From Microvirga terrae (GTDB lineage Bacteria > Pseudomonadota > Alphaproteobacteria > Rhizobiales > Beijerinckiaceae), in contig NZ_CP102845.1 in assembly GCF_013307435.2 (NCBI RefSeq), forward strand, positions 1,736,001 through 1,800,000: 64,000 nt of DNA, read 5' to 3'. Position numbers and translations under genes: made by a program. Below the pieces are notes generated by a model. That model was not told the origin of the DNA. It did no database searches and saw nothing but the letters and a program-made list of their open reading frames with translations. Positions 1 to 64,000 of this stretch are shown in pieces (within the stretch, counting starts at the first letter, position 1; every line of letters begins with the position of its first letter).

Positions 1-1805
1 CGTCCCCTACGCAGGATCGGCAGATCCTGGCGAAGCTGGATGAGTTTGCGGGTGAACTCGAGAAGCTCGATGCCGTCATCGTCGATTCCCTCCCAGTCGA
101 TCCAGGAAATCTCGTTGTCTTGGGCATAGGCGTTGTTGTTGCCATGCTGAGTCCGGGCGAACTCGTCGCCGGCGAGCAGCAGGGGCGTTCCCTGCGAGAA
201 GAGCAGGGTGGCGAGCATGTTGCGCATCTGGCGTAGCCGAAGCGTGCGGATCTTCGGGTCGTCCGTGGGACCCTCCGCGCCGTAGTTGAAGGACAGGTTG
301 TGATCGTGACCGTCCTTGTTGTCCTCGCCGTTCGCCTCGTTGTGCTTGTCGTTATAGGAGACGAGATCGTTCAGCGTGAAACCGTCATGGGCGGTGATGA
401 AATTGACGGAGGCCCACGGCCGGCGCCCGCGCTTGTTGAAGATGTCGGCCGATGCGGTGAGGCGGGAGGCCAGTTCCGGCAGCTTGCCTTCCTCCCCCTT
501 CCAGTAGGCCCGCACCGTATCGCGATAGCGATCGTTCCATTCGGCCCATCCGGGCGAGAAGCGGCCGACCTGATAGCCGCCCGGCCCACAATCCCAGGGT
601 TCCGCGATCAGTTTGACCTGGCTGAGCGCCGGATCCTGGCGGCAGGCGTCCAGGAAGCGTCCATCCTCGTCGAATCCGTGCGGCTCGCGGCCGAGAATGG
701 TCGCAAGATCGAAGCGGAAGCCATCGATCTGCACCTCCTGGGCCCAGTAGCGAAGGCTGTCCGTAACCATCTGGAGCACGCGCGAATGGCTGAGATTGAC
801 AGTGTTCCCGGTGCCGGTGTCATTGATGTAATAGCGCTTGTCCGGGGCCAGCCGGTAATAGGATGCGTTGTCGATCCCCTTGAAGGACAGGGTCGGCCCC
901 AGCTCGTTGCCCTCGGCCGTATGGTTGTAGACCACATCCAGGATGACCTCGATGCCGGCATCGTGGAGATGGCTCACCATCTCCTTCACCTCGTTCACGA
1001 AAGGAGTGGCGAGGTAGCGTGGCTGCGGGGCGAAGAAGCCGATGGAATTGTAGCCCCAGTAGTTCCGCAATCCCTTCTCGATGAGATAGCTGTCATCAAC
1101 GAAAGCGTGGATGGGAAGGAGCTCGACGGCCGTGACCCCGAGATTCCTGATGTATTCGATCACCTCGTGCTGCATGAGGCCCGAGAAGGTGCCGCGCAGC
1201 TCTCGGGGCACGGCCGGGTGCTGCATGGTGAAGCCGCGCAGATGAGTCTCGTAGATGATCGTGCGTTCCCACGGAGTCTGAGGCCGGCGCATGCGTCCCC
1301 ATGTGAAGGCCGATTCCACGACCCGACATTTCGGCATGAAGCGCGCGCTGTCCCGTTTGTCGAACGACAGATCGGCATCCGGCGAGCCGATGGTGTAGCC
1401 GAACAGGGCCGGGTTCCAGACCAGATCGCCGACGAGCTGCCGGGCGTAGGGATCGAGCAGGAGTTTGTTCGGGTTGAAGCGGTGACCCTCCTTCGGATCG
1501 TAGGGACCGTAAACCCGGTAGCCATAGGTCGTCCCCGGCCGCGCATCCGGCAGGTATCCATGCCAGACCTCGTCCGTATATTCCGGCAGCTCGATCCGCT
1601 CGAGCTCGTTGCGCCCCTCCAGGTCGAACAGGCAGAGTTCCACCTTCGTGGCATTGGCGGAGAAGATGGCGAAGTTGACGCCCAATCCGTCCCAAGTCGC
1701 CCCGAGCGGGTAGGGCAGTCCCTCCCGCACGCGGGAAGTACGCCTCACGTTCGGAGCGACGATCTGAGCAGCCGGGAGCTCACGGGTATCGACTTTGTCG
1801 TTCAT
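1..1805 (-). CDS. glgX: Glycogen debranching enzyme GlgX, 3' end outside window
   Basis: Isoamylase-type debranching enzyme that hydrolyses alpha-1,6 branches of phosphorylase-trimmed glycogen in the cytoplasm. About 601 residues are visible from ATG 1805, so roughly the last 100 of a usual ~700 lie beyond base 1. An N-terminal CBM48-like part (GATWDGLGVNFAIFSANA) precedes a GH13 barrel. Catalytic motifs are readable: LDVVYNHTAEG, GFRFDLATILG (nucleophile Asp), LIAEPWDCGPGGYQ (acid/base Glu) and NFITAHDGFTLNDLVSYNDK (third Asp). It starts 80 bp after glgB on the same strand, so it is the last visible gene of the treZ/malQ-treY/glgB/glgX run. The start is the first ATG before the conserved N-terminus; I see no strong ribosome site. 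The GlgX call is firm; the exact C-terminus cannot be seen. Confidence 0.93.
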   Translation of the reverse strand, partial: MNDKVDTRELPAAQIVAPNVRRTSRVREGLPYPLGATWDGLGVNFAIFSANATKVELCLFDLEGRNELERIELPEYTDEVWHGYLPDARPGTTYGYRVYGPYDPKEGHRFNPNKLLLDPYARQLVGDLVWNPALFGYTIGSPDADLSFDKRDSARFMPKCRVVESAFTWGRMRRPQTPWERTIIYETHLRGFTMQHPAVPRELRGTFSGLMQHEVIEYIRNLGVTAVELLPIHAFVDDSYLIEKGLRNYWGYNSIGFFAPQPRYLATPFVNEVKEMVSHLHDAGIEVILDVVYNHTAEGNELGPTLSFKGIDNASYYRLAPDKRYYINDTGTGNTVNLSHSRVLQMVTDSLRYWAQEVQIDGFRFDLATILGREPHGFDEDGRFLDACRQDPALSQVKLIAEPWDCGPGGYQVGRFSPGWAEWNDRYRDTVRAYWKGEEGKLPELASRLTASADIFNKRGRRPWASVNFITAHDGFTLNDLVSYNDKHNEANGEDNKDGHDHNLSFNYGAEGPTDDPKIRTLRLRQMRNMLATLLFSQGTPLLLAGDEFARTQHGNNNAYAQDNEISWIDWEGIDDDGIELLEFTRKLIQLRQDLPILRRG

Positions 1806-1885
1806 CTGGAATCTCGGGAACCAAGCGGAGCAAAACGTTCACTTCGTCAACGCACGAAGCTTGGGGAAGTCCCACGCAAGCGGGA

Positions 1886-4132
1886 CTATATGTTCGCGCC
1901 CGATCCATCCTGGTCGAGGACGAGAATGACCGTCGCGAGGGGCGGAATCGTGAGGGTCAGAGAGCAGGGCTGGCCATGGCTCGGCGTGCCCGCGGCCACG
2001 ACCCCGCCGAGATTGCCCACGTTGCCGCCGCCATACTGGGCGGCATCCGTGTTGACCGCTTCCCGATAGGAGCCCGGCAGCGGAACACCGATGCGATAAC
2101 CTTCCCGGGGAACGGGCGTGAAGTTGGACACGACGATGGCAAGCGACCTCTCGTCGTCGCCCCGGCGCGCCCACGCGATGACGCTGTTGTCGCGGTCATC
2201 GGCCACGAGCCACTCGAATCCCTTCGCGTCGCAATCGCGTTCATGCAAGGCGGGAATGGCACGATAGGCGCGGTTCAGGTCCCCAATGAGCGTCTGCATG
2301 CCCTTGTGGTAGGAGTCACCCAGGAGATGCCAGTCGAGGCTCTCGTCGTGGTTCCACTCCCGCTCCTGGGCGAACTCGCCTCCCATGAACAGAAGCTTCT
2401 TGCCGGGATGCCCCCACATGAAGCCGAAATAGGCTCGAAGATTGGCAAATTTCTGCCAGCGATCGCCCGGCATCTTGCTGATGAGCGAGCCCTTGCCATG
2501 GACGACTTCATCGTGGCTCAGCGGCAGGATGAAGTTCTCCGAGAAGGCGTAGAGCAGGCCGAAGGTGAGGTCATGATGATGGTATTGCCGGAAGACAGGA
2601 TCCTTGCTGATGTAGCGAAGGGTGTCGTGCATCCAGCCCATGTTCCATTTGAATCCAAAGCCGAGGCCTCCCGTGTAGGTCGGCTGCGAAACGCCCGGCC
2701 AGGCGGTGGACTCCTCCGCGATGGTGATCGCGCCCGGCGAGGTGGCGTAGGCAACCTCGTTCATCTTGCGGATGAAGTCGATGGCGCCGAGATTCTCGTT
2801 GCCGCCATAGCGGTTCGGGATCCACTCCCCGGGCTTGCGCGAATAGTCGAGGTAGAGCATCGACGCGACCGCATCGACCCGCAACCCGTCGAGGTGGTAG
2901 CGCTCCAGCCAGAAGCGGGCGTTGGCCACGAGGAAGCTCATCACCTCGCGGCGTTCGAAATTGTAGATGTAGGTGCCCCAATCCTGGTGAAATCCCAGTC
3001 GGGGATCGGCATGCTCGTAGAGATGCGTCCCGTCGAAATAGGACAATCCATGCGGATCATTCGGGAAATGCGCCGGCACCCAGTCGAGGATGACCCCAAT
3101 TCCGGCTGCGTGCGCCGCCTCGACGAACGCCGCGAAGTCCTCCGGCGTGCCGAAGCGGCTCGTGGGAGCATACAGTGAAATGGTCTGATAGCCCCATGAG
3201 CCGTCGAACGGATACTCGGTGATCGGCAGAAGCTCGATATGCGTGAAGCCGAGGTTCTTCACGTATGGGATCAGCCGCACGGCCAATTCGCGATAGGTGA
3301 GATAGCGATTGCCTTCCTCGGGAACGCGGGCCCAGGAGCCGAGATGACACTCGTAGATCGACATCGCGGCCTTGCGATGATTCTGCGCGGACCGCGAGGT
3401 CATCCACGCGCTGTCCTGCCAGTCGAATGCTGGTGTTCGTCTGAGAATGGAGGCCGTCGCAGGCGGGTGCTCCGCGGCAAACGCGATGGGATCGGCCTTG
3501 AGGGCGAGAAGGTTGCCGTGCAGTCCGATGATCTCGAACTTGTAGCGCTGATCCGGCCGCACGTCCGGAATGAACAATTCCCAGATTCCACCCTCATGGC
3601 GGCGGCGCATGAGGTGGCAGCGCCCATCCCAAGCGTTGAAATCACCTACGACGCTGACCCGGCGGGCATTGGGCGCCCAGACGGTGAAGAGGAAGCCGTG
3701 GATGCCACCGAGGTCGAGAAAATGAGCGCCGAGCTTCGTGTAGACGGCATCGCTTGTCGGATCGCCGATCCGTACGAGGTCGTCATGCGACAGGAAGGTT
3801 CCGAAGCTGTAGGGATCGTGTCGGATCTCGGTGTTGCCCTGCCTCTCGATCCGCAGCCGGTAGTCGGGCCGGTCGGTGGCGCTGAAGGAGGCAACGAGGA
3901 GACCATCCGGCGGCATCCGCTCCATGGTGCCGAGAACCGTCTGTCCGTCCCGGTCCACAACCGACACGACCTCGACATCCGGCACGATGGCACGGATCTC
4001 CCACCGGCCCGGAGAAACCTCGTGCGGACCGAGAACCGAGAATGGATCGCCCGAATTGACGATCTCGGCAACCGATGGCGGCTCGACCGGGCGCGTCGGA
4101 GCGCTCTGCGATCCACGGCGGTGCTGATCCAT
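1886..4132 (-). CDS. glgB: 1,4-alpha-glucan branching enzyme GlgB
   Basis: Transfers alpha-1,4 glucan segments to 6-hydroxyls to form glycogen branches. The protein is 748 residues, normal for GlgB with both N-terminal modules. GDPFSVLGPHEVSPG opens the N1 domain, CBM48 follows, then a GH13 barrel with GLRVDAVASMLYLDYSR (nucleophile Asp near 415), ITIAEESTAWPGV (Glu near 471) and LPLSHDEVVHGKGS (Asp near 539). I choose ATG 4132 because AGGGGA lies 8 nt upstream; the frame stays open upstream to 4189 without a better site. It is 168 bp downstream of malQ-treY and 80 bp upstream of glgX, on the same strand. The 168-bp gap could hold an internal promoter, but I recognised none. Confidence 0.95.
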   Translation of the reverse strand: MDQHRRGSQSAPTRPVEPPSVAEIVNSGDPFSVLGPHEVSPGRWEIRAIVPDVEVVSVVDRDGQTVLGTMERMPPDGLLVASFSATDRPDYRLRIERQGNTEIRHDPYSFGTFLSHDDLVRIGDPTSDAVYTKLGAHFLDLGGIHGFLFTVWAPNARRVSVVGDFNAWDGRCHLMRRRHEGGIWELFIPDVRPDQRYKFEIIGLHGNLLALKADPIAFAAEHPPATASILRRTPAFDWQDSAWMTSRSAQNHRKAAMSIYECHLGSWARVPEEGNRYLTYRELAVRLIPYVKNLGFTHIELLPITEYPFDGSWGYQTISLYAPTSRFGTPEDFAAFVEAAHAAGIGVILDWVPAHFPNDPHGLSYFDGTHLYEHADPRLGFHQDWGTYIYNFERREVMSFLVANARFWLERYHLDGLRVDAVASMLYLDYSRKPGEWIPNRYGGNENLGAIDFIRKMNEVAYATSPGAITIAEESTAWPGVSQPTYTGGLGFGFKWNMGWMHDTLRYISKDPVFRQYHHHDLTFGLLYAFSENFILPLSHDEVVHGKGSLISKMPGDRWQKFANLRAYFGFMWGHPGKKLLFMGGEFAQEREWNHDESLDWHLLGDSYHKGMQTLIGDLNRAYRAIPALHERDCDAKGFEWLVADDRDNSVIAWARRGDDERSLAIVVSNFTPVPREGYRIGVPLPGSYREAVNTDAAQYGGGNVGNLGGVVAAGTPSHGQPCSLTLTIPPLATVILVLDQDGSGANI

Positions 4133-4300
4133 TCGGCTGTTCCCCTTCATATGCTGTCCCGTGGGCGCCGACGAGCGGCATAGGCCCATGCAATCCGTTG
4201 AGAGATCTCATTATGGAGCAGGCCCAGGCTCGGACCAGAACCATCTGGGTCCTCTCATGGATGTTGCGGCAAACTTTGTTAATGCGGTGCGCCGTCCGCC

Positions 4301-7300
4301 TCACTCACGCTTTAGGACGACCAAGGGAAGGGGAGACATGAGCGACGCGATCTGCTGCCGATCACCGTCGATCACAATATCGTCTCCTGTGAGGATGTTG
4401 CGCCAGCGTCCGTGGGGCAAGGTAACGGTGGTGCCGCCCCAGGCGGAGGGATCGACGACCTGGCTGTCTCGGGGCATCAGCCGACCCCAAAGGCGAGGCA
4501 CGACAGCGGCCAGAGCCGTCTCGCCGTGCTGCCTTCCGAAGGCGATCAGGCGAGACGTCTGTTCGCCCTCGACCGACAGTGGCTGGTAGCTGCCCTCGGC
4601 ATAGAGTGTGGGAGATTCGGCACGATCGTGAAGCAGTCTCATCAGGACATGCTGCTTGATCCGCCCGTCCGGCCAGGTTTTCAGGAGCGTTGCCAAGGGC
4701 TCGTTCGAGGCGAGCGCCGCCATGCGGGCTTCGTAGTCCACCGGGCGGCGGTTGTCCGGATCGACGAGGGAGAGGTCCCAGAACTCGGTGCCCTGATAGA
4801 TGTCGGGTACGCCCGGCAGCGTCATCTTCAGGACGGTCCGCGACAGACCGTTCAGCATGCCGAGTAGGGCAAGGCGTCGGGCGAGAGGCTGAAAGCGACC
4901 CAGGATGGGAGTAGCGGGATCGAGGGCGACCTGCAGAAGCTTGCGGGCCGCGTCTTCATAGGCTTCGTTCGGGGCCACCCAACTCGTATGCCGCTTGGCC
5001 TCCCGGAGAGCTTTGGTGAGGTATTCATTCACACGCTCGTGAAACGCGGCAAGCTGCTGGCCGTCGAGCCTTTCCACAAGCTCCTGGGGCCAAGCGCCGA
5101 GCAGGGCCTGGAGCAGGATCACCTGGTCGTTGGCGTCGGGCGCGGCTACACCATCCATCTGCGACAGATGAGGGGCGGCAACCTCGCGCCAGAGTTCGAG
5201 CGCCTGCTCCCATTCCTCTGGCATTTCCGACAGGGCGAGAAGGCGCGCCCGCGCATCCTCGCCCCTTTTGGTGTCATGTGTCGCAGTGGCGATCATCGCA
5301 TGTGGCCAATTTCGGGCGCGGTCCGCATTCGCCTGATGGAAGGCGTCGGGGGACAGGCCGAAATGGCCCGGGTCCCCGCCGACTTCGTTGAGGGCGATCA
5401 AGCGTCCATAGCGGTAGAACAAGGTGTCTTCCAAGCTCTTGGCCATGACGGGACCAGTCAGCTGCTGGAACCGCTGCCGGAACCGGTGGATGTCGGCCGG
5501 GTCCGCTGCCGCCTCGCCGAGCAGCGCGGAGGCGACGAAGGCGTGGACGCTTCGATCGGCCAGGGTGCTTGATCGCTGAGCGGCCCGGACGGTCTCGCCG
5601 ATCAACTCCATATCCGCGACCTCAGGCTCCGCGTCGCCGAGATAGCTGCGGTAGACTGGGAAAGCGGCAATAATCTCGATCAGAGCGCGGCGGAGGGAGA
5701 AGGCCGTATAGTCCCGCGTGCGCCGGTCGGCATCGGCGATCGCCTTGATGTCTGAGACCAGAGCCTCCAACTCGCTAGCGAAGTTCTTCTCGGTGATCTC
5801 GACCTTCGCGACTTTCAGCAGTTCGTCATAGGAGCCCTGAAGTCCCGAGGCTTGACGATAGATGTGCTCGAACCGTTCGCCGGCCTCCGCATTCACCAGG
5901 ACGCCGTCGATCACGTTGAGCACGTCGTAGCCGGACGTTCCGGCGACCGGCCAGCGACGCAGCTCCTCGCCGGGCTCCAAGATCTTCTCGACCGCGACGT
6001 AGAAGCCCGGTCCCACCTTCTGCTGGAGGGCGCGGGTATAGCCCTCCGGATCGGCGAGACCGTCGATATGGTCGATTCGCAGACCGTGGACGAGGCCCTC
6101 ATTCACGAGACGGACGATGAGCTCGTGCGTCTTGTCGAAGATCTCCGGGATCTCGACCCGAATGCCCGCCAGGGTGTTAATGTCGAAGAAGCGGCGGTAG
6201 TTGATGTCGCTCGATGCCACCCGCCAGTAGGAGAGGCGATAGGCCTGTGCTTCGAGGAGTCGATGCAGGGTGTTGAAGCTCTCAGGCTGTCCAGGGACGC
6301 CGTTGACGGCTGCGACGGCGCTCTCGATGGCCTTCTTCAGTCGAGGGGAGGCGCCGACTGCCTGCGCAAGGTCGCGCTTCAGCTGTTCCCCCTCGTCCGG
6401 TAGGTCGTCTTGGCCACCGCGTGATGTGGGATTCTCCAGCGCCCTCAGGCGCTCGGTGATGCGACGCAACTCTATGGCTTCTGCTGGATCATCGAGGATG
6501 GCAAGCGCACGGTCGAGCACGACCGGGTATGTGGTCGGGCGGATCGGAAACCTGTGCTCCCAGTGCCAGACGCTCAAGGAGCCCTCCGCCGCGTCGAATT
6601 TCAGCTGGAGCTCGCCCTCCTCCAGGACTTCGCCGTAGAGCCCGCCCAGGGACGGGACAACGAGCTTGCCGTCGGCGCCGGGCCGCTCCCAGTCGATGTC
6701 GAAGGCTTGAGCGACCGGGGAGAGTTGGCCCCATTCCAGCACCGAGAGCCACCAGCCGTTGTCCTTCCCGCCCACGCCCATGTGGTTGGGCACGATGTCG
6801 AGGAGGAGCTTGAGACCGTGCTCCTTCAGGGCGTTCGAGAGGCGGCGGAAGCCGGCCTCGCCGCCGAGTTCCGGATTGATCGTCGAATGGTCGACGATGT
6901 CATATCCGTGGGTTGATCCTGGGGCCGCCGTCTGGATCGGCGACGAATAGACGTGGCTGATGCCGAGCTTCGCCAGATAGGGCACGATCTTCACCGCATC
7001 GTCGAAGGTGAAGTCCTTGTGGAACTGCAGCCGGTAGGTCGCTCTCGGCGGGGGCGAAGCGAGAGCGTTCCGGCGGGCGCGGACGTCCCGTCCTTCCTCG
7101 GCCAATGCGACGGCGAGCCTAGGCATCAGGCTGCCGGGCGCACCGATGGCCTCGATCGTGTTCGACAGGCGCCGGCGCCAGTTTGGGTGGCCCATATCCA
7201 TGCCCGGCATGTTGGGCTGATTCAGCTCGCCCGAAGCGTCCTCGATCTGCAGAGCCGTGAGGACGGACGACGTGCGGCCGAGATAGCGGACCGTTTCCTC

Positions 7301-9145
7301 GAGGGGCGGCATCTCCGGAATCTGCCGGCAGGGGAGAAGGCCTTCCCCTGCAAGAGCCTCGGTCAGGTGGCGCTTGTCGGCTGCCCGTCCGAGGCGCTCG
7401 TCGGCCGCCCGCGCGGGCTCGAAGATGCCCAGCGTCTGGCGCAGGTCGATATCGAGGCCCCGCCACCAGCCGGCGAAAGTCGGCAGGTCGTGGGTGGTCA
7501 GGACGGCCAGCGCCGAGCGGGGATAGTCACCCGGTGTATTGAAGGCCGCTCCCTCCCGTTCGAAGGGCAGCACCCGGTAGCTGAGGACGCCCGATTCCAT
7601 GATGGCGTCGGAGAAGCCTTCCGGGGCCGTACCCAGATCCTCGGCGATCACCAGGCATTGGGCGCGGTGGCTCTCCACGCGCAGAACCGCGAGCATCGCC
7701 TCGAACGGGTAATCCACATAGGCGCCCTGGGACGCGGGGGCTCCCGACGGGATGAGGAACAGCCGCTGCAGCTGGAACGCGTGGTCGATCCGGATCGCGC
7801 CCGCATGGCGCATATTGGCCGCGACGAGATCGCGGAAGGCGGCCAGCCCCTGCTCCTCCAGGGTAAGCGGGTTGAAGGGCGGCAGACCCCAGTCCTGGCC
7901 CTGCGGGCCGAGCGGATCCGGCGGCGCCCCTATGGAGAGTTTCGGGGCGTAACGCTCCGGCGCCGCCCAGATCTCGGATCCGCTACCATCGGCTCCCACG
8001 GCGAGATCCCGGTAAAGGCCGATGGGCAGGCCCGCCCCCCGGGCCCGCTCGGCCGCCTGCGCGAGCTGGAGGTCGGCAAGCCATTGCAGCCAGGCATGGA
8101 ACGCCACCCGATCCGGGTGGTCCAGGCGGAAGCGCCGGACTGCCACGGAATGAACCGAGCGGTACTCCTCCGGCCAGTCGCCGATCCAGAACCGCCCTTG
8201 ACTCTGGAAATGTTCGGACAGCGCCTCAAAGGTGGCGTGCGCCTCCAGTGCCTCGCCGCCCGTACGCCGGAAGGCCTCAAAGGCGGAATGGTCGCCTGAC
8301 GTCCGATGATGCGCCCACAGGGCCTCGAGCAGCGGACGCTTGACCGCCCAGACCTCGGCATAATCGATCAGCTGAGCGCGTCTAAGCTGGGCGAGCCGCT
8401 CCTGCAGGTCTGGACTTTCGAGGAGCTCCTGGGCGCCGCTCTCGACGAAGCCCTCCACGGCGGTCGGGTCGAGATAGAGAGATTCGAGGAAGAGGCGCGA
8501 GGACGGTGAATAGGGCGATATCTTGGAGCGATCCGAGGCGAAGAGCGCGTGAACGGGGCTCAAGCCGAGGAAAGCGCCGCCGAGGCGGCCGACATTCTGG
8601 GCCAGAAGCGCCACGTCGGCATAGTCGCCGATGCCGAAGTCCCGCTCAGAGCGCAGAGAATAGATCTGGGCGGCCGCGCCCCAGAGCCGGGTCTCTCCTT
8701 GGAGGGCCTCGGGCTCGAAGCATCGGGACGGGGCCGCGATGATCGTCGTCTCCTGGTCGCCGAGCCGGAACCGATGATAGCCCATCTGCAGGGTGGGAAG
8801 GTCGAGGGCGGTGTCGTTCCTCGCAAGGCGTCCTTCATGGACCGCTCCATCCTCCTCGATCAGGATCCAGGACATGGGACCGGGCGCGGCGCGGAAGGCG
8901 AGGGTCGAGGCCCTGTCCGCATCGACCGTGATGACGGCCGGGACCGGCCCATGCCTCAAACGCTCCAGCCGGGCCAGGCTCTCCTGTGCGCCCGCCTCGG
9001 ATGCAATGTCGAGGCCAAGAGCCGCCAGCAGCGTCCGCCGGGTCGACGGGCTGGTCTCGACGCTCTGGCCGAACGCGTCGGTGTAGTCTGGGGAGATACC
9101 GACAAGGGCGGCCATGCGCTCCACGAGAGCGTCCAGCTTGCTCAT
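4301..9145 (-). CDS. malQ-treY: Fused 4-alpha-glucanotransferase / malto-oligosyltrehalose synthase (MalQ-TreY)
   Basis: One 1614-residue frame joins two enzymes usually encoded separately. Residues 1 to about 690 are amylomaltase (MalQ), which moves maltodextrin segments between acceptors: IRIDHAFQLQRLF (nucleophile Asp near 453), VIAEDLGTAPEGF (Glu near 500), TTHDLPTFAGWWRG (Asp near 551). From about 705 to the end is TreY, which isomerises the reducing-end alpha-1,4 bond to trehalose-type alpha,alpha-1,1: YRLQFHKDFTFDDA at its start, GLRIDHIDGLADPEG (near 1023), VAVEKILEPGEELR (near 1050), ATATHDTKRGEDAR (near 1285). ATG 9145 overlaps the treZ stop by 4 nt, so the two are translationally coupled and TreZ can use the TreY product directly. 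No stop or frame change occurs at the junction, so the fusion is real in this sequence. Confidence 0.94.
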   Translation of the reverse strand: MSKLDALVERMAALVGISPDYTDAFGQSVETSPSTRRTLLAALGLDIASEAGAQESLARLERLRHGPVPAVITVDADRASTLAFRAAPGPMSWILIEEDGAVHEGRLARNDTALDLPTLQMGYHRFRLGDQETTIIAAPSRCFEPEALQGETRLWGAAAQIYSLRSERDFGIGDYADVALLAQNVGRLGGAFLGLSPVHALFASDRSKISPYSPSSRLFLESLYLDPTAVEGFVESGAQELLESPDLQERLAQLRRAQLIDYAEVWAVKRPLLEALWAHHRTSGDHSAFEAFRRTGGEALEAHATFEALSEHFQSQGRFWIGDWPEEYRSVHSVAVRRFRLDHPDRVAFHAWLQWLADLQLAQAAERARGAGLPIGLYRDLAVGADGSGSEIWAAPERYAPKLSIGAPPDPLGPQGQDWGLPPFNPLTLEEQGLAAFRDLVAANMRHAGAIRIDHAFQLQRLFLIPSGAPASQGAYVDYPFEAMLAVLRVESHRAQCLVIAEDLGTAPEGFSDAIMESGVLSYRVLPFEREGAAFNTPGDYPRSALAVLTTHDLPTFAGWWRGLDIDLRQTLGIFEPARAADERLGRAADKRHLTEALAGEGLLPCRQIPEMPPLEETVRYLGRTSSVLTALQIEDASGELNQPNMPGMDMGHPNWRRRLSNTIEAIGAPGSLMPRLAVALAEEGRDVRARRNALASPPPRATYRLQFHKDFTFDDAVKIVPYLAKLGISHVYSSPIQTAAPGSTHGYDIVDHSTINPELGGEAGFRRLSNALKEHGLKLLLDIVPNHMGVGGKDNGWWLSVLEWGQLSPVAQAFDIDWERPGADGKLVVPSLGGLYGEVLEEGELQLKFDAAEGSLSVWHWEHRFPIRPTTYPVVLDRALAILDDPAEAIELRRITERLRALENPTSRGGQDDLPDEGEQLKRDLAQAVGASPRLKKAIESAVAAVNGVPGQPESFNTLHRLLEAQAYRLSYWRVASSDINYRRFFDINTLAGIRVEIPEIFDKTHELIVRLVNEGLVHGLRIDHIDGLADPEGYTRALQQKVGPGFYVAVEKILEPGEELRRWPVAGTSGYDVLNVIDGVLVNAEAGERFEHIYRQASGLQGSYDELLKVAKVEITEKNFASELEALVSDIKAIADADRRTRDYTAFSLRRALIEIIAAFPVYRSYLGDAEPEVADMELIGETVRAAQRSSTLADRSVHAFVASALLGEAAADPADIHRFRQRFQQLTGPVMAKSLEDTLFYRYGRLIALNEVGGDPGHFGLSPDAFHQANADRARNWPHAMIATATHDTKRGEDARARLLALSEMPEEWEQALELWREVAAPHLSQMDGVAAPDANDQVILLQALLGAWPQELVERLDGQQLAAFHERVNEYLTKALREAKRHTSWVAPNEAYEDAARKLLQVALDPATPILGRFQPLARRLALLGMLNGLSRTVLKMTLPGVPDIYQGTEFWDLSLVDPDNRRPVDYEARMAALASNEPLATLLKTWPDGRIKQHVLMRLLHDRAESPTLYAEGSYQPLSVEGEQTSRLIAFGRQHGETALAAVVPRLWGRLMPRDSQVVDPSAWGGTTVTLPHGRWRNILTGDDIVIDGDRQQIASLMSPLPLVVLKRE

Positions 9146-10962
9146 GCCGATTGTCCTTTCATGATGATGCCGGACCAGGGGGGAAGTTGCAGGTTCGTGC
9201 CGCCCGGGTCGAGACCCGGACTGGACCAGAGCACGCGGGTCCCGTTCTCGATGGCCCCGTTCGCGGGAGCGTCGCCGAAATTCGCGAGAAGGCGAAGAGA
9301 TCCACCGGCGAAGGTCCAGGTCACGTCGAGGGTCCTGTCAGGCGACAGCGTGTAGTCCGAGCCGCCGTAACCGCCCTTGAGCAGCGGAACGATCTCGGTC
9401 CGCCTCAGATCGAGCAGATGACGGGTCTGCGCGAGAACCTCCCGGTGCGGGGACCGGTCTGCCTCCGACCAGTCGATCCGCGACTGCTCGAAGGTTGCCC
9501 GGTCCGTCGGATCGGGGATCCTCTGCGACATTTCCGGATCCGTGAAGGCCTTGAAGCGCTTGAACTCGCCCCGCCGCCCGTCCCGGACGGCCCTGGCCAG
9601 GTCGGGCTCGCTTTCAAAGTCGACGAAGAACTGGAAAGGCGTCGAGGCACCCCATTCCTCGCCCATGAACAGCAACGGGATCTGCGGCGAGAGCAGGAAA
9701 ATGCCTTGAGCGAGGGCGAGCCGCTCCGGCGGGATGAGGTGTGCCAAGCGCTCGCCGAAGGCGCGGTTGCCGACCTGGTCGTGGTTCTGCAGGAACGCCA
9801 CGAAGGCGCTCGGCGGCAGATGGCCCGATTTCTCGCCACGAACAATGCCGTCCTTGTGCGGCGAGGGATCGCCCTGATAGGCGAAGCCTTCCGCTAGCGC
9901 ACGGCCGAGATGCTGGAGCGGCCTGTTCGCATAATCCTCGTAATAGCCCTCGTTCTCGCCGGTCAGGAGGGCGTGCCAGGAATTGTGGATGTCGTCCGCC
10001 CACTGCGCCGTGTGAAGCCTCGGCTTGTGGTTGTCGTCGCGGTTGAGCCAGCGTGCCTGGTTGGCTTCGTTCTCGAGAACGAGATGGACATGGCGGCCGG
10101 GGATCGCCTCGCGGATGCGGTTTGCCAGCTCTTCGATGAAGTGGGGATTCCCATCGTCGGTGATGGCGTGGACCGCATCAAAACGCAGGCCGTCGATGTG
10201 GAATTCCTCCAGCCAGTAGAGCGCGTTGTGGAAGAAGAAGTCGCGCACCACGGAGCTGCCTTCTCCGTCCACGTTGATGCCGGCGCCCCAGGGAGTCGGA
10301 TGCCGTTCGGTGAAGAAGGTCTTCGCATAGGCGTGGAGATAGTTTCCCGAGGGGCCGAAGTGGTTGTAGACCACGTCGAGGAACACCATCAGGCCGAGCT
10401 CGTGCGCCCGCTCCACGAGACGCTTGAGATCCTCCGGGCTGCCATAGGCCGCATCCGGTGCGTAAGGCAGGACGCCGTCATAGCCCCAATTGCGCCGGCC
10501 CGGGAACTCGCCGATCGGCATGAGCTCGACCGCCGTGACGCCGAGGTCGCGCAGAACCTCGAGCTTGGTCATCAGGCCCGTATAGGTGCCCTCGGGCGTG
10601 GCCGTGCCCACATGGACTTCATAGAGAACGGTTTCCTCCCAGGGTCGTCCCGTCCATGCCGTGTCCGACCATTCGTAGGATTGAGGATCGACGACGAGGC
10701 TGAGCCCATGGACGTCGTCGGGCTGGAAACGGGAAGCGGGGTCCGGAACGGTGAGGTTGCCCTCGATCCTGTAGCCGTAGCGGCTCCCGGGGTGAGCGTT
10801 CGCCGACACGACACGGTACCAGCCGTCCTGATCCGCACTCAGCGGCAACTCGGACCCGGCGAGAACAAGACGCACATCGCCGGCCGTTGGCGCCCACAGG
10901 GCAAAGCGAACGCCATCGGGGGTTATCTCAGCCCCAAAGGGCATGGAGTGAACACGCCGCAT
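9142..10962 (-). CDS. treZ: Malto-oligosyltrehalose trehalohydrolase TreZ
   Basis: Cleaves maltooligosyl-trehalose, the TreY product, to release trehalose. The protein is 606 residues, the usual length, with an N-terminal CBM48-like region (FGAEITPDGVRFALWAP) and a GH13 barrel: GLRFDAVHAITDDG (nucleophile Asp near 259), LVLENEANQARWL (Glu near 295), FLQNHDQVGNRAFG (Asp near 395). ATG 10962 is chosen because GGAG sits 5 nt upstream; ATGs at 10980 and 11067 lack a site. It is first in the minus-strand operon, with an EcfG-like promoter whose -10 lies 35 nt upstream, and is followed by malQ-treY with a 4-nt overlap. Confidence 0.94.
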   Translation of the reverse strand: MRRVHSMPFGAEITPDGVRFALWAPTAGDVRLVLAGSELPLSADQDGWYRVVSANAHPGSRYGYRIEGNLTVPDPASRFQPDDVHGLSLVVDPQSYEWSDTAWTGRPWEETVLYEVHVGTATPEGTYTGLMTKLEVLRDLGVTAVELMPIGEFPGRRNWGYDGVLPYAPDAAYGSPEDLKRLVERAHELGLMVFLDVVYNHFGPSGNYLHAYAKTFFTERHPTPWGAGINVDGEGSSVVRDFFFHNALYWLEEFHIDGLRFDAVHAITDDGNPHFIEELANRIREAIPGRHVHLVLENEANQARWLNRDDNHKPRLHTAQWADDIHNSWHALLTGENEGYYEDYANRPLQHLGRALAEGFAYQGDPSPHKDGIVRGEKSGHLPPSAFVAFLQNHDQVGNRAFGERLAHLIPPERLALAQGIFLLSPQIPLLFMGEEWGASTPFQFFVDFESEPDLARAVRDGRRGEFKRFKAFTDPEMSQRIPDPTDRATFEQSRIDWSEADRSPHREVLAQTRHLLDLRRTEIVPLLKGGYGGSDYTLSPDRTLDVTWTFAGGSLRLLANFGDAPANGAIENGTRVLWSSPGLDPGGTNLQLPPWSGIIMKGQSA

Positions 10963-10997
10963 CTGATCTCCGGAAAACATCGAGGAAAGCACTTGCG

Positions 10998-11022
10998 AAC
11001 GAGCATGAAAAGGCAATGTTCC
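10998..11022 (-). promoter_or_regulatory. EcfG-type (general stress sigma) promoter for treZ
   Basis: On the minus strand the sequence is GGAAC (11022-11018), 16 nt, CGTT (11001-10998). This is the canonical alphaproteobacterial EcfG/PhyR general stress promoter. Its -10 lies 35 nt before the treZ ATG. The match is exact; function is inferred. Confidence 0.72.
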
Positions 11023-11113
11023 AAGGGCCGATAAAAAAACGGCCAAGCTCGCCTCCGGGCCACGCAAGCTATGCAGTATGCGAATGGGAAATCCGTCCGA
11101 TCGAGCTAGTCAG

Positions 11114-11129
11114 AAATTTCGCGAAATTT
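11114..11129. promoter_or_regulatory. Perfect 16-bp palindrome between treZ and glgA
   Basis: AAATTTCG is followed directly by CGAAATTT with no spacer. It sits 5 bp upstream of the glgA -35-like GGAAC and about 90 bp upstream of the treZ -35. A two-fold symmetric site of this size suits a dimeric regulator acting on one or both divergent promoters. No regulator gene lies nearby. Confidence 0.5.
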
Positions 11130-11133
11130 TTTC

Positions 11134-11159
11134 GGAACCTTTTCGCAGGTGCGAGAGTT
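11134..11159 (+). promoter_or_regulatory. EcfG-type promoter candidate for glgA
   Basis: GGAAC (11134-11138), 17 nt, AGTT (11156-11159). The -35 is exact and the -10 differs from CGTT at one position. It lies 58 nt before the glgA ATG and faces away from the treZ promoter. Confidence 0.55.
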
Positions 11160-11217
11160 AGACAGCGCGACTGCCTGTGGCGCGGGGGTCGCTGGGGATC
11201 GCGCCGCCTGAGCGAAC

Positions 11218-12744
11218 ATGCTGGAATCATTTCAACTGGAAGCCCGTGGGGCTTACCCGACAGTGGCGCATGCCGAGTTGCAGGGCGGCGTCCAGCCGTC
11301 GATTTCGGTCACACGCCGTCAGTCTATTCTCTTTGTGACGTCCGAGATTGCCGATTACATCAAAGCCGGCGGCCTCGGCGAAGTGTCGGCCGCCTTGCCG
11401 CGCGCGCTCCGTCACCATTACGACGTGCGCATCCTGATCCCAGGCTATCGTCAGGTTCTGTCGCAGATCGGCCACGTCGAGGAAATCGCGCGGTTGCCGG
11501 CCTCTTTCGGAATTCCCGCCTGCGGCCTGGGGCGCGGCACGACGCAGGACGGCTTGACCGTATACGTTCTGCTCTGCCCGGAGCTCTACGATCGTGACGG
11601 ATCGCCTTACGTCGACAGCTTCGGCGCGGACTGGAGCGACAACGACATCCGCTTCGCGAGGCTCGGCCTCGCGGCCGCCGACATCGCCTGCGGCAACGGC
11701 GACCATCTGTGGCGCGCCGACCTTCTCCACCTCAACGATTGGCCGTCCGGTCTCGCATCGGCATATCTCGCCTGGCGCGGGCAGCACATCCCGACGATCC
11801 TGACTATTCACAACCTTGCCTATCAGGGCATCTTCGACCGCAATCGATTGTCGCATCTCGGCATTCCCGATGCCGCGTTCCAGATCAACGGCGTCGAGTT
11901 CTACGGCAAGCTCTCCTTCCTGAAGGCGGGCATCTATTATTCATCTCACATCACGACGGTCAGCTCCACCTATGCTCATGAGATCACCCGGCCGGAATTC
12001 GGCTGCGGCCTCGACGGGCTTTTGCGGACCTGTGCGGAGCAGGGAAGGCTGGACGGCATCATCAACGGCATCGACGCGAGCTGGGATCCGAGCACGGATC
12101 CGTATCTCGTCAGCCCCTTCTCGGCGGAGAATTGCCGGGGCAAGCGGGCCAATGCCAACAACGTGCGCGAGAATTTCGGCCTCGCACTGTCGAGTGGGCC
12201 TCTCTTTGCGGTCGTCTCCCGTCTGGTCCACCAGAAGGGGGTTGATCTTGCCATCTCGGCGGCCGAGACCATCGTGTCGCAGGGCGGCCAGATCGCCGTC
12301 ATCGGCCAGGGCGAGCCGCGCTTCGAGGCCGAGCTTCAGGCCCTTGCAACCCGTCATCCGGGCTCCGTGGGCGTGAAGATCGGCTATGACGAGGGAGATG
12401 CACGGCGCATGTATGCGGGCAGCGACTTCCTGCTCATGCCGTCGCGGTTCGAGCCCTGCGGCCTCAGCCAGATGTATGCGCAGCGCTTCGGCTCTCTGCC
12501 TATCGCCCACAAAACCGGCGGGCTCGCCGACACCATCGAGGACGGCGTCAACGGCTTCCTCTTCGGCGAGCCCTCGCTGAACCGTTTCAAGGACGCCATC
12601 AAGCGCGGGCTCGAGGCGTTCCGCTCGCGCCCGCGCCTGACCGCCATGCGCCGTGCCGCGATGAAGCGGCCGCACGGGTGGGATCGCTCCGCATCGCGGT
12701 ATCAGGAAGTCTACGAACGGGCACGTCAGGCGGCGCTCGCGTGA
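11218..12744 (+). CDS. glgA: Glycogen synthase GlgA (ADP-glucose)
   Basis: GT5 glycosyltransferase that extends alpha-1,4 glucan from ADP-glucose. Length is 508 residues against the usual ~480; the extra part is an unconserved ~35-residue N-terminus before SILFVTSEIADYIKAGGLGEV, which carries the KxGGL nucleotide-sugar motif near residue 50. The C-terminal Rossmann half has SRLVHQKGVDL (near 334) and PSRFEPCGLSQMYAQRFG, the E-x7-E region (near 407). ATG 11218 has no clear ribosome site, so the start is uncertain; a later start near the conserved block is possible. It is divergent from treZ. No glgC (ADP-glucose pyrophosphorylase) is in the window, so substrate supply must be encoded elsewhere. 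Confidence 0.94.
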   Translation: MLESFQLEARGAYPTVAHAELQGGVQPSISVTRRQSILFVTSEIADYIKAGGLGEVSAALPRALRHHYDVRILIPGYRQVLSQIGHVEEIARLPASFGIPACGLGRGTTQDGLTVYVLLCPELYDRDGSPYVDSFGADWSDNDIRFARLGLAAADIACGNGDHLWRADLLHLNDWPSGLASAYLAWRGQHIPTILTIHNLAYQGIFDRNRLSHLGIPDAAFQINGVEFYGKLSFLKAGIYYSSHITTVSSTYAHEITRPEFGCGLDGLLRTCAEQGRLDGIINGIDASWDPSTDPYLVSPFSAENCRGKRANANNVRENFGLALSSGPLFAVVSRLVHQKGVDLAISAAETIVSQGGQIAVIGQGEPRFEAELQALATRHPGSVGVKIGYDEGDARRMYAGSDFLLMPSRFEPCGLSQMYAQRFGSLPIAHKTGGLADTIEDGVNGFLFGEPSLNRFKDAIKRGLEAFRSRPRLTAMRRAAMKRPHGWDRSASRYQEVYERARQAALA

Positions 12745-12771
12745 CCCTTGCTGCACATTGATCGTTGAGAG

Positions 12772-12801
12772 AATGGGCTGAACGCGCGTCGGCCCATTTT
12801 T
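12772..12801 (+). terminator. Rho-independent terminator after glgA
   Basis: AATGGGC (12772-12778) pairs with GCCCATT (12792-12798) and runs into a short T run, 28 nt after the glgA stop. It separates glgA from the urea transporter operon. Confidence 0.65.
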
Positions 12802-12956
12802 CGTGCAACACGACCATCCGACGATCATCGTTGTCATGATGTTGCAGCCTTATTCTTAAGCCTTTGACGCTTTTTCGGGCAAAGCACGCGCGTTCGCGTT
12901 TCCAGCCCCGTTCGTCCCGCGGCTCCGGCACTCTGCGCGATTAGAGAAGATCGCTG

Positions 12957-12974
12957 CTGGCATGGTTCTTGCGT
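12957..12974 (+). promoter_or_regulatory. Sigma-54 (-24/-12) promoter for urtA
   Basis: CTGGCATGGTTCTTGCGT has GG at 12959-12960 and GC at 12971-12972 with the required 10-nt gap. It differs from the consensus yTGGCACGrNNNTTGCw only at one C and the last base. The start codon of urtA is at 13023. This predicts RpoN control, most likely with NtrC under nitrogen limitation. I did not find a convincing paired NtrC site upstream. Confidence 0.7.
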
Positions 12975-13022
12975 TAGGTCCCGCTGCTGCACCTGAAACA
13001 GGGCAGCCAAGGGAGAGGACCT

Positions 13023-14312
13023 ATGTCGATGTTGAATGTGACCCGCAGACACCTCATGGCGCTGGCCTCTGCCGCGCTGGTTTCCGGCGCCGTGATAGGA
13101 ACGGCGCAGGCGCAGGAGACCATCAAGGTCGGTGTTCTGCATTCTCTGTCCGGCACGATGGCGATCAGCGAGACGACCCTGAAGGACGTCATGCTGATGC
13201 TCATCGAGGAGCAGAACAAGAAGGGTGGTCTGCTCGGCAAGAAGCTCGAGGCGGTGGTGGTTGATCCGGCCTCCAACTGGCCGCTCTTCGCCGAAAAGGC
13301 GCGCGAATTGATCAGCCAGAACAAGGTCTCGGCCGTGTTCGGTTGCTGGACATCCGTGTCGCGCAAGTCCGTGCTGCCGGTGTTCAAGGAATTGAACAGC
13401 ATCCTCTTCTACCCGGTGCAGTACGAGGGCGAGGAGAGTGAGCGCAACGTGTTCTACACGGGCGCTGCGCCGAACCAGCAGGCGATCCCCGCCGTCGATT
13501 ACCTGGCCAAGGAAGAGAAGGTCGAGCGCTGGGTTCTCGCCGGAACCGACTACGTCTATCCGCGCACGACCAACAAGATCCTCGAGGCCTACCTGAAGTC
13601 CAAGGGCGTGAAGGTCGAGGACATCATGATCAACTACACGCCGTTCGGCCATTCGGACTGGCAGACCATCGTGGCGGACATCAAGAAGTTCGGCTCGGCC
13701 GGCAAGAAGACCGCCGTGGTCTCCACCATCAACGGCGACGCCAACGTGCCATTCTACAAGGAGCTGGCGAACCAGGGCGTGAAGGCGACGGACATTCCGG
13801 TCGTGGCCTTCTCGGTCGGCGAGGAGGAACTCGCCGGCATCGACACGAAGCCGCTCGTCGGCCACCTCGCGGCCTGGAACTACTTCCAGTCGGTCGATAC
13901 GCCGGACAACAAGGCCTTCATCGAGAAGTGGAAGGCCTTCACCAAGAACGACAAGCGCGTCACCAACGATCCCATGGAAGCGCACGTGATCGGATTCAAC
14001 ATGTGGGTGAAGGCGGTGGAGAAGGCAGGCAGCATCGATCCGGACAAGGTGATCGACGCGATCGTCGGCGTCGAGGTCCCGAACCTCACGGGGGGCACGT
14101 CCAAGATGCTCCCGAACCACCACATCACCAAGCCGGTCCTGATCGGCGAGATCAAGGAGGATGGGCAGTTCGAGACCGTCTCTCAGACCGACGCGCTCGT
14201 TCCCGGCGACGCATGGTCCAAGTATCTCGACGGTTCGAAGGACCTGATTGCCGACTGGAAGGATCTCAAGTGCGGCAACTACAACACGGTCACGAAGAAG
14301 TGCGGCGCCTGA
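13023..14312 (+). CDS. urtA: Urea ABC transporter substrate-binding protein UrtA
   Basis: Periplasmic binding protein that captures urea or short amides for the UrtBCDE importer. It has 429 residues. The N-terminus has TRRHLMA followed by a hydrophobic stretch and a TAQA cleavage region, possibly a Tat-type signal. The mature part begins ETIKVGVLHSLSGTMAISE, the hallmark of the UrtA branch of the type-I family; YPVQYEGEESERNVFYTGA and GCWTSVSRKSVLPVFKE are also typical. A purine-rich GGGAGAGGACCT precedes the ATG. It is first in a long operon headed by a sigma-54-like promoter; urtB follows after 68 bp. Joining to urease genes downstream makes urea the likely ligand. Confidence 0.95.
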   Translation: MSMLNVTRRHLMALASAALVSGAVIGTAQAQETIKVGVLHSLSGTMAISETTLKDVMLMLIEEQNKKGGLLGKKLEAVVVDPASNWPLFAEKARELISQNKVSAVFGCWTSVSRKSVLPVFKELNSILFYPVQYEGEESERNVFYTGAAPNQQAIPAVDYLAKEEKVERWVLAGTDYVYPRTTNKILEAYLKSKGVKVEDIMINYTPFGHSDWQTIVADIKKFGSAGKKTAVVSTINGDANVPFYKELANQGVKATDIPVVAFSVGEEELAGIDTKPLVGHLAAWNYFQSVDTPDNKAFIEKWKAFTKNDKRVTNDPMEAHVIGFNMWVKAVEKAGSIDPDKVIDAIVGVEVPNLTGGTSKMLPNHHITKPVLIGEIKEDGQFETVSQTDALVPGDAWSKYLDGSKDLIADWKDLKCGNYNTVTKKCGA

Positions 14313-14380
14313 CCGCCTGACGAAAATGGGGGCGGCCGTCGCGGCCGTCCTCACCTTGTCCTCCTTTTGAAGAAGATTGC

Positions 14381-15970
14381 ATGACCCGCTTGCGCTGCCT
14401 TCTGCAGGCCTTCGTTCTGCTGATCGGAATGGCGTCCGCCGTCGTGGCGGGACCCTATGAAGACGCGTTGCCCAAGTTCGCGGCGGACAGCTATTCCGAT
14501 ACGGAGGCCGCGATCGGCGCCGTTGCGGGGAGCGGTCACCCGCAGGCGCTGAACCTCGTCGAAGCCTTGCGCGATGGCCGCCTGATGGTTGCCGCCGGGC
14601 AGGTGTACATTCGCAACTCGGCCGGCCAATTCGCGGAAGCGGCGACCGGACGGTCGATCGAATCTCCCGCAGGCGCCAAGCCCGTGCGCGTCAACAACCG
14701 CGTCCGGCGCGCTGTCGAAGCGGCGTTCGGCAGCATGACTCTGCTCAGCCCCGATGCCGGAATACGCCTCGATGCCGCCCGCGCGGTGTTCCGCTCGCGT
14801 GATGGGGCAGCACTGCCGACCCTCGAAACCGCCATCGCGCAGGAGAGCGACGCGGCCGTAAAGGGAGCTCTCGAGAGCGCTCGCGCGGCCGTCCTCCTGG
14901 CCAAGCCAGATGCCTCGTCGTCCGAGATGCTCGCAGCCATCGACACCCTGCGCGCCCGCGGCGATCAGGATGCGCTGGCGCTTCTCTCGTCCCTGCCTCA
15001 GGGAACACCTGCGGATGTGTCGGACACCGCCACCAAGGCGGCCGAGGGGATCCGCTCGCGGCTGGCGGTCTGGAACGCCGCGCAGAACGTCTGGTACGGC
15101 ATCTCCCTCGGGTCCGTCCTGCTGCTCGCAGCCATCGGCTTGGCCATCACCTTCGGAACCATGGGCGTCATCAACATGGCCCATGGCGAAATGGTCATGA
15201 TCGGCGCCTACACGACCTTCCTGGTCCAGGAGACGATCCGCACCCACGCGCCCGGCCTGTTCGGCGTATCGCTCTTCATCGCGCTGCCGCTCGCCTTCCT
15301 CGTGGCTGGCCTGATCGGCATCCTCATCGAGCGCACGGTGATCCGCTTCCTCTACGGTTGGGCGCTCGAAACGCTGCTCGCAACATGGGGCATCTCGCTC
15401 ATCCTGCAGCAGGGCGTGCGCACGATCTTCGGCCCGACGAACCGCGAGGTCGGAACCCCCGCCTGGATGAGCGGCGCACTGGAGATCGGGGGGCTGAGCC
15501 TCACCTACAACCGCATCGCCATCGTGGTCTTCTCCTTCGCAGTCTTCGCCACCCTGCTGCTCGTCCTGCGCTACACGTCGCTCGGGCTCTATGTCCGTGC
15601 CGTCACGCAGAACCGGCGCATGGCGGGCTCCATGGGGATCCGGACGAACCGCATCGACGCGCTCGCCTTCGGCCTTGGATCTGGCGTCGCCGGCATCGCC
15701 GGCGTGGCGCTCTCGCAGATCGACAACGTGAGCCCCAATTTGGGTCAGGGCTACATCATCGACAGCTTCATGGTGGTCGTGTTCGGCGGCGTCGGCAATC
15801 TCTGGGGCACGCTGGTCGGCGCCATGACGCTCGGCATCGCCAACAAGCTGCTCGAGCCCTATGCGGGCGCGGTGCTCGGCAAGATCGTGCTGCTCGTCGC
15901 GATCATTCTGTTCATCCAGAGGCGTCCGCGCGGGCTCTTCGCGCTGAAAGGCAGGGCGGTCGAAGCATGA
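14381..15970 (+). CDS. urtB: Urea ABC transporter permease UrtB
   Basis: Inner-membrane permease of the urea importer. Length is 529 residues, well beyond the ~300 of LivH, because UrtB carries an N-terminal periplasmic-type extension. Here residues 1-23 form a signal peptide, about 24-220 are an alpha-helical repeat-like region (SDAAVKGALESARAAVLLAK), and the LivH-like permease begins near 230 (GSVLLLAAIGLAITFGTMGV, INMAHGEMVMIGAYTTFLVQ). Its TGA overlaps the urtC ATG (ATGA at 15967-15970). Confidence 0.94.
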   Translation: MTRLRCLLQAFVLLIGMASAVVAGPYEDALPKFAADSYSDTEAAIGAVAGSGHPQALNLVEALRDGRLMVAAGQVYIRNSAGQFAEAATGRSIESPAGAKPVRVNNRVRRAVEAAFGSMTLLSPDAGIRLDAARAVFRSRDGAALPTLETAIAQESDAAVKGALESARAAVLLAKPDASSSEMLAAIDTLRARGDQDALALLSSLPQGTPADVSDTATKAAEGIRSRLAVWNAAQNVWYGISLGSVLLLAAIGLAITFGTMGVINMAHGEMVMIGAYTTFLVQETIRTHAPGLFGVSLFIALPLAFLVAGLIGILIERTVIRFLYGWALETLLATWGISLILQQGVRTIFGPTNREVGTPAWMSGALEIGGLSLTYNRIAIVVFSFAVFATLLLVLRYTSLGLYVRAVTQNRRMAGSMGIRTNRIDALAFGLGSGVAGIAGVALSQIDNVSPNLGQGYIIDSFMVVVFGGVGNLWGTLVGAMTLGIANKLLEPYAGAVLGKIVLLVAIILFIQRRPRGLFALKGRAVEA

Positions 15971-17103
15971 CAACGCAATCCGTGCTCGATCGTCAGAGCA
16001 TCATCGTCCTCCTCCTGCTCGCGGCGGCCGCCGTGCTGGTTCCCGTCCTGAACGGCGCGGTGGTGCCGGGATCCCCGCTCCACCTGTCGGATCACCTCGT
16101 GCCGCTGCTCGGCAAGTACGTGTGCTTCGCGCTGCTCGCCCTCTCGGTCGATCTGATCTGGGGCTTCTGCGGGATCCTCTCGCTGGGCCACGGCGCGTTC
16201 TTCGCCCTCGGCGGCTATGCCATGGGGATGTATCTGATGCGCCAGATCGGCCCGCGGGGCGTCTATGCCGATCCGGTCCTGCCTGATTTCATGGTGTTCC
16301 TGAACTGGAAGGAACTCCCCTGGTTCTGGCAGGGCTTCGATTGGTTCCCGTTCGCGGCCCTCATGGTGCTCCTCGTGCCGGGCATCCTCGCCTTCGTGTT
16401 CGGCTGGTTCGCCTTCCGCTCGCGGGTGACGGGCGTGTATCTGTCCATCATCACGCAGGCGATGACCTTCGCCCTGATGCTCTCGTTCTTTCGAAACGAC
16501 ATGGGCTTCGGCGGCAACAACGGACTGACCGATTTCAAGGACATCCTCGGCTTCCCGATCCAGGCTGCGTCCACACGCATCGTCCTGTTCGTGCTCTCGG
16601 TCGCGGCGCTCGCCGCCGGTTACCTCATCTGCCGGTGGGTGGTGAACTCCAAGTTCGGCAAAGTTCTCGTGGCGGTGCGCGACGCGGAGAGCCGGACCCG
16701 CTTCCTCGGCTACCGGGTCGAGCACTACAAGATCGCCGTCTTCACCCTCTCGGCCATGCTGGCAGGCGTCGCGGGCGCGCTCTACGTGCCGCAGGTCGGC
16801 ATCATCAACCCGAGCGAATTCGCGCCGGCGAACTCCATCGAGGTGGTGATCTGGGTGGCGGTGGGCGGCCGCGGCACGCTCGCCGGCCCGATCCTCGGCG
16901 CCCTCCTGGTCAATGCGGGCAAGACTTGGTTCACCGGCATGCTGCCGGAGTTCTGGCTGTTTGCGCTCGGCAGCCTCTTCGTCTTCGTCACGCTCCTGAT
17001 GCCGCGCGGCATTCTCGGCGCGGCCAAGGATCTTTATGCCCACGCCGAACAGCGGCTGAAGCCGAGGCCCCTGTCCGAGCCGGTCTCGCAGGCGGCGGAG
17101 TAA
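15967..17103 (+). CDS. urtC: Urea ABC transporter permease UrtC
   Basis: Second membrane subunit, LivM-like, 378 residues. ATG 15967 is chosen because it overlaps the urtB stop and starts a hydrophobic segment (SIIVLLLLAAAAVLVPVL); the frame is open far upstream but that part is antisense-like, not protein-like. LSLGHGAFFALGGYAMGMYL and VAVGGRGTLAGPILGALLVN are conserved in the family. The protein keeps the UrtC-specific insertion with FLNWKELPWFWQGFDWFPF. urtD begins 3 bp after its stop. Confidence 0.94.
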   Translation: MTTQSVLDRQSIIVLLLLAAAAVLVPVLNGAVVPGSPLHLSDHLVPLLGKYVCFALLALSVDLIWGFCGILSLGHGAFFALGGYAMGMYLMRQIGPRGVYADPVLPDFMVFLNWKELPWFWQGFDWFPFAALMVLLVPGILAFVFGWFAFRSRVTGVYLSIITQAMTFALMLSFFRNDMGFGGNNGLTDFKDILGFPIQAASTRIVLFVLSVAALAAGYLICRWVVNSKFGKVLVAVRDAESRTRFLGYRVEHYKIAVFTLSAMLAGVAGALYVPQVGIINPSEFAPANSIEVVIWVAVGGRGTLAGPILGALLVNAGKTWFTGMLPEFWLFALGSLFVFVTLLMPRGILGAAKDLYAHAEQRLKPRPLSEPVSQAAE

Positions 17104-17106
17104 CCC

Positions 17107-17859
17107 ATGAGCGCACCCGTCACTCCGACCCTCCTCTACCTCGACAACGTCTCCGTCTCCTTCGACGGTTTCCGCGCCCTGAATGCGCTGTCGCTTGCCG
17201 TCGACCATTCGGAGATGCGTGCCATCATCGGGCCGAACGGCGCCGGCAAGACCACGATGATGGACGTGATCACCGGCAAGACCCGCCCCAACGAGGGCAC
17301 GGCGCTGTTCGACGGCTCCCACGATCTGACGGCACTTGATGAGGCCGCCATCGCGGAACTCGGGATCGGCCGCAAGTTCCAGACCCCGACCGTCTTTGAG
17401 ATGCACACCGTCGAGGACAACATCCTGCTCGCCCTCAAAGAGAACCGCTCTCCCTTCGCAACCCTCCTGTCGCGGCGCACGGCCCGCGAGCGCGAGCGGA
17501 TCAACGCGCTGCTGGAACGCGTGCGATTGACGGGCCACCGCCATCGCAAGGCAGGGGAATTATCGCATGGCCAGAAGCAATGGCTCGAGATCGGCATGCT
17601 GCTGGCGCAGCAGCCCAAGCTCCTCCTGATCGACGAGCCTGCTGCGGGAATGACGGATCAGGAGACCGCCGACACGGCCGATCTCCTGCGCGACATTGCC
17701 ACGACGCAGGCGGTTATCGTGGTGGAGCACGACATGACCTTTGTGCGCGACCTCGGCGTGAAGGTCACGTGCCTGCACGAGGGCTCGGTGCTCGCCGAGG
17801 GATCGCTCGACGCGGTAAGCGCCAACGAGCGAGTGGTCGAGGTCTATCTGGGGCGATGA
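17107..17859 (+). CDS. urtD: Urea ABC transporter ATPase UrtD
   Basis: First nucleotide-binding subunit, LivG type, 250 residues. It shows Walker A GPNGAGKTT (near 41), the signature region LSHGQKQWLEIGMLLAQQPK, Walker B LLLIDEPAAGM and the switch His in VVEHDMTFVRDL. The HGQKQWLEIGM form of the signature is typical of UrtD. Its TGA overlaps the urtE ATG. Confidence 0.94.
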   Translation: MSAPVTPTLLYLDNVSVSFDGFRALNALSLAVDHSEMRAIIGPNGAGKTTMMDVITGKTRPNEGTALFDGSHDLTALDEAAIAELGIGRKFQTPTVFEMHTVEDNILLALKENRSPFATLLSRRTARERERINALLERVRLTGHRHRKAGELSHGQKQWLEIGMLLAQQPKLLLIDEPAAGMTDQETADTADLLRDIATTQAVIVVEHDMTFVRDLGVKVTCLHEGSVLAEGSLDAVSANERVVEVYLGR

Positions 17860-18557
17860 CGATGCTGTCTGTCGAGAATCTATCCCTCTACTACGGCGCC
17901 GCGCAGGCGCTGCGCGGCGTATCCGTCGCCGCCTCCGTGGGCGAGGTCACCTGTGTGCTCGGCCGGAATGGCGTCGGCAAGACGTCGCTCCTGCGCGCCA
18001 TCGCCGGCCACCGGTCGATCGCGGGCGGCAGCATCCGGTTCGACGGCCGGGACATCGCACGCCTGAAGCCGTTCGAGCGGGCGGCGCTCGGCATCGCCTA
18101 CGTGCCACAGGGCCGGGAGATCTTTCCGCTCCTCACGGTCAAGGAAAACCTCGAGACGGGCTTTGCCCCATTGAAGCGTGGCGAGAAAACGATCCCCGAG
18201 GAGGTCTTCGAGCTGTTCCCGGTGCTGAAGTCGATGCTGGGCCGCCGGGGCGGCGACCTGTCCGGCGGGCAGCAGCAGCAGCTCGCCATCGGTCGGGCGC
18301 TCGTCACCCGTCCGCGCCTGCTCGTGCTCGACGAGCCGACGGAAGGGATCCAGCCGTCGATCATCAAGGATATCGGCCGGGCGATCGCCTACTTGCGCGA
18401 ACGGAAGGATATGGCCATCCTCCTGGTCGAGCAATATTTCGACTTCGTGCGCGACCTGGCCGACCGGTTCGTGGTGATGGAGCGCGGCGAGATCGTGCAG
18501 GATGGCGACCGCTCGGCGCTCGAGGGAGACGATGTACGTCAGCGCTTGGCCATTTGA
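17856..18557 (+). CDS. urtE: Urea ABC transporter ATPase UrtE
   Basis: Second nucleotide-binding subunit, LivF type, 233 residues. It shows Walker A GRNGVGKTS, signature LSGGQQQQLAIGRAL, Walker B LLVLDEPTEGIQPS and VEQYFDFVRDLADRFVVMER. I choose ATG 17856 for its 4-nt overlap with urtD; an in-frame ATG at 17862 is nearly as good. Its 3' end overlaps ureD by 26 nt, which couples uptake of urea to urease maturation. Confidence 0.94.
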   Translation: MTMLSVENLSLYYGAAQALRGVSVAASVGEVTCVLGRNGVGKTSLLRAIAGHRSIAGGSIRFDGRDIARLKPFERAALGIAYVPQGREIFPLLTVKENLETGFAPLKRGEKTIPEEVFELFPVLKSMLGRRGGDLSGGQQQQLAIGRALVTRPRLLVLDEPTEGIQPSIIKDIGRAIAYLRERKDMAILLVEQYFDFVRDLADRFVVMERGEIVQDGDRSALEGDDVRQRLAI

Positions 18558-19386
18558 TGGTAATTCCCCGCCGGTCTCTCAAGAGCGTCAGCGTGCCGTC
18601 GGTCGTGTCGCGTTCAGCGCGACCGGCCTGGGCGGCCGTACGCGGCCCATGCGGATCGAGGAGAGCGGATCCATGCGGATCAGGCTTCCGAAGGGCGAGG
18701 GACGAGGGCTCGATGCCGTTCTCGTCAACACGGCCGGAGGCATCGCGTGCGGCGATCGCTTCTCCGTCGCGGTCGAGGCGCGCACAGGCGCCGCCGTCAC
18801 CGTTGCGACACCGGCCGCCGAGAAGGTCTACCGCTCGGACGGGCCAATCGCGGAGCTGTCGGTCGATCTCACGGTCGAGGCCGGCGCGCGGCTCGATTGG
18901 CTTCCGCAGGAAACCATTCTGTTCGACAGGGCGCGCCTACGCCGCAGCCTCACGGCCGACATGCCCGAGGATGCGCGGCTGACCGTGTTCGAGGCTGTCG
19001 TGTTCGGGCGCGAAGCGCGCGCCGAGCACATCACGGACGGCCTCTTCGAGGATCGCTGGCGCATCAGGCGGGCAGGACGCCTCGTCTATGCCGACACGCT
19101 GCGCCTCGATGGGCCGATCGCCGATCGTCTCCGGAAACCCAGTGTCGGAAAGGGCGCCCGTGCCTTCGCCACCATGGTCCATGTGGCGCCGGACGCCGAG
19201 GCGCGGCTCGACGAGGTGCGCAACCATTTGTCCTCTAGCGGCGGCTGCGAGTCTGCGGCGGGTGCCTGGAACGGGCTTCTCGCCGTCCGCTTCTGCGCCA
19301 TGACCATCGAGTCGCTGCGCAAGGCCGCTGTTCCGTTTCTGCTCGCCTTCCGCGGTGCGCCTATGCCGCGCGTCTGGCTCAGCTAG
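18532..19386 (+). CDS. ureD: Urease accessory protein UreD
   Basis: Scaffold for the UreD-UreF-UreG complex that loads nickel and CO2 into apo-urease. 284 residues from ATG 18532, picked because GGGAG lies 6 nt upstream, inside the end of urtE. Family marks include VNTAGGIACGDRFSVAVEA, ATPAAEKVYRSDGPIAE and LPQETILFDRARLRRSL. The next gene starts 9 bp later. Confidence 0.93.
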   Translation: MYVSAWPFDGNSPPVSQERQRAVGRVAFSATGLGGRTRPMRIEESGSMRIRLPKGEGRGLDAVLVNTAGGIACGDRFSVAVEARTGAAVTVATPAAEKVYRSDGPIAELSVDLTVEAGARLDWLPQETILFDRARLRRSLTADMPEDARLTVFEAVVFGREARAEHITDGLFEDRWRIRRAGRLVYADTLRLDGPIADRLRKPSVGKGARAFATMVHVAPDAEARLDEVRNHLSSSGGCESAAGAWNGLLAVRFCAMTIESLRKAAVPFLLAFRGAPMPRVWLS

Positions 19387-19395
19387 GGTCAAACC

Positions 19396-20016
19396 ATGCA
19401 ACTCACTCCTCGCGAAAAAGACAAGCTCCTGATCGCCATGGCTGCCATGGTGGCCCGCCGCCGGCTGGAACGCGGCGTCAAGCTCAATCATCCGGAAGCC
19501 ATCGCGCTCATCACCGACGCGGTCGTGGAGGGCGCGCGGGACGGGCGCTCCGTCGCTGAGCTGATGGAGGCCGGCGCACATGTGATCACGGTCGACCAGG
19601 TCATGGAGGGCGTCGCCGAGATGATTCACGACGTGCAGGTGGAGGCGACCTTTCCCGATGGCACCAAGCTCGTGACCGTGCATCACCCGATCCGCGGCGC
19701 AGCCTCGAAGGACGTGCCCGGCGAGGTGACCGCGCAGCAGGGCGAAATCGTCTTCAACGAGGGCGCCGAGCGTACCGTCGTCACCGTGGCGAATACCGGC
19801 GACCGTCCGATCCAGGTCGGCAGCCATTATCATTTCTTCGAGACGAACCCCGCCTTATCGTTCGATCGCGAGAAGGCGCGCGGCATGCGGCTCGACATCG
19901 TGCCTGGCACGGCTGTGCGCTTCGAGCCCGGATCCACCCGCGAAGTGGTGCTCGTTCCGCTTTCCGGCAGGCGCGAGGTCCACGGGTTCCGACAGGCCGT
20001 GATGGGAGCGCTCTGA
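19396..20016 (+). CDS. ureAB: Urease gamma-beta fusion subunit (UreA-UreB)
   Basis: Structural subunit of the Ni urease that hydrolyses urea to ammonia and carbamate. The 206 residues hold gamma (about 1-100: [62 protein letters not shown] split over two stretches) joined in frame to beta (about 105-206: [37 protein letters not shown]). Separate ureA and ureB are the more common arrangement in proteobacteria; a gamma-beta fusion is known from Helicobacter UreA and some others. Its stop shares 1 nt with the ureC start. Confidence 0.94.
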
Positions 20017-21743
20017 TGTCGAACGCGAGAAAGCCTGCTTCGCTCCCACGCTCGGCTTACGCCGACATGTTCGGCCCCACCGTGGGCGACCGCATTCGCC
20101 TGGCCGATACAGCCCTGGTGATCGAGGTGGAGAAGGACTTCACCACCTATGGCGAGGAGGTGAAGTTCGGCGGCGGCAAGGTCATCCGCGACGGGATGGG
20201 GCAGTCGCAGGCGACCCGCGCCCATGGCGCCGTCGACACGGTCATCACCAACGCGGTGATCCTCGACCATTGGGGCATCGTGAAGGCCGATATCGCCATC
20301 GCGGGCGGGCGGATCGCCGCGATCGGCAAGGCCGGCAATCCGGATGTGCAGCCCAACGTCGACATCGTTATCGGGCCGGGCACGGAGATCATCGCGGGGG
20401 AAGGCAAGATCATCACGGCCGGCGGCTTCGACTCGCATATCCATTTCATCTGCCCACAGCAGATCGACGAGGCGCTGATGTCGGGCATCACCACGATGCT
20501 CGGCGGCGGCACGGGACCGGCGACCGGCACCTTCGCCACCACCTGCACGCCGGGTCCGTGGCACATCGCCCGCATGATCGAGGCCGCCGATGCCTTTCCG
20601 ATGAACCTCGCCTTCACGGGCAAGGGCAATGCCTCGAAGCCCGGCGCCCTGGAGGAGATGATCGAGGCCGGCGCCTGTGCGCTCAAGCTCCATGAGGACT
20701 GGGGCACGACACCGGCGGCGATCGACTGCTGCCTGTCGGTGGCCGATGCCTATGACGTGCAGGTGATGATCCACACCGACACGCTCAACGAATCCGGCTT
20801 CGTCGAGGACACGATCGCGGCCTTCAAAGGCCGCACAATCCACGCCTTCCACACGGAGGGCGCGGGCGGAGGGCATGCACCGGACATCATCAAGGTGGCT
20901 GGACTGCCCAATGTGCTGCCGTCCTCCACCAACCCGACGCGGCCCTATACGGTGAACACCATCGACGAGCATCTCGACATGCTCATGGTCTGCCATCACC
21001 TGTCACCATCAATCCCGGAGGATCTCGCCTTCGCGGAGAGCCGAATCCGCAAGGAAACAATCGCCGCGGAGGACATCCTGCACGATATCGGCGCGCTGTC
21101 GATGATGTCGTCCGACAGCCAAGCCATGGGGCGCGTCGGCGAGGTCATCATCCGCACATGGCAGACCGCGCATAAGATGAAGGTCCAGCGCGGCGCGCTT
21201 CCCGGTGAGAGCGGCGGCAACGACAACCTCCGCGCCCGGCGCTATGTGGCGAAATACACGATCAACCCGGCCATCGCCCACGGCGTGTCCCGACACATCG
21301 GATCGGTCGAGGTCGGCAAGCTCGCCGATCTCGTGGTCTGGACGCCGGCCTTCTTCGGCGTGAAGCCCGATCTCGTGTTGAAAGGAGGCGCAATCGCGGC
21401 CGCTCTGATGGGCGACCCCAATGCGTCGATCCCGACACCGCAGCCGGTGCATTACCGGCCAATGTTCGGCGCCTACGGCCGGGCGCTCGTCACCACGTCG
21501 CTCACCTTCGTGTCGAAGGCCGCGGTGGAGAACGGGCTTGCGGCAAAGCTCGGCGTCCAGAAGCCGCTCGTCGCGGTCGAGAACGTCCGCGGCGGGATCG
21601 GCAAGAAAGACATGGTGCATAACGATGCGACCCCGGTCATCGAGGTCGATCCCGAAACCTACGACGTCCGTGCCGATGGCGAGCTGCTCGTCTGCGAACC
21701 CGCAACAATCCTTCCCATGGCTCAACGATACTTCCTGTTCTGA
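20016..21743 (+). CDS. ureC: Urease alpha (catalytic) subunit UreC
   Basis: Catalytic subunit with the bi-nickel site, 575 residues, near the family length of ~570. Metal and catalytic residues can be read: HIH in [14 protein letters not shown] (near 141), carbamylated Lys in [10 protein letters not shown] (near 225), His in [13 protein letters not shown] (near 252) and [13 protein letters not shown], the mobile-flap MVCHHL, and Asp in [14 protein letters not shown]. All expected ligands are present, so it should be active. ureE follows after 1 bp. Confidence 0.97.
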
Positions 21744-21744
21744 T

Positions 21745-22224
21745 ATGATCCGCGCCACATCCATCATTCGCCGTGAGGCCGTCGAGCAGGACCGCATCGT
21801 CGACGTCATCACCCTCGATCATGGCGGCCGCCATCGCCGTCGCATCATGCTCCATGCCGAGGGCGGAACCGCCTTCCTGCTCGACCTCGACAGGGCCGAC
21901 GTGCTGGAGGACGGCGACGCCATCCGGCTTGAGAGCGGCTGGCTCGTCGAGGTGCGGGCCGCGCCCGAGAAACTCGTTGAGATCACCACGGAGAAGCCGC
22001 TCGACCTCCTGACTCTCGCCTGGCATATCGGCAACAGGCACGTGCCCGCGGAGATCACCCGCACGGCGATCTATATCGGCTACGATCATGTGCTGGTCGA
22101 CATGCTGATCGGGCTGGGCGCCCGGGTCGAGATCGTCGAGCGGCCGTTCCAACCGGTCCGCGGTGCCTATCATCACCACGAGCAAGGCGGGCATTCACAT
22201 CACCACGGAAATGGCCATGGATGA
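21745..22224 (+). CDS. ureE: Urease nickel metallochaperone UreE
   Basis: Delivers nickel to the urease activation complex. 159 residues from ATG 21745, 1 bp after ureC. The N-terminal peptide-binding part is followed by the metal-binding domain with HIGNRHVPAEI, and the protein ends in a His-rich tail ([18 protein letters not shown]), which in Klebsiella-type UreE binds extra nickel. The stop lies inside the start region of ureF. Confidence 0.93.
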   Translation: MIRATSIIRREAVEQDRIVDVITLDHGGRHRRRIMLHAEGGTAFLLDLDRADVLEDGDAIRLESGWLVEVRAAPEKLVEITTEKPLDLLTLAWHIGNRHVPAEITRTAIYIGYDHVLVDMLIGLGARVEIVERPFQPVRGAYHHHEQGGHSHHHGNGHG

Positions 22225-22918
22225 TGTATCCGTGACAGTAAGGGCTCAAGGATCGGAGGCAGCGATCCTGCCGCTCTTCGCCTGGCTGTCGCCCTCTTAT
22301 CCGGTCGGCTCCTATGCTTATTCGCACACGCTCGAATGGGCCGTGGAGGCCGGCGACGTTGCCGACGAGGCGACGCTCGTGGCTTGGCTGACCGACCTCC
22401 TGACGCTCGGCATGGGGCGCAACGACGCCATTCTCCTGAGCCATGCCTACCGGGCCATCGAGCAGGATGATCGAGACGCTCTCGAGACCGTCAACGAACT
22501 CGCGCTTGCCCTGTCGCCCTCCGCCGAACTCTATCTCGAGACCAGCCAGCAGGGGCGCAGCTTCCTGGATGCGACGCTCGCCGCATGGCCGTCGCCCCGG
22601 CTGACGCCGCTCGAGGGCGATGTCGCCTTTCCGGTCGCCATCGGCATGGCGGCGGCGGCCCATGCCGTTCCCCTGCCGCTCACATCGCCCGCCTATCTCT
22701 TCGGGCTCGTGCAGACGCTCGTGTCGGCGGCCATCCGCCTCGCGCCCATCGGCCAGACGGCAGGCATCCGCGTGTCCGCCGCTCTTGCCGACACGGTGCA
22801 GACGGTTGCCAGAGAGGCCATGGCTCTCACGCTCGACGATATCGGCGGCTCGACCTTCCGGGCCGATCTCGGCTCTTTCCATCATGAGAACCAGTATACG
22901 AGGTTGTTTCGATCATGA
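22217..22918 (+). CDS. ureF: Urease accessory protein UreF
   Basis: Partner of UreD that gates GTP hydrolysis by UreG during urease activation. 233 residues from ATG 22217; an ATG at 22211 is also possible. [20 protein letters not shown] at the N-terminus and [20 protein letters not shown] are family marks, and the C-terminal [13 protein letters not shown] matches the conserved tail. It overlaps ureE by 8 nt and ureG by 4 nt. Confidence 0.92.
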
Positions 22919-23538
22919 CTTCTCACACGGGACCCCTGCGGGTCGGCATCGGCGGACCGGTCGGGTCTGGCAAGACGGCCCTGATGGAGGCGCTCTGCAA
23001 GACCTTCCGCGAGCGCTATGACATCTGCGCCATCACCAACGACATCTACACCAAGGAGGATGCTCGGCTCCTGACGGTTGCCGGCGCACTGCCGGTGGAG
23101 CGCATCATGGGCGTGGAGACGGGAGGATGCCCACATACGGCGATCCGCGAGGATGCGTCAATCAACCTTGCCGCCATCGCCACCATGCGCAAGCGCTTCC
23201 CGGCCCTCGACATCGTGCTGGTGGAATCCGGCGGCGACAACCTGGCGGCCACGTTCTCGCCCGAGCTCGCTGATCTGACGGTCTACGTCATCGACGTCGC
23301 CGGGGGAGAGAAGATCCCGCGCAAAGGCGGTCCCGGCATCACGCGCTCGGATCTCCTGGTGGTCAATAAGATCGATTTGGCGCCCCATGTCGGGGCAGAC
23401 CTTTCGATCATGGAGGAGGACACGAAGCGCATGCGCGGCCAGCGTCCATACGTGTTCAGCAACATCCGCGACGGCGTAGGCGTCGACGCCATCGCGGCAT
23501 TCATCGAGCGGGCCGGCGGTCTGTCGGCCGCGGCCTAA
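22915..23538 (+). CDS. ureG: Urease activation GTPase UreG
   Basis: SIMIBI-class GTPase that carries nickel and powers insertion into urease. 207 residues with P-loop [28 protein letters not shown] holding the metal-binding Cys-Pro-His, [19 protein letters not shown] (switch region) and [15 protein letters not shown] (GTP base recognition). ATG 22915 overlaps the ureF stop. Confidence 0.96.
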
Positions 23539-23553
23539 TAGGGGATCTTCAAA

Positions 23554-24123
23554 ATGTTCAAACGCTCGGTTCTTGCCACGCTGTTCATCGCGGCAGCCAT
23601 GCCGGCTTTGGCCCACACGGGTCATGCTTCTGCATCGGGCTTCCTGTCCGGATTCTCGCATCCGCTGGGCGGGATCGACCATGTGCTGGCCATGGTGAGC
23701 GTCGGCCTCTTCGCGGCCCTGCTCGGAGGACAGGCCGTGTGGGCGTTGCCGACGAGCTTCGTCGCCATGATGCTGGCGGGCGGAGTCTTAGGCCTGATCG
23801 GCATCGCGGTTCCAGCCGTCGAATCCGGCATCGCCCTGTCCGTGGTCGTGCTGGGCGCCGTCGTCACATGGGGGCGGCGATGGCCGGTCCAGGCTGCGGC
23901 CGCCCTCGTCGGCGCCTTTGCGGTGTTCCATGGCCATGCTCACGGGATGGAGATCCCGTCCGGGGCCAGCGTCGTGCTCTACAGCCTCGGCTTCACCCTG
24001 GCGACCGTCCTGCTGCTTGGAGCCGGCATGATGTTCGCAACGATCACAGCCCGTCAGATGCATGTTAGCCGATTGGCCGGCGCTGCGGTTGCGGTCGCAG
24101 GCTTTGTTCTCCTGATTGGATAG
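23554..24123 (+). CDS. ureJ: HupE/UreJ family membrane protein
   Basis: Small integral membrane protein of 189 residues, probably a nickel permease or facilitator serving urease. It has a signal-like N-terminus ending near ALAHTGH, then FSHPLGGIDHVLAMVSVG, the family's HPxxGxDH metal motif, several further hydrophobic helices, and HGHAHGMEIP. It lies 15 bp after ureG and is the last gene of the urea unit. The transport role is known for the family, not shown here. Confidence 0.88.
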   Translation: MFKRSVLATLFIAAAMPALAHTGHASASGFLSGFSHPLGGIDHVLAMVSVGLFAALLGGQAVWALPTSFVAMMLAGGVLGLIGIAVPAVESGIALSVVVLGAVVTWGRRWPVQAAAALVGAFAVFHGHAHGMEIPSGASVVLYSLGFTLATVLLLGAGMMFATITARQMHVSRLAGAAVAVAGFVLLIG

Positions 24124-24192
24124 AATACGCAAGTTTGGGCTCAGGCGATGTTCTGAACCGACCCGTTGAAACGAAGGCGTGATCGCACCATC

Positions 24193-24227
24193 CAGGTCCT
24201 TGGCTGAAGGCGTCAGCCAAGGACCTG
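24193..24227. terminator. Long hairpin between convergent ureJ and 24249 gene
   Basis: The arms CAGGTCCTTGGCTGA (24193-24207) and TCAGCCAAGGACCTG (24213-24227) are exact 15-bp inverted repeats with a 5-nt loop. The hairpin lies 69 bp after ureJ and 21 bp after the end of the convergent gene, so it can serve both. No T run follows on either strand. Confidence 0.6.
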
Positions 24228-24248
24228 TCGCATGGGGCTCACGCCGCG

Positions 24249-24992
24249 TCAGCGCTTGCCGCCGCCACTGCCACGTCCACCATTCCCGGCAGGGCCGTCC
24301 TGATCGGTGCCGTCGCCGTTGTTGGAGCGGCCCGGATTGGACGAGTCGTTGCCGTCGTCGTCGTTCCCGTGGCCATTGTTGCCGTGGCCGCCGTTTCCGC
24401 GATTGTCACGTCCGGCGCGACCGTCGTGATCGGTCCCGCCGCCATTGTTGGAGCGGTCCGGATTCGAGGAACCGTTGCCGTGGCTGCCGACGCCGACATC
24501 AGCGTTCCCGCCTGCGCCGCCGCCGACGGACGAGCCAGCCGACCCACTCGCATTGCCACTGCTACGACCAGTGCCGGGGCTGGCCGTGCCGGGAGTGCCG
24601 CTGTCTGCCACAGCCCCGCTACGGCCCGGGCTCGCGCCGGCCCCGGCAGCACCCGTGTTGCCTGCACCATGTGTGCCGCTGCCGATCGTGCCGGAAGCAC
24701 CGCGATCAGACCCGGGAATAGCGGCAGGGCCGCTGCCGATGGATCCGGTCACGGCGTCGGACCGGTCCCCATCCACCGGATGGTCCAACCGGTGCATCGC
24801 TTGAGGTCGAACGGCGCAGCGACAGGTTTCCTGACCGTGGATGATATGGAGCCGGCAGTTTCGGTACAGCGAGGCATCGGCAACAGCGGGCACGCATTGC
24901 CGGCCGGCTCCGACGCTCTGGGCATCGGACGGCGTTGCCAGGACGAGGAGGAGGGTGGTGCTGGACAAAGCAAGAGCGCATGAACGCTTCAT
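24249..24992 (-). CDS. Secreted Gly/Asn/Asp-rich repetitive protein of unknown function
   Basis: 247 residues from ATG 24992, picked because AGGTG lies about 7 nt upstream and a signal peptide follows (LALSSTTLLLVLATPSDAQ). A short Cys-containing region comes next (about 25-65, with RQCVPAV, YRNCRLHI and ETCRC), then a low-complexity tail from about 75 to the end built of G, N, D, S, T. The tail holds two copies of a unit, SSNPDRSNNGGGTDHDGRAG and SSNPGRSNNGDGTDQDGPAG. I cannot assign a family. The opposite strand is also open through the repeat because of its composition, but only the minus strand gives a signal peptide. An extracellular matrix or surface role is possible but unproven. Confidence 0.65.
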   Translation of the reverse strand: MKRSCALALSSTTLLLVLATPSDAQSVGAGRQCVPAVADASLYRNCRLHIIHGQETCRCAVRPQAMHRLDHPVDGDRSDAVTGSIGSGPAAIPGSDRGASGTIGSGTHGAGNTGAAGAGASPGRSGAVADSGTPGTASPGTGRSSGNASGSAGSSVGGGAGGNADVGVGSHGNGSSNPDRSNNGGGTDHDGRAGRDNRGNGGHGNNGHGNDDDGNDSSNPGRSNNGDGTDQDGPAGNGGRGSGGGKR

Positions 24993-25057
24993 AGGGTTCA
25001 CCTGCATAGAACGAGTTTCGGTGATGAGCCGCATCGCGGCGGCCCACTTGGCTAGAA

Positions 25058-25082
25058 GACGCATATCACGAAATAACGTTCC
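25058..25082 (-). promoter_or_regulatory. Possible EcfG-type promoter for the 24249 gene
   Basis: Minus strand reads GGAAC (25082-25078), 16 nt, CGTC (25061-25058). The -35 is exact and the -10 has one mismatch to CGTT. It lies 65 nt before the start codon. Confidence 0.35.
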
Positions 25083-25186
25083 GTTCTCTCAGCAGAATGA
25101 TGTTCGTTTCGAAATGGAAGGTTCGTCGACACTTGAGGCGGCTGAGCTAAGCAGCAGTGCTCAATGTGAGATACGGCTTAGTTTGA

Positions 25187-26623
25187 TCAAGCTTGAACGG
25201 GACATTCTGCTCCGCAGGCCTCGGCCATGCCGCGGATCTCGGTGAGCTTCGACCTGAAGGCCGACCAGTCGTCCGCCGCGGCGATCGGTGCCCAGAGCGC
25301 TTCGACCTCATCGATCAGCATGGTGCAGGGCGTGGGACGGGCAAAATAGGGATGGTCGAGCCGGAGTCCCGGTGCCGGATCGAAGGTGCCGAGCGCCGTG
25401 CGAACGGGCTCGAAGGAGGTCTGTGCGTAGAAGTTCGCGGACGGGCTTGCGGCGGCCCGCTCCGCACTTGCACGACCACCGTGCCAATCGAAGAAGGTCT
25501 GCTCGAAGGGCGCCTTGGTCTCATGGAGAAAGGTCCACAACGCCTTGGCCAAGGCTCCATCCTGCTCGAAGCCTTTCGATCGGAGCCCGAGGCGCCGCAT
25601 GACGGCACCGGTGAACTCCCGGTGCAGGGCGGGCTCGAAGGCGCCCAGCGCCTGCTCGAGGCTGCTCTGCTCGGCGAGCGGAAGCAGGCATTCCGCGAGG
25701 CGGAACAGGTTCCACAGCAGCGTGTCGGGCTGGCGCCCGAAGGCATAGAGACCGGTCTCGTCGAAGTAAGCGGCCGTGAAGCCGGGTTCATAGACGGGGA
25801 GGAAACGCCACGGACCATAATCGAAGCTTTCGCCCGTGACGTTGATGTTGTCGGTGTTGAGAACGCCGTGCACGAAACCGGCCGCCATCCACTGCGCTCC
25901 CATGCGGGCCACGCGCCGGCAGACCTCTTCCAGGAACGCCGATGCACGACCGGCTTCCTCGTCGCGCCATGCTTGCGGCATATAGGTCCGGATCGTGTAG
26001 TCGAGGAGCTTGCGGAGATTGGCGGTGTCGTCCAGGTACAGCAGCCGCTGGAACGTTCCGATGCGGATATGGGAATGGCTGAGGCGCACGAGAACCGACG
26101 AGCGTGTGGGTGAAGGTTCGTCGCCGCGCTCCAGTTCCTCGCCCGTTTCCACCAAGCTGAAGGTTTTCGAGGTCTCGACGCCGAGCGCCTCTAGCATTTC
26201 GGTCGCCAGCACTTCGCGCACGCCGCCCTTCAGGGTCAGGCGGCCATCCGCATGGCGCGACCACGGGGTCTGACCGCTGCCTTTCGTGCCGAGGTCGAGG
26301 AGCCTGCCATCCTGCCCGTCGTGGAACTGTGCGAAGAGGAACCCGCGTCCGTCGCCCAGATGCGGATTGTAGGTCCGGAATTGGTGTCCGTGGTAGCGCA
26401 GGGCAAGCGGCTGTTGCAAGCTGCCGGGAAGCGGCTCGAAGCGCCCGAAATGGTCGAGCCACTCTTCGTCAGCGAGCGATCCGAGCCCGACCCGCTCGGC
26501 CCAGCGCTGGTTGCGATAGCGCAGAACATGCTGCGGGAACCGCGCCGGCTGAACGATGTCGTAGAAGTCCGGACCGAGTTCCTGATGGAGCGTCGAGGCG
26601 CGGTATTCGGCGGAGGGCGGCAT
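25187..26623 (-). CDS. selO: Protein adenylyltransferase SelO (YdiU/UPF0061 family)
   Basis: Pseudokinase-fold enzyme that transfers AMP from ATP to Ser/Thr/Tyr of target proteins; linked to redox stress. 478 residues, normal length. RYHGHQFRTYNPHLGDGRGF, GTKGSGQTPWSRHADGRLTL and KGGVREVLATEM form the nucleotide-binding N-lobe; HGVLNTDNINVTGESFDYGP is the catalytic and metal-binding segment. It lacks a terminal Cys/Sec, ending GAECPVQA with a Cys four residues from the end. It stands alone, 194 bp from the start of the 24249 gene on the same strand. No good ribosome site at ATG 26623, so the start is tentative. Confidence 0.92.
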   Translation of the reverse strand: MPPSAEYRASTLHQELGPDFYDIVQPARFPQHVLRYRNQRWAERVGLGSLADEEWLDHFGRFEPLPGSLQQPLALRYHGHQFRTYNPHLGDGRGFLFAQFHDGQDGRLLDLGTKGSGQTPWSRHADGRLTLKGGVREVLATEMLEALGVETSKTFSLVETGEELERGDEPSPTRSSVLVRLSHSHIRIGTFQRLLYLDDTANLRKLLDYTIRTYMPQAWRDEEAGRASAFLEEVCRRVARMGAQWMAAGFVHGVLNTDNINVTGESFDYGPWRFLPVYEPGFTAAYFDETGLYAFGRQPDTLLWNLFRLAECLLPLAEQSSLEQALGAFEPALHREFTGAVMRRLGLRSKGFEQDGALAKALWTFLHETKAPFEQTFFDWHGGRASAERAAASPSANFYAQTSFEPVRTALGTFDPAPGLRLDHPYFARPTPCTMLIDEVEALWAPIAAADDWSAFRSKLTEIRGMAEACGAECPVQA

Positions 26624-26992
26624 GCATCGTATCCCATGAACCTGTGTTCAATCCCACGGCGCTCGAAATGTTCAGATGTTCCGAGCGAGTTCAAGCGGGT
26701 GATCCGGCGAACGGCGATCGCGGCCCTGGGACAACCCCCTGACAGGATGCCGATCATCTCAGAAATCGGCAGTACAATATTACGATCCGTTGCGCTGTCC
26801 CGCTTTCGGAAGTCCGTGCGCAAAAATAGTGCACAGGTTCGCGAGGGCGAAAAGCTTCGCATTTTCCTCACGTTCCGCCTTGTTTTTCATCTGCCCAGCT
26901 GGAGCCGTTTCGACAATCTGTGCGTTTGTCTCTTGGCTCCCAACGAGAGGTCCCTTAGGATTCTATCAACAAAGCAGACGGGAGGAAGGTTT
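26624..26992. other. Intergenic region between divergent selO and a small membrane protein
   Basis: 369 bp without a credible gene. Open frames here are continuations of selO antisense. On the plus strand TTGGCT (26933-26938), 17 nt, TAGGAT (26956-26961) is a weak sigma-70 candidate 31 nt before the 26993 gene. I see no terminator, repeat or RNA structure. Confidence 0.4.
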
Positions 26993-27193
26993 ATGGCATA
27001 CAAGGATGTGCTGAGCCTTTGCGGCCGAATTGGCCTGATCGTAGCTGCGTTCGCGTTCGTCGCTGGAATTATTGCAGGTCCCCTCCTTGAGAGAGTGTGG
27101 TCGTCCCGCCTGACGGTCACCCAGAACAGCGGTGCGCCGGTCCCGGCACCACCCAAGGTCCCTGTCGAATCGCAGGCGGGGCAACCGGGCTAA
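26993..27193 (+). CDS. Small single-pass membrane protein, unknown function
   Basis: 66 residues. GGGAGGAAGG ends 3-4 nt before ATG 26993 and is one of the strongest ribosome sites in the window. Residues 11-32 (GRIGLIVAAFAFVAGIIAGP) form one membrane helix, followed by a Pro-rich tail (PVPAPPKVPV). I recognise no family. It is followed after 81 bp by another small gene on the same strand. Confidence 0.65.
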   Translation: MAYKDVLSLCGRIGLIVAAFAFVAGIIAGPLLERVWSSRLTVTQNSGAPVPAPPKVPVESQAGQPG

Positions 27194-27274
27194 CAACTTT
27201 TTAGAGGTCTCTGGGCCATACCCCATCGTCGCCGGTCCCGGCGCGAATGCGGCTCCTTTTCGGATAAGGATGCG

Positions 27275-27649
27275 ATGAGCAGCGAGACACTTTTGCGGCA
27301 GGAGATCCGTGACTCTCTCGGGTACGTCCGCAGCATGATCGATCATTATTCGGGACTCTACACGGGTGAGAATCTTACCCAGGACGTGCTCCGATTTTGC
27401 GACGAATTGGCGAGGTCCACAGACCCGAATCCCCGTCTGAGGGAAGCGCGTCGCGTCGTTGAGGAACGGTGCCGTCAGCTGGCTCATGCGACGGACCGGT
27501 TTTCGCCGCGCGATCCGGCTTGGATTGCGGCCGTGCGGGCACAGGCCGTCGCCGCGATCGACGTGTTCCAGGATGCCGCCTTCGAGTCGCACAAGGCCCG
27601 CGCAGTCGTTCCGTCATCCGGACGGCTGCTGCGCCGGAAAAGCCTCTAG
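27275..27649 (+). CDS. Hypothetical cytoplasmic protein, 124 residues
   Basis: AAGGA lies 6 nt before ATG 27275. The protein is soluble, helical and charged (LLRQEIRDSLGYVRSMIDHY; ARRVVEERCRQLAHATDRF), with no membrane segment and no motif I know. It converges on the L,D-transpeptidase gene with only 10 bp between stops. Confidence 0.6.
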   Translation: MSSETLLRQEIRDSLGYVRSMIDHYSGLYTGENLTQDVLRFCDELARSTDPNPRLREARRVVEERCRQLAHATDRFSPRDPAWIAAVRAQAVAAIDVFQDAAFESHKARAVVPSSGRLLRRKSL

Positions 27650-27659
27650 CCAAGGCGCA

Positions 27660-29045
27660 TCAGAGGCGCTTGGGCTTGATGGACGCCGTCGCGGGCACAT
27701 CGACGATCTGAGGCTCCAGAACGGGATCGCTCTTCGCCATGTCGAGTCCATAGACGTCGTCTCGGAAATGCACGGCGCCGTCTGCCGTCGCATAGCCGGT
27801 CAGATAGATCCAGGCGACGGGAACCGGCTTCTCGAGCCGGATGTCCTGACGGGTCGTGTTCGATATGGCCGTATTGATCGCGTCCCTTGTCCACCCGCCG
27901 GCCTGACCGTTCGTGCCGCGCAAGAGCCACTCGGCGAAATCGGCGACTTCGGCCACGCGGACGCAGCCTGAGGAATGGAAGCGGGCATCCTGCGCGAAGA
28001 GCTGCTTCTTGGGCGTGTCATGCATGTAGACGGCATGCTTGTTGGGCATGTCGATGCGGATCTGCCCGAGCGAGTTGATCGCGCCGGGATCCTGGCGGAG
28101 CGTATAGTTCACCGCATTGTCCGTCGACCAGTCGAGGGTCTTGGGGTCGACTTCCTGGCCCTTCGCATCGAGAATGCGGATCTTCATCTTCTCCAGATAT
28201 CCGGGATCCTTCCGAACGTGGGGGATGATGTCCTTCTTGATCAGGGAGACCGGCACGGTCCATGTCGGATTGACGTTGACGGCCGTCACGCGGGTCTCGA
28301 CGGTCGGCGAGGGACGGTCGACCTTTCCGGCGATGGCCACGTAGCGCCGGGCGACCTGTCCGCGCTCCACGGCTTCGACGGCGGCCGATGGAATGTTCAC
28401 TACGACGTAGCGGTCGCCGAACGAAAACGTGGATCCCGCGAGCCTTTGTGCGGAGGCGGTCAGCTGGCGGTGCCGCACGAGCGCCGGGACGTTCAGCGCA
28501 TCCAAGGTCCGTGCCCGGACCGCTCCGGATTCCGGTAGGCCGTGACGGGCCTGGAAGCGCTTCACCGCCCCGGTCAGATCGGAGTCGAAGATCACGCCCG
28601 AACTCAGATCGGCCGGAAGATCGCCCTCCGCGGCGAGCCGCTGCCGCAGGGTCGCGACGAGCGGGCCCTTGTCGCCCGCCTTGAGAACCGTGCCCGCAGG
28701 CAGATTTGGCCACCCTCCCGCTTCGGCGATGCGCTTGTAGGTCCAAGCCGCTCGCATCGTATTGATGAACGTGCTCCCGTCCAGGGTCGGACGGGGATCC
28801 TGCGAGATCGAGATCACCGGCGTGGGCACGGTCTTCTCCGCGGGCTTGACCGGTGCCGCAGGTGCTGCTTTCGGCCGCAGATCGGTTCCTGCCACGGGAG
28901 GAGCCGGGTTGCTCTGCGATGCCTGAATTGGACCGGAAGGGTTTGGATTTTCAGCAGCCGCAAAGGCATCCGCATGGCTCCCGAAGGTGGAGCACGAGAG
29001 CAGAGCCAGTCCAAGGCAGAGACGTTTTGCATTCCCATAGGTCAT
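27660..29045 (-). CDS. L,D-transpeptidase (YcbB/LdtD type) with peptidoglycan-binding domain
   Basis: Makes 3-3 cross-links in peptidoglycan or attaches proteins to it, in the periplasm. 461 residues: signal peptide (about 1-30), Pro/Ala-rich linker, PG_binding_1 domain (about 118-182, GPLVATLRQRLAAEG, VKRFQARHGLPESG), then a YkuD catalytic domain. The active-site motif is HSSGCVRVAEVADF with Cys near 360, and the upstream His is in MPNKHAVYMHDTPKK. All catalytic residues are present. It is divergent from the Mfd-like gene, whose likely start is 124 bp away. Confidence 0.92.
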   Translation of the reverse strand: MTYGNAKRLCLGLALLSCSTFGSHADAFAAAENPNPSGPIQASQSNPAPPVAGTDLRPKAAPAAPVKPAEKTVPTPVISISQDPRPTLDGSTFINTMRAAWTYKRIAEAGGWPNLPAGTVLKAGDKGPLVATLRQRLAAEGDLPADLSSGVIFDSDLTGAVKRFQARHGLPESGAVRARTLDALNVPALVRHRQLTASAQRLAGSTFSFGDRYVVVNIPSAAVEAVERGQVARRYVAIAGKVDRPSPTVETRVTAVNVNPTWTVPVSLIKKDIIPHVRKDPGYLEKMKIRILDAKGQEVDPKTLDWSTDNAVNYTLRQDPGAINSLGQIRIDMPNKHAVYMHDTPKKQLFAQDARFHSSGCVRVAEVADFAEWLLRGTNGQAGGWTRDAINTAISNTTRQDIRLEKPVPVAWIYLTGYATADGAVHFRDDVYGLDMAKSDPVLEPQIVDVPATASIKPKRL

Positions 29046-29169
29046 GTTCCGACTATGGACAAGGATGGTTTACAAAATGCTGTCGGGGCCACTCGCCGGA
29101 GGCGTGCCTGCAACTGGGACGGCGCCTGAACGTTGTCTTCGGTCCCGAGCCCCGTCACATGAGTGCCCC

Positions 29170-32100
29170 ATGCGTGCCAAGCCTGCCCCCTCTGAGGACA
29201 TCAGGCGGATCGACCTTACCTTGCCATCTCTCCTCGGACTCCATGCCGTCCGCCTGCTCGAGCAGGTCAGGGAGGCCGGGCCGGCGGGAGCGATCTATGT
29301 CGCAGGTGGGGAGCGCTGGGCCGAGCTGTTGGTGCAGGCCATGAGGGGCCTGGCTCCCAATCTCGACATCGATCTCTTGCCGCCCTGGGATTGTCTCCCC
29401 TACGACCGCGCTTCGCCTTCGCGCGAAATCATGGGTCGGCGCATGGCCGTGCTCCGGCGCATGAGCGGATCGAGCACGAAGCCACGTCTCCTGGTGACGA
29501 GTGCGGCCGCCGCCCTTCAGCGCGTGCCGCAGCGCGGCATCGTGGATGAGGCCGTCTTCGGCCTCACGGCCGGCGAGGAGCTGTCGTCGGACGCCCTCAA
29601 GGACTATCTTCATCGCGCCGGCTACATCCTCGACGAGCGCGTGGACGAGCCGGGCGAGGCGGCTTTCCGAGGACAGGTGATCGATCTGTTCCCGGCCGAC
29701 CGCTCCTCGCCGTACCGGATCGAGCACGACGGACAAAGCGTCGTGGCCATCCGCTCCTATGATCCGATTTCCCAACTCACCGAAACGGAGGTCGGCCATC
29801 TCATGATCGGGCCCGCTTCCGAACTCGTCCTGCCGCAGACAGAGGAGAGCGATCCATCCATCGAGCGTTTCGACGGGATCGAGCATCTCCTGCCGGAATA
29901 TTGCCCGCATCTGGAGACGGTCTTCGACTACTGGCCGGATGCGACCGTCATCGTGGACGGAAAGGCCGAGGAGAGGCGACCGCTCGTGATGGAGCAGGTC
30001 GCCGATGCTTACGACAATCGGACGAGCATGCGTGGACAGGGAGGCGCCAAAGGATCGGCTGTCTCGCCTGAACGACTTTTTGTCCAGGACGACGAATGGG
30101 CGGACCTGCTGTCGCGGCGACGGGTCACGTACATTCATGCCGCATCCGAGGACGATACGCGGCGGGTCGCGGTGCCGAACTTCGCGATCGCGTCGCGGCC
30201 CTCCAAGGATCTGGCCGACTTCCTGCGTGCGCAGATGGATGCCGGTCGCCAGATCATTCTTGCTGCGGCCGCACGTTCGGATCTCGGCCGGATCAAGCGC
30301 CGTGTTCAATCCATCGGACGTGCCGAGGCTGCCGAGAGTTGGGACGATGTCGTCGACGGACCTCCCGCGGGATGGTTCGCCCTGCAGGTCGAGATCAGGA
30401 AGGGCTTCATCGATGAGCGCGACGACATCGTGCTGATCACGGCCGGCGATATCCTGGGCAGCCGCATCAGCAGCGGGATCGAGAGAGACGCCAGCACCAC
30501 GGCTTCGAGCCTCATGGACAACGGTTTTCAGATCGGCGACGCCGTCATCCACATCGATCATGGCATGGGAGTGCTCGAGGGGATGGAAACCATTCCGGCC
30601 GGCGATGCCGGCATGAGCGACGCCGTCAGACTGAAATACGCGGCCGACACGACGCTCCTGATGCCGGCAAAGGAGATGGATCGCATCTGGCGCTATGGCC
30701 CAATGGCGGATTCGATCTCCCTGGACAAGCTGAACAGCGATGCATGGTCGCGCAGACGCGAGACGATCGAAGCGGAGATTAAGGAAACGGCCGAACGGAT
30801 CATGGGGCTGGTCGACGCCCGCAAGGGTATGAAACTGGAGCCGCTCGTGCCACCAAGCCGTGATTATGAACGGTTTGTCGCCCGCTTTCCATTCTCAGAG
30901 ACAGCCGATCAGGTCCGCGGTATCGAGGAAGTTCTCGAAGATCTGTCATCGGGTCGGCCGATGGACCGCCTGGTCTGCGGTGATGTCGGTTTCGGCAAGA
31001 CCGAGGTCGCCCTGCGCGCCGCCGCGGCCGTTGCGCTCGCCGGTAAGCAGGTCGCCGTTGTCGCGCCCACGACCGTGCTTGCACGCCAGCATGTGCGCAG
31101 CTTCCAAAAGCGCTTTGCCGGCCTGGGGATCGAGGTCGCCCATCTCTCCCGCCTCGTGGCACCGGCCGAGGCCCGGGCTGTGAAGAAGGGATTGGCGGAT
31201 GGATCGATCCGCGTCGTCATCGGCACTCATGCGCTTGCTGCGAAAGGTGTCACTTTCAAGGACCTCGGCCTTGTGATCATCGACGAGGAGCAGCGTTTCG
31301 GCGCAGCCCAGAAGGCGAAACTCAGAACGCTCGCGGCAGACGGGCACGTACTCACCCTGACGGCCACGCCGATACCCCGGACGTTGCAATCCGCCTTGGT
31401 CGGCTTGCAGGAATTGAGCATCATCGCGACACCTCCCGCGCGTCGGCAACCGATCCGCACATTCCTCACCCCGTTCGATCCCGCTAGCGTCCGGGAAGCC
31501 CTCATGCGCGAGCGCCGCCGCCGTGGCCAGAGCTTCGTCGTCTGCTCCCGGGTCGAGGACATCGATCCGATGTGCGAGCGGCTGACGAAGCTCGTTCCCG
31601 AACTGCAGATCATGGTTGCCCATGGACAGATGAATCCGTCTGAGACGGATGACGTGATGGTCAGGTTCGCCGATGGCGAGGGCGACGTCCTTCTCGCCAC
31701 CAACATCATCGAAAGCGGCCTGGATGTTCCCCGCGCCAATACGATGCTGGTGTGGCGCGCGGACCGCTTCGGCCTGGCGCAGCTCCATCAGCTCCGCGGT
31801 CGCGTCGGGCGAGGGCGCATCAGGGGTGTGGCCTATCTGCTGACTGAGCCTGGTGAGGATCTTCCGAAAGCGACGGAGAAGCGATTGCGGACCCTGACTG
31901 CCCTCGATCGCCTCGGGGCGGGCTTCGCCATCAGCGCGCAGGATCTCGACCAGCGCGGAGCCGGAGCGCTTCTCGGTGAGGAGCAGTCGGGTCACGTCAA
32001 GCTCATCGGCACTGATCTCTACCAGCACATGCTCAAACACGCTCTGCGCGGCGAGACCTTGAACGACGACTGGACGCCTGAATTGAGCATCGGAATGACC

Positions 32101-32502
32101 GGCACGGTTCCCGACGAATACGTGAACGATCCCGAGATGAGGATCAGTCTCTATGCACGTCTTGCGCGTCTCGACTCATCGGATACGATCGACGAGATCG
32201 AAGCGGAGATCGAGGACAGGTTCGGTCCCATCCCCGATCCTGTCGAGAGCCTCCTGAGGCTGGCGAACATCCGGCAGCTCTGCCGGCGCATGGGGATCGC
32301 CCGCATCGATGCGGGACCTCAGGCGATTGCATTGACGTTTCGGCCCGGCTCGTCGCAGAAGCCTTCCCTGCAGAGAGCGATCGACGAGTCTCGAGGGACG
32401 CTGCACTGGAGCAAGGAACGCCTCATCTTGTCGGCGTCGAGCGAGCATACGGACGAGCGTCACAAGCGGATTCTGGATCTCCTCGACACCATTGAAGAAT
32501 GA
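29170..32502 (+). CDS. Mfd-family transcription-repair coupling helicase (divergent paralogue)
   Basis: 1110 residues from ATG 29170; the frame is open back to 29044, but that part resembles noncoding DNA and would overlap the divergent gene start. Domains: UvrB-like N-terminal modules (about 1-400), an RNA-polymerase-interacting-like region (GDAVIHIDHGMGVLEGME near 456), a RecG-like translocase with Walker A GDVGFGKTE (near 606), DEEQRF (near 705), TATPIPRTLQSAL, and QLRGRVGRGRIRG, then a C-terminal TRCF domain (PEMRISLYARLARLD). All helicase motifs are intact. The RID and linker depart from the usual Mfd sequence, so this may be a second Mfd-like copy rather than the housekeeping one. No strong ribosome site is visible. 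Confidence 0.8.
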   Translation: MRAKPAPSEDIRRIDLTLPSLLGLHAVRLLEQVREAGPAGAIYVAGGERWAELLVQAMRGLAPNLDIDLLPPWDCLPYDRASPSREIMGRRMAVLRRMSGSSTKPRLLVTSAAAALQRVPQRGIVDEAVFGLTAGEELSSDALKDYLHRAGYILDERVDEPGEAAFRGQVIDLFPADRSSPYRIEHDGQSVVAIRSYDPISQLTETEVGHLMIGPASELVLPQTEESDPSIERFDGIEHLLPEYCPHLETVFDYWPDATVIVDGKAEERRPLVMEQVADAYDNRTSMRGQGGAKGSAVSPERLFVQDDEWADLLSRRRVTYIHAASEDDTRRVAVPNFAIASRPSKDLADFLRAQMDAGRQIILAAAARSDLGRIKRRVQSIGRAEAAESWDDVVDGPPAGWFALQVEIRKGFIDERDDIVLITAGDILGSRISSGIERDASTTASSLMDNGFQIGDAVIHIDHGMGVLEGMETIPAGDAGMSDAVRLKYAADTTLLMPAKEMDRIWRYGPMADSISLDKLNSDAWSRRRETIEAEIKETAERIMGLVDARKGMKLEPLVPPSRDYERFVARFPFSETADQVRGIEEVLEDLSSGRPMDRLVCGDVGFGKTEVALRAAAAVALAGKQVAVVAPTTVLARQHVRSFQKRFAGLGIEVAHLSRLVAPAEARAVKKGLADGSIRVVIGTHALAAKGVTFKDLGLVIIDEEQRFGAAQKAKLRTLAADGHVLTLTATPIPRTLQSALVGLQELSIIATPPARRQPIRTFLTPFDPASVREALMRERRRRGQSFVVCSRVEDIDPMCERLTKLVPELQIMVAHGQMNPSETDDVMVRFADGEGDVLLATNIIESGLDVPRANTMLVWRADRFGLAQLHQLRGRVGRGRIRGVAYLLTEPGEDLPKATEKRLRTLTALDRLGAGFAISAQDLDQRGAGALLGEEQSGHVKLIGTDLYQHMLKHALRGETLNDDWTPELSIGMTGTVPDEYVNDPEMRISLYARLARLDSSDTIDEIEAEIEDRFGPIPDPVESLLRLANIRQLCRRMGIARIDAGPQAIALTFRPGSSQKPSLQRAIDESRGTLHWSKERLILSASSEHTDERHKRILDLLDTIEE

Positions 32503-32520
32503 ATGATCTTCTGCAATCCC

Positions 32521-32574
32521 GGAACGCCGAGACGGCGATGCCGTGAACGGATCCGGCCCGGCCGACTTTATAAT
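32521..32574 (+). promoter_or_regulatory. Promoter region for the small gene at 32602
   Basis: A perfect TATAAT (32569-32574) lies 27 nt before the start codon; its -35 region is poor. An EcfG-like GGAAC (32521), 16 nt, CGTG (32542-32545) also occurs 57 nt upstream of the gene. Either could start transcription. Confidence 0.4.
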
Positions 32575-32601
32575 GAAGACAGTCTCGAACGTGAGGAAGC
32601 T

Positions 32602-32829
32602 ATGACGTCCGAAGAAATCAGCGAGCTCAATGCTGCACGCGAAAACCTCGTGAAGCGGCGCAGGGAGATGGCGCGTCAGATCTCCGAGGCGCCGCTGCCC
32701 TCCATCGAGATGGCCGAGGAACTCACGAAAATCCTCGTCGCCATCGAGGCTCTGGATCGTGCGCTCAACGAGGCGGGCCACCCCTACATGAGCCAGGGTG
32801 TGGTCGAGCAGTTGAGGGCGGACACATAG
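32602..32829 (+). CDS. Small coiled-coil-like protein, unknown function
   Basis: 75 residues from ATG 32602 with GAGGAAG just upstream. It is charged and helical (MTSEEISELNAARENLVKRR, EMAEELTKILVAIEALDRAL) and may form a coiled coil. No family recognised. It follows the Mfd-like gene by 99 bp, has its own promoter-like TATAAT, and its stop is 3 bp from the end of the convergent phosphatase gene. Confidence 0.6.
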   Translation: MTSEEISELNAARENLVKRRREMARQISEAPLPSIEMAEELTKILVAIEALDRALNEAGHPYMSQGVVEQLRADT

Positions 32830-32832
32830 CGT

Positions 32833-33390
32833 CTAAAGCTTCACCCTTCCAACGACGTCGAATCCGGCGCCGGGCTTCGGCCTGAGGACGAGCATTTCTC
32901 CCTCGCCGGGAAAGATCCCGGTGAGGGCTGTGATGTTGACCTGATGCGTGACGAGCACCAGGACGCCATTGGAGCGCCATTCCTGGACGGTGCGACGCAC
33001 GGCCCGAGTCCTTGCCGGCTCTTGGTCCTGTCCCGCGAAAAACGAATCCAGCGGCTGGAAAGGCTCCGCCAGGGTACCGAAAGCCAGGCGGGCGGTATCG
33101 AGCGCTCGGCACCAGCGGCTCGAGAGAACCCGCTCGACAGGAACCTGCTGTGACCGGAACGCCGCACCGATCGCCTGTGCCTGGGCGCGCCCCTCTGCCG
33201 AGAGATTGCGCTGGGTCGTGCAATCCTCAAGCCGGAAGTTGGGCGGGTCACCGGTTCCCGGCGCGCGAGCGTGTCGAAAGAGCGCGATAGTGCCGCCTTG
33301 CCGCAGTGCCTGCCAGACGTCCTCCGACGCCCGAAGCGCCTGCGGCCAAGCCATCGCGAGAAGAAAAAGAAATGCCAGCGCGACAGGCAT
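32833..33390 (-). CDS. Periplasmic histidine phosphatase family protein
   Basis: 185 residues with an N-terminal signal peptide (LAFLFLLAMAWPQALRAS). The catalytic phospho-acceptor motif is IALFRHARAPGTGDPP (RHA form), with SSRWCRALDTARLAFG and the second His in LVLVTHQVNITALTG. This is the branch-2 histidine phosphatase fold. The substrate is unknown; secreted members act on sugar or lipopolysaccharide phosphates. A perfect EcfG-type promoter sits 40 nt upstream. Confidence 0.85.
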   Translation of the reverse strand: MPVALAFLFLLAMAWPQALRASEDVWQALRQGGTIALFRHARAPGTGDPPNFRLEDCTTQRNLSAEGRAQAQAIGAAFRSQQVPVERVLSSRWCRALDTARLAFGTLAEPFQPLDSFFAGQDQEPARTRAVRRTVQEWRSNGVLVLVTHQVNITALTGIFPGEGEMLVLRPKPGAGFDVVGRVKL

Positions 33391-33430
33391 GCGTCACCAG
33401 CCGATCCGTGTCAGCCTCACTGAGAAACGC

Positions 33431-33455
33431 AACGTCGGACGTCGGTGCGGGTTCC
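33431..33455 (-). promoter_or_regulatory. EcfG-type promoter for the histidine phosphatase
   Basis: Minus strand reads GGAAC (33455-33451), 16 nt, CGTT (33434-33431), an exact match with the same spacing as the treZ promoter. Its -10 lies 40 nt before ATG 33390. Confidence 0.68.
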
Positions 33456-33475
33456 TGTTTCCACCGGCAGGTCGA

Positions 33476-34297
33476 TCAAGCGTCGGTTGCAAGCTCCAGG
33501 AGCAGATCCACGAGCGGGTCGCCTGGGTTGGCGAGCCCGGCGATGACGTCGAAATGGTTTGCGCCCGGCACCTCGTGATAATGGGTCGCAACGCCCGCTT
33601 TACTCCAGCGATCCACGATGGCGCGGGACTGGCGCAGGAACTCGCCGCTTTCTGCCCCGCCGACCACCGCGATGAGACGGCCGCCCGCGGGCGGGTCCCA
33701 TTCCAATGGGCTCAGGCGGTGCGCTTCCTCGACACTCAGCCCGAGCGCCCTGTTGATCGACGTCGGGACCAACGGCGGCAGGTCGAACAGACCGGAAATG
33801 GGCATCGCGGCCCGGACCGGGAACCGGAGCCCGCCGGAGCGCGCCATGAGGCACGCCGTCAGGTGCCCTCCGGCGGAATGGCCGCTGACGACGAGAGGGC
33901 GCCCTGTGCGCCGCATGACGAAATCGGCCGCGGCCTCGATCTCGGACACGATCTCGGCGAGGCTTGCGGCTGGCGCGAGGGTGTAGCTCGGGATCGCGAC
34001 CGTCAGCCCGCGTTCGTTGGCTCCGCGCGCCAGGTGGCTCGATGTGGTTCTGTCGAGCGCCTGCCAGTAGCCGCCATGAATGTACAGAACGACCGGCCCT
34101 CCCGCTTCCCCGCCCGGTGGGTGGAAGAAGTCGAGACGGTGGCGAGCCCCGGGGCCGTAGGCGAGATCGAGCTCGCAATGGGCGCTGTCGCGATAGGCCG
34201 CCGAATCCCGCTGCCAGCCGGCGATGTGGACGGGGTGCTCGGGAACGCGCGCCCGGTTGTTGTACTCGGCTTCGAGGTCGAGATCGTCGGCCGCCAT
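33476..34297 (-). CDS. Arylformamidase-like alpha/beta hydrolase (KynB/AFMID type)
   Basis: 273 residues of the alpha/beta-hydrolase fold. HGGYWQALDR (oxyanion motif near 75) and GHSAGGHLTACLMAR (nucleophile Ser near 139) match eukaryotic-type arylformamidase, which hydrolyses N-formylkynurenine to kynurenine. The acid position appears to be Glu in VGGAESGEFLRQS and the His is in PGANHFDVIAG (near 251). It lies 10 bp downstream of livF of an amino-acid-type importer, on the same strand, and beside an anthranilate-type degradation operon, which supports a role in tryptophan/kynurenine breakdown. Other esterase functions in the same family cannot be excluded. Confidence 0.75.
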   Translation of the reverse strand: MAADDLDLEAEYNNRARVPEHPVHIAGWQRDSAAYRDSAHCELDLAYGPGARHRLDFFHPPGGEAGGPVVLYIHGGYWQALDRTTSSHLARGANERGLTVAIPSYTLAPAASLAEIVSEIEAAADFVMRRTGRPLVVSGHSAGGHLTACLMARSGGLRFPVRAAMPISGLFDLPPLVPTSINRALGLSVEEAHRLSPLEWDPPAGGRLIAVVGGAESGEFLRQSRAIVDRWSKAGVATHYHEVPGANHFDVIAGLANPGDPLVDLLLELATDA

Positions 34298-34307
34298 GAA
34301 TGGGTCC

Positions 34308-35006
34308 TCAAACGTGGAGATACCGGTCCTTGAGGCTCGGATCGGTCATGAGCTCATCGCTCGTTCCGGTCCAGACCGAGCGGCCCTTCTCGATGATCAC
34401 GTGGCGGTCGGCGAAGCTCGCCAGGGCGCCGATGTTCTTGTCGATCACCAGGATCGACTGGCGTTCACCCTTGAGGCGCTTGAGGCACGTCCAGATCTCG
34501 GCGCGGATCAAAGGCGCGAGCCCTTCGGTGGCTTCGTCGAGAATGAGCAGCTTGGGGTTCGTCATGAGCGCTCGGCCGACGGCCAGCATCTGCTGCTCGC
34601 CGCCGGAGAGCTGCGTGCCCAGATTGCTCCGGCGCTCCTTCAGGCGCGGGAAGAGATCATACACCGCATCGAGGGTCCATCGCCGCTCACCGCGCCGGGC
34701 TGACGCGGTTGCAACGAGGTTCTCCTCCACCGTGAGTGTCGGAAAGATCTGCCGACCCTCCGGCACAAGGCCGATGCCGGTCTTCGCGATGCGATAGGGC
34801 GCGAGGCCCGTTACCGCAGCGCCGTCGAAGTGCACCTCGCCGCCCCGGGGGCGGAGCAGGCCCATGATGGACCGGATGGTGGTGGTCTTGCCCATGCCGT
34901 TGCGGCCGAGAAGCGTCACCACCTCGCCGGCCTTCACCTCGAGAGAAATGTCGAAGAGCACCTGCGCGGCGCCGTAGGACGCCTGAAGCTGTCGGACGGA
35001 GAGCAT
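34308..35006 (-). CDS. livF: Branched-chain-type ABC transporter ATPase LivF (importer A)
   Basis: 232 residues: Walker A GRNGMGKTTTIRSIMGL, signature LSGGEQQMLAVGRAL, Walker B LLILDEATEGLAP, switch region VIDKNIGALASFADR. The switch His seen in most LivF proteins is replaced in VIDKNIG, which is odd and worth noting. Its start shares 1 nt with the end of livG. It belongs to the minus-strand set binding protein, livH, livM, livG, livF, then arylformamidase. Confidence 0.9.
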   Translation of the reverse strand: MLSVRQLQASYGAAQVLFDISLEVKAGEVVTLLGRNGMGKTTTIRSIMGLLRPRGGEVHFDGAAVTGLAPYRIAKTGIGLVPEGRQIFPTLTVEENLVATASARRGERRWTLDAVYDLFPRLKERRSNLGTQLSGGEQQMLAVGRALMTNPKLLILDEATEGLAPLIRAEIWTCLKRLKGERQSILVIDKNIGALASFADRHVIIEKGRSVWTGTSDELMTDPSLKDRYLHV

Positions 35007-35761
35007 CAGACCATCTCCTCCTCACCGAGATAGGCCGCTCGAACCTCAGGATTCGCCCTGATCCGCTCCGGCGTGTCGGTGGCGATCACACGGCCGTAGA
35101 CGAGCACGGAGACGCGGTCGGCCAGGGAGAAGACCGCATCCATGTCGTGCTCGATCAGCACGATGGTGAGGCGGCTCTTCAGGCGGCGCAGGGTCTCGAC
35201 CACACGCTGGGATTCGTCATGGCCGGTGCCGGCGAGCGGCTCGTCGAGGAGCAGCAGCCTCGGCTCGGTGGCGAGCCCGATGGCGAGTTCAAGCTGGCGC
35301 TTCTCGCCATGGGACAACAGGCCCGCGGGAATGTGAGCGCGAGCGGCCAGCCCGACCTGAGCGAGACAATCCATGGCAGGTTCGTTCAAGGCCTTCTCCT
35401 GCGACGCGTTGCCGAAGAAGCGGAAGCTTGATCCGGCGCGCGCCTGAACGGCCAACGCCACATTCTCGAGAGCGGAGAAGGCCGGCAGGATCGACGTGAT
35501 CTGGAATGAGCGCGCGAGCCCGCGCCCGACCCGCTGCGGCATCGAAAGACCCGTTACGTCCTCGCCGGCGAACAGAACGGATCCGGAATCGGATGACAAC
35601 GTTCCCGAAATTTGATGGATCAGCGTCGTCTTGCCCGCGCCGTTGGGCCCGATGATGGCATGCAGCTCGCCGGGCTGAACGGAGAGGCTGACGTCGTCCG
35701 TGACGACGAGAGCGCCATAGGCTTTGCGAAGGTGGCGCAGTTCGAGCAGGGGATCAGCCAT
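35006..35761 (-). CDS. livG: Branched-chain-type ABC transporter ATPase LivG (importer A)
   Basis: 251 residues: Walker A GPNGAGKTTLIHQISG, signature LSHGEKRQLELAIGLA, Walker B LLLLDEPLAGTGHDES, switch His in VLIEHDMDAVFSLADR. It overlaps livM by 8 nt and livF by 1 nt, so the subunits are translationally coupled. Confidence 0.92.
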   Translation of the reverse strand: MADPLLELRHLRKAYGALVVTDDVSLSVQPGELHAIIGPNGAGKTTLIHQISGTLSSDSGSVLFAGEDVTGLSMPQRVGRGLARSFQITSILPAFSALENVALAVQARAGSSFRFFGNASQEKALNEPAMDCLAQVGLAARAHIPAGLLSHGEKRQLELAIGLATEPRLLLLDEPLAGTGHDESQRVVETLRRLKSRLTIVLIEHDMDAVFSLADRVSVLVYGRVIATDTPERIRANPEVRAAYLGEEEMV

Positions 35762-36785
35762 GGCGAGGCCTCCGCAGCAGGCCCATGATCCCGCCTCTGG
35801 CGAACAGCACGATCAGGATGAGAAGGGGACCGAAGACCATCTTCCAGTTCTCGGCGAGATGAGCGCGCGCCTCTTCGCTCAGGAAGAAGCTGAGACCATG
35901 CAGGAGTTCCGGCAGGAATTCCTCCAGCAGCAGGAACGCGGCCGCACCGACGATGGCGCCATGCAGGGAGCCGAGACCGCCGAGCACGACCATGAAGATC
36001 AGTTCGCCGGAGCGCTGCCACGTCATGAAGGCGGGGCTGACGAACTCCGCCTGGTTCGCCAAGAGGCAGCCGGCGAGCCCCGCCAGCATGCCGCTGATCA
36101 CATAGGCCATGAGCTGAAACCGGAAGGGCTGAAAGCCGATCGCTTCCATGCGCACGGCATTCTCCCGCGTGCCGCGCAGGACGCGGCCGAACCGCGACGC
36201 GACGGCCGAGCGCGAGAACGCATAGGCGCCGAGAAGGCAGAGCAGGCACACCCAGTAGAAGGCGAAATCGCTCTCCAAGATGCTCGACCCGGCCAAGAGG
36301 CTGCGTGACGACAGGGTCATGCCGTCGTCGCCGCCGTAAGCTGCCAGCGACGTGGCGAGGAAGTACAGCATCTGCCCGAAGGCCAGGGTGATCATGATGA
36401 AATAGACACCCTTGGTCCTCAGCGAAATCGCCCCTGTGACCAGGGCGAAGAGCGCGGAGGCCGCAAGCGCGACGGGAACCTGCACGAGGGCATCCTCAAT
36501 GCCGTGGCTGGCGAGGATCCCGACCGCATAGCCGCCGATGCCGAGGAAGGCCGCGTGGCCGAAGCTCACGAGCGCCCCGTACCCGAGGATGAGGTCGAGC
36601 GCCATGGCGGCGATGCCGAAGATCATCACGCGCGTGAGCAGAGACAGGACATAGCCCTCTGCCCCGGACGCCATGGCCAGCAGCGGCGCGGCCGCGAAGG
36701 CGGCAAAGAGCAGGATGGGAACGATCTCGAGCCGTGGCCTGAGGGACGGCATGGGAGCGGCGTGCGTTTCGGCGAGTTCGGTCAT
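35754..36785 (-). CDS. livM: Branched-chain-type ABC permease LivM (importer A)
   Basis: 343 residues, about nine hydrophobic helices. LDLILGYGALVSFGHAAFLG and VLGGLGSLHGAIVGAAAFLL are family motifs; the cytoplasmic loop has RENAVRMEAIGFQPFRFQLM. It follows livH by 9 bp on the minus strand. Confidence 0.92.
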   Translation of the reverse strand: MTELAETHAAPMPSLRPRLEIVPILLFAAFAAAPLLAMASGAEGYVLSLLTRVMIFGIAAMALDLILGYGALVSFGHAAFLGIGGYAVGILASHGIEDALVQVPVALAASALFALVTGAISLRTKGVYFIMITLAFGQMLYFLATSLAAYGGDDGMTLSSRSLLAGSSILESDFAFYWVCLLCLLGAYAFSRSAVASRFGRVLRGTRENAVRMEAIGFQPFRFQLMAYVISGMLAGLAGCLLANQAEFVSPAFMTWQRSGELIFMVVLGGLGSLHGAIVGAAAFLLLEEFLPELLHGLSFFLSEEARAHLAENWKMVFGPLLILIVLFARGGIMGLLRRPRHG

Positions 36786-36794
36786 TGACGCACC

Positions 36795-37715
36795 TTAGCG
36801 CTTCACGGGAAACAGGCCGGACGGGCGGAAGAACAGCACCGCAGCCATGAAGATGTAGATCAGCATCGGGGCGATGGCCCGGCCGGTCTGGCTTGCGGCC
36901 GCGGGATCGAGCACGAGGCGCAGCAGGTTCGGGGCGAAGCTGCGCCCGACCGTATCCACCAGGCCGATCAGGAGGGCTGCGAGGAACGCACCGCGGATCG
37001 ACCCGATTCCGCCGATCACGATGACCACGAAGGCGAGGATCAGAATGTTGTCGCCCATGCCAGGCTCGACCGACAGGATCGGCGCCACCATCGCGCCGGC
37101 AAAGCCCGCCAGCATGGCGCCGAAGCCGAACACGATCATGAACAGCCGCTGGATGTTGACGCCCAGCGCCGACACCATGGCGGCATTGCTGGCGCCGGCG
37201 CGCACGAGCATGCCGACCCGCGTGTGGTTGACGAGGGCGTAGAGCAGGGCCGCGACCACGAGGCCTGCTGCGATGATCGCGAGGCGATAGACAGGATAGA
37301 GAAGGCCGCTCGCGATCTCGATGGAGCCGGACAAGAGTTCGGGAACGGGGACGCTCAGGGGGGCTGCGCCCCAGACGAACTTCACGCCCTGGTTCAGGAA
37401 CAGGATCACCCCGAAGGTCGCGAGCACCTGGTCGAGATGATCGCGATCGTAGAGATGCCTGAAGACCAGCACTTCGAGCAGAAGGCCGAAGGCTAGCGCG
37501 GAGGGCAGGGCGAGGAGCAGCGCCCAGCCGAAGCTCCCGGTCCAGGCGCTAAACGCCGCCACCAGATAGGCGCCGACCATGTACTGCACGCCATGGGCGA
37601 GATTGATGAAGTCCATCACGCCGAACACCAGGGTCAGCCCGGCCGCGATGAGAAAGAGGATGAGGCCGAATTGGAGGCCGTTCAGAGCCTGGACGAAGAG
37701 AAGTGTTGCGTTCAT
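36795..37715 (-). CDS. livH: Branched-chain-type ABC permease LivH (importer A)
   Basis: 306 residues from ATG 37715. The frame is open to 38012 but that part is antisense to the binding-protein gene. ALNGLQFGLILFLIAAGLTL and VMDFINLAHGVQYMVGAYLV are the usual LivH start, and VVIVIGGIGSIRGAFLAALL is near the C-terminus. It lies 139 bp after the binding-protein gene, with a hairpin in the gap. Confidence 0.92.
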   Translation of the reverse strand: MNATLLFVQALNGLQFGLILFLIAAGLTLVFGVMDFINLAHGVQYMVGAYLVAAFSAWTGSFGWALLLALPSALAFGLLLEVLVFRHLYDRDHLDQVLATFGVILFLNQGVKFVWGAAPLSVPVPELLSGSIEIASGLLYPVYRLAIIAAGLVVAALLYALVNHTRVGMLVRAGASNAAMVSALGVNIQRLFMIVFGFGAMLAGFAGAMVAPILSVEPGMGDNILILAFVVIVIGGIGSIRGAFLAALLIGLVDTVGRSFAPNLLRLVLDPAAASQTGRAIAPMLIYIFMAAVLFFRPSGLFPVKR

Positions 37716-37806
37716 CGGCACGTCACCGGCTAGTGGCCTGCATCGACCAAGCTCCGATCGGGCGCTTCCATGCGGAAGCACCGGGATAGTTTGCGTCAAA
37801 GACCAA

Positions 37807-37839
37807 CGAGCGATCCGCTCCGCGAGGACGGACCGCTCG
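37807..37839 (-). terminator. Attenuator-like hairpin between binding protein and livH
   Basis: CGAGCGATCCG (37807-37817) pairs with CGGACCGCTCG (37829-37839) at 10 of 11 positions, beginning 16 nt after the binding-protein stop on the minus strand. Only a weak T-rich run follows, so partial termination or 3'-end protection is more likely than a full stop. This would raise binding protein over permease. Confidence 0.5.
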
Positions 37840-37854
37840 CTGTTGCGATGCGCG

Positions 37855-39030
37855 TCAGTTCGTGGCGGCACATTCCTTGGCATAGGCGTCGGTGTAGTCG
37901 TCGAACACCTTCTCGACGATCTCCGTCTCCAGCTTGCCGTCGGAACGCTTCGCGGCCTTGACGAGATAGAAGTCCTGGATCGGGAAGCCGTTCGCGCCGA
38001 ACTTGAAGTCACCGCGCAGGGACTTGAACTCCGCCTTCTTGATGGCGGCGCGCAGCGCCTCCTTGTCGTCGGTCTTGCCGCCGGTCGCCTTGAGGGCGGA
38101 GTCGATCAGCAGGGCCGCGTCGTAGGAATGCATGGCGTAGGAGGCCGGCACCGTGTTGTAGGCGGCCTCGAAGGCTGCGACGAACTTCTTGTTCTCCGGG
38201 GTGTCCATGTTCGGAGCCCAGTTCGAGCCGCTCAGCATGCCGATGGCGGCATCCTGCTGCGCCGGCAGGTTGGTCTCGTCCACGGTGAAGGCGGAGAGGA
38301 ACGGGATGCGGTCGGCAAGACCAGCCGCACGGTACTGCTTGACCAGGTTCACGCCCATGCCGCCCGGCATGAAGGTGAAGATCGCGTCCGGCTGCATGGA
38401 GGCGATCTTGGCAAGCTCTGACTGGAAGTCGAGGGTGTTCAGCGGGGTGTAGGATTCCTCGACGATCTCGCCCTTGTAGTGGCGCTTGAACCCGGCGAGC
38501 GCGTCCTTGCCGGCTTGGTAGTTCGGCGCGAGCAGGTAGACCTTCTTGTAGCCGCGGTCCTGTGCGACCTTGCCGAGAACCTCGTGGTTCTGGTCGTTCT
38601 GGTACGACGTGGCGAAGAAGTACGGGCTGCAGCTCTTGCCGGCGAGGTTCGAGGGGCCGGCATTCACGCTAATGTAGAAGGTCTTGGCGTCGACGATGGG
38701 CTTCTGCGTCGCGACCGCCACGTTGGAGAAGATCGGTCCGACCACGAAATCGACCTTGTCGCGCTCCAGAAGGCCCTTCACCTTGGTCACCGCCACGTCG
38801 GGCTTCAATTCGTCGTCGACGACGATCACCTCGACATCGCGACCGCCGAGCTTGCCGCCGAGGTCCTTCACCGCGAGCTGGAAGCCGTCGCGGGCGTGCT
38901 GGCCGAGCACGGCCGAAGGGCCGGACAGGGTCAGCAGCAGGCCGACCTTCAGCTTCTCCTGCGCCATGGCCGGCACCGCCGCCAATCCGACGGCGGCTGC
39001 GAGGCCAAGGGTTTTGATCGTCACGTTCAT
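37855..39030 (-). CDS. ABC transporter substrate-binding protein, LivK-like (importer A)
   Basis: 391 residues with a signal peptide (TLGLAAAVGLAAVPAMAQ). The mature protein starts EKLKVGLLLTLSGPSAVLGQ, the type-I periplasmic fold used for amino acids, amides and aromatic acids. The start is one of two adjacent ATGs (39033, 39030); GGGAG favours 39030. The binding partner cannot be read from sequence. Because it is divergent from a 2-aminobenzoate-type CoA ligase and shares its promoter region, an aromatic amine acid, kynurenine or tryptophan is a reasonable guess. Confidence 0.9.
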   Translation of the reverse strand: MNVTIKTLGLAAAVGLAAVPAMAQEKLKVGLLLTLSGPSAVLGQHARDGFQLAVKDLGGKLGGRDVEVIVVDDELKPDVAVTKVKGLLERDKVDFVVGPIFSNVAVATQKPIVDAKTFYISVNAGPSNLAGKSCSPYFFATSYQNDQNHEVLGKVAQDRGYKKVYLLAPNYQAGKDALAGFKRHYKGEIVEESYTPLNTLDFQSELAKIASMQPDAIFTFMPGGMGVNLVKQYRAAGLADRIPFLSAFTVDETNLPAQQDAAIGMLSGSNWAPNMDTPENKKFVAAFEAAYNTVPASYAMHSYDAALLIDSALKATGGKTDDKEALRAAIKKAEFKSLRGDFKFGANGFPIQDFYLVKAAKRSDGKLETEIVEKVFDDYTDAYAKECAATN

Positions 39031-39033
39031 CAT

Positions 39034-39428
39034 TGTCTCCCGAGTGGCTGTTCCCTGCGCACATTTGCTGTGCTGCGTGATTGTTTCCGGCGGGACGCGA
39101 GGCGTCTCGACGGACAAGGCGGCGCTACTCTGCCGCAAATCGTTTCTGCCGAACACTCCCTTTGTCGGAGCTCTTCCCCCGGCATCCCCAGTCTTTGCCC
39201 AATCTTTGGGATTGCCAAGGATTGTTTTAAGATTAAAATATTTCTCCGGTTCTTCAAGCGGATTATTTCGCACACGAAGGCAGGCGGAATGACGAGCGCG
39301 TGATTGGCCGCGGACGGGCAGCGACACGGGGTTCGCCATGCAGCGCGATCCCCCGGCGTGCCGCCTGGGCCTGGCCAAGCTGAACGCGCCGCGTCCTCCC
39401 GGCTCACAATAAGACAGAGGAGCGGACG
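39034..39428. other. Divergent promoter region between importer A and the CoA-ligase operon
   Basis: 395 bp without a gene. It holds an AT-rich island at about 39220-39245 in otherwise GC-rich DNA, with a promoter and operator-like palindrome described separately. The remainder, including 39260-39428, shows no further structure I can name. Confidence 0.6.
39212..39242 (+). promoter_or_regulatory. Promoter with overlapping operator-like palindrome (site 1)
   Basis: TTGCCA (39212-39217), 16 nt, TAAAAT (39234-39239) is a good sigma-70 promoter. The palindromic core TTTTAAG/ATTAAAA spans 39225-39238, and the 22-bp site 39221-39242 starts with half-site ATTGTTTTAAG. The operator covers the spacer and -10, so binding should repress. 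It resembles site 2 at 41132-41153 at 18 of 22 positions. Confidence 0.62.
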
Positions 39429-41078
39429 ATGGCCGACACGGCGCATGTGGATACCTTCGCGAGGGACAATCTTCCGCCTCGGGACCAGTGGCCGGAATTC
39501 CGGTTCTCCCGGCCGGAGCTCCAATATCCCGAGCGCCTGAACTGCGCCGTCGCGTTTCTCGATCGGTGGGTCGAGGAGGGCCGGGGGGACGAACCCTGTC
39601 TGATCTGCCCGACCGAGACCCTGACCTACCGGGCACTGCAGGAGCGAGTGAACCGCATCTGCAACGTCCTGGTCCACCGGCTCGGCTTCGTGGCCGGCAA
39701 CCGCGTCCTGCTGCGGTCCGCCAACAATCCGATGATGGTGGCCGCCTATATGGCGGTCCTGAAGGCCGGCGGCATCGTGGTGGCCACCATGCCGCTCCTG
39801 CGCGCCAAGGAAATCGCTTATCCGCTGAAAAAGGCGAAGATCACCATCGCATTCTGCGACCATCGGCTGGCGGACGAGATGGAGCGAGCCCGGACGCTGG
39901 CCCCGGATCTGCAGCACGTGGTGTACTGGGGCTCGGGACAATCCGACAGTCTCGAAGCCCTGATGGCGGAGGTGTCGCCGGAATTCGAAGCGGTCGATAC
40001 GGCGGCGGACGACGTCTGCCTGATCGGGTTCACCTCCGGCACGACGGGCGAGCCCAAGGGCACCATGCATTTCCACCGGGACATGCTGGCGATCTGCGAC
40101 GGCTATGCTGGGAACGTTCTGCGGCCGGAGGCGAGCGACCGCTTCATCGGCTCACCGCCGCTTGCCTTCACCTTCGGGCTCGGCGGGATCGTGCTGTTCC
40201 CCATGCGGGTCGGCGCCTCCACCGTGCTGCTGGAGAAGGCGGGTCCCGACGATCTTCTGCCCGCCATCATGCAGTACCGGGCGACCATCTGCTTCACGGC
40301 GCCGACCGCGTATCGCGCCATGCTGTCGAAGCTCGAGGGCTACGACATCTCGTCCCTGCGCAAATGCGTCTCGGCCGGCGAGCCGCTGCCGAAGGGCACG
40401 TTCGAGGCTTGGAAGGCCGCCACGAACATCCGGCTCATGGACGGGATCGGCGCGACGGAAATGCTGCACATCTTCATCGCCGCCACCGAGGACGAGATCC
40501 GCCCCGGCGCGACCGGCAAGCCGGTCCCGGGCTACGAGGCGAAGGTGATCGACGAAGAAGGGCGCGACCTGCCGCCCGGCAGCATCGGCCGTCTGGCGGT
40601 GCGCGGGCCGACCGGGTGCCGCTATCTCGCCGACGATCGGCAGGGCAAATACGTGCTGGACGGCTGGAACGTCACCGGTGACACCTACCTCATGGATGAG
40701 GATGGGTACTTCTGGTACCAGGCCCGCTCCGACGACATGATCATCTCGGCCGGCTACAACATCGCCGGCCCGGAGGTCGAGGCCGCGCTCCTCACCCATC
40801 CGGCCGTGGCGGAATGCGGCGTGGTGGGAGCGCCCGACGACGGGCGCGGCACTGTGGTCAAGGCCTATGTGGTTCTGCGCCCCGGCCAGACGCCCGGGCC
40901 CGATCTGACGAAGGTGCTCCAGGATCACGTGAAGGCCGAGATCGCGCCCTACAAGTACCCGCGACTCATCGAGTTCGTGGACGCCCTCCCGCGCACCCAG
41001 ACCGGCAAGCTGCAGCGCTTCGCCCTGCGCCAGATCGCCCAGGAGGCCGACAACCACCAGGCGGCGATGAGCGCCTGA
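39429..41078 (+). CDS. abmG: 2-aminobenzoate (anthranilate)-CoA ligase, benzoate-CoA ligase family
   Basis: Acyl-adenylate enzyme that makes the CoA thioester of an aromatic acid with ATP. 549 residues. AMP-binding motif FTSGTTGEPKGTMHFHRDM (near 200), ATEMLHIFIAA, YQARSDDMIISAGYNIAGPE (near 430) and the C-terminal catalytic Lys in TQTGKLQRFALRQ. The assignment to 2-aminobenzoate rather than benzoate rests on the next gene, a fused monooxygenase/reductase known from 2-aminobenzoyl-CoA metabolism. Salicylate is the main alternative. Purine-rich AGAGGAGCGG precedes the ATG. Confidence 0.82.
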   Translation: MADTAHVDTFARDNLPPRDQWPEFRFSRPELQYPERLNCAVAFLDRWVEEGRGDEPCLICPTETLTYRALQERVNRICNVLVHRLGFVAGNRVLLRSANNPMMVAAYMAVLKAGGIVVATMPLLRAKEIAYPLKKAKITIAFCDHRLADEMERARTLAPDLQHVVYWGSGQSDSLEALMAEVSPEFEAVDTAADDVCLIGFTSGTTGEPKGTMHFHRDMLAICDGYAGNVLRPEASDRFIGSPPLAFTFGLGGIVLFPMRVGASTVLLEKAGPDDLLPAIMQYRATICFTAPTAYRAMLSKLEGYDISSLRKCVSAGEPLPKGTFEAWKAATNIRLMDGIGATEMLHIFIAATEDEIRPGATGKPVPGYEAKVIDEEGRDLPPGSIGRLAVRGPTGCRYLADDRQGKYVLDGWNVTGDTYLMDEDGYFWYQARSDDMIISAGYNIAGPEVEAALLTHPAVAECGVVGAPDDGRGTVVKAYVVLRPGQTPGPDLTKVLQDHVKAEIAPYKYPRLIEFVDALPRTQTGKLQRFALRQIAQEADNHQAAMSA

Positions 41079-41121
41079 CTGTCCCGCTTGCAGGATCCGG
41101 CGGAGGATCGGCGGCGGCAGG

Positions 41122-41153
41122 TTGATCCGCAATTATTTTAAGCTTAAAACAAT
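41122..41153 (+). promoter_or_regulatory. Internal promoter with operator-like palindrome (site 2)
   Basis: TTGATC (41122-41127), 17 nt, TAAAAC (41145-41150). The perfect 14-bp palindrome TTTTAAGCTTAAAA (41136-41149) sits over the -10, within a 22-bp imperfect palindrome (41132-41153) whose right arm CTTAAAACAAT is the exact complement of the left arm of site 1. It lies in the 101-bp gap between the ligase and monooxygenase genes. Confidence 0.65.
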
Positions 41154-41179
41154 AAGCGCAATCGTTGGGTAGGATTCTC

Positions 41180-43534
41180 ATGAAGACGGCGATCATCGGC
41201 GGTGGCCCGGCGGGGCTCTATTTCGCGATCCTGCTGAAGAAGCTTCGGCCGGATTCCGACATCACGGTGTATGAGCGCAACCGCGCCGACGAGACGTTCG
41301 GCTTCGGAGTCGTGTTCTCCGACGCGACCCTGGACAATTTCGAGAAGTACGACCTGCCCAGCTACCGGCGGATCGTGCGGGAATTCGCCTATTGGGACGA
41401 CATCGCCATCCATTTCCGCGGCACCGAGCACCGGATCGGCGGCAACGGCTTCTGCGGCTGCTCGCGCCGCACGCTGCTCCTGATCCTGCAGGATCGGGCG
41501 GAGGAGCTCGGCGTGGGCCTGCGCTACGAGGCCGACGTGGACGACGAGAGCCTGTTCGCCGACGCGGACCTCGTGGTCGTGGCGGACGGCATCAACAGCC
41601 GCTTCCGCGAGCGCTATGCGGACCACTTCCAGCCGGAGGTGGACCTGCGGCCCAACAAGTTCACCTGGATGGGCTCGACGAAGCCGCTCGACGCCTTCAC
41701 GTTCATCTTCCAGGAAACGGAGTGGGGGCCGTTCATCGCCCATGCCTACCAATATGAGGCGAATCGCTCGACCTGGGTGTTCGAGACCGATCCGGAGACT
41801 TTCGAGCGGGCCGGGCTGAAGGACATGAGCGAGGCCGAGTCGGCCGCGCTCATGGAGAAGATCTTCGGCTGGTTCCTGGGCGGGCACCGCATTCTCACCA
41901 ACCGGTCGATCTGGCGCAACTTCCCGATGATCCGCAGCAAGCGCTGGGTGATGGGCAACAAGGTGCTGCTCGGCGATGCCAAGGCGTCGGCGCATTTCTC
42001 GATCGGGTCGGGCACGAAGCTCGCCATGGAGGATGCGATCGCGCTCTACGAGGCCTTCCGCCGCGAGCCCGGCGTCGAGGGTGCGCTGTCCCTCTACGAG
42101 ACCGGGCGTCGCGAGGAGGTCGAGAAGACGCAGCACGCGGCCGACGTGTCCCTGGTCTGGTTCGAGCACGTGGCGCGCTTCTGGGATTTCGACCCGGTGC
42201 AGTTCGCGTTCGGGGTGATGACCCGCGCCAAGGCGATCACCTACGACAACCTGCGCCTGCGCGCGCCCGACTTCGTGGCGGCGGTCGACCGGACCTTCGC
42301 CAAGCAGGTGCGGCAGCAGGGCTTCGAGGTCTCGGTGGAGAGGCCGAACACCCCCATGTTCCAGCCCTTCCGCCTGCGCGAGATGATCGTTCCGAACCGG
42401 GTCGTGGTCTCGCCGATGGATATGTATTCGGCCAAGGACGGCGTGCCGGGGGATTTCCACCTCGTGCATTACGGCGCGCGCGCCACAGGCGGCGCGGGAC
42501 TGGTCTTCACGGAAATGACCTGCGTGTCCCCGGAGGCGCGCATCACGCTCGGATGCACCGGCTTGTGGAACGACGAGCAGGAGGCCGCCTGGAAGCGGAT
42601 CGTCGATTTCATTCACGCCAATTCCGGTGCGAAGTTCTGCCTCCAGCTCGGCCATTCCGGCCGCAAGGGTGCCACCAAGCTCATGTGGGAGGGCATCGAC
42701 CGGCCGCTTGAGGAGGGCGCCTGGGACATCTGCTCGGCGTCTCCGATTCCCTATTTCGAGGACAGCAAGGTGCCGCGTGAGGCAACCCGCGCCGACATGG
42801 ACCTCATCACGTCGCAGTTCGTCGAGGCCGCAAGGCGCGGCGAACGGGCCGGGTTCGACATGCTCGAGCTGCACTGCGCCCACGGCTACCTGCTGGCGAG
42901 CTTCCTGTCGCCGCTCACGAACCGGCGCACGGACGATTATGGCGGCTCTCTCGAGAACCGGCTGCGGTTTCCGCTCGAGGTGTTCGACGCCATGCGCGAG
43001 GTCTGGCCCGCGCACAAGCCCATGTCGGTGCGCATCTCGGCGACCGACTGGGCCGAGGGCGGCATCACGGGCGACGATGCGGTCGGGATCGCCCGTGCCT
43101 TCGCGGAGCACGGCGTTGATCTCGTCGACGTCTCGACGGGACAGACCGTCCGCCAGGCGCGGCCGATCTACGGGCGCATGTTCCAGACGCCGTTCTCCGA
43201 TCAGGTGCGCAACGAGGCACGGGTCGCCACCATGTGCGTCGGCAACATCACGGCGGCCGATCAGGTGAACACGATCCTGGCCGCCGGCCGCGCGGATCTC
43301 GTCGCTCTCGGCCGGCCGCATCTCGTCGATCCGTTCTTCACCATGAAGGCCGCGGCCTGGTACGGCGCCAAGGACATCCATTGCCCACCGCAATATCTCG
43401 CCGGCAAGGACCAGATCTTCCGCAACTCCGTTCGCGACCGTCAGGATCTGGAAGAGCTCAAGGTGAAAGCGAAGCCCAAGACCCGGGCGGAGCTGAAGAT
43501 GGAGGCCGGCGAGAAGCCTCTCGCGGCGGAGTGA
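41180..43534 (+). CDS. abmA: Fused FAD monooxygenase / OYE-type reductase (2-aminobenzoyl-CoA monooxygenase/reductase)
   Basis: 784 residues from ATG 41180 (AGGA 7 nt upstream). The N-terminal half is a PHBH-like FAD monooxygenase: [57 protein letters not shown]. From about 395 an old-yellow-enzyme NADH:flavin domain follows: [73 protein letters not shown]. This pair is the hallmark of the enzyme that hydroxylates and then reduces 2-aminobenzoyl-CoA to a non-aromatic 2-amino-5-oxocyclohexenyl-CoA; databases often call it salicylyl-CoA 5-hydroxylase. Both activities are in the cytoplasm. Confidence 0.88.
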
Positions 43535-43535
43535 G

Positions 43536-44303
43536 ATGATCATGACTCCTCTCAAGGGGCGGCATGCCCTGGTGACCGGTGGCGGCCGCGGGATCGGCCG
43601 CGCCATCGCGGCATCGCTCGTGAAGGCCGGTGCGACGGTCACCGTCGTCGGAAGGTCTGCCGCGTCGCTCGAACAGGCGGTCGCGCTGGGCGACGCTCAT
43701 GCGGCGACCGTGGCCGACGTGACGGATCTGCAGGCGGTTCAGCGCGCCGTGCAGGCCGCGGTCGACCGTCATGGTCCGGTCGATCTCATGATTGCCAATG
43801 CGGGTTCGGCCGCGTCCGCGCCGTTCCTGAAATCGGACCCCGACATGTTCCGGCGGATGCTTGACGTGAACCTGCTCGGCGTCACCACCATGGCGCAGGC
43901 TGTCCTCGGCTCTATGACGGAGCGCGGCTTCGGGCGCATCGTCGCGGTGGCGTCCACCGCGGGCCTCAAGGGCTATCCCTATGTGAGCGCCTATTGCGCC
44001 GCCAAGCACGCGGTCATCGGCTTCGTGCGTGCGCTTGCGCTCGAGACCGCGAAGACCGGCGTCACCGTCAATGCGGTCTGCCCGGGATTTTCCGACACCG
44101 ATCTGGTGGCCGAGAGCCTCGACCGGATCATGGCGAAAACCAACAGGACCCGCGACGAGGCGCTCGCCGAACTCGTGAAGCACAATCCGCAGGGTCGACT
44201 GATCGATCCCGCGGAGATCGCCGATGCGGTCGTCTGGCTGTGCGGCGAGAGCGCGCGCTCCGTGACCGGACAGGCGATCGTGGTGGCCGGGGGAGAACTG
44301 TGA
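43536..44303 (+). CDS. Short-chain dehydrogenase/reductase in the CoA pathway
   Basis: 255 residues with TGGGRGIGRAIAAS (NAD(P) binding), NAG in MIANAGSAAS, and the active-site YVSAYCAAKHAV (Y-x3-K). It starts 1 bp after the monooxygenase gene. In this setting it probably oxidises a 3-hydroxyacyl-CoA or a ring alcohol after reduction. The exact step is inferred. Start may be ATG 43536 or 43542. Confidence 0.85.
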   Translation: MIMTPLKGRHALVTGGGRGIGRAIAASLVKAGATVTVVGRSAASLEQAVALGDAHAATVADVTDLQAVQRAVQAAVDRHGPVDLMIANAGSAASAPFLKSDPDMFRRMLDVNLLGVTTMAQAVLGSMTERGFGRIVAVASTAGLKGYPYVSAYCAAKHAVIGFVRALALETAKTGVTVNAVCPGFSDTDLVAESLDRIMAKTNRTRDEALAELVKHNPQGRLIDPAEIADAVVWLCGESARSVTGQAIVVAGGEL

Positions 44304-44305
44304 CG

Positions 44306-44815
44306 ATGGACGACCAAGCCATTCCTCTCGACGCCGAGACCAAGGCCGTCGAGCAGCCCGAGGACCACCGGGAGGAGCTGCGCCTGTGGCTGCGGCTTCT
44401 CACCTGCTCAACCCTGATCGAGGGCGAGGTGCGCCGCCGCCTGCGCGAGCGCTTCGACGTCACGCTCCCCCGCTTCGACCTGATGGCGCAGCTCGACAAG
44501 GCTCCGGACGGCATGATGCTGTCCGATCTCTCGAAGCGCATGATGGTGTCGAACGGCAACCTCACGGGCCTCGTCGATCGGCTCGTCGCGTCGGGCCATG
44601 TGGTCCGGACCGTATCGCCGACGGACCGGCGCGCCATGGTGATCAGTCTGACCGACGAAGGCCGCGCCGAGTTCCGGACCATGGCGGGCGAGCATGAACA
44701 TTGGATCGCCGACCTTTTCGGCGATCTCAACGCAAAGGACCGCACGGATCTCATGCGGCTTCTCGCGAAGACCAAGCTGTCCGCCCGGCGTGCCATCATG
44801 GGAGACGATCAGTGA
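44306..44815 (+). CDS. MarR family transcriptional regulator
   Basis: 169 residues with the winged-helix core: [60 protein letters not shown]. An in-frame GTG at 44300 is an alternative start. It is embedded in the degradation operon between the SDR and the hydratase, so it is the likely local regulator. MarR repressors bind two-fold palindromes and release when an aromatic acid or its CoA ester binds; the two TTTTAAG-type sites fit this. Confidence 0.9.
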
Positions 44816-45648
44816 CCCGGTTTGCCAATTCCGTCACCCTGCCGCTCGCGTCCTACGAGCCGCGTCATTTCCTCCTGACCGTCGACGGTCCTGTGGCGAA
44901 CCTCACCCTGAACCGTCCGGACCGAAAAAATCCGCTCACCTTCGAGAGCTACCGCGAGCTGACCGATTTCTTCCACGCCTGCGCCAAGGACGAAGACGTC
45001 AAGGCCGTGGTCATCAGCGGAGCCGGCGGCAATTTCTCGTCCGGCGGCGACGTGTTCGAGATCATCGGTCCGCTCGTCGAGATGGACACCAAGGGCCTCA
45101 CCGCCTTCACGCGCATGACGGGCGAACTGGTCAAGGCCATGCGCGCCGCGCCGCAGCCGATCGTGGCGGCGGTCGAGGGTATCTGCGCGGGAGCCGGCGC
45201 CATCATCGCCATGGCGTCCGACATCCGCCTCGCGGCGCCCGGCGCCAAGGTGGCGTTCCTGTTCAACAAGGTCGGACTCGCCGGCTGCGACATGGGCGCC
45301 TGCGCGATTCTCCCGCGCATCATCGGCCAGGGCCGCGCGTCCGAACTCCTCTACACGGGACGGTTCATGAGCGCCGAGGAGGGCGAGCGCTGGGGCTTCT
45401 TCAGCCGCCTCGTCGCGGCCGCCGATCTTCCCACGGAAGCAGGCATCCTCGCGGGCGCGATCGGCACCGGACCGACCTATGCCAACACCATGACCAAGCG
45501 CATGCTCGCCATGGAATGGGCCATGTCGGTGGAGGAGGCCATCGAGGCGGAGGCCGTCGCGCAGGCCCTGTGCATGACGACGGAGGATTTCGCCCGCGCC
45601 TACCGCGCTTTCGCGGCGAAAGAGAAACCGGTTTTCAAGGGAGATTGA
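44812..45648 (+). CDS. Enoyl-CoA hydratase/isomerase family protein
   Basis: 278 residues from GTG 44812, which overlaps the MarR stop (GTGA) and has GGGAG 7 nt upstream. Crotonase-fold marks: [18 protein letters not shown] (oxyanion hole), [37 protein letters not shown]. It probably hydrates an unsaturated CoA intermediate or opens the ring of the cyclohexane-type CoA ester. The exact reaction cannot be told from sequence. Confidence 0.87.
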
Positions 45649-45649
45649 C

Positions 45650-46876
45650 GTGATCGATGCGAGCTTTCTCTCCTGGCCGTTCTTCGAGGGCCGGCACCGG
45701 GAATTCGCCGCCGGGCTTAACGCCTGGGCGGCCCGGGAGGTCCGACCTCTCGTCGATCACCACGACGTGGATGCCTCCTGCCGCCGCCTCGTGCGGCGCC
45801 TCGGCGAAGGCGGATGGCTGAGGGCGGTGGTGCCGCAGGCTCATGGCGGCCTCTTCCCGTCCTTCGACGTACGCACCCTGTGCCTTGCGCGGGAAACGCT
45901 GGCCGCGCACGAGGGCCTGGCGGATTTCGCCTTCGCCATGCAGGGCCTCGGCACGGGGCCGATCACCTTGTTCGGTTCGGATGCGCTCAAGGACCGTTAC
46001 CTGCCGCCGGTCGCGCGGGGCGAGGCCATCGCGGCCTTCGCGCTCTCGGAGCCCGAGGCGGGGTCGGACGTGGCGGCCATGAGCACCACGGCGACACCGG
46101 ATGGATCGGACCACGTGCGGATCGACGGAGTGAAGACCTGGATCTCGAACGGGGGGATCGCGGATCATTACGTGGTCTTCGCGCGCTCGGGCGAAGCGCC
46201 CGGCGCAAAGGGCCTGTCCGCCTACGTGGTCGATGCGCAGACGCCCGGGTTGAGCATCGAGAACCGCATCGACGTGATCGCGCCGCATCCTCTCGCGACC
46301 CTGCGCTTCGAAGGCTGCCGGGTTCCGGTGGCAAACCGGATCGGCGGTCCCGGCGAAGGCTTCAAGGTCGCCATGGCGACCCTCGACGTGTTCCGCTCCA
46401 CGGTCGGAGCCGCCGCGCTTGGGCTCGCCCGCCGCGCGCTCGCCGAGGCACTGCAGCACGCCGCCTCGCGCAAACTCTTCGGTGCGCCGCTCGGTGATCT
46501 GCAGATGACCCAGGGCGCACTGGCCGACATGGCGACCGGCGTGGACGGCGCGGCGCTTCTCGTCTATCGGGCGGCCTGGACCAAGGATCAGGGTGCGTCC
46601 CGGGTCACGCGCGAGGCGGCGATGGCCAAGATGTACGCGACGGAAGCGGCGCAGAGCGTCATCGACAAGGCGGTTCAGATCTTCGGCGGCCTTGGCGTCA
46701 CCAAGGGCGTCAAGGTCGAGGAGCTTTACCGCGAAATCCGCGCATTGCGCATCTACGAGGGCGCCACCGAGGTTCAGAAAGTCGTGATCGCACGAGAGCT
46801 TCTGAAGATGCTGGAGAGCCAACGCTCCGGTGAGCTCGGTTCCGTCGCCAATCGTCAAGGGGGGAAACCACAATGA
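45650..46876 (+). CDS. Acyl-CoA dehydrogenase
   Basis: 408 residues from GTG 45650, 1 bp after the hydratase, with GGGAG 8 nt upstream. [19 protein letters not shown] and [20 protein letters not shown] bind FAD and substrate; [20 protein letters not shown] and [19 protein letters not shown] complete the fold, with the usual catalytic Glu position in YEGATE. It would introduce a double bond into a cyclic or linear CoA ester. Its stop overlaps the ridA-like start. Confidence 0.9.
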
Positions 46877-47316
46877 CAGCCGCACTGGAAGGCGCTCCCA
46901 TGCTGGGCATCGATGATGGGCCGGAGGTTCTCAACCCGAAGCACTGGCGCACACCCAAGGGCTACGCCAACGGCATGGCGGCCGAGGGCCGGGTCGTGGT
47001 GACGGGCGGCATCGTGGGCTGGGACGAGAGCGAGACCTTCGCCGACGGTTTCGTCGCCCAGGCTCGCCAGATCTTCGAGAACATCCGTGCCATCCTGGCC
47101 GAGGGAGGGGCCGAGCCCCGGCACCTCGTGCGCCTGACCTGGTACGTGGTCGATATCGACGAGTATCTCGTCAATCTCCGCGAGCTGGGCCGCGCCTACC
47201 GGGATGTGTTCGGCGCGCATTATCCGGCCATGGCCCTGGTTCAGGTCGTGCGGCTCGTGGAAAAGGCCGCCCGGCTCGAGGTCGAAGCGACGGCGATCGT
47301 TCCGAGCAAGCGATAG
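46873..47316 (+). CDS. RidA/YjgF family enamine/imine deaminase
   Basis: 147 residues with the YjgF fold: [74 protein letters not shown] (ending with the usual Arg and Glu). RidA proteins hydrolyse reactive enamines and imines. The predicted product of the monooxygenase/reductase is an enamine, so a pathway-specific role in ring deamination is likely. It is the last gene of the operon and overlaps the dehydrogenase by 4 nt. Confidence 0.9.
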
Positions 47317-47364
47317 CAGGTGGCGGATCTGGGATTCATCGAGGAGGAGGCGTAGCCTTACCCG

Positions 47365-47451
47365 GTCATGGCCGGCCTTGTGCCGGCCATCCCGATCGGA
47401 ATGGCGCGCGCTTCAGACAAGCGGGATCACCGGCACAAGGCCGGTGGTGAC
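47365..47451. repeat. Palindromic interspersed repeat, copy A
   Basis: About 87 bp between convergent ridA-like and GreA-like genes. Left part starts GTCATGGCCGGCCTTGTGCC and the right part ends ACAAGGCCGGTGGTGAC, so the ends form a long imperfect inverted repeat and each half also folds on itself. Related copies lie at 54417 and 61328. Confidence 0.75.
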
Positions 47452-47458
47452 AGGAAGA

Positions 47459-47926
47459 CTACAGCTCGATCTCGACGATTTCCGCCGTGGTCTGCCCGAT
47501 GGGCACCACGTCGCCGATCTCCTTGCCCATGAGCGCCTGCGCCAGCGGTGACACGTAGGACAGGCTGCCCTTGGCCGGGTCGGCCTCGTCCTCGCCGACG
47601 ATCCGGTAGGTCTGGCGCCGTCCGTCCTCCCGTTCGAAGGTGACGCGGGCGCCGAAGCGCACATGAGCCGTGTCGGTCGGAGGCGGCACCACCTCGGAGG
47701 AGGCGCGCCGCGCCGACCAGTAGCGCAGGTCGCGGTTGAGACGGGCCACTTCGGCCTTGTCGTCGGCCGACTGGGCCTGGGCGAGGCGCTTGTGCAGGGA
47801 CTCGATTTCCGCATCCATCTGGGCCAGCCCCGAGGGCGTCACCAGATGATGCGGGCTGATCATCCGGTCGGGAAGGTCCTCGAAGGCTTCGCCACCCTCG
47901 GTTTCACGAACAAAGGCACGGCTCAT
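47459..47926 (-). CDS. GreA/GreB family transcript cleavage factor
   Basis: 155 residues. N-terminal coiled coil (about 35-75: MDAEIESLHKRLAQAQSADD, KAEVARLNRDLRYW) and a C-terminal FKBP-like domain (VSPLAQALMGKEIGDVVPIG, conserved in Gre factors). It rescues backtracked RNA polymerase by stimulating cleavage of the transcript. The starting stretch MSRAFVRE and DLPDRMISPHHLVTP marks a GreA-like subgroup common in alphaproteobacteria beside the canonical GreA. It stands alone and converges on the ridA-like gene. Confidence 0.88.
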   Translation of the reverse strand: MSRAFVRETEGGEAFEDLPDRMISPHHLVTPSGLAQMDAEIESLHKRLAQAQSADDKAEVARLNRDLRYWSARRASSEVVPPPTDTAHVRFGARVTFEREDGRRQTYRIVGEDEADPAKGSLSYVSPLAQALMGKEIGDVVPIGQTTAEIVEIEL

Positions 47927-47990
47927 TACGTCTCCTCCGCTCTTTGGGAGAAAACGGTTCGGGGCTCGCGAAGGTTTCCGGATCTAACCT

Positions 47991-49115
47991 TTATTGCCCG
48001 GCTTGCCGCAGCCGTCCGACGATGCCGCCCGGAAACGCGTAGACGCTAATCACGAACAGGGCCCCGAGCCACAGGAGCCAGCGATCCGGATGGACGAGGT
48101 TCGGCAGGAGCGGAAGGCCCGCCAGGGCGGAGCTGCCGGCGGCCATCAGCACCTGCAGGTAGCTCTGTGCCAGGACGAACAGGGCGGCGCCGATCACTGC
48201 CCCGTAGAGGGTGCCCATGCCGCCGATCACCACCATGAGCAGGATGTCGATCATGATCGAGAACGACAGGGTGGTGTCGGGTCCGTTATAACGCAGCCAC
48301 AGGGCCATCAGCGCGCCGGCAATCGTCGCCGCGAGGGCCGAGATCACCGAGGCGGCCGTGCGGTAGGCGACGACCCGGTACCCCAGGGCCTCGGCCCGGA
48401 ACTCGTTCTCGCGGATCGCCTGCAGCACCCGTCCGAAGGGCGAGTTCACGATGCGCAGGAGGACGAGGAACACGGCGAGCGAGACGAAGAAGACGAGGTA
48501 ATAGGCGAGGAGCCGCCCGTTGACGGCGGTGCCGAAGAGGGGCTCCGACAGGAGCCGGAAGGCGGGGCGCAGGGCCGGGGGCAGCTGGAACGACAATCCG
48601 TCCTCGCCGCCGGTCACGTCCGACAGTTGCGACGCCAGCACGGCCGCCGCCGAGGCCACCGCCAGGGTGATCATAGAGAAGAAGATGGCGCGCACCCTCA
48701 GCGACAGGAGGCCGATCGCGACGGCGAGCGTCGCAGACAGCGCGAGCGCCGCGACCAGGCCGATGGCGGCCGATCCCCAGGTCGGGCCCAGGCGCTCGAG
48801 CGCGATCGCGATGCCGTAGCCGCCTATGCCGAAGAACATGGTGTGGGCGAAGGACACGATGCCGGAATAGCCGAGGAGAAGGTCGTAGCTCGCGACCAGC
48901 ACGACGAACACGCAGATCTTCGCGGCGGTGCCCAGGGGCTGGCTGCCGGAGAACAGGAAGGGGGTCGCGGCGAGGAGCAGCAGGATCGCCAGCAGGATCG
49001 CGCTCAGCACCTTGGAGCGCGGCAGGTCCGAGGACAGGATCGCGTTCAGGAAGCCGCCGCGCGGGCGGGTCTCGTCGAAGGGAAGCGCGAGGACGGAGGC
49101 GGGAGACGTGCTCAT
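47991..49115 (-). CDS. livM: Branched-chain-type ABC permease LivM (importer B)
   Basis: 374 residues from ATG 49115, which overlaps the livH stop by 4 nt. LLLGYSGIVSFAHTMFFGIG, RENEFRAEALGYRVVAYRTA and VVIGGMGTLYGAVIGAALFV are family motifs. The N-terminal ~35 residues before the first helix are longer than in importer A LivM. It is last in the minus-strand set binding protein, livG, livF, livH, livM. Confidence 0.92.
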   Translation of the reverse strand: MSTSPASVLALPFDETRPRGGFLNAILSSDLPRSKVLSAILLAILLLLAATPFLFSGSQPLGTAAKICVFVVLVASYDLLLGYSGIVSFAHTMFFGIGGYGIAIALERLGPTWGSAAIGLVAALALSATLAVAIGLLSLRVRAIFFSMITLAVASAAAVLASQLSDVTGGEDGLSFQLPPALRPAFRLLSEPLFGTAVNGRLLAYYLVFFVSLAVFLVLLRIVNSPFGRVLQAIRENEFRAEALGYRVVAYRTAASVISALAATIAGALMALWLRYNGPDTTLSFSIMIDILLMVVIGGMGTLYGAVIGAALFVLAQSYLQVLMAAGSSALAGLPLLPNLVHPDRWLLWLGALFVISVYAFPGGIVGRLRQAGQ

Positions 49116-50128
49116 CGGCGGGCCACCGGAAACAGGCCCTGCGGACGCCAGATCAGCACCAGGGCCATGACGAGGATGTTGGAGATCAGGGCGAGCTTGG
49201 GCTCGATGAAGCCGACGTAATTGGCTACCAGGGCGACCAGGATCGAGCCGACGAAGCAGCCGCCCACGGAACCGAGTCCGCCGATGATGATGACGATGAA
49301 GACCAGCACCATCACCTCCATGCCCATGCCGGCGGTGAGGGTCTGGCGGTAAAAGGCCCACATGACGCCGCCGAGGCCTGCCAGCGCCGACCCGGCGACG
49401 AAGACGCTGACGAAGAGGCGGCGGATCCGGTAGCCGAGCGCCTCGACCATCTCGGGGTTCTCGACGCCGGCCCGGATCAGCAGGCCGAGGCGGGTGCGGT
49501 TGAGCAGGAGCTGCATCGCGATGAAGACCAGGAGCCCGATGGCGACCGCCACGACGCGGTAGCGCTCCATGACGATGTCGCCGAACACGAAGGCGCCGCG
49601 CAGGGATTGCGGCAGCGGGATCGGGATCGGCGAGGCGCCCCAGATGGCATGGATCAGCTGCTCGGCGACGATCAGCCCGCCCATGGTGACGAGGATCTGC
49701 TTCAGGTGGCTGCCATAGACAGGACGCACGATGACGCGCTCGAACACCGCCCCGACCACGCCCGTCACCGCCATGGCGACGAGGATGCAGAGCAGAAGGA
49801 GCGCGAGATTGAGCCCGACGGAATCCGCCGTCGCCCAGCCGGCGAGCGGCCCGAGCACGAGGAGCGTCGCGTAGGCGCCGAGCGAGATGAACACTCCGTG
49901 TCCGAAATTGATGATGTCCATCAGGCCGAACACGAGGGTGAGGCCCGAGGCCATGAGGAAGATCATCATGCCCATGGCGAGCCCCGCCACGGTGAGCGTC
50001 ACCCAGGTCGAGGGGCTGCCGACGAAGGGCAGCGCCAGGAGAGCGAGGGCGGGAACGAGAAGAAGCGGGAGCCAGTCTGTCCGGGCGCGCGGCAGCTCGA
50101 CGGCGGTGTCGGCGGTCATGTCGCTCAT
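49112..50128 (-). CDS. livH: Branched-chain-type ABC permease LivH (importer B)
   Basis: 338 residues: GMMIFLMASGLTLVFGLMDI, INFGHGVFISLGAYATLLVL, IVIIIGGLGSVGGCFVGSIL. An N-terminal hydrophobic helix (LPLLLVPALALLALPF) precedes the usual LivH start. Overlaps livF by 4 nt and livM by 4 nt. Confidence 0.92.
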   Translation of the reverse strand: MSDMTADTAVELPRARTDWLPLLLVPALALLALPFVGSPSTWVTLTVAGLAMGMMIFLMASGLTLVFGLMDIINFGHGVFISLGAYATLLVLGPLAGWATADSVGLNLALLLLCILVAMAVTGVVGAVFERVIVRPVYGSHLKQILVTMGGLIVAEQLIHAIWGASPIPIPLPQSLRGAFVFGDIVMERYRVVAVAIGLLVFIAMQLLLNRTRLGLLIRAGVENPEMVEALGYRIRRLFVSVFVAGSALAGLGGVMWAFYRQTLTAGMGMEVMVLVFIVIIIGGLGSVGGCFVGSILVALVANYVGFIEPKLALISNILVMALVLIWRPQGLFPVARR

Positions 50129-50850
50129 TGGTGCGCATCCAGGGAAAGGCCGAGCAGGCGCTGCTGCAGGTCCGCGTCCGCGACGAGGTCGCTCATGGCG
50201 CCGGCATGCACGATGCGCCCGTCGTCCATCACGACCACATTGTCACCGAGCGCCGAGGCGGCATAGAAGTTCTGCTCCACCAGCAGGATCGTCTCGCCGG
50301 ACGCTTTCAGCGCCTTGAAGGCTTCGATCATGGAGCGCACCATCACGGGCGCGAGACCTTTCGTCGGCTCGTCGATGAGGAGCAGGCGGCGCGGTTCCGC
50401 GATGGCGCGCGCGATGGCGAGCATCTGCTTCTGGCCCCCGGAGAGGTTGCCGGCCGGCAGGTTCCAGAAGCGCTTGAGGGCGGGGAAGAGGCCGAGGATC
50501 CAGTCGAGCCTGCTCCTGTCGACCGGCCCGCTGCGGGCCGCGAGCACAATGTTCTCGCGCACGGTCAGATCCGTGAAGATGCCCATGGCCTCGGGCACGT
50601 AGGCGATGCCCGAGCGCGCGATATCCGGCGTGGCGGCTTTCGTGATGTCGCGGCCGTCGAAGCGGATGCTGCCCGACGAGGCCTGCCACAGGCCCATGAT
50701 GGTGCGCAGCGTCGTGGTCTTGCCCGCGCCGTTGCGGCCGAGCAGCATGGTCAACCCGCCGGCCGGGACGACGAAGTCGACACCGTGCAGGATGTGGTAG
50801 GGGCCGATATGCGTGTGCACTTCGGCGAGCTGGAGAAGGGGCTCAGCCAC
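50125..50850 (-). CDS. livF: Branched-chain-type ABC transporter ATPase LivF (importer B)
   Basis: 241 residues from GTG 50850 (overlapping livG by 8 nt); longer frames upstream are antisense-like. Walker A GRNGAGKTTTLRTIMGL, signature LSGGQKQMLAIARAIA, Walker B LLLIDEPTKGLAP, and VEQNFYAASALGDNVVVMD. Confidence 0.91.
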   Translation of the reverse strand: MAEPLLQLAEVHTHIGPYHILHGVDFVVPAGGLTMLLGRNGAGKTTTLRTIMGLWQASSGSIRFDGRDITKAATPDIARSGIAYVPEAMGIFTDLTVRENIVLAARSGPVDRSRLDWILGLFPALKRFWNLPAGNLSGGQKQMLAIARAIAEPRRLLLIDEPTKGLAPVMVRSMIEAFKALKASGETILLVEQNFYAASALGDNVVVMDDGRIVHAGAMSDLVADADLQQRLLGLSLDAHQ

Positions 50851-51622
50851 GGGCGGCCTCCACGCCGAGATAGGCCTCCTGCACCACCGGCGAGGCGATG
50901 ACCGCGGCGGGCTCGCCGTCGGCCACGAGGGTGCCGTTGTGCAGCACGATGATCCGGTCGGAGAGCGAGCGCACCACGTCCATCTTGTGCTCCACGAGAA
51001 GCACTGTGGCGTCGCCGCGCTCCTTGATGTCGTGGATGAGTTCGAGCACGGTCGGCACCTCATCAACGCTCATGCCGGCGGTCGGCTCGTCGAACATGAA
51101 GACCTTGGGCTCCATGGCGATCAGGAGCGCCACCTCGAGCTTGCGCTGGTCGCCGTGCGACAGGGCCTTCGGGGCCACGTGCCGCTTGTCAGCGAGCCGC
51201 ACCCGTTCCAGCACGCTCTCCGCCTTGTCGATCAGGTCGCGGCGCGCGTTCCACACCCTGAACATCGACCAGCCTGCGTCCGCCCGGCTCTGCACCGCGA
51301 GGCGGACATTCTCGAGCGCCGTGAGCTGCGGAAACAGGTTGGTGAGCTGGAACGCGCGACCCAGGCCTCGCCGCGTGCGCGCCGAGGCGGGCAGCCGCGT
51401 GATGTCCTCGCCCGCGACGACGACCTGTCCGGACGTGGCGCGGAGCTGCCCGGAGATCAGGTTGAAGTAGGTCGTCTTGCCGGCGCCGTTGGGGCCGACA
51501 ATCGCTGTGAGCGTGCCCGGCGTGAACCGGCACGACACGTCGTTGACCGCTACATGGCCGCCGAAGCGAACGGTCAGCCCGCGCGTTTCGAGCGCGGGCG
51601 TCGCTGTCGTGGATGGGATCAC
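50843..51622 (-). CDS. livG: Branched-chain-type ABC transporter ATPase LivG (importer B)
   Basis: 259 residues: Walker A GPNGAGKTTYFNLISGQ, signature LSHGDQRKLEVALLIA, Walker B VFMFDEPTAGMSVDEV, switch His in LLVEHKMDVVRSLSDR. It starts 6 bp after the binding-protein stop. Confidence 0.92.
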   Translation of the reverse strand: MIPSTTATPALETRGLTVRFGGHVAVNDVSCRFTPGTLTAIVGPNGAGKTTYFNLISGQLRATSGQVVVAGEDITRLPASARTRRGLGRAFQLTNLFPQLTALENVRLAVQSRADAGWSMFRVWNARRDLIDKAESVLERVRLADKRHVAPKALSHGDQRKLEVALLIAMEPKVFMFDEPTAGMSVDEVPTVLELIHDIKERGDATVLLVEHKMDVVRSLSDRIIVLHNGTLVADGEPAAVIASPVVQEAYLGVEAARG

Positions 51623-51628
51623 GTCGGC

Positions 51629-52819
51629 TCAGCGCTTGTTGCGAACCGGGATCGGCATCTTGTCGGCCGGGATGACGCCGACGAGGTCGAGCAGGTCGTT
51701 CGCGTCCTTGCCGTCGGCCTTGACTTTGAAATGGTACATGTCCTGCAGGGCCTGATGGTCCTCCTTGCGAAAGGTCATCGGTCCCTTGGGCGTCTCGAAG
51801 GTCATGCCCTCCATGGCGGCGATCAGCTTCTCCGGATCGGTGCCGCCCGCCTTCTGGATCGCCGTGACGGCCGCTGACGCGGCCGCGAAGCCGCCCGCGG
51901 TGAAGAAGTCCGGCGGCGCGTTGAAGCGCTTCTGGTGCTCCGTCACGAGCCAGTCGTTCATGGCGTTCTTCGGGAAGGCATAATAATAGTACACGGCGCC
52001 TTCCATGCCGGGATAGTTCTTGTAGATCTGCATGGCCGGCAGGATGTTGCCGCCGGGCGCGATCTCGATGCCGAAGCGCTCGGGCTTCAGGTCGGCGATC
52101 TTGGGCAAGGGATGCTGGCCGGCCCAGATGATGTTGATGATCTTCTTGCCGGGCTTGTCCTTGAGCGCGTCGAAGATGCGCTGGGCGGAGGCCGTGAAGT
52201 CCGTTGCGTTCTGCGGCGCATATTCCTCGAACACCACCTTGGCGTTCGGCCGGATCTGTGCGAGCGCGTTCTTGAGCGCCGCGACCCCGTCTTTGCCGAA
52301 GGCGTAATCCTGCGCGAGCGTCGCGATCGAGACGTCGCCGCTCGCCGGGACGGCGGCCGCGGCCCCGTAAGCATCCTGGGTCGAGTTGCGCGCGGTGCGG
52401 AAGATGAAGCGGTTCCACTTCTCGCCCGTGATCGCATCGGCCACGGCTGGCTCCACGATCAGCACCTTGCCGTTCTCCTCGGCCACCGGCAGCATCGCGA
52501 GCGCCGCGGCCGACGACGTGGTGCCGACCGCGAGGTCGACGTTGTCGTCGTTGTAGGCCTGTTCGAGCAGGGTCTTGGCGAGATCGGCCTTGAGCTGGTC
52601 GTCCTTCACGATGACGCTGATCTTGCGGCCGTTCACCGCCATCGTGCCTTTCGTGAGATATTCGAGACCCATCATGAAGCCGGCTTCGGTCTGCTTGGCA
52701 TAGGCCTCGAGCGGCCCGGTCTTGCCCGCGATGAGGGCGATCTTGATGTCCTGGGCGAAGGCCGCGGATGCAAAGAGAATGCCAGCCGCAGCGGCGGCAA
52801 GTGTAAGCTTCAGGCGCAT
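51629..52819 (-). CDS. ABC transporter substrate-binding protein (importer B)
   Basis: 396 residues with a signal peptide (LAAAAAGILFASAAFAQ) and mature start DIKIALIAGKTGPLEAYAKQ. ATG 52819 has GGGGAG 5 nt upstream. It is first in the importer B operon. TTGACA occurs on the minus strand at 52873-52868, but its -10 partner is poor. The type-I fold fits amino acids or aromatic acids; the ligand is unknown. It is not closely similar to the importer A binding protein, so the two importers should differ in substrate. Confidence 0.88.
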   Translation of the reverse strand: MRLKLTLAAAAAGILFASAAFAQDIKIALIAGKTGPLEAYAKQTEAGFMMGLEYLTKGTMAVNGRKISVIVKDDQLKADLAKTLLEQAYNDDNVDLAVGTTSSAAALAMLPVAEENGKVLIVEPAVADAITGEKWNRFIFRTARNSTQDAYGAAAAVPASGDVSIATLAQDYAFGKDGVAALKNALAQIRPNAKVVFEEYAPQNATDFTASAQRIFDALKDKPGKKIINIIWAGQHPLPKIADLKPERFGIEIAPGGNILPAMQIYKNYPGMEGAVYYYYAFPKNAMNDWLVTEHQKRFNAPPDFFTAGGFAAASAAVTAIQKAGGTDPEKLIAAMEGMTFETPKGPMTFRKEDHQALQDMYHFKVKADGKDANDLLDLVGVIPADKMPIPVRNKR

Positions 52820-52924
52820 CGAACTCCCCGTGTTTTATAGGTTCATTGACGGCTTCGCAGTGCAGCATGTCAAGTTCGACTCTCGGACCATCCCTTTGAG
52901 AAACGGATGGCCCGAGCGTGGATA

Positions 52925-53860
52925 TCACGCCTCCGGCAGCACCGGCGTCTCGATGTCCTTCGCCACGCGGCCGCGCCGCGCGGCCTCGCGTTCGAGCAGT
53001 ATCAGGGCAAGACCCGCGCCGCAGATGACGGCGGCGCCGACCAGGGTCCAGAATCCCACGACGTCGCCGAAGAACAGGTAGCCCAGCACGATGGCCCACA
53101 CGATGAGGGTGTATTGGTACGGTGCGACCACGGAGGCCGGCGCGATCTTGAGCGAACGGTTCACGCAGACATGAGCCGCCATGGACACGATGCCGAGCAG
53201 GAACAGACCCGCCAGCTCGACGGGCCCGGGCGTCACCCAGGCGAGGGGCGCGGTGACAAGGCCGAAGATGAGCGCACCGAGAATCTGGCCGAACACGAGC
53301 GTCGCGTCGTCGGTCTCGCGCAGCTTGCGGGTCGTGATCATCAGGAGCGAATAGAAGAGGCTTCCGGCGAGCGCGATGAGGGCCGGCAGCGACAGCGTGG
53401 CGGGCGACGGACGCAGGGCGATCAGCACGCCCACGAAGCCGACCCCGATGGCGAGGATGCGCGGCTTGTCGATCCTCTCGCCGAGCCAGAACGCCGCGAA
53501 GGCCGCCACATAAATCGGCCCGGCCAGATAATAGGTCATCACGTCGGCGAGCGGCAGATAGGTGACGGCCCAGTAGAAGCAAGCGACCTCGAGGGTCGAG
53601 AGGGTGATCCGCACCGCGTGCAGCCCAGGCCTCGGCGGGATGGCGAAGGGAACCTTCTGCCGGCGCATGACGGGCAGCAGGACCGCCAGGGCCGCGACGC
53701 TGCGCAGGAGCAGGACCTGGCCGACCGAATAGGTGGCGACGAGCCATTTCCCCATGACGTCGTTCATGGCGAACATGAACACGCCCAGCAGCATCAGGCC
53801 GATGCCGACGAGGATGCCCGAGCGGATTTTTGGGGCGGAAGACGAACCGGTATGCCTCAT
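52925..53860 (-). CDS. EamA/DMT family transporter
   Basis: 311 residues from ATG 53860 with two EamA repeats and about ten membrane helices (FMFAMNDVMGKWLVATYS; ADVMTYYLAGPIYVAAFAAF; ALAGSLFYSLLMITTRKLRE). Members export amino acids or other metabolites. The substrate is not evident. It is divergent from the hotdog protein; the start has no strong ribosome site. Confidence 0.86.
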   Translation of the reverse strand: MRHTGSSSAPKIRSGILVGIGLMLLGVFMFAMNDVMGKWLVATYSVGQVLLLRSVAALAVLLPVMRRQKVPFAIPPRPGLHAVRITLSTLEVACFYWAVTYLPLADVMTYYLAGPIYVAAFAAFWLGERIDKPRILAIGVGFVGVLIALRPSPATLSLPALIALAGSLFYSLLMITTRKLRETDDATLVFGQILGALIFGLVTAPLAWVTPGPVELAGLFLLGIVSMAAHVCVNRSLKIAPASVVAPYQYTLIVWAIVLGYLFFGDVVGFWTLVGAAVICGAGLALILLEREAARRGRVAKDIETPVLPEA

Positions 53861-53940
53861 GGGGCGGATCAATGCGGGAAAAGCGGCTTGATTCCAAGGC
53901 TTTTGATCGCCGATTCTGGATGAACCCCGGGGAGACCTCC

Positions 53941-54396
53941 ATGAACGATACGGCACCGAAAGATCCAGGCGGCGAGGCACGCGTCCGGGCGAGCTTTGCG
54001 GCTCAAGGCCTGATGGAAACCCTGGGCGCATCCCTGGTCAGCGTCTCGCCGGGCCTGGTGGAGATCGCCTTGCCGGCATCCCGGGCGGTGTCTCAGCAGC
54101 ACGGCTTCGTCCACGCGGGAGCCATCGCGAGCATCGCGGATTCCGCTGCCGGCTATGCGGCCCTGACCCTGATGCCGCCCGGCGCGGGCGTCCTGACGGC
54201 CGAGTTCAAGATCAACCTCCTGGCGCCCGGGATCGGCGAGCGCATCGTCGCGCGGGGCCGGGTCGTCAAGGCGGGCCGGACGCTCACCCTGGCCCAGACC
54301 GACGTGTTCGCGGTCCGAGACGGGACGGAAAAGCAGATCGCCCTGCTCACCGCCACCCTCATGACGGTCGCGGGGCGCGACCGCGTGAGCGATTAG
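53941..54396 (+). CDS. PaaI-like hotdog thioesterase
   Basis: 151 residues from ATG 53941, with GGGGAG 6 nt upstream. QQHGFVHAGAIASIADSAAG contains the HGG-like hotdog motif (HGFVHAGA), and TAEFKINLLAPGIGERIVAR follows. It likely hydrolyses aromatic or medium acyl-CoA thioesters, which fits a region rich in CoA catabolism, but there is no operon link. Confidence 0.86.
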   Translation: MNDTAPKDPGGEARVRASFAAQGLMETLGASLVSVSPGLVEIALPASRAVSQQHGFVHAGAIASIADSAAGYAALTLMPPGAGVLTAEFKINLLAPGIGERIVARGRVVKAGRTLTLAQTDVFAVRDGTEKQIALLTATLMTVAGRDRVSD

Positions 54397-54416
54397 CCGG
54401 GAGCCACGCCCGGGTC

Positions 54417-54503
54417 GTCATCACCGGCCTTGTGCCGGGGATCCCGACCCGTAAGGCACACCGCTCATCCGATCGGGATGGCCGGCACAAGACCGGCCAT
54501 GAC
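54417..54503. repeat. Palindromic interspersed repeat, copy B
   Basis: About 87 bp between two plus-strand genes. It starts GTCATCACCGGCCTTGTGCC and ends ACAAGACCGGCCATGAC, the reverse orientation of copies A and C. Confidence 0.75.
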
Positions 54504-54623
54504 GTTGCGGGCGCTAGCGTCGAGCGCAAACCGATGACAGGGGCCAACCTCCCGCCACCCTTGAATCATTCCGCCCAGGCGGCAAACTTCGTCTCATATA
54601 TCCGCGAACACGGAGCCATCGCC

Positions 54624-55022
54624 GTGACCGAATCCGATCTTTCCAATGCTTACCGGGCCTACATCGCCTGCCTGAACGAGCGGGACTGGCCAGGGCTGGA
54701 GCGGTTCGTCCATGACGATGTCGTTTATAACGGCCGGCGGATCGGGCTCGACGGCTATCGCGCGATGCTGGAGAGGGACGTCCGCGACATCCCCGACCTT
54801 CATTTCGTCATCGACCTGCTGGTGTCGGATTCGCCGCGCATCGCAAGCCGCCTGCGCTTCGACTGCACCCCGAAGGGGGAGTTTCTCGGCGTTCCCGTCG
54901 ATGGTAGGCGCGTCACCTTCGCGGAAAACGTCTTCTACGAGTTCCGGGAGGGCAGGATCGTGCAGGTCTGGTCGGTGATCGACAAGGCGGCCGTCGAGGC
55001 CCAGATTCAGGGCGCCCGCTGA
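54624..55022 (+). CDS. SnoaL-like / ester cyclase family protein
   Basis: 132 residues from GTG 54624, which has GGAG 8 nt upstream; an ATG at 54534 in the same frame would add an unconserved lead. NTF2-like fold: YIACLNERDWPGLERFVHDD, GLDGYRAMLERDVRDIPDLH, RVTFAENVFYEFREGRIVQV. SnoaL-like proteins bind or cyclise small ligands; the substrate is unknown. It converges on the SMP-30 gene. Confidence 0.8.
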   Translation: MTESDLSNAYRAYIACLNERDWPGLERFVHDDVVYNGRRIGLDGYRAMLERDVRDIPDLHFVIDLLVSDSPRIASRLRFDCTPKGEFLGVPVDGRRVTFAENVFYEFREGRIVQVWSVIDKAAVEAQIQGAR

Positions 55023-55039
55023 TCTCGCCGAACCCGGAG

Positions 55040-55966
55040 CTAGAACGTCCGGGCCCCGTTCACCGGCAGCATGATCGCGTAGAGCGACGTGGTGGCGCAG
55101 ATGTAGAGCCGGTTGCGTTTCGGTCCGCCGAACACCAGGTTGGCGACCCCTTCCGGCACCAGGATCTTGCCGATCAGCGTGCCGTCGGGGTCGTAGCAAT
55201 GGACCCCGTCGCCGGCGCTGGTCCAGATCCGCCCGGCCTCGTCGAGCCGGAAGCCGTCGAACAGGCCCGCCGTACAGGTGGCGAAGACCTTCCCGTTCGT
55301 CAAATTGCCGTCGGCATCGACGTCGAAGACCCGGATATGGCGCGGGCCGTCCTTGACATGGGTCGCGCCCGTATCGGCCACGTAGAGGCGCGTCTCGTCG
55401 GGCGAGAAGGCGATCCCGTTCGGGCGGACGAAATCGTCGGCCACGACACGCAGGTCGCCGGAATGCGGATCGACCCGGTAGACGTGGCAGGCGCCGACCT
55501 CGCTGTCCGCCTTGTGGCCCTCATAGTCGGAATCGATGCCGTAGGCCGGATCCGTGAACCAGATCGAGCCGTCGGATTTCACCACTACGTCGTTGGGAGA
55601 GTTGAGGCGCCTGCCTTCATGGTGGCTCGCCAGCACCGTGATGGAACCGTCGTGCTCCGTGCGGGTCACCCGCCGGTGGCCGTGCTCGCAGGTGACGAGG
55701 CGGCCCTGACGGTCCACACTGTTGCCGTTGGAATAGCCTGCCGGATGGCGGAAGACGCTGACCGAGCCCGAGGTCTCGTCGAAGCGCATCATCCGGTCGT
55801 TGGGGATGTCGCTCCAGACCAGATAGCGGCCCGCCGGGAAATAGGCCGGGCCCTCCGCCCAGCGGCAGCCCTCGTAGAGCTTCTCCAGACGCGCCGATCC
55901 CTTGAACAGGTGCTGGAAGCGATCGTCGAGGACGACGGCGACGTCTCTGAACATGGCGAATGGCAT
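55040..55966 (-). CDS. SMP-30/gluconolactonase family lactonase
   Basis: 308 residues, six-bladed beta-propeller. Metal-binding positions appear in CRWAEGPAYFPAGRYLVWSD (Glu), NSPNDVVVKSDGSIWFTDPA (Asn and Asp) and IAFSPDETRLYVADTG. It hydrolyses sugar or similar lactones. It ends near the SnoaL-like gene and starts 6 bp downstream of the Usp gene stop on the same strand, so the two may be co-transcribed. The start may be ATG 55966 or ATG 55954. Confidence 0.88.
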   Translation of the reverse strand: MPFAMFRDVAVVLDDRFQHLFKGSARLEKLYEGCRWAEGPAYFPAGRYLVWSDIPNDRMMRFDETSGSVSVFRHPAGYSNGNSVDRQGRLVTCEHGHRRVTRTEHDGSITVLASHHEGRRLNSPNDVVVKSDGSIWFTDPAYGIDSDYEGHKADSEVGACHVYRVDPHSGDLRVVADDFVRPNGIAFSPDETRLYVADTGATHVKDGPRHIRVFDVDADGNLTNGKVFATCTAGLFDGFRLDEAGRIWTSAGDGVHCYDPDGTLIGKILVPEGVANLVFGGPKRNRLYICATTSLYAIMLPVNGARTF

Positions 55967-55972
55967 TTCCTG

Positions 55973-56809
55973 TCAGTGAGCCATCAGGACGGGAATCGTC
56001 GTGTTGCTCAGGATATGGCTGGTGGCGCCGCCGAAGAACATCTGCCTCAGACGGCTCTGGGTATAGGCGCCCTTCACGAGCAGGTCGCAGCCCAGAGCGC
56101 CGGCTTCGGACAGGATGGTCTCGCCGGGCCTGTTCGAAGGATCCGCCGCCGTGACGGCTTCCGCGGGCAGATCGTGCATCCTCAGATGCCGGGCGAGCTC
56201 CGATCCCGACGGGCCGGGAACGCCCCAATCCTCGAGTTCGAGCACGACGATGCGCCGGGCCTTCTTGAGCAGGGGCATCGATCCCAGCACGGCGCGGGCG
56301 GTTTCCGTGCTCCGGTTCCAGGCAATCACGGCGGTCTCTGCGAAGGTCCTGGGCGGGTTGGGAGGCGCGATGAGAACGGGGCGGCCCGTCTCGAACAGGG
56401 CCGCCTCCACGGTGGACAGGCGGGTCTGGCCGTTCGAGCCGTCCGGCCGGCCCACCACGACGAGATCGAACACGCGGCCATAGGCGCCCAGGAAGGCGTC
56501 CTCCATCAGGCCGTCCTGCCGCCAACCCGAGCTCAGGCCCGGCAGGCCCGCGGAGGCGCGCGCGATCTGCTGCGTCGTCATGAAAGCCTCGAACCGCTCG
56601 CGGCAGGCGCGGGCCATTTCCAGGCGGTTCTCCGGCGTGATCGGGGAGGGCACGCCGATGGCGATGTCCACCGGCAGGACGACCGGGTAATCGGGGGTGA
56701 TGGCGATCCCCTCGATATAGCTGTCGAACAGGCGGCCGAGATGCAGGGCCGCCTGCAGCTGCGGCTCGACGATGCCGTGGTCTTCGATCGGAACGAGAAT
56801 GCTCTTCAT
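55973..56809 (-). CDS. Universal stress protein, two-domain
   Basis: 278 residues from ATG 56809 with tandem Usp-like domains. MKSILVPIEDHGIVEPQLQA starts the first; the second ends with the ATP-binding G-x2-G-x9-G-S/T type run in GAYTQSRLRQMFFGGATSHI followed by NTTIPVLMAH. It belongs to the UspA group that supports survival under stress. It is divergent from the YdcF-like gene, 138 bp away. The frame is open far upstream, but the part before 56809 is antisense to that gene. Confidence 0.88.
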   Translation of the reverse strand: MKSILVPIEDHGIVEPQLQAALHLGRLFDSYIEGIAITPDYPVVLPVDIAIGVPSPITPENRLEMARACRERFEAFMTTQQIARASAGLPGLSSGWRQDGLMEDAFLGAYGRVFDLVVVGRPDGSNGQTRLSTVEAALFETGRPVLIAPPNPPRTFAETAVIAWNRSTETARAVLGSMPLLKKARRIVVLELEDWGVPGPSGSELARHLRMHDLPAEAVTAADPSNRPGETILSEAGALGCDLLVKGAYTQSRLRQMFFGGATSHILSNTTIPVLMAH

Positions 56810-56947
56810 AAGGATTATTGTCGCGCTTAAACCCAGCCTCGGCAAGACCATCCGAAAGTTCAGCACGGGCTGTGGATGGAAATCGGTTTGACATCCGATC
56901 ATCGTCGGATCCAGCTTGAATGGCCCGGCACAATCAAGGAGCCTTCC

Positions 56948-58000
56948 ATGCGTAAGATCGCGCCCCTCGCGGCAGCCGCTCTCCTCACGTTCTCCACCTC
57001 GTTCGCAGCGCTCGCGTTCGACCCGGGCAACACGGGCCGCATCAAGACGCTCGTGGATACAGGGATGCAATATTACTGGTCGGGCGGGGACGTGAAGAAG
57101 GCCGAGGCGGAGGTCTTCAAGGGCATCACCCTGCACGGCCGCTACGACGTGGTGGAGAAGGCCTTCGCGGAGGCCTCCACCCTGGCGCCGGAGCGCCTCG
57201 ATTTCCGATTCGCCGTCGCGTCGTCCCAGATCCTGCAGAAGAACCTGGCCGGCGCCCGCGCGACCTATGAGGACATCCTGGCCAAGGATCCGGCCTCCTT
57301 CGAGGCCCAGGCCTGGCTCGCGGCGCTCGCCCGCATCGAGGGCAAGGCCGACGAGGCCGCCCTGACGGATCAGGCGCTGGCGGCACTCGATCGGGCGCGA
57401 TCGGACGCCTACCGCCAGCGCTTCGCCCGCGCGGAGGCCATCATGGCCGAGCGCCCTAACATGGACGTGCCGACGATTTCGGGCCGCGTGATGATCGTGG
57501 CCCTCGGCTATGCGCTGGCCAAGGACGGCACGGCGGAGAAGCCGCTCCTCGACCGTCTCGACGTGGCCCTGAAGGCCGCGAACGCGAATCCCACGGCCCG
57601 GATCATGGTCACCGGCGGCCAGCCTCAGGCGGGCGTCACCGAGGGCGACGTCATGACCAAGTGGCTGGTGGAAAGGGGCGTCGACCGGGACCGCATCCTG
57701 ATCGAGGACAAGTCCAAGGACACGGTCGGCAACGTGCTCAACGTCGCCAATCTCCTGAAGCGCCACACGGCCGACGCGGTCATCCTGGTGACGAGTTCCA
57801 GCCACATGCGCCGGGCCCGCACGCTTCTGGAGGACGCCTTCCGGCAATACGGCATCGACGCGCCGATCCTGCCTGTCGTCGCTCTCGATGCGCCGTCCCT
57901 CGAGGAGGCGGCCAAGGTCTCGAAGGATGAGCGCATGGTGATCTACCGCGATCTCATGCGCGTTTCGGGCCTGTGGGCCTATCCGGGCATCCAGCAGTAG
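56948..58000 (+). CDS. TPR-like plus YdcF/DUF218 envelope protein
   Basis: 350 residues from ATG 56948 (AAGGAG at 56937-56942). Signal peptide (about 1-24), an alpha-helical tetratricopeptide-like part (about 30-150: VEKAFAEASTLAPERLDFRF, ARATYEDILAKDPASFEAQA), and a C-terminal DUF218 domain (VALGYALAKDGTAEKPLLDR, TARIMVTGGQP, LIEDKSKDTVGNVLNVANLL, LVTSSSHMRRARTLLEDAF). DUF218 proteins (SanA, ElyC, YdcF) act in envelope polymer metabolism. The joined TPR part is unusual for YdcF, which is shorter. Confidence 0.85.
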   Translation: MRKIAPLAAAALLTFSTSFAALAFDPGNTGRIKTLVDTGMQYYWSGGDVKKAEAEVFKGITLHGRYDVVEKAFAEASTLAPERLDFRFAVASSQILQKNLAGARATYEDILAKDPASFEAQAWLAALARIEGKADEAALTDQALAALDRARSDAYRQRFARAEAIMAERPNMDVPTISGRVMIVALGYALAKDGTAEKPLLDRLDVALKAANANPTARIMVTGGQPQAGVTEGDVMTKWLVERGVDRDRILIEDKSKDTVGNVLNVANLLKRHTADAVILVTSSSHMRRARTLLEDAFRQYGIDAPILPVVALDAPSLEEAAKVSKDERMVIYRDLMRVSGLWAYPGIQQ

Positions 58001-58028
58001 AGCCGAGGTGCCCTTCGACGAGTGGAGC

Positions 58029-58071
58029 ATCGGATCAAATCCCAAGAGTGGATTCCACTTTTGGGTCCGAT
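58029..58071. repeat. Inverted repeat between convergent genes
   Basis: ATCGGA (58029-58034) and TCCGAT (58066-58071) enclose inner arms near CCCAAGAGTGG and CCACTTTTGGG. The element lies 28 bp after the YdcF-like gene and ends 4 bp before the ppk2 stop. It can act as a bidirectional terminator. The inner TCCACTTTT motif resembles repeats I recall from Rhizobiales. Confidence 0.6.
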
Positions 58072-58074
58072 ACT

Positions 58075-58899
58075 CTAGAAAACCTTGAAGTCGCCCGGCT
58101 TCCAGGAGACTTCCGGGTATTGCGGATCCATTTCTTCAAGGGTTGCCTTGACGATGGTCGCGATGGCCGCGTTGCGGACCCATTTGCGGTCGGCCGGGAT
58201 GATGTGCCAGGGCGCCCACGGGGTCGAGCAGCGGTTGAGCATGATCTCGTAGGCCTCCTGGTAGTCGTCCCAGTGCTCCCGGTCCTCCAGGTCGCCCGGG
58301 TTGAACTTCCAGTGCTTCGTCGGGTCGTCGAGCCGCTCCTGCAAGCGTTCCTTCTGCTCATCCTTCGAGATGTGAAGCATGAACTTGAGGATGGTCGTGC
58401 CATTCTCCGCGAGCATCTTCTCGAACGCGTTGATCTGCTCGTAGCGCTGTTCGATCACATCCTCCGGCGCCAGCTTGCGCACCTTGCCGACGAGCACGTC
58501 CTCGTAATGGGAGCGGTTGAAGATCCCGATGGTGCCACGCCGCGGGCAGGCGCCATGCACACGCCAGAGAAAGTCGTGCTCCAGTTCGAGCCGCGAGGGC
58601 GGACCGAAGGCATGGACCGAGACGCCCAGGGGCCCGGTCGCGTTGAACACGCCGCGGATCGTGCCGTCCTTGCCCGACGTGTCCGTGCCTTGAAGGATGA
58701 CGAGCAGGGCGCGGGAGCCCTCCGCATAGAGTCGGTCCTGTAGGATGTCGATGTCCTTCGCGAGAGCAGCCGTCGCGGCCTTCGTCTCGTCGCTGTCCTC
58801 GAAGATCGTCTTGTCCCGCGGGTCGCGGTCCTTCAGCCGGGCCTTCTCGCCGGGCTCGACCCGAAGCGTCTTCCGCAAGTCCTGTTCCTGATCCGCCAT
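58075..58899 (-). CDS. ppk2: Polyphosphate kinase 2 (PPK2)
   Basis: 274 residues from ATG 58899 with GGAGG 7 nt upstream. Walker A-like GTDTSGKDGTIRGVF (near 71), IGIFNRSHYEDVLVGKV (Walker B-like), and HWKFNPGDLEDREHWDDYQE. One PPK2 domain places it in class I or III, which phosphorylates nucleoside mono- or diphosphates with polyphosphate. Its TAG is 4 bp from the inverted repeat. Confidence 0.92.
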   Translation of the reverse strand: MADQEQDLRKTLRVEPGEKARLKDRDPRDKTIFEDSDETKAATAALAKDIDILQDRLYAEGSRALLVILQGTDTSGKDGTIRGVFNATGPLGVSVHAFGPPSRLELEHDFLWRVHGACPRRGTIGIFNRSHYEDVLVGKVRKLAPEDVIEQRYEQINAFEKMLAENGTTILKFMLHISKDEQKERLQERLDDPTKHWKFNPGDLEDREHWDDYQEAYEIMLNRCSTPWAPWHIIPADRKWVRNAAIATIVKATLEEMDPQYPEVSWKPGDFKVF

Positions 58900-59038
58900 C
58901 CCCGATCCTCCACGTGTTGAGGACGATAGGGCGGAACCGCGTGAAAGGAAGGTTGGGATCGCGGCCGGCGCGCTCTTTACGGGCTTTGCGGCAGGACGTA
59001 CCAGAGACCTGCCAGTCAAATTGGAAGGGGCTGCCACG

Positions 59039-59674
59039 ATGCTTTCACTCTACTACTATCCCGGCAATGCCAGCCTGCTGCCGCACATGATGCTCCGGGA
59101 AATCGGCGCCGAGTTCGAGCTGCGCCTCGTGGATCGCGGGCAGGACGCCCAGAAGAGCCCGGATTATCTCAAGCTCAACCCGAGCGGGCGCATCCCGGTT
59201 CTCATCGATGGCGACCTTGTGCTGTTCGAGACTGCCGCCATCGTGCTGCATCTCGCCGACAGGTTTCCCGAATCGGGCCTTGCTCCCGCGCTCGGAACCG
59301 CGGAGCGGTCCGAGTTCTACAAGTGGATCATCCACCTCACGAACACGCCGCAGACGGAGTTTCGCGCCTGGTTCTATCCGCACGAGCACGTGACCGACGA
59401 GGCCGCCGCGCCGACCGTCAAGGACGCGGCGCGCGAGCGCCTGGACCGCATGTTCGACGTGATTTCCGCGCAGCTCGGAGACAAGACGTGGCTTCTCGGC
59501 GAACGCTTTTCCGCCGCCGACCTCTTCCTGTTCATGCTGGTCCGCTGGGGACGCGGCATGCCGCGTCCGCCGCGCAGCATCCCGAACCTGAACGCGCTGG
59601 CCGAGCGCGTGCTGGCCCGACCTGCCGTTCAGAAAGCGCTCGAGGCGGAGGGGCTCAGGGCTCCGATTTTCTGA
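59039..59674 (+). CDS. Glutathione S-transferase family protein
   Basis: 211 residues from ATG 59039 with AAGGGG 9 nt upstream. Thioredoxin-like N-terminal domain (MLSLYYYPGNASLLPHMMLR, LKLNPSGRIPVLIDGD) and alpha-helical C-terminal domain (FSAADLFLFMLVRWGRGM). Its stop is 2 bp from the convergent LigD-like gene. The substrate is unknown; beta-class detoxification is likely. Confidence 0.88.
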   Translation: MLSLYYYPGNASLLPHMMLREIGAEFELRLVDRGQDAQKSPDYLKLNPSGRIPVLIDGDLVLFETAAIVLHLADRFPESGLAPALGTAERSEFYKWIIHLTNTPQTEFRAWFYPHEHVTDEAAAPTVKDAARERLDRMFDVISAQLGDKTWLLGERFSAADLFLFMLVRWGRGMPRPPRSIPNLNALAERVLARPAVQKALEAEGLRAPIF

Positions 59675-59676
59675 CG

Positions 59677-61254
59677 CTACTTCTTCCGCGGCGCGCGCTT
59701 CGACCGTGCGCGCTCCGGCAGCACCTGATCGGCCTTGCCCATGTCGGCCCAGGGATCCCGCTTGAGCGCTTTGAGACGATTGCTCAGGTTTTCGACCGTG
59801 AACCCGTTGGGCTTGAGATCCGACGACAGCTCCTCCCAGGTCACCGGCGTGGCGACCGGAGCGCCGGGCCGCGAGCGGGTGGAGTAGGGCGCGACCGCCG
59901 AGGCCTCGCGATTGTTGCGCAGGTAATCGATGAAGATGCGTCCCTCGCGCTCCTGCTTGGCGGACGTGGTCGTGTAGCGGTCCGGCTCGTCGGCCGCCAT
60001 GGCTTCGGCGATGTCCCGCGTGAACGCGAGAGCATCCTTCCACGGCGCCCGCGGCTTGAGCGGCACGACCACGTGAAGGCCCTTGCCGCCGGTCGTCTTG
60101 ACGAAGCTTTCGAGCCCCAGCGCCTTCAGGCGCTCGCGGACGGCGCGCGCTCCCGCGATCACCGCGGGCCAGTCCACGCCTTCACCGGGATCGAAATCGA
60201 AGACGAGGCGGTCGGGCCGTTCCAGATCGGCCAGGGTCGCGCCCCACACGTGCATCTCCAGCACGCCCGATTGCACGAGAGCCACGACGCCCCGGATGTC
60301 GCGGACCGTCAGAATCTCCTGCTTGGTCGTCCCGTCCTCCACCGTGTCCGAATGAATGAAGGGACTCATGCCGACCCAGGAGTGACGCTGGATGAAGCAC
60401 TTCTTCTCCGCCCCTCCCGGGCAGCGGATGAGCGTCAGCGGTCGGTCGACCAGATGCGGCAGCAGCCAATCGGAGATGCCGGCATAGAAGGCCGCCAGTT
60501 CCTGCTTCGTCACTCCCTGGTCTTCCCACAACACGCGGTCGGGATGGGTGAGGGTCACGCCCGCCACTTCGATCGAACGGTCGGATGGCTTGGCTTTCGC
60601 AGAGGCTCGCTTCGTGGTCTTTTCAGCATTCGGCGATACCGCCTTTGTCGCCGGTGCTTTTCTCGTCGTGGAACGCTTGGCCGGGCGGTCGGGCGCGATC
60701 TGCTCCAGCGAGCGGCCCGATTTCACCGACAGCGGCTTCTCGTCGAGGACATCCGGATCATCCTCGGTCCGTGCATAGGCGTCCTCGGCTTTGATCAGCA
60801 GCCAGGATTCCTGTCGTTCGCGTGGGCGTTTGGCCATGCGGACGAGGTGCCACGTCCCGTGCAGCTTCTCTCCCTCGAGGCGGAAGGTGAGGCGGCCCTT
60901 GTCGTAGCCCTCGTGCGGATCGCCGTCCGGCTCCCAGGTCCCGCGATCCCACAGCAGGACGGTGCCGCCGCCGTACTGGCCCTCCGGGATGGTGCCCTCG
61001 AAGTCGCCGTAATCGAGCGGGTGATCCTCCACATGGACCGCAAGGCGCTTCTCGCCCGTGACCAGGCTCGGTCCCTTGGCCACAGCCCAGCTCTTCAGGA
61101 CGCCGTCGAGCTCCAGGCGGAAATCGTAGTGCAGACGGGAGGCGTCGTGCTTCTGGACGACGAAGGACGCCCCCCGGCGCCGGGAGGCCTTGCCCGCCGG
61201 CTCGGAGGTCTTAGTGAAGTCGCGCTTGGCGCGATAGGCTGCGAGCTTTGCCAT
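59677..61254 (-). CDS. LigD-like protein with phosphoesterase and polymerase domains, no ligase domain
   Basis: 525 residues. The N-terminal 3'-phosphoesterase domain (about 30-150) shows HDASRLHYDFRLELDGVLKS and EDHPLDYGDFEGTIPEGQYG. From about 225 a primase-polymerase domain follows: GVTLTHPDRVLWEDQGVTKQ, LVFDFDPGEGVDWPAV (catalytic Asp pair), TTGGKGLHVVVPLKPRAPWK, RIFIDYLRNNREASAVAPYS. The linker (about 165-225) is Lys/Ala/Thr-rich with no KxDG ligase motif, so the central ATP-dependent ligase module of full LigD is missing. The residual activity should be end-processing and gap filling in non-homologous end joining. No ku gene is in the window. Confidence 0.85.
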   Translation of the reverse strand: MAKLAAYRAKRDFTKTSEPAGKASRRRGASFVVQKHDASRLHYDFRLELDGVLKSWAVAKGPSLVTGEKRLAVHVEDHPLDYGDFEGTIPEGQYGGGTVLLWDRGTWEPDGDPHEGYDKGRLTFRLEGEKLHGTWHLVRMAKRPRERQESWLLIKAEDAYARTEDDPDVLDEKPLSVKSGRSLEQIAPDRPAKRSTTRKAPATKAVSPNAEKTTKRASAKAKPSDRSIEVAGVTLTHPDRVLWEDQGVTKQELAAFYAGISDWLLPHLVDRPLTLIRCPGGAEKKCFIQRHSWVGMSPFIHSDTVEDGTTKQEILTVRDIRGVVALVQSGVLEMHVWGATLADLERPDRLVFDFDPGEGVDWPAVIAGARAVRERLKALGLESFVKTTGGKGLHVVVPLKPRAPWKDALAFTRDIAEAMAADEPDRYTTTSAKQEREGRIFIDYLRNNREASAVAPYSTRSRPGAPVATPVTWEELSSDLKPNGFTVENLSNRLKALKRDPWADMGKADQVLPERARSKRAPRKK

Positions 61255-61327
61255 GGCGCGGAGTCAAATCCGCGCCCGGCGATCTGGTTCCCGCTTTCAG
61301 TGGTCCACGCGAGGTGACACCCTGCCC

Positions 61328-61416
61328 GTCATGGCCGGGCTTGTCCCGGCCATCCCGATTGGAAAAGCGCCGCGTTTCAGGCAATCGGGATCACCGGCAC
61401 AAGGCCGGTGATCCCG
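61328..61416. repeat. Palindromic interspersed repeat, copy C
   Basis: About 89 bp between the yejF end and the LigD-like start. It begins GTCATGGCCGGGCTTGTCCC and ends with GGCACAAGGCCGGTGATCCC, oriented as copy A. Confidence 0.75.
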
Positions 61417-61438
61417 TGCGGAGACAAAGGCTCGCCTC

Positions 61439-63073
61439 TCAGGAGGCCAGGGGACGGGCAGCCGCTTCGGCCTTGTCGCGCTCCGTCAGGAAGGCCGCCG
61501 CGATCAGGTCGCGGGTATAGTCCTCGTGCGGCCTGTCGAAGATCTCCTCCGCGGTGCCGCGCTCCACCACCTTGCCGCTCTTCATCACCATGATCTCGTC
61601 CGAGAGCGCGCGCACGACCGCGAGGTCGTGGCTGATGAAGATGTAGGCGAGGCCGTGGGCCTTCTGCAGATTGCGCAGCAGATCGACGATCTCCTTCTGG
61701 ACCGAGCGGTCGAGCGCGGAGGTCGGCTCGTCGAGCACCACGAGCTTCGGGTGCAGGATCATGGCGCGCGCGATGGCGATGCGCTGGCGCTGCCCGCCGG
61801 AGAACTCGTGCGGGAATCGGTTGCGCCAGGCCGGGTCGAGCTGCACCTCCTCGAACGCCTGGGCGGCCCGTCGGTCGCGCTCCTTGCGGGAGATGCTGGG
61901 CTCGTGGACGAGGAGGCCCTCGGTCACGATCTCCCCCGCCGTCATGCGTGGCGAGAGGGAGCCGAACGGATCCTGGAAGACAAGCTGCAGATGGCGCCGA
62001 AGGGGCCTCATGCCGCCCCGGTCGAGGGGCATGAGGTTCCGGTCCTCGAAGCGCACGAGGCCGGAGGCCGGCTGCAGGCGCAGGATGGCGCGGCCGAGGG
62101 TCGACTTGCCCGAGCCGGATTCGCCCACCACGCCCACCGTCTCGCCGGCGCGCACCCGCAGGCTCACGTCGTCGACGGCCTTGAGGACGTGAGTGGCCTT
62201 GCCGAAGAAGCTCTTCTCCAGCGTGAACTGAACCCCGATGTTGCGCGCATCGAGCACCAGCGGCGCCGTGGACGCGACCGGCTCCTTGCGGCCGGTCGGC
62301 TCGGCGTCGATGAGCATCTGCGTATAGGGGTGCTTGGGGGCGGCGAAGATCGCCTCGGTATCGCCGCTCTCCACCACCTCGCCGCGCTTCATCACGTAGG
62401 TGCGGTCGGCGAAGCGGCGCACCACGCCGAGATCGTGGGTGATGAACACGATCGACATGCCGAGCCGCTTCTGCAGATCCGCCAGGAGTTCCAGGATGCG
62501 GGCCTGCACGGTCACGTCGAGGGCGGTGGTCGGCTCGTCGGCGATCAGCACGTCCGGGTTGTTGGCGAGCGCCATGGCGATCATCACGCGCTGGCGCTGG
62601 CCGCCGGACATCTCGTGCGGGTAGGCGTCGATGCGCCGGGCCGGGTCCGGAATGCGCACGAGCTCCAGGAGCTCGATGGCGCGCTTGCGGGCCTGCGCCT
62701 TGCTCAGACCCCCATGGGTGGTGAGCGGGAGGCTCAGCTGATCGCCGATCCGGTAGAGCGGATCGAGGGAGGTCATCGGCTCCTGGAAGATCATGGTGAG
62801 CTTGGAACCCCGATAGGCGTTGAGCCTGTCGGGGGAGAGGCCCACCAACTCGTCTCCGCGATACTTCACCGAGCCTTCGGCCCAGCCGTTCGAGGCGAGC
62901 AGCCCCATCACGGACATCATGGTCTGGCTCTTGCCCGAGCCGGATTCGCCCACGATGGCGACGGTCTCGCCCGGGTTGATGTCGAGGTCGATACCCTTCA
63001 CCGCATGGAGGATGCCGTCGCCGGTGCGGAAACGGACGTGAAGGTTGCGGACGGAAAGAACGGGTTCAACCAT
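61439..63073 (-). CDS. yejF: Peptide ABC transporter ATPase with two nucleotide-binding domains (YejF-type)
   Basis: 544 residues from ATG 63073 with AAGGA 8 nt upstream. Two complete ABC domains in one chain: [49 protein letters not shown]; then [49 protein letters not shown]. The [18 protein letters not shown] region between them is typical of Opp/Dpp proteins. It powers uptake of peptides or microcin-like compounds, and starts 1 bp after the permease stop. Confidence 0.92.
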
Positions 63074-63074
63074 G

Positions 63075-64000
63075 TCAGCGATCCTTCGGGTCGAGAGCAT
63101 CGCGCAGGCCGTCGCCGATGAAGTTCAGGCAGAAGAGGATCGCGACGAGCGTGACGGAGGGATAGATGAGCATCCAGGTGGCGCCCTGGATGTTCTTGGC
63201 GCCTTCCGAGATCAGAACGCCCAGGCTGGTGTTCGGCTCCTGGACGCCGAGGCCGAGGAAGGACAGGAAGCTCTCCAGCAGGATGACCTTCGGGACGAGC
63301 AACGTCATGTAGACGACCACGGGCCCCAGCGTGTTGGGGATCACGTGGCGGCGGATGATGCCCTTCGTCTCGACGCCCAGGGCCTCGGCAGCCTGGACGT
63401 ATTCCTGCCGTTTGATGGACAGCGTCTGCCCGCGGACGATGCGGGCCATGTCGAGCCACTCGACGGCGCCGACCGCGATGAACATCAGCACGAAGTTGCG
63501 GCCGAAGAACACGACCAGCATGATCACGAAGAAGATGAAAGGCAGCGAGTAGAGGATGTCGACGACGCGCATCATCACGAGGTCAACGCGCCCGCCGAGG
63601 TAGCCCGACGTGGCGCCGTAGATCACCCCGATCAGGATCGCCACGAAGGTGGCGAGCAGGCCGATGGCGAGCGAGACCTGACCCGCCTTCATGGTGCGGG
63701 TGAGAAGGTCGCGCCCGTTGGTGTCGGTGCCGAAGAAGAAGTACTGGCGCTTCAGCGGCACGTCGACGACGAGACGCTGGCCCTCCTGCTGCTTCTCGAC
63801 GACGCGCGCCGGCCCGAACAGGTCCGAGCGTTCGAAATAGGCGAGAAGCCGCTCGTCGATCGGCCGGCTGCTGGAGCTCACGAGCGTCATGTGGACAACA
63901 TCGTTGTCGATGGTGATGTTCTCGGCCCTGGCGCGAACACGGGCGCCGATGCGCTCGATGTTCGGCTCGATCTGGTCGGCCTTGGGATAGGCCTCCAGGC
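63075..64000 (-). CDS. yejE: Peptide ABC transporter permease (YejE/OppC-type), 5' end outside window
   Basis: 309 residues visible; the frame runs past base 64000 upstream of an internal ATG at 63890. The visible start holds a periplasmic-like stretch (EPNIERIGARVRARAENITI) and FFFGTDTNGRDLLTRTMKAG, followed by about five helices and the EAA loop AAEALGVETKGIIRRHVIPN. It pairs with yejF. The yejA and yejB genes should lie beyond the right edge. Confidence 0.9.
   Translation of the reverse strand, partial: LEAYPKADQIEPNIERIGARVRARAENITIDNDVVHMTLVSSSSRPIDERLLAYFERSDLFGPARVVEKQQEGQRLVVDVPLKRQYFFFGTDTNGRDLLTRTMKAGQVSLAIGLLATFVAILIGVIYGATSGYLGGRVDLVMMRVVDILYSLPFIFFVIMLVVFFGRNFVLMFIAVGAVEWLDMARIVRGQTLSIKRQEYVQAAEALGVETKGIIRRHVIPNTLGPVVVYMTLLVPKVILLESFLSFLGLGVQEPNTSLGVLISEGAKNIQGATWMLIYPSVTLVAILFCLNFIGDGLRDALDPKDR

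Follow-up and report, generated by a model that had tools for sequence, protein, structure and literature searches.

The 64,000-nucleotide stretch of the Microvirga terrae genome analysed here (the window) carries a gene cluster that, judging by its sequence, probably degrades anthranilate (2-aminobenzoate) via CoA esters, and it raises the question of how such a pathway is switched on and by which regulator. An earlier note on this DNA had pointed to twin 22-bp sites over two promoters of the cluster, and had named the MarR-family protein encoded at 44306 as their likely ligand, with a CoA ester as inducer. In the reading that we favour, with a probability of roughly 0.8, both sites are operators and belong to a single regulon, with the MarR protein (44306-44815) as regulator, acting by repression. 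The features concerned are as follows, in window coordinates.

34308..37715, minus strand: livF, livG, livM and livH of the livJ transporter (open reading frames, order kept in relatives; livH start approximate)
37855..39033, minus strand: livJ-type periplasmic binding protein (Pfam Peripla_BP_6), first gene of a divergent livJ-H-M-G-F ABC transporter that extends down to 34308
39212..39217, plus strand: probable -35 of the ligase promoter, TTGCCA (consensus scan; ATTGCCA kept in 28/28 sequences)
39221..39242, unstranded: predicted operator 1, ATTGTTTTAAGATTAAAATATT, a 22-bp imperfect palindrome (8/11 pairs) between the divergent livJ and ligase genes
39234..39239, plus strand: probable -10 of the ligase promoter, TAAAAT (consensus scan; 16-nt spacer), inside operator 1
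39429..41078, plus strand: aryl-CoA ligase, probably 2-aminobenzoate-CoA ligase (nearest solved relative and NCBIfam family below)
41122..41127, plus strand: probable -35 of the ACMR promoter, TTGATC (fixed-distance TTG, visible in the Microvirga alignment; no match in the consensus scan)
41132..41153, unstranded: predicted operator 2, ATTATTTTAAGCTTAAAACAAT, a 22-bp palindrome (10/11 pairs), 26 bp before the ACMR start codon
41145..41150, plus strand: probable -10 of the ACMR promoter, TAAAAC (from the sequence; 17-nt spacer; no match in the consensus scan), inside operator 2
41180..43534, plus strand: ACMR, a bifunctional flavin monooxygenase/old-yellow-enzyme reductase (FAD_binding_3 and Oxidored_FMN), probably 2-aminobenzoyl-CoA monooxygenase/reductase
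43536..44303, plus strand: short-chain dehydrogenase (SDR), operon member (domain search)
44306..44815, plus strand: MarR-family regulator (PF12802, PF01047), proposed repressor at both operators
44806..45648, plus strand: enoyl-CoA hydratase (ECH; domain search, NCBIfam NF006107), start uncertain
45650..46876, plus strand: acyl-CoA dehydrogenase (ACAD; domain search)
46873..47316, plus strand: RidA-like protein (Pfam Ribonuc_L-PSP; scores with NCBIfam Rid-family models stay below the cut-offs)

Two enzymes bear on the assignment of the pathway. Among solved structures, the ligase is matched best by the anthranilate-CoA ligase 4wv3 (362 bits), followed by a benzoate-CoA ligase (267 bits), while NCBIfam classifies it as a benzoate-CoA ligase family protein. 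ACMR matches NF006101 at 1148 bits, a model named for salicylyl-CoA 5-hydroxylase/oxidoreductase, and its substrate is therefore not certain. A RidA-family enamine/imine deaminase would suit an amino-substituted substrate.

Two rare palindromes and their promoters

The two sites are exact in position and letters as first described, agreeing at 18 of 22 positions, with the half-site ATTGTTTTAAG of the first being the exact complement of CTTAAAACAAT in the second, and both are AT-rich (19 of 22 letters are A or T in site 2) in a window of 65% GC. The operator consensus would be about ATTRTTTTAAG-CTTAAAAYAAT, a continuous 22-bp AT-rich palindrome. With up to three mismatches allowed, its symmetric form matches the window at these two sites only and is absent from 100 dinucleotide shuffles of the window; the genome-wide search that the earlier note had proposed returns, at the same tolerance, just two places in the organism's own 6.13 Mb genome, and none for a reversed-pattern control. 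A matrix built from other genera, excluding the sites of genus group g36 (their inclusion gives the same result), scores operator 2 at 43.3 and operator 1 at 36.8, the next best position in the window reaching -3.1, so that the second ABC transporter (livJ2 and others, 47991-52819) shows no site. Both sites could in principle be chance AT-rich promoter elements devoid of a regulatory role, as their composition and their overlap with -10-like elements might suggest, but both halves of the palindrome are conserved across genera and families, and the motif, besides its rarity, is found repeatedly at the same genes. A chance palindrome is rejected on rarity, shuffles, symmetry and the other-genera matrix, and we consider this explanation exceedingly improbable.

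As to the promoters, a consensus scan of 38950-41250 finds a sole sigma-70-like promoter, TTGCCA-16-TAAAAT at 39212-39239, with site 1 on its -10, as originally proposed. At site 2, the candidate TTGATC-17-TAAAAC (41122-41150) escapes the scan because the final base of its -10 is not T, but 23 of the 28 ACMR promoters compared have a TTG at 9-11 bases ahead of the operator. The description of the sites as covering two promoters of the degradation operon applies to the ligase and ACMR promoters, and is incomplete in that site 1 also faces the divergent ABC transporter. Site 1 lies midway between the likely start codons of livJ (39033, 187 bases away) and the ligase (39429, 186 bases away), and may therefore serve both. 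These near-equal distances also leave some room for a different arrangement, in which site 1 controls just one of the two divergent promoters, or in which MarR activates rather than represses. An element TTGAAG is kept on the livJ strand in 24 of 28 sequences, but TAAAAC stands at a distance of 22 bases from it and the poor TAATCT at 16 (manual count). However, 10 of the 69 sites found at family level (below) face livJ-type genes only, and the position of the palindrome on the -10 argues for exclusion of RNA polymerase and thus against activation. We regard both variants as improbable, and repression as the preferred mode.

Distribution and targets of the sites

The motif is found in 37 of 199 genomes of the family, all of which encode a MarR homologue at E <= 1e-20, a cut-off at which some distant matches may be paralogues, while at least 78 of the 199 possess such a homologue (nominal P 1e-18, the genomes not being independent). 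A class-level replicate places the motif in 15 of 385 genomes, all among the at least 67 with a MarR homologue at the same cut-off (nominal P 1e-12). Up to 18 candidates per genome were scored in the family search and up to nine in the class search, and the MarR counts are therefore lower bounds. The reversed control pattern matches one of the 199 family genomes (G004). ACMR, however, is as good a companion of the motif as MarR is: it is present in 76 of the 199 genomes and in all 37 with the motif, and therefore co-occurrence alone cannot tell the regulator from the pathway or the whole locus. An attempt to separate the two by co-occurrence failed, with both present in 74 of the 199 genomes, ACMR alone in two (G007, G160) and MarR alone in four (G065, G127, G129, G134). 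By the strict pattern, no site is found in 41 of the 78 MarR-bearing family genomes; in 13 MarR-bearing loci lacking a strict site that were inspected, a looser site lies near the locus in eight and none in five.

The livJ-ligase intergenic region contains the site in 28 of 28 sequences (the window and 27 Microvirga loci), and the site before ACMR is present in 27 of 30 Microvirga-titled loci and in 49 of 50 Bradyrhizobium loci; two loci (L015, L079) have no site before ACMR, and two (L020, L021) have degenerate sites only. In the Microvirga alignment, by eye, the operator is kept while the flanking intergenic sequence has diverged. Gene order varies among genera, and the heads of the new units usually retain the site; in rearranged genomes, marR is usually still found at the locus, often with the site adjoining it, and ACMR genes separated from marR by a long distance (about 0.5 Mb in G020) keep the site too. 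Where relatives of livJ stand apart, they carry the operator in their own promoters (L149, L156 and, at 49% identity, L153). The set of loci and the set of genomes overlap (for example L016/G170, L018/G157, L030/G122 and L057/G074), and therefore they are not independent.

Of 69 family-level sites, 52 precede ACMR, livJ, SDR, ligase or marR, and nine precede tryptophan 2,3-dioxygenase (TDO) and/or kynureninase, calls that rest on curated models naming these genes. Seven additional queries (TDO, two kynureninases, FAD monooxygenase, FadJ, amidohydrolase and DctQ) were drawn from operator neighbourhoods, and therefore the seven sites at FAD monooxygenase, FadJ/ECH and amidohydrolase genes count for nothing alone. 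Altogether, 68 of the 69 sites have the start of a query gene within 420 bases, the largest distance being 255. The possibility that the motif is common in unrelated promoters, which would have spoken against the earlier note, is rejected both by these sites and by the organism's own genome. Two of the 52 locus-gene sites (G052:C11, G132:C34) lie before a livJ relative with just 49% identity, which may be a different transporter, and no target accounts for one of the 69 (G036:C1:2948455), located close to TRAP transporter genes. The M. terrae genome itself encodes a TDO-kynureninase operon, although model TIGR01814 alone does not match its kynureninase; its TDO was rejected as a target, with a best score of -16.9 in about 420 bp upstream.

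The candidate regulator and its inducer

The protein encoded at 44306 belongs to the MarR winged-helix family (PF12802, 41.5 bits, cut-off 27; PF01047, 40.6 bits, cut-off 24.6), and it has the helix-helix-helix-helix-wing-helix-helix topology of this fold. In its recognition helix (model residues 83-96), N85, T87 and L93 are invariant in 26 of 26 aligned sequences, and N83 and G84 are found in at least 90%. The closest solved relative by sequence is 3boq (1.7e-24; 1.4e-35 with a profile), a MarR-family regulator whose molecule name in the entry gives no function or ligand. The assignment of both sites to this protein, as made in the earlier note, is strongly supported by comparison: co-occurrence, retention of the site with ACMR where it is far from marR, and the conserved recognition helix all point to binding, which we strongly infer. 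A different regulator encoded elsewhere might bind the sites instead, leaving the MarR protein another role, since at least 23 MarR_2 matches are found in the genome (150 of 176 candidates scored) and the co-occurrence is equally good for ACMR. This appears quite improbable, as a domain search sees no transcription regulator besides MarR among the locus genes compared, marR tends to travel with the locus and its sites, and AT-rich palindromes are the usual sites of MarR proteins. Palindromic sites of MarR regulators are also stated in passages of the literature.

Several known systems resemble the present one. One alphaproteobacterium, Sphingobium SYK-6, is the host of FerC. The comparisons that follow draw on passages of PMC9613470, PMC5487221, PMC4737184, PMC6449761 and PMC3534580. 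One example is CouR of Rhodococcus jostii RHA1, described there as a MarR repressor released by p-coumaroyl-CoA. Its box, the inverted repeat cATTGA-TCAATg interrupted by a 5-bp spacer, covers the -35, whereas the present operator is a continuous palindrome over the -10. The CoA phosphate contacts of CouR, Arg36 and Arg38, have T53 and P55 at the likely equivalent positions in the MarR protein (alignment by eye), but neither arginine is conserved, according to the CouR paper, in CoA-responsive homologues from R. palustris and SYK-6. Another example is FerC, likewise a CoA-ester-sensing MarR of an aromatic pathway, released by feruloyl-CoA, with a pathway and a ligand that differ from those considered here. 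A third is presented by the MarR proteins of auxin (IAA) degradation loci (7kua, 7kfs, 7kym), which share a similar fold and belong to an indole/anthranilate-related pathway; however, the ligand studied is IAA, and the iad loci lead to anthranilate, while the present regulon would use anthranilate onward. As for the enzymes, Azoarcus evansii and Arthrobacter Rue61a have a 2-aminobenzoyl-CoA (anthraniloyl-CoA) pathway that involves, according to the passages cited, a CoA ligase and a monooxygenase/reductase, as here; the term MarR is absent from the main text of the Arthrobacter paper. Among the matches listed in a search of the open-access literature, in which papers with both MarR and aminobenzoate terms, such as PMC2572626 and PMC13141888, were left out, no MarR regulator or operator of the CoA-dependent anthranilate pathway was recognised, nor was an earlier description of the regulon found.

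In a comparison by fold, CouR is a match among many of similar quality, which neither favours nor excludes it, and the matches include PcaV with its ligand, HosA bound to 4-hydroxybenzoate and a MarR with bound IAA. These examples of MarR proteins binding free aromatic acids allow for a circuit otherwise unchanged, in which free anthranilate, or some other free acid, acts as inducer. Anthranilate is the link between kynureninase and the ligase, each of which has the operator at its head in some genera, and the two CoA-contacting arginines of CouR lack a match in the MarR protein. On the other hand, MarRs that sense CoA thioesters can control aromatic pathways begun by a CoA ligase, as do CouR and FerC in the passages cited, and the ligase itself would be part of the regulon: the operators precede the ligase or a ligase-holding operon, which they would regulate. 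On balance, 2-aminobenzoyl-CoA is the somewhat favoured inducer, while anthranilate is rather unlikely, and so, to the same degree, is another CoA ester of the pathway.

The proposed circuit and its significance

In the favoured reading, a MarR dimer would bind each 22-bp palindrome and block transcription, because the half-site TTAAAAY holds the promoter -10, with the -35 just outside. Site 2 would repress what is likely a single ACMR-SDR-marR-ECH-ACAD-ridA operon, and, as marR lies inside it, MarR would curb its own production. Site 1 would act in the same way on the ligase and probably also on the divergent livJHMGF transporter. Anthranilate that is taken up or formed inside the cell would be converted by basal ligase into 2-aminobenzoyl-CoA, whose binding would release MarR from DNA and so induce uptake, activation and ring attack jointly. 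TDO and kynureninase, which make anthranilate from tryptophan, would come under this control in some other genera, where the operator precedes them. A broader proposal, which we hold at about even odds, is that one 2-aminobenzoyl-CoA-sensing MarR governs a regulon spanning the class Alphaproteobacteria and combining TDO/kynureninase, anthranilate uptake and the CoA-dependent pathway, with a palindrome that doubles as a -10 on either strand, and with lineages gaining or losing targets as they gain or lose this element.

Overall, the operator can be tracked through changes in gene order, which makes the assignment of a regulator unusually firm for one drawn from genomic data. The same site marks the same pathway in many relatives, sometimes along with genes feeding it from tryptophan, and therefore the control circuit is directly testable. 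For Microvirga, Bradyrhizobium and other Alphaproteobacteria, the analysis provides a specific operator and a candidate regulator of the CoA-dependent breakdown of anthranilate. It also connects the use of anthranilate with the degradation of tryptophan, and it may offer a part for an anthraniloyl-CoA biosensor.

The paired sites and their surroundings

Within the window (bases 1,736,001-1,800,000 of contig C1, in a genome of 6.13 Mb), the two candidate 22-bp operators, the regulator gene and the neighboring genes are positioned as follows.

likely from 39033 (-): divergent ABC transporter binding protein gene (livJ)
39221-39242: site 1, between livJ and the ligase gene
from 39429 (+): ligase gene
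41132-41153: site 2, ahead of the bifunctional monooxygenase/reductase gene (ACMR)
44306-44815: MarR-type regulator gene (marR)
47991-52819 (-): second branched-chain-type ABC transporter, just past the operon

On re-reading, the coordinates and letters that an earlier note had assigned to both sites proved exact, as did the agreement it had claimed between them, at 18 of 22 positions. Site 2, which ends 26 bases short of the start codon of ACMR, forms a near-perfect palindrome (10 of 11 pairs). Site 1 is less symmetric (8 of 11) and lies 186 bases from the ligase start and 187 from that of livJ. A search of the whole genome at up to three mismatches returned these two sites alone, with no place matching the reversed control pattern, and 100 shuffles of the window produced no motif place. 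A matrix whose 21 training sites came from other genus groups, with the own genus (g1), a further genus group (g36) and Bradyrhizobium excluded, gives site 2 a score of 43.3 and site 1 a score of 36.8; the third-best position in the window scores -3.1, with no operator at the second ABC transporter.

Among ACMR loci from named genomes (the best 80 of 269 relatives, the closest being that of Microvirga sesbaniae, 97% identical), a site scoring at least 15 within 200 bases upstream of ACMR is present in 27 of the 30 Microvirga-titled loci and in 49 of the 50 Bradyrhizobium loci, at distances to the start of 22-45 (median 27) and 25-39 bases (median 30), respectively. The matrix scan found no site within 200 bases before ACMR in loci L015 and L079, while the best scores there in L020 and L021 are 11.7 and 6.2. 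The location of site 1 is held in all 28 sequences compared.

The one sigma-70-like promoter that a consensus scan recognized in this stretch is TTGCCA-16-TAAAAT, whose -10 falls within site 1; the scan missed TTGATC-17-TAAAAC over site 2 at the last base; as a putative promoter, the latter is supported by conservation. In a Microvirga alignment of the ACMR upstream region, judged by eye, similarity is largely confined to the TTG, operator and start region, and a TTG starts 9-11 bases ahead of the operator in 23 of 28 ACMR promoters (all 25 from the family-wide site survey plus three chosen loci). At site 1, all 28 sequences retain ATTGCCA and 24 of them have TTGAAG on the livJ strand. Owing to the palindromic symmetry of the candidate operator, each strand carries a TAAAAY-like hexamer at the corresponding position, so that the element can double as a -10 in either direction.

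Distribution of the motif and its candidate regulator

The genome-wide pattern search of 199 family genomes identified 69 places, spread over 37 genomes from 15 genera, the reversed control matching in one genome (G004). These sites face ACMR (25), livJ (25), SDR (12), ligase (7) and marR (1), some facing two genes, and 52 of the 69 are at these locus genes. Gene order varies. In Bradyrhizobium locus L032, SDR and ECH precede ACMR, with marR and ligase farther along, and sites lie upstream of SDR, ACMR, marR and ligase. One arrangement in other genera is livJ, site, SDR-marR-ECH-ACAD-ligase-RidA, where ACMR is placed apart; another has SDR first and then a site followed by ACMR. In three genomes (G020, G079, G084) ACMR and its site are on the marR contig but at least 0.5 Mb away, and in further genomes on a different contig, so the candidate operator follows function rather than a conserved neighborhood alone.

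A MarR homologue (E <= 1e-20) is encoded in all 37 motif-bearing family genomes, versus at least 78 of 199 overall; in the class-level sample the motif occurs in 15 of 385 genomes, all among the at least 67 with a homologue. The same pattern is found in none of the 121 family and 318 class genomes lacking one (nominal probabilities 1e-18 and 1e-12, which ignore the relatedness of genomes). ACMR is present in 76 of the 199 family genomes, including every motif-bearing one, and co-occurrence thus ties the motif to the whole locus. At the strict pattern, 41 of the 78 MarR-bearing family genomes have no site. Thirteen loci of this kind were annotated: L124, L126, L127, L130, L165, L167, L170 and L172 have looser sites, with up to six mismatches, near locus genes, and no such site was found near these genes in L131, L132, L166, L168 and L169; in L171 a looser site is distant from marR.

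That the MarR protein encoded at 44306 would bind both sites, as the earlier note proposed, is strongly supported by this comparison. Besides the restriction of the motif to genomes with a homologue, no transcription regulator other than marR was seen when the genes of the locus were compared, marR lies inside the presumably controlled operon and is usually kept with the locus, its recognition helix is conserved (N85, T87 and L93 invariant in 26 of 26), and palindromes are described as typical MarR targets.

Tryptophan genes and other targets

Nine of the 69 sites are upstream of tryptophan 2,3-dioxygenase (TDO) and/or kynureninase genes: five separate a TDO gene from a divergent kynureninase-like gene, one is at TDO alone and three are at a second kynureninase type. 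The TDO assignment is supported by TIGR03036 (405 and 417 bits; cut-off 390.7). The query protein of the second kynureninase type (L243) matches TIGR01814 at 321 bits (cut-off 246); the first type, despite a score of only 44.5 bits, possesses the KYNU_C domain. One operator-headed TDO-like protein (G163:C10:463504-464484, L155) is a divergent dioxygenase with a partial TIGR03036 match (171 bits) and only 32% identity to the TDO of L150.

TDO matches were found in 22 of 30 motif-bearing genomes inspected (of the 37), and in 11 of these 22 a site of at least 22 bits lies within about 420 bases upstream, by a matrix with no TDO sites in training; additionally, G079 has a site ahead of a kynureninase-TDO pair. 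The upstream matrix scan found no site at TDO in the own genome or in any of the four further genomes of its genus where TDO was matched, and the predicted extension of the operator to tryptophan genes is therefore lineage-specific. The own-genome TDO-kynureninase operon (G000:C1:4204434-4205225, L187) is without an operator, and its divergent kynureninase type is missed by the standard kynureninase model.

Other placements were also observed. In two genera (L149:9744-10985 and L152:2755-3993, both -), the operator is 20-59 bp upstream of an FAD monooxygenase (NF005720, matching 3-hydroxybenzoate 6-monooxygenase more weakly) that may be an alternative anthranilate hydroxylase. Two genomes from a single genus (L154, ~3988; L265, ~3463) have it flanked by an enoyl-CoA-hydratase-like gene and a FadJ-like gene in divergent orientation, a hint that later steps of beta-oxidation are controlled. 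A good match near TRAP transporter genes (G036:C1:2948455; L134:3956) has no target found.

Of the 18 class-level sites outside the own genome, nine are at locus genes (SDR, ACMR, liv), and one each at kynureninase (L243) and at a homologue of ACAD with 59% identity. The remaining seven lie at three acyl-CoA dehydrogenase genes, one enoyl-CoA hydratase gene, one gene for an old-yellow-enzyme-like reductase, one that is octopine-dehydrogenase-like or Fe-S, and an ORF judged by eye to be hydantoinase-like. These seven, and a site oddly positioned after livJ and before livH (L244), may be extra targets or chance. The acyl-CoA dehydrogenases headed by the operator in three genomes of other families (L241, L245, L251; ~2.8-4.0 kb, -) are of uncertain substrate.

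Substrate, inducer and mechanism

The ligase substrate is presumed to be anthranilate. It is favored over salicylate because anthranilate is the product of kynureninase, because the locus has a RidA-like gene and because the nearest solved relative of the ligase is the anthranilate-CoA ligase 4wv3; the name given to ACMR in NCBIfam, salicylyl-CoA 5-hydroxylase/oxidoreductase, argues the other way. Most likely, a MarR dimer would occlude the -10 at both promoters and be released once basal ligase makes 2-aminobenzoyl-CoA. We infer this inducer, a CoA ester as in the earlier note, by analogy with CouR and FerC, described as being released by CoA esters, yet Arg36 and Arg38 of CouR have no match in the window MarR by an alignment judged by eye; CoA-responsive homologues from R. 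palustris and SYK-6 are described as also lacking them.

Among the matches listed in the open-access literature, we recognized no report of this operator or of a MarR regulator of the 2-aminobenzoyl-CoA pathway, nor a description of the predicted regulon, although one may have been published. The twin-operator observation is confirmed and extended, and while such a putative MarR operator pair is of an ordinary kind, the comparative case for it is unusually firm.
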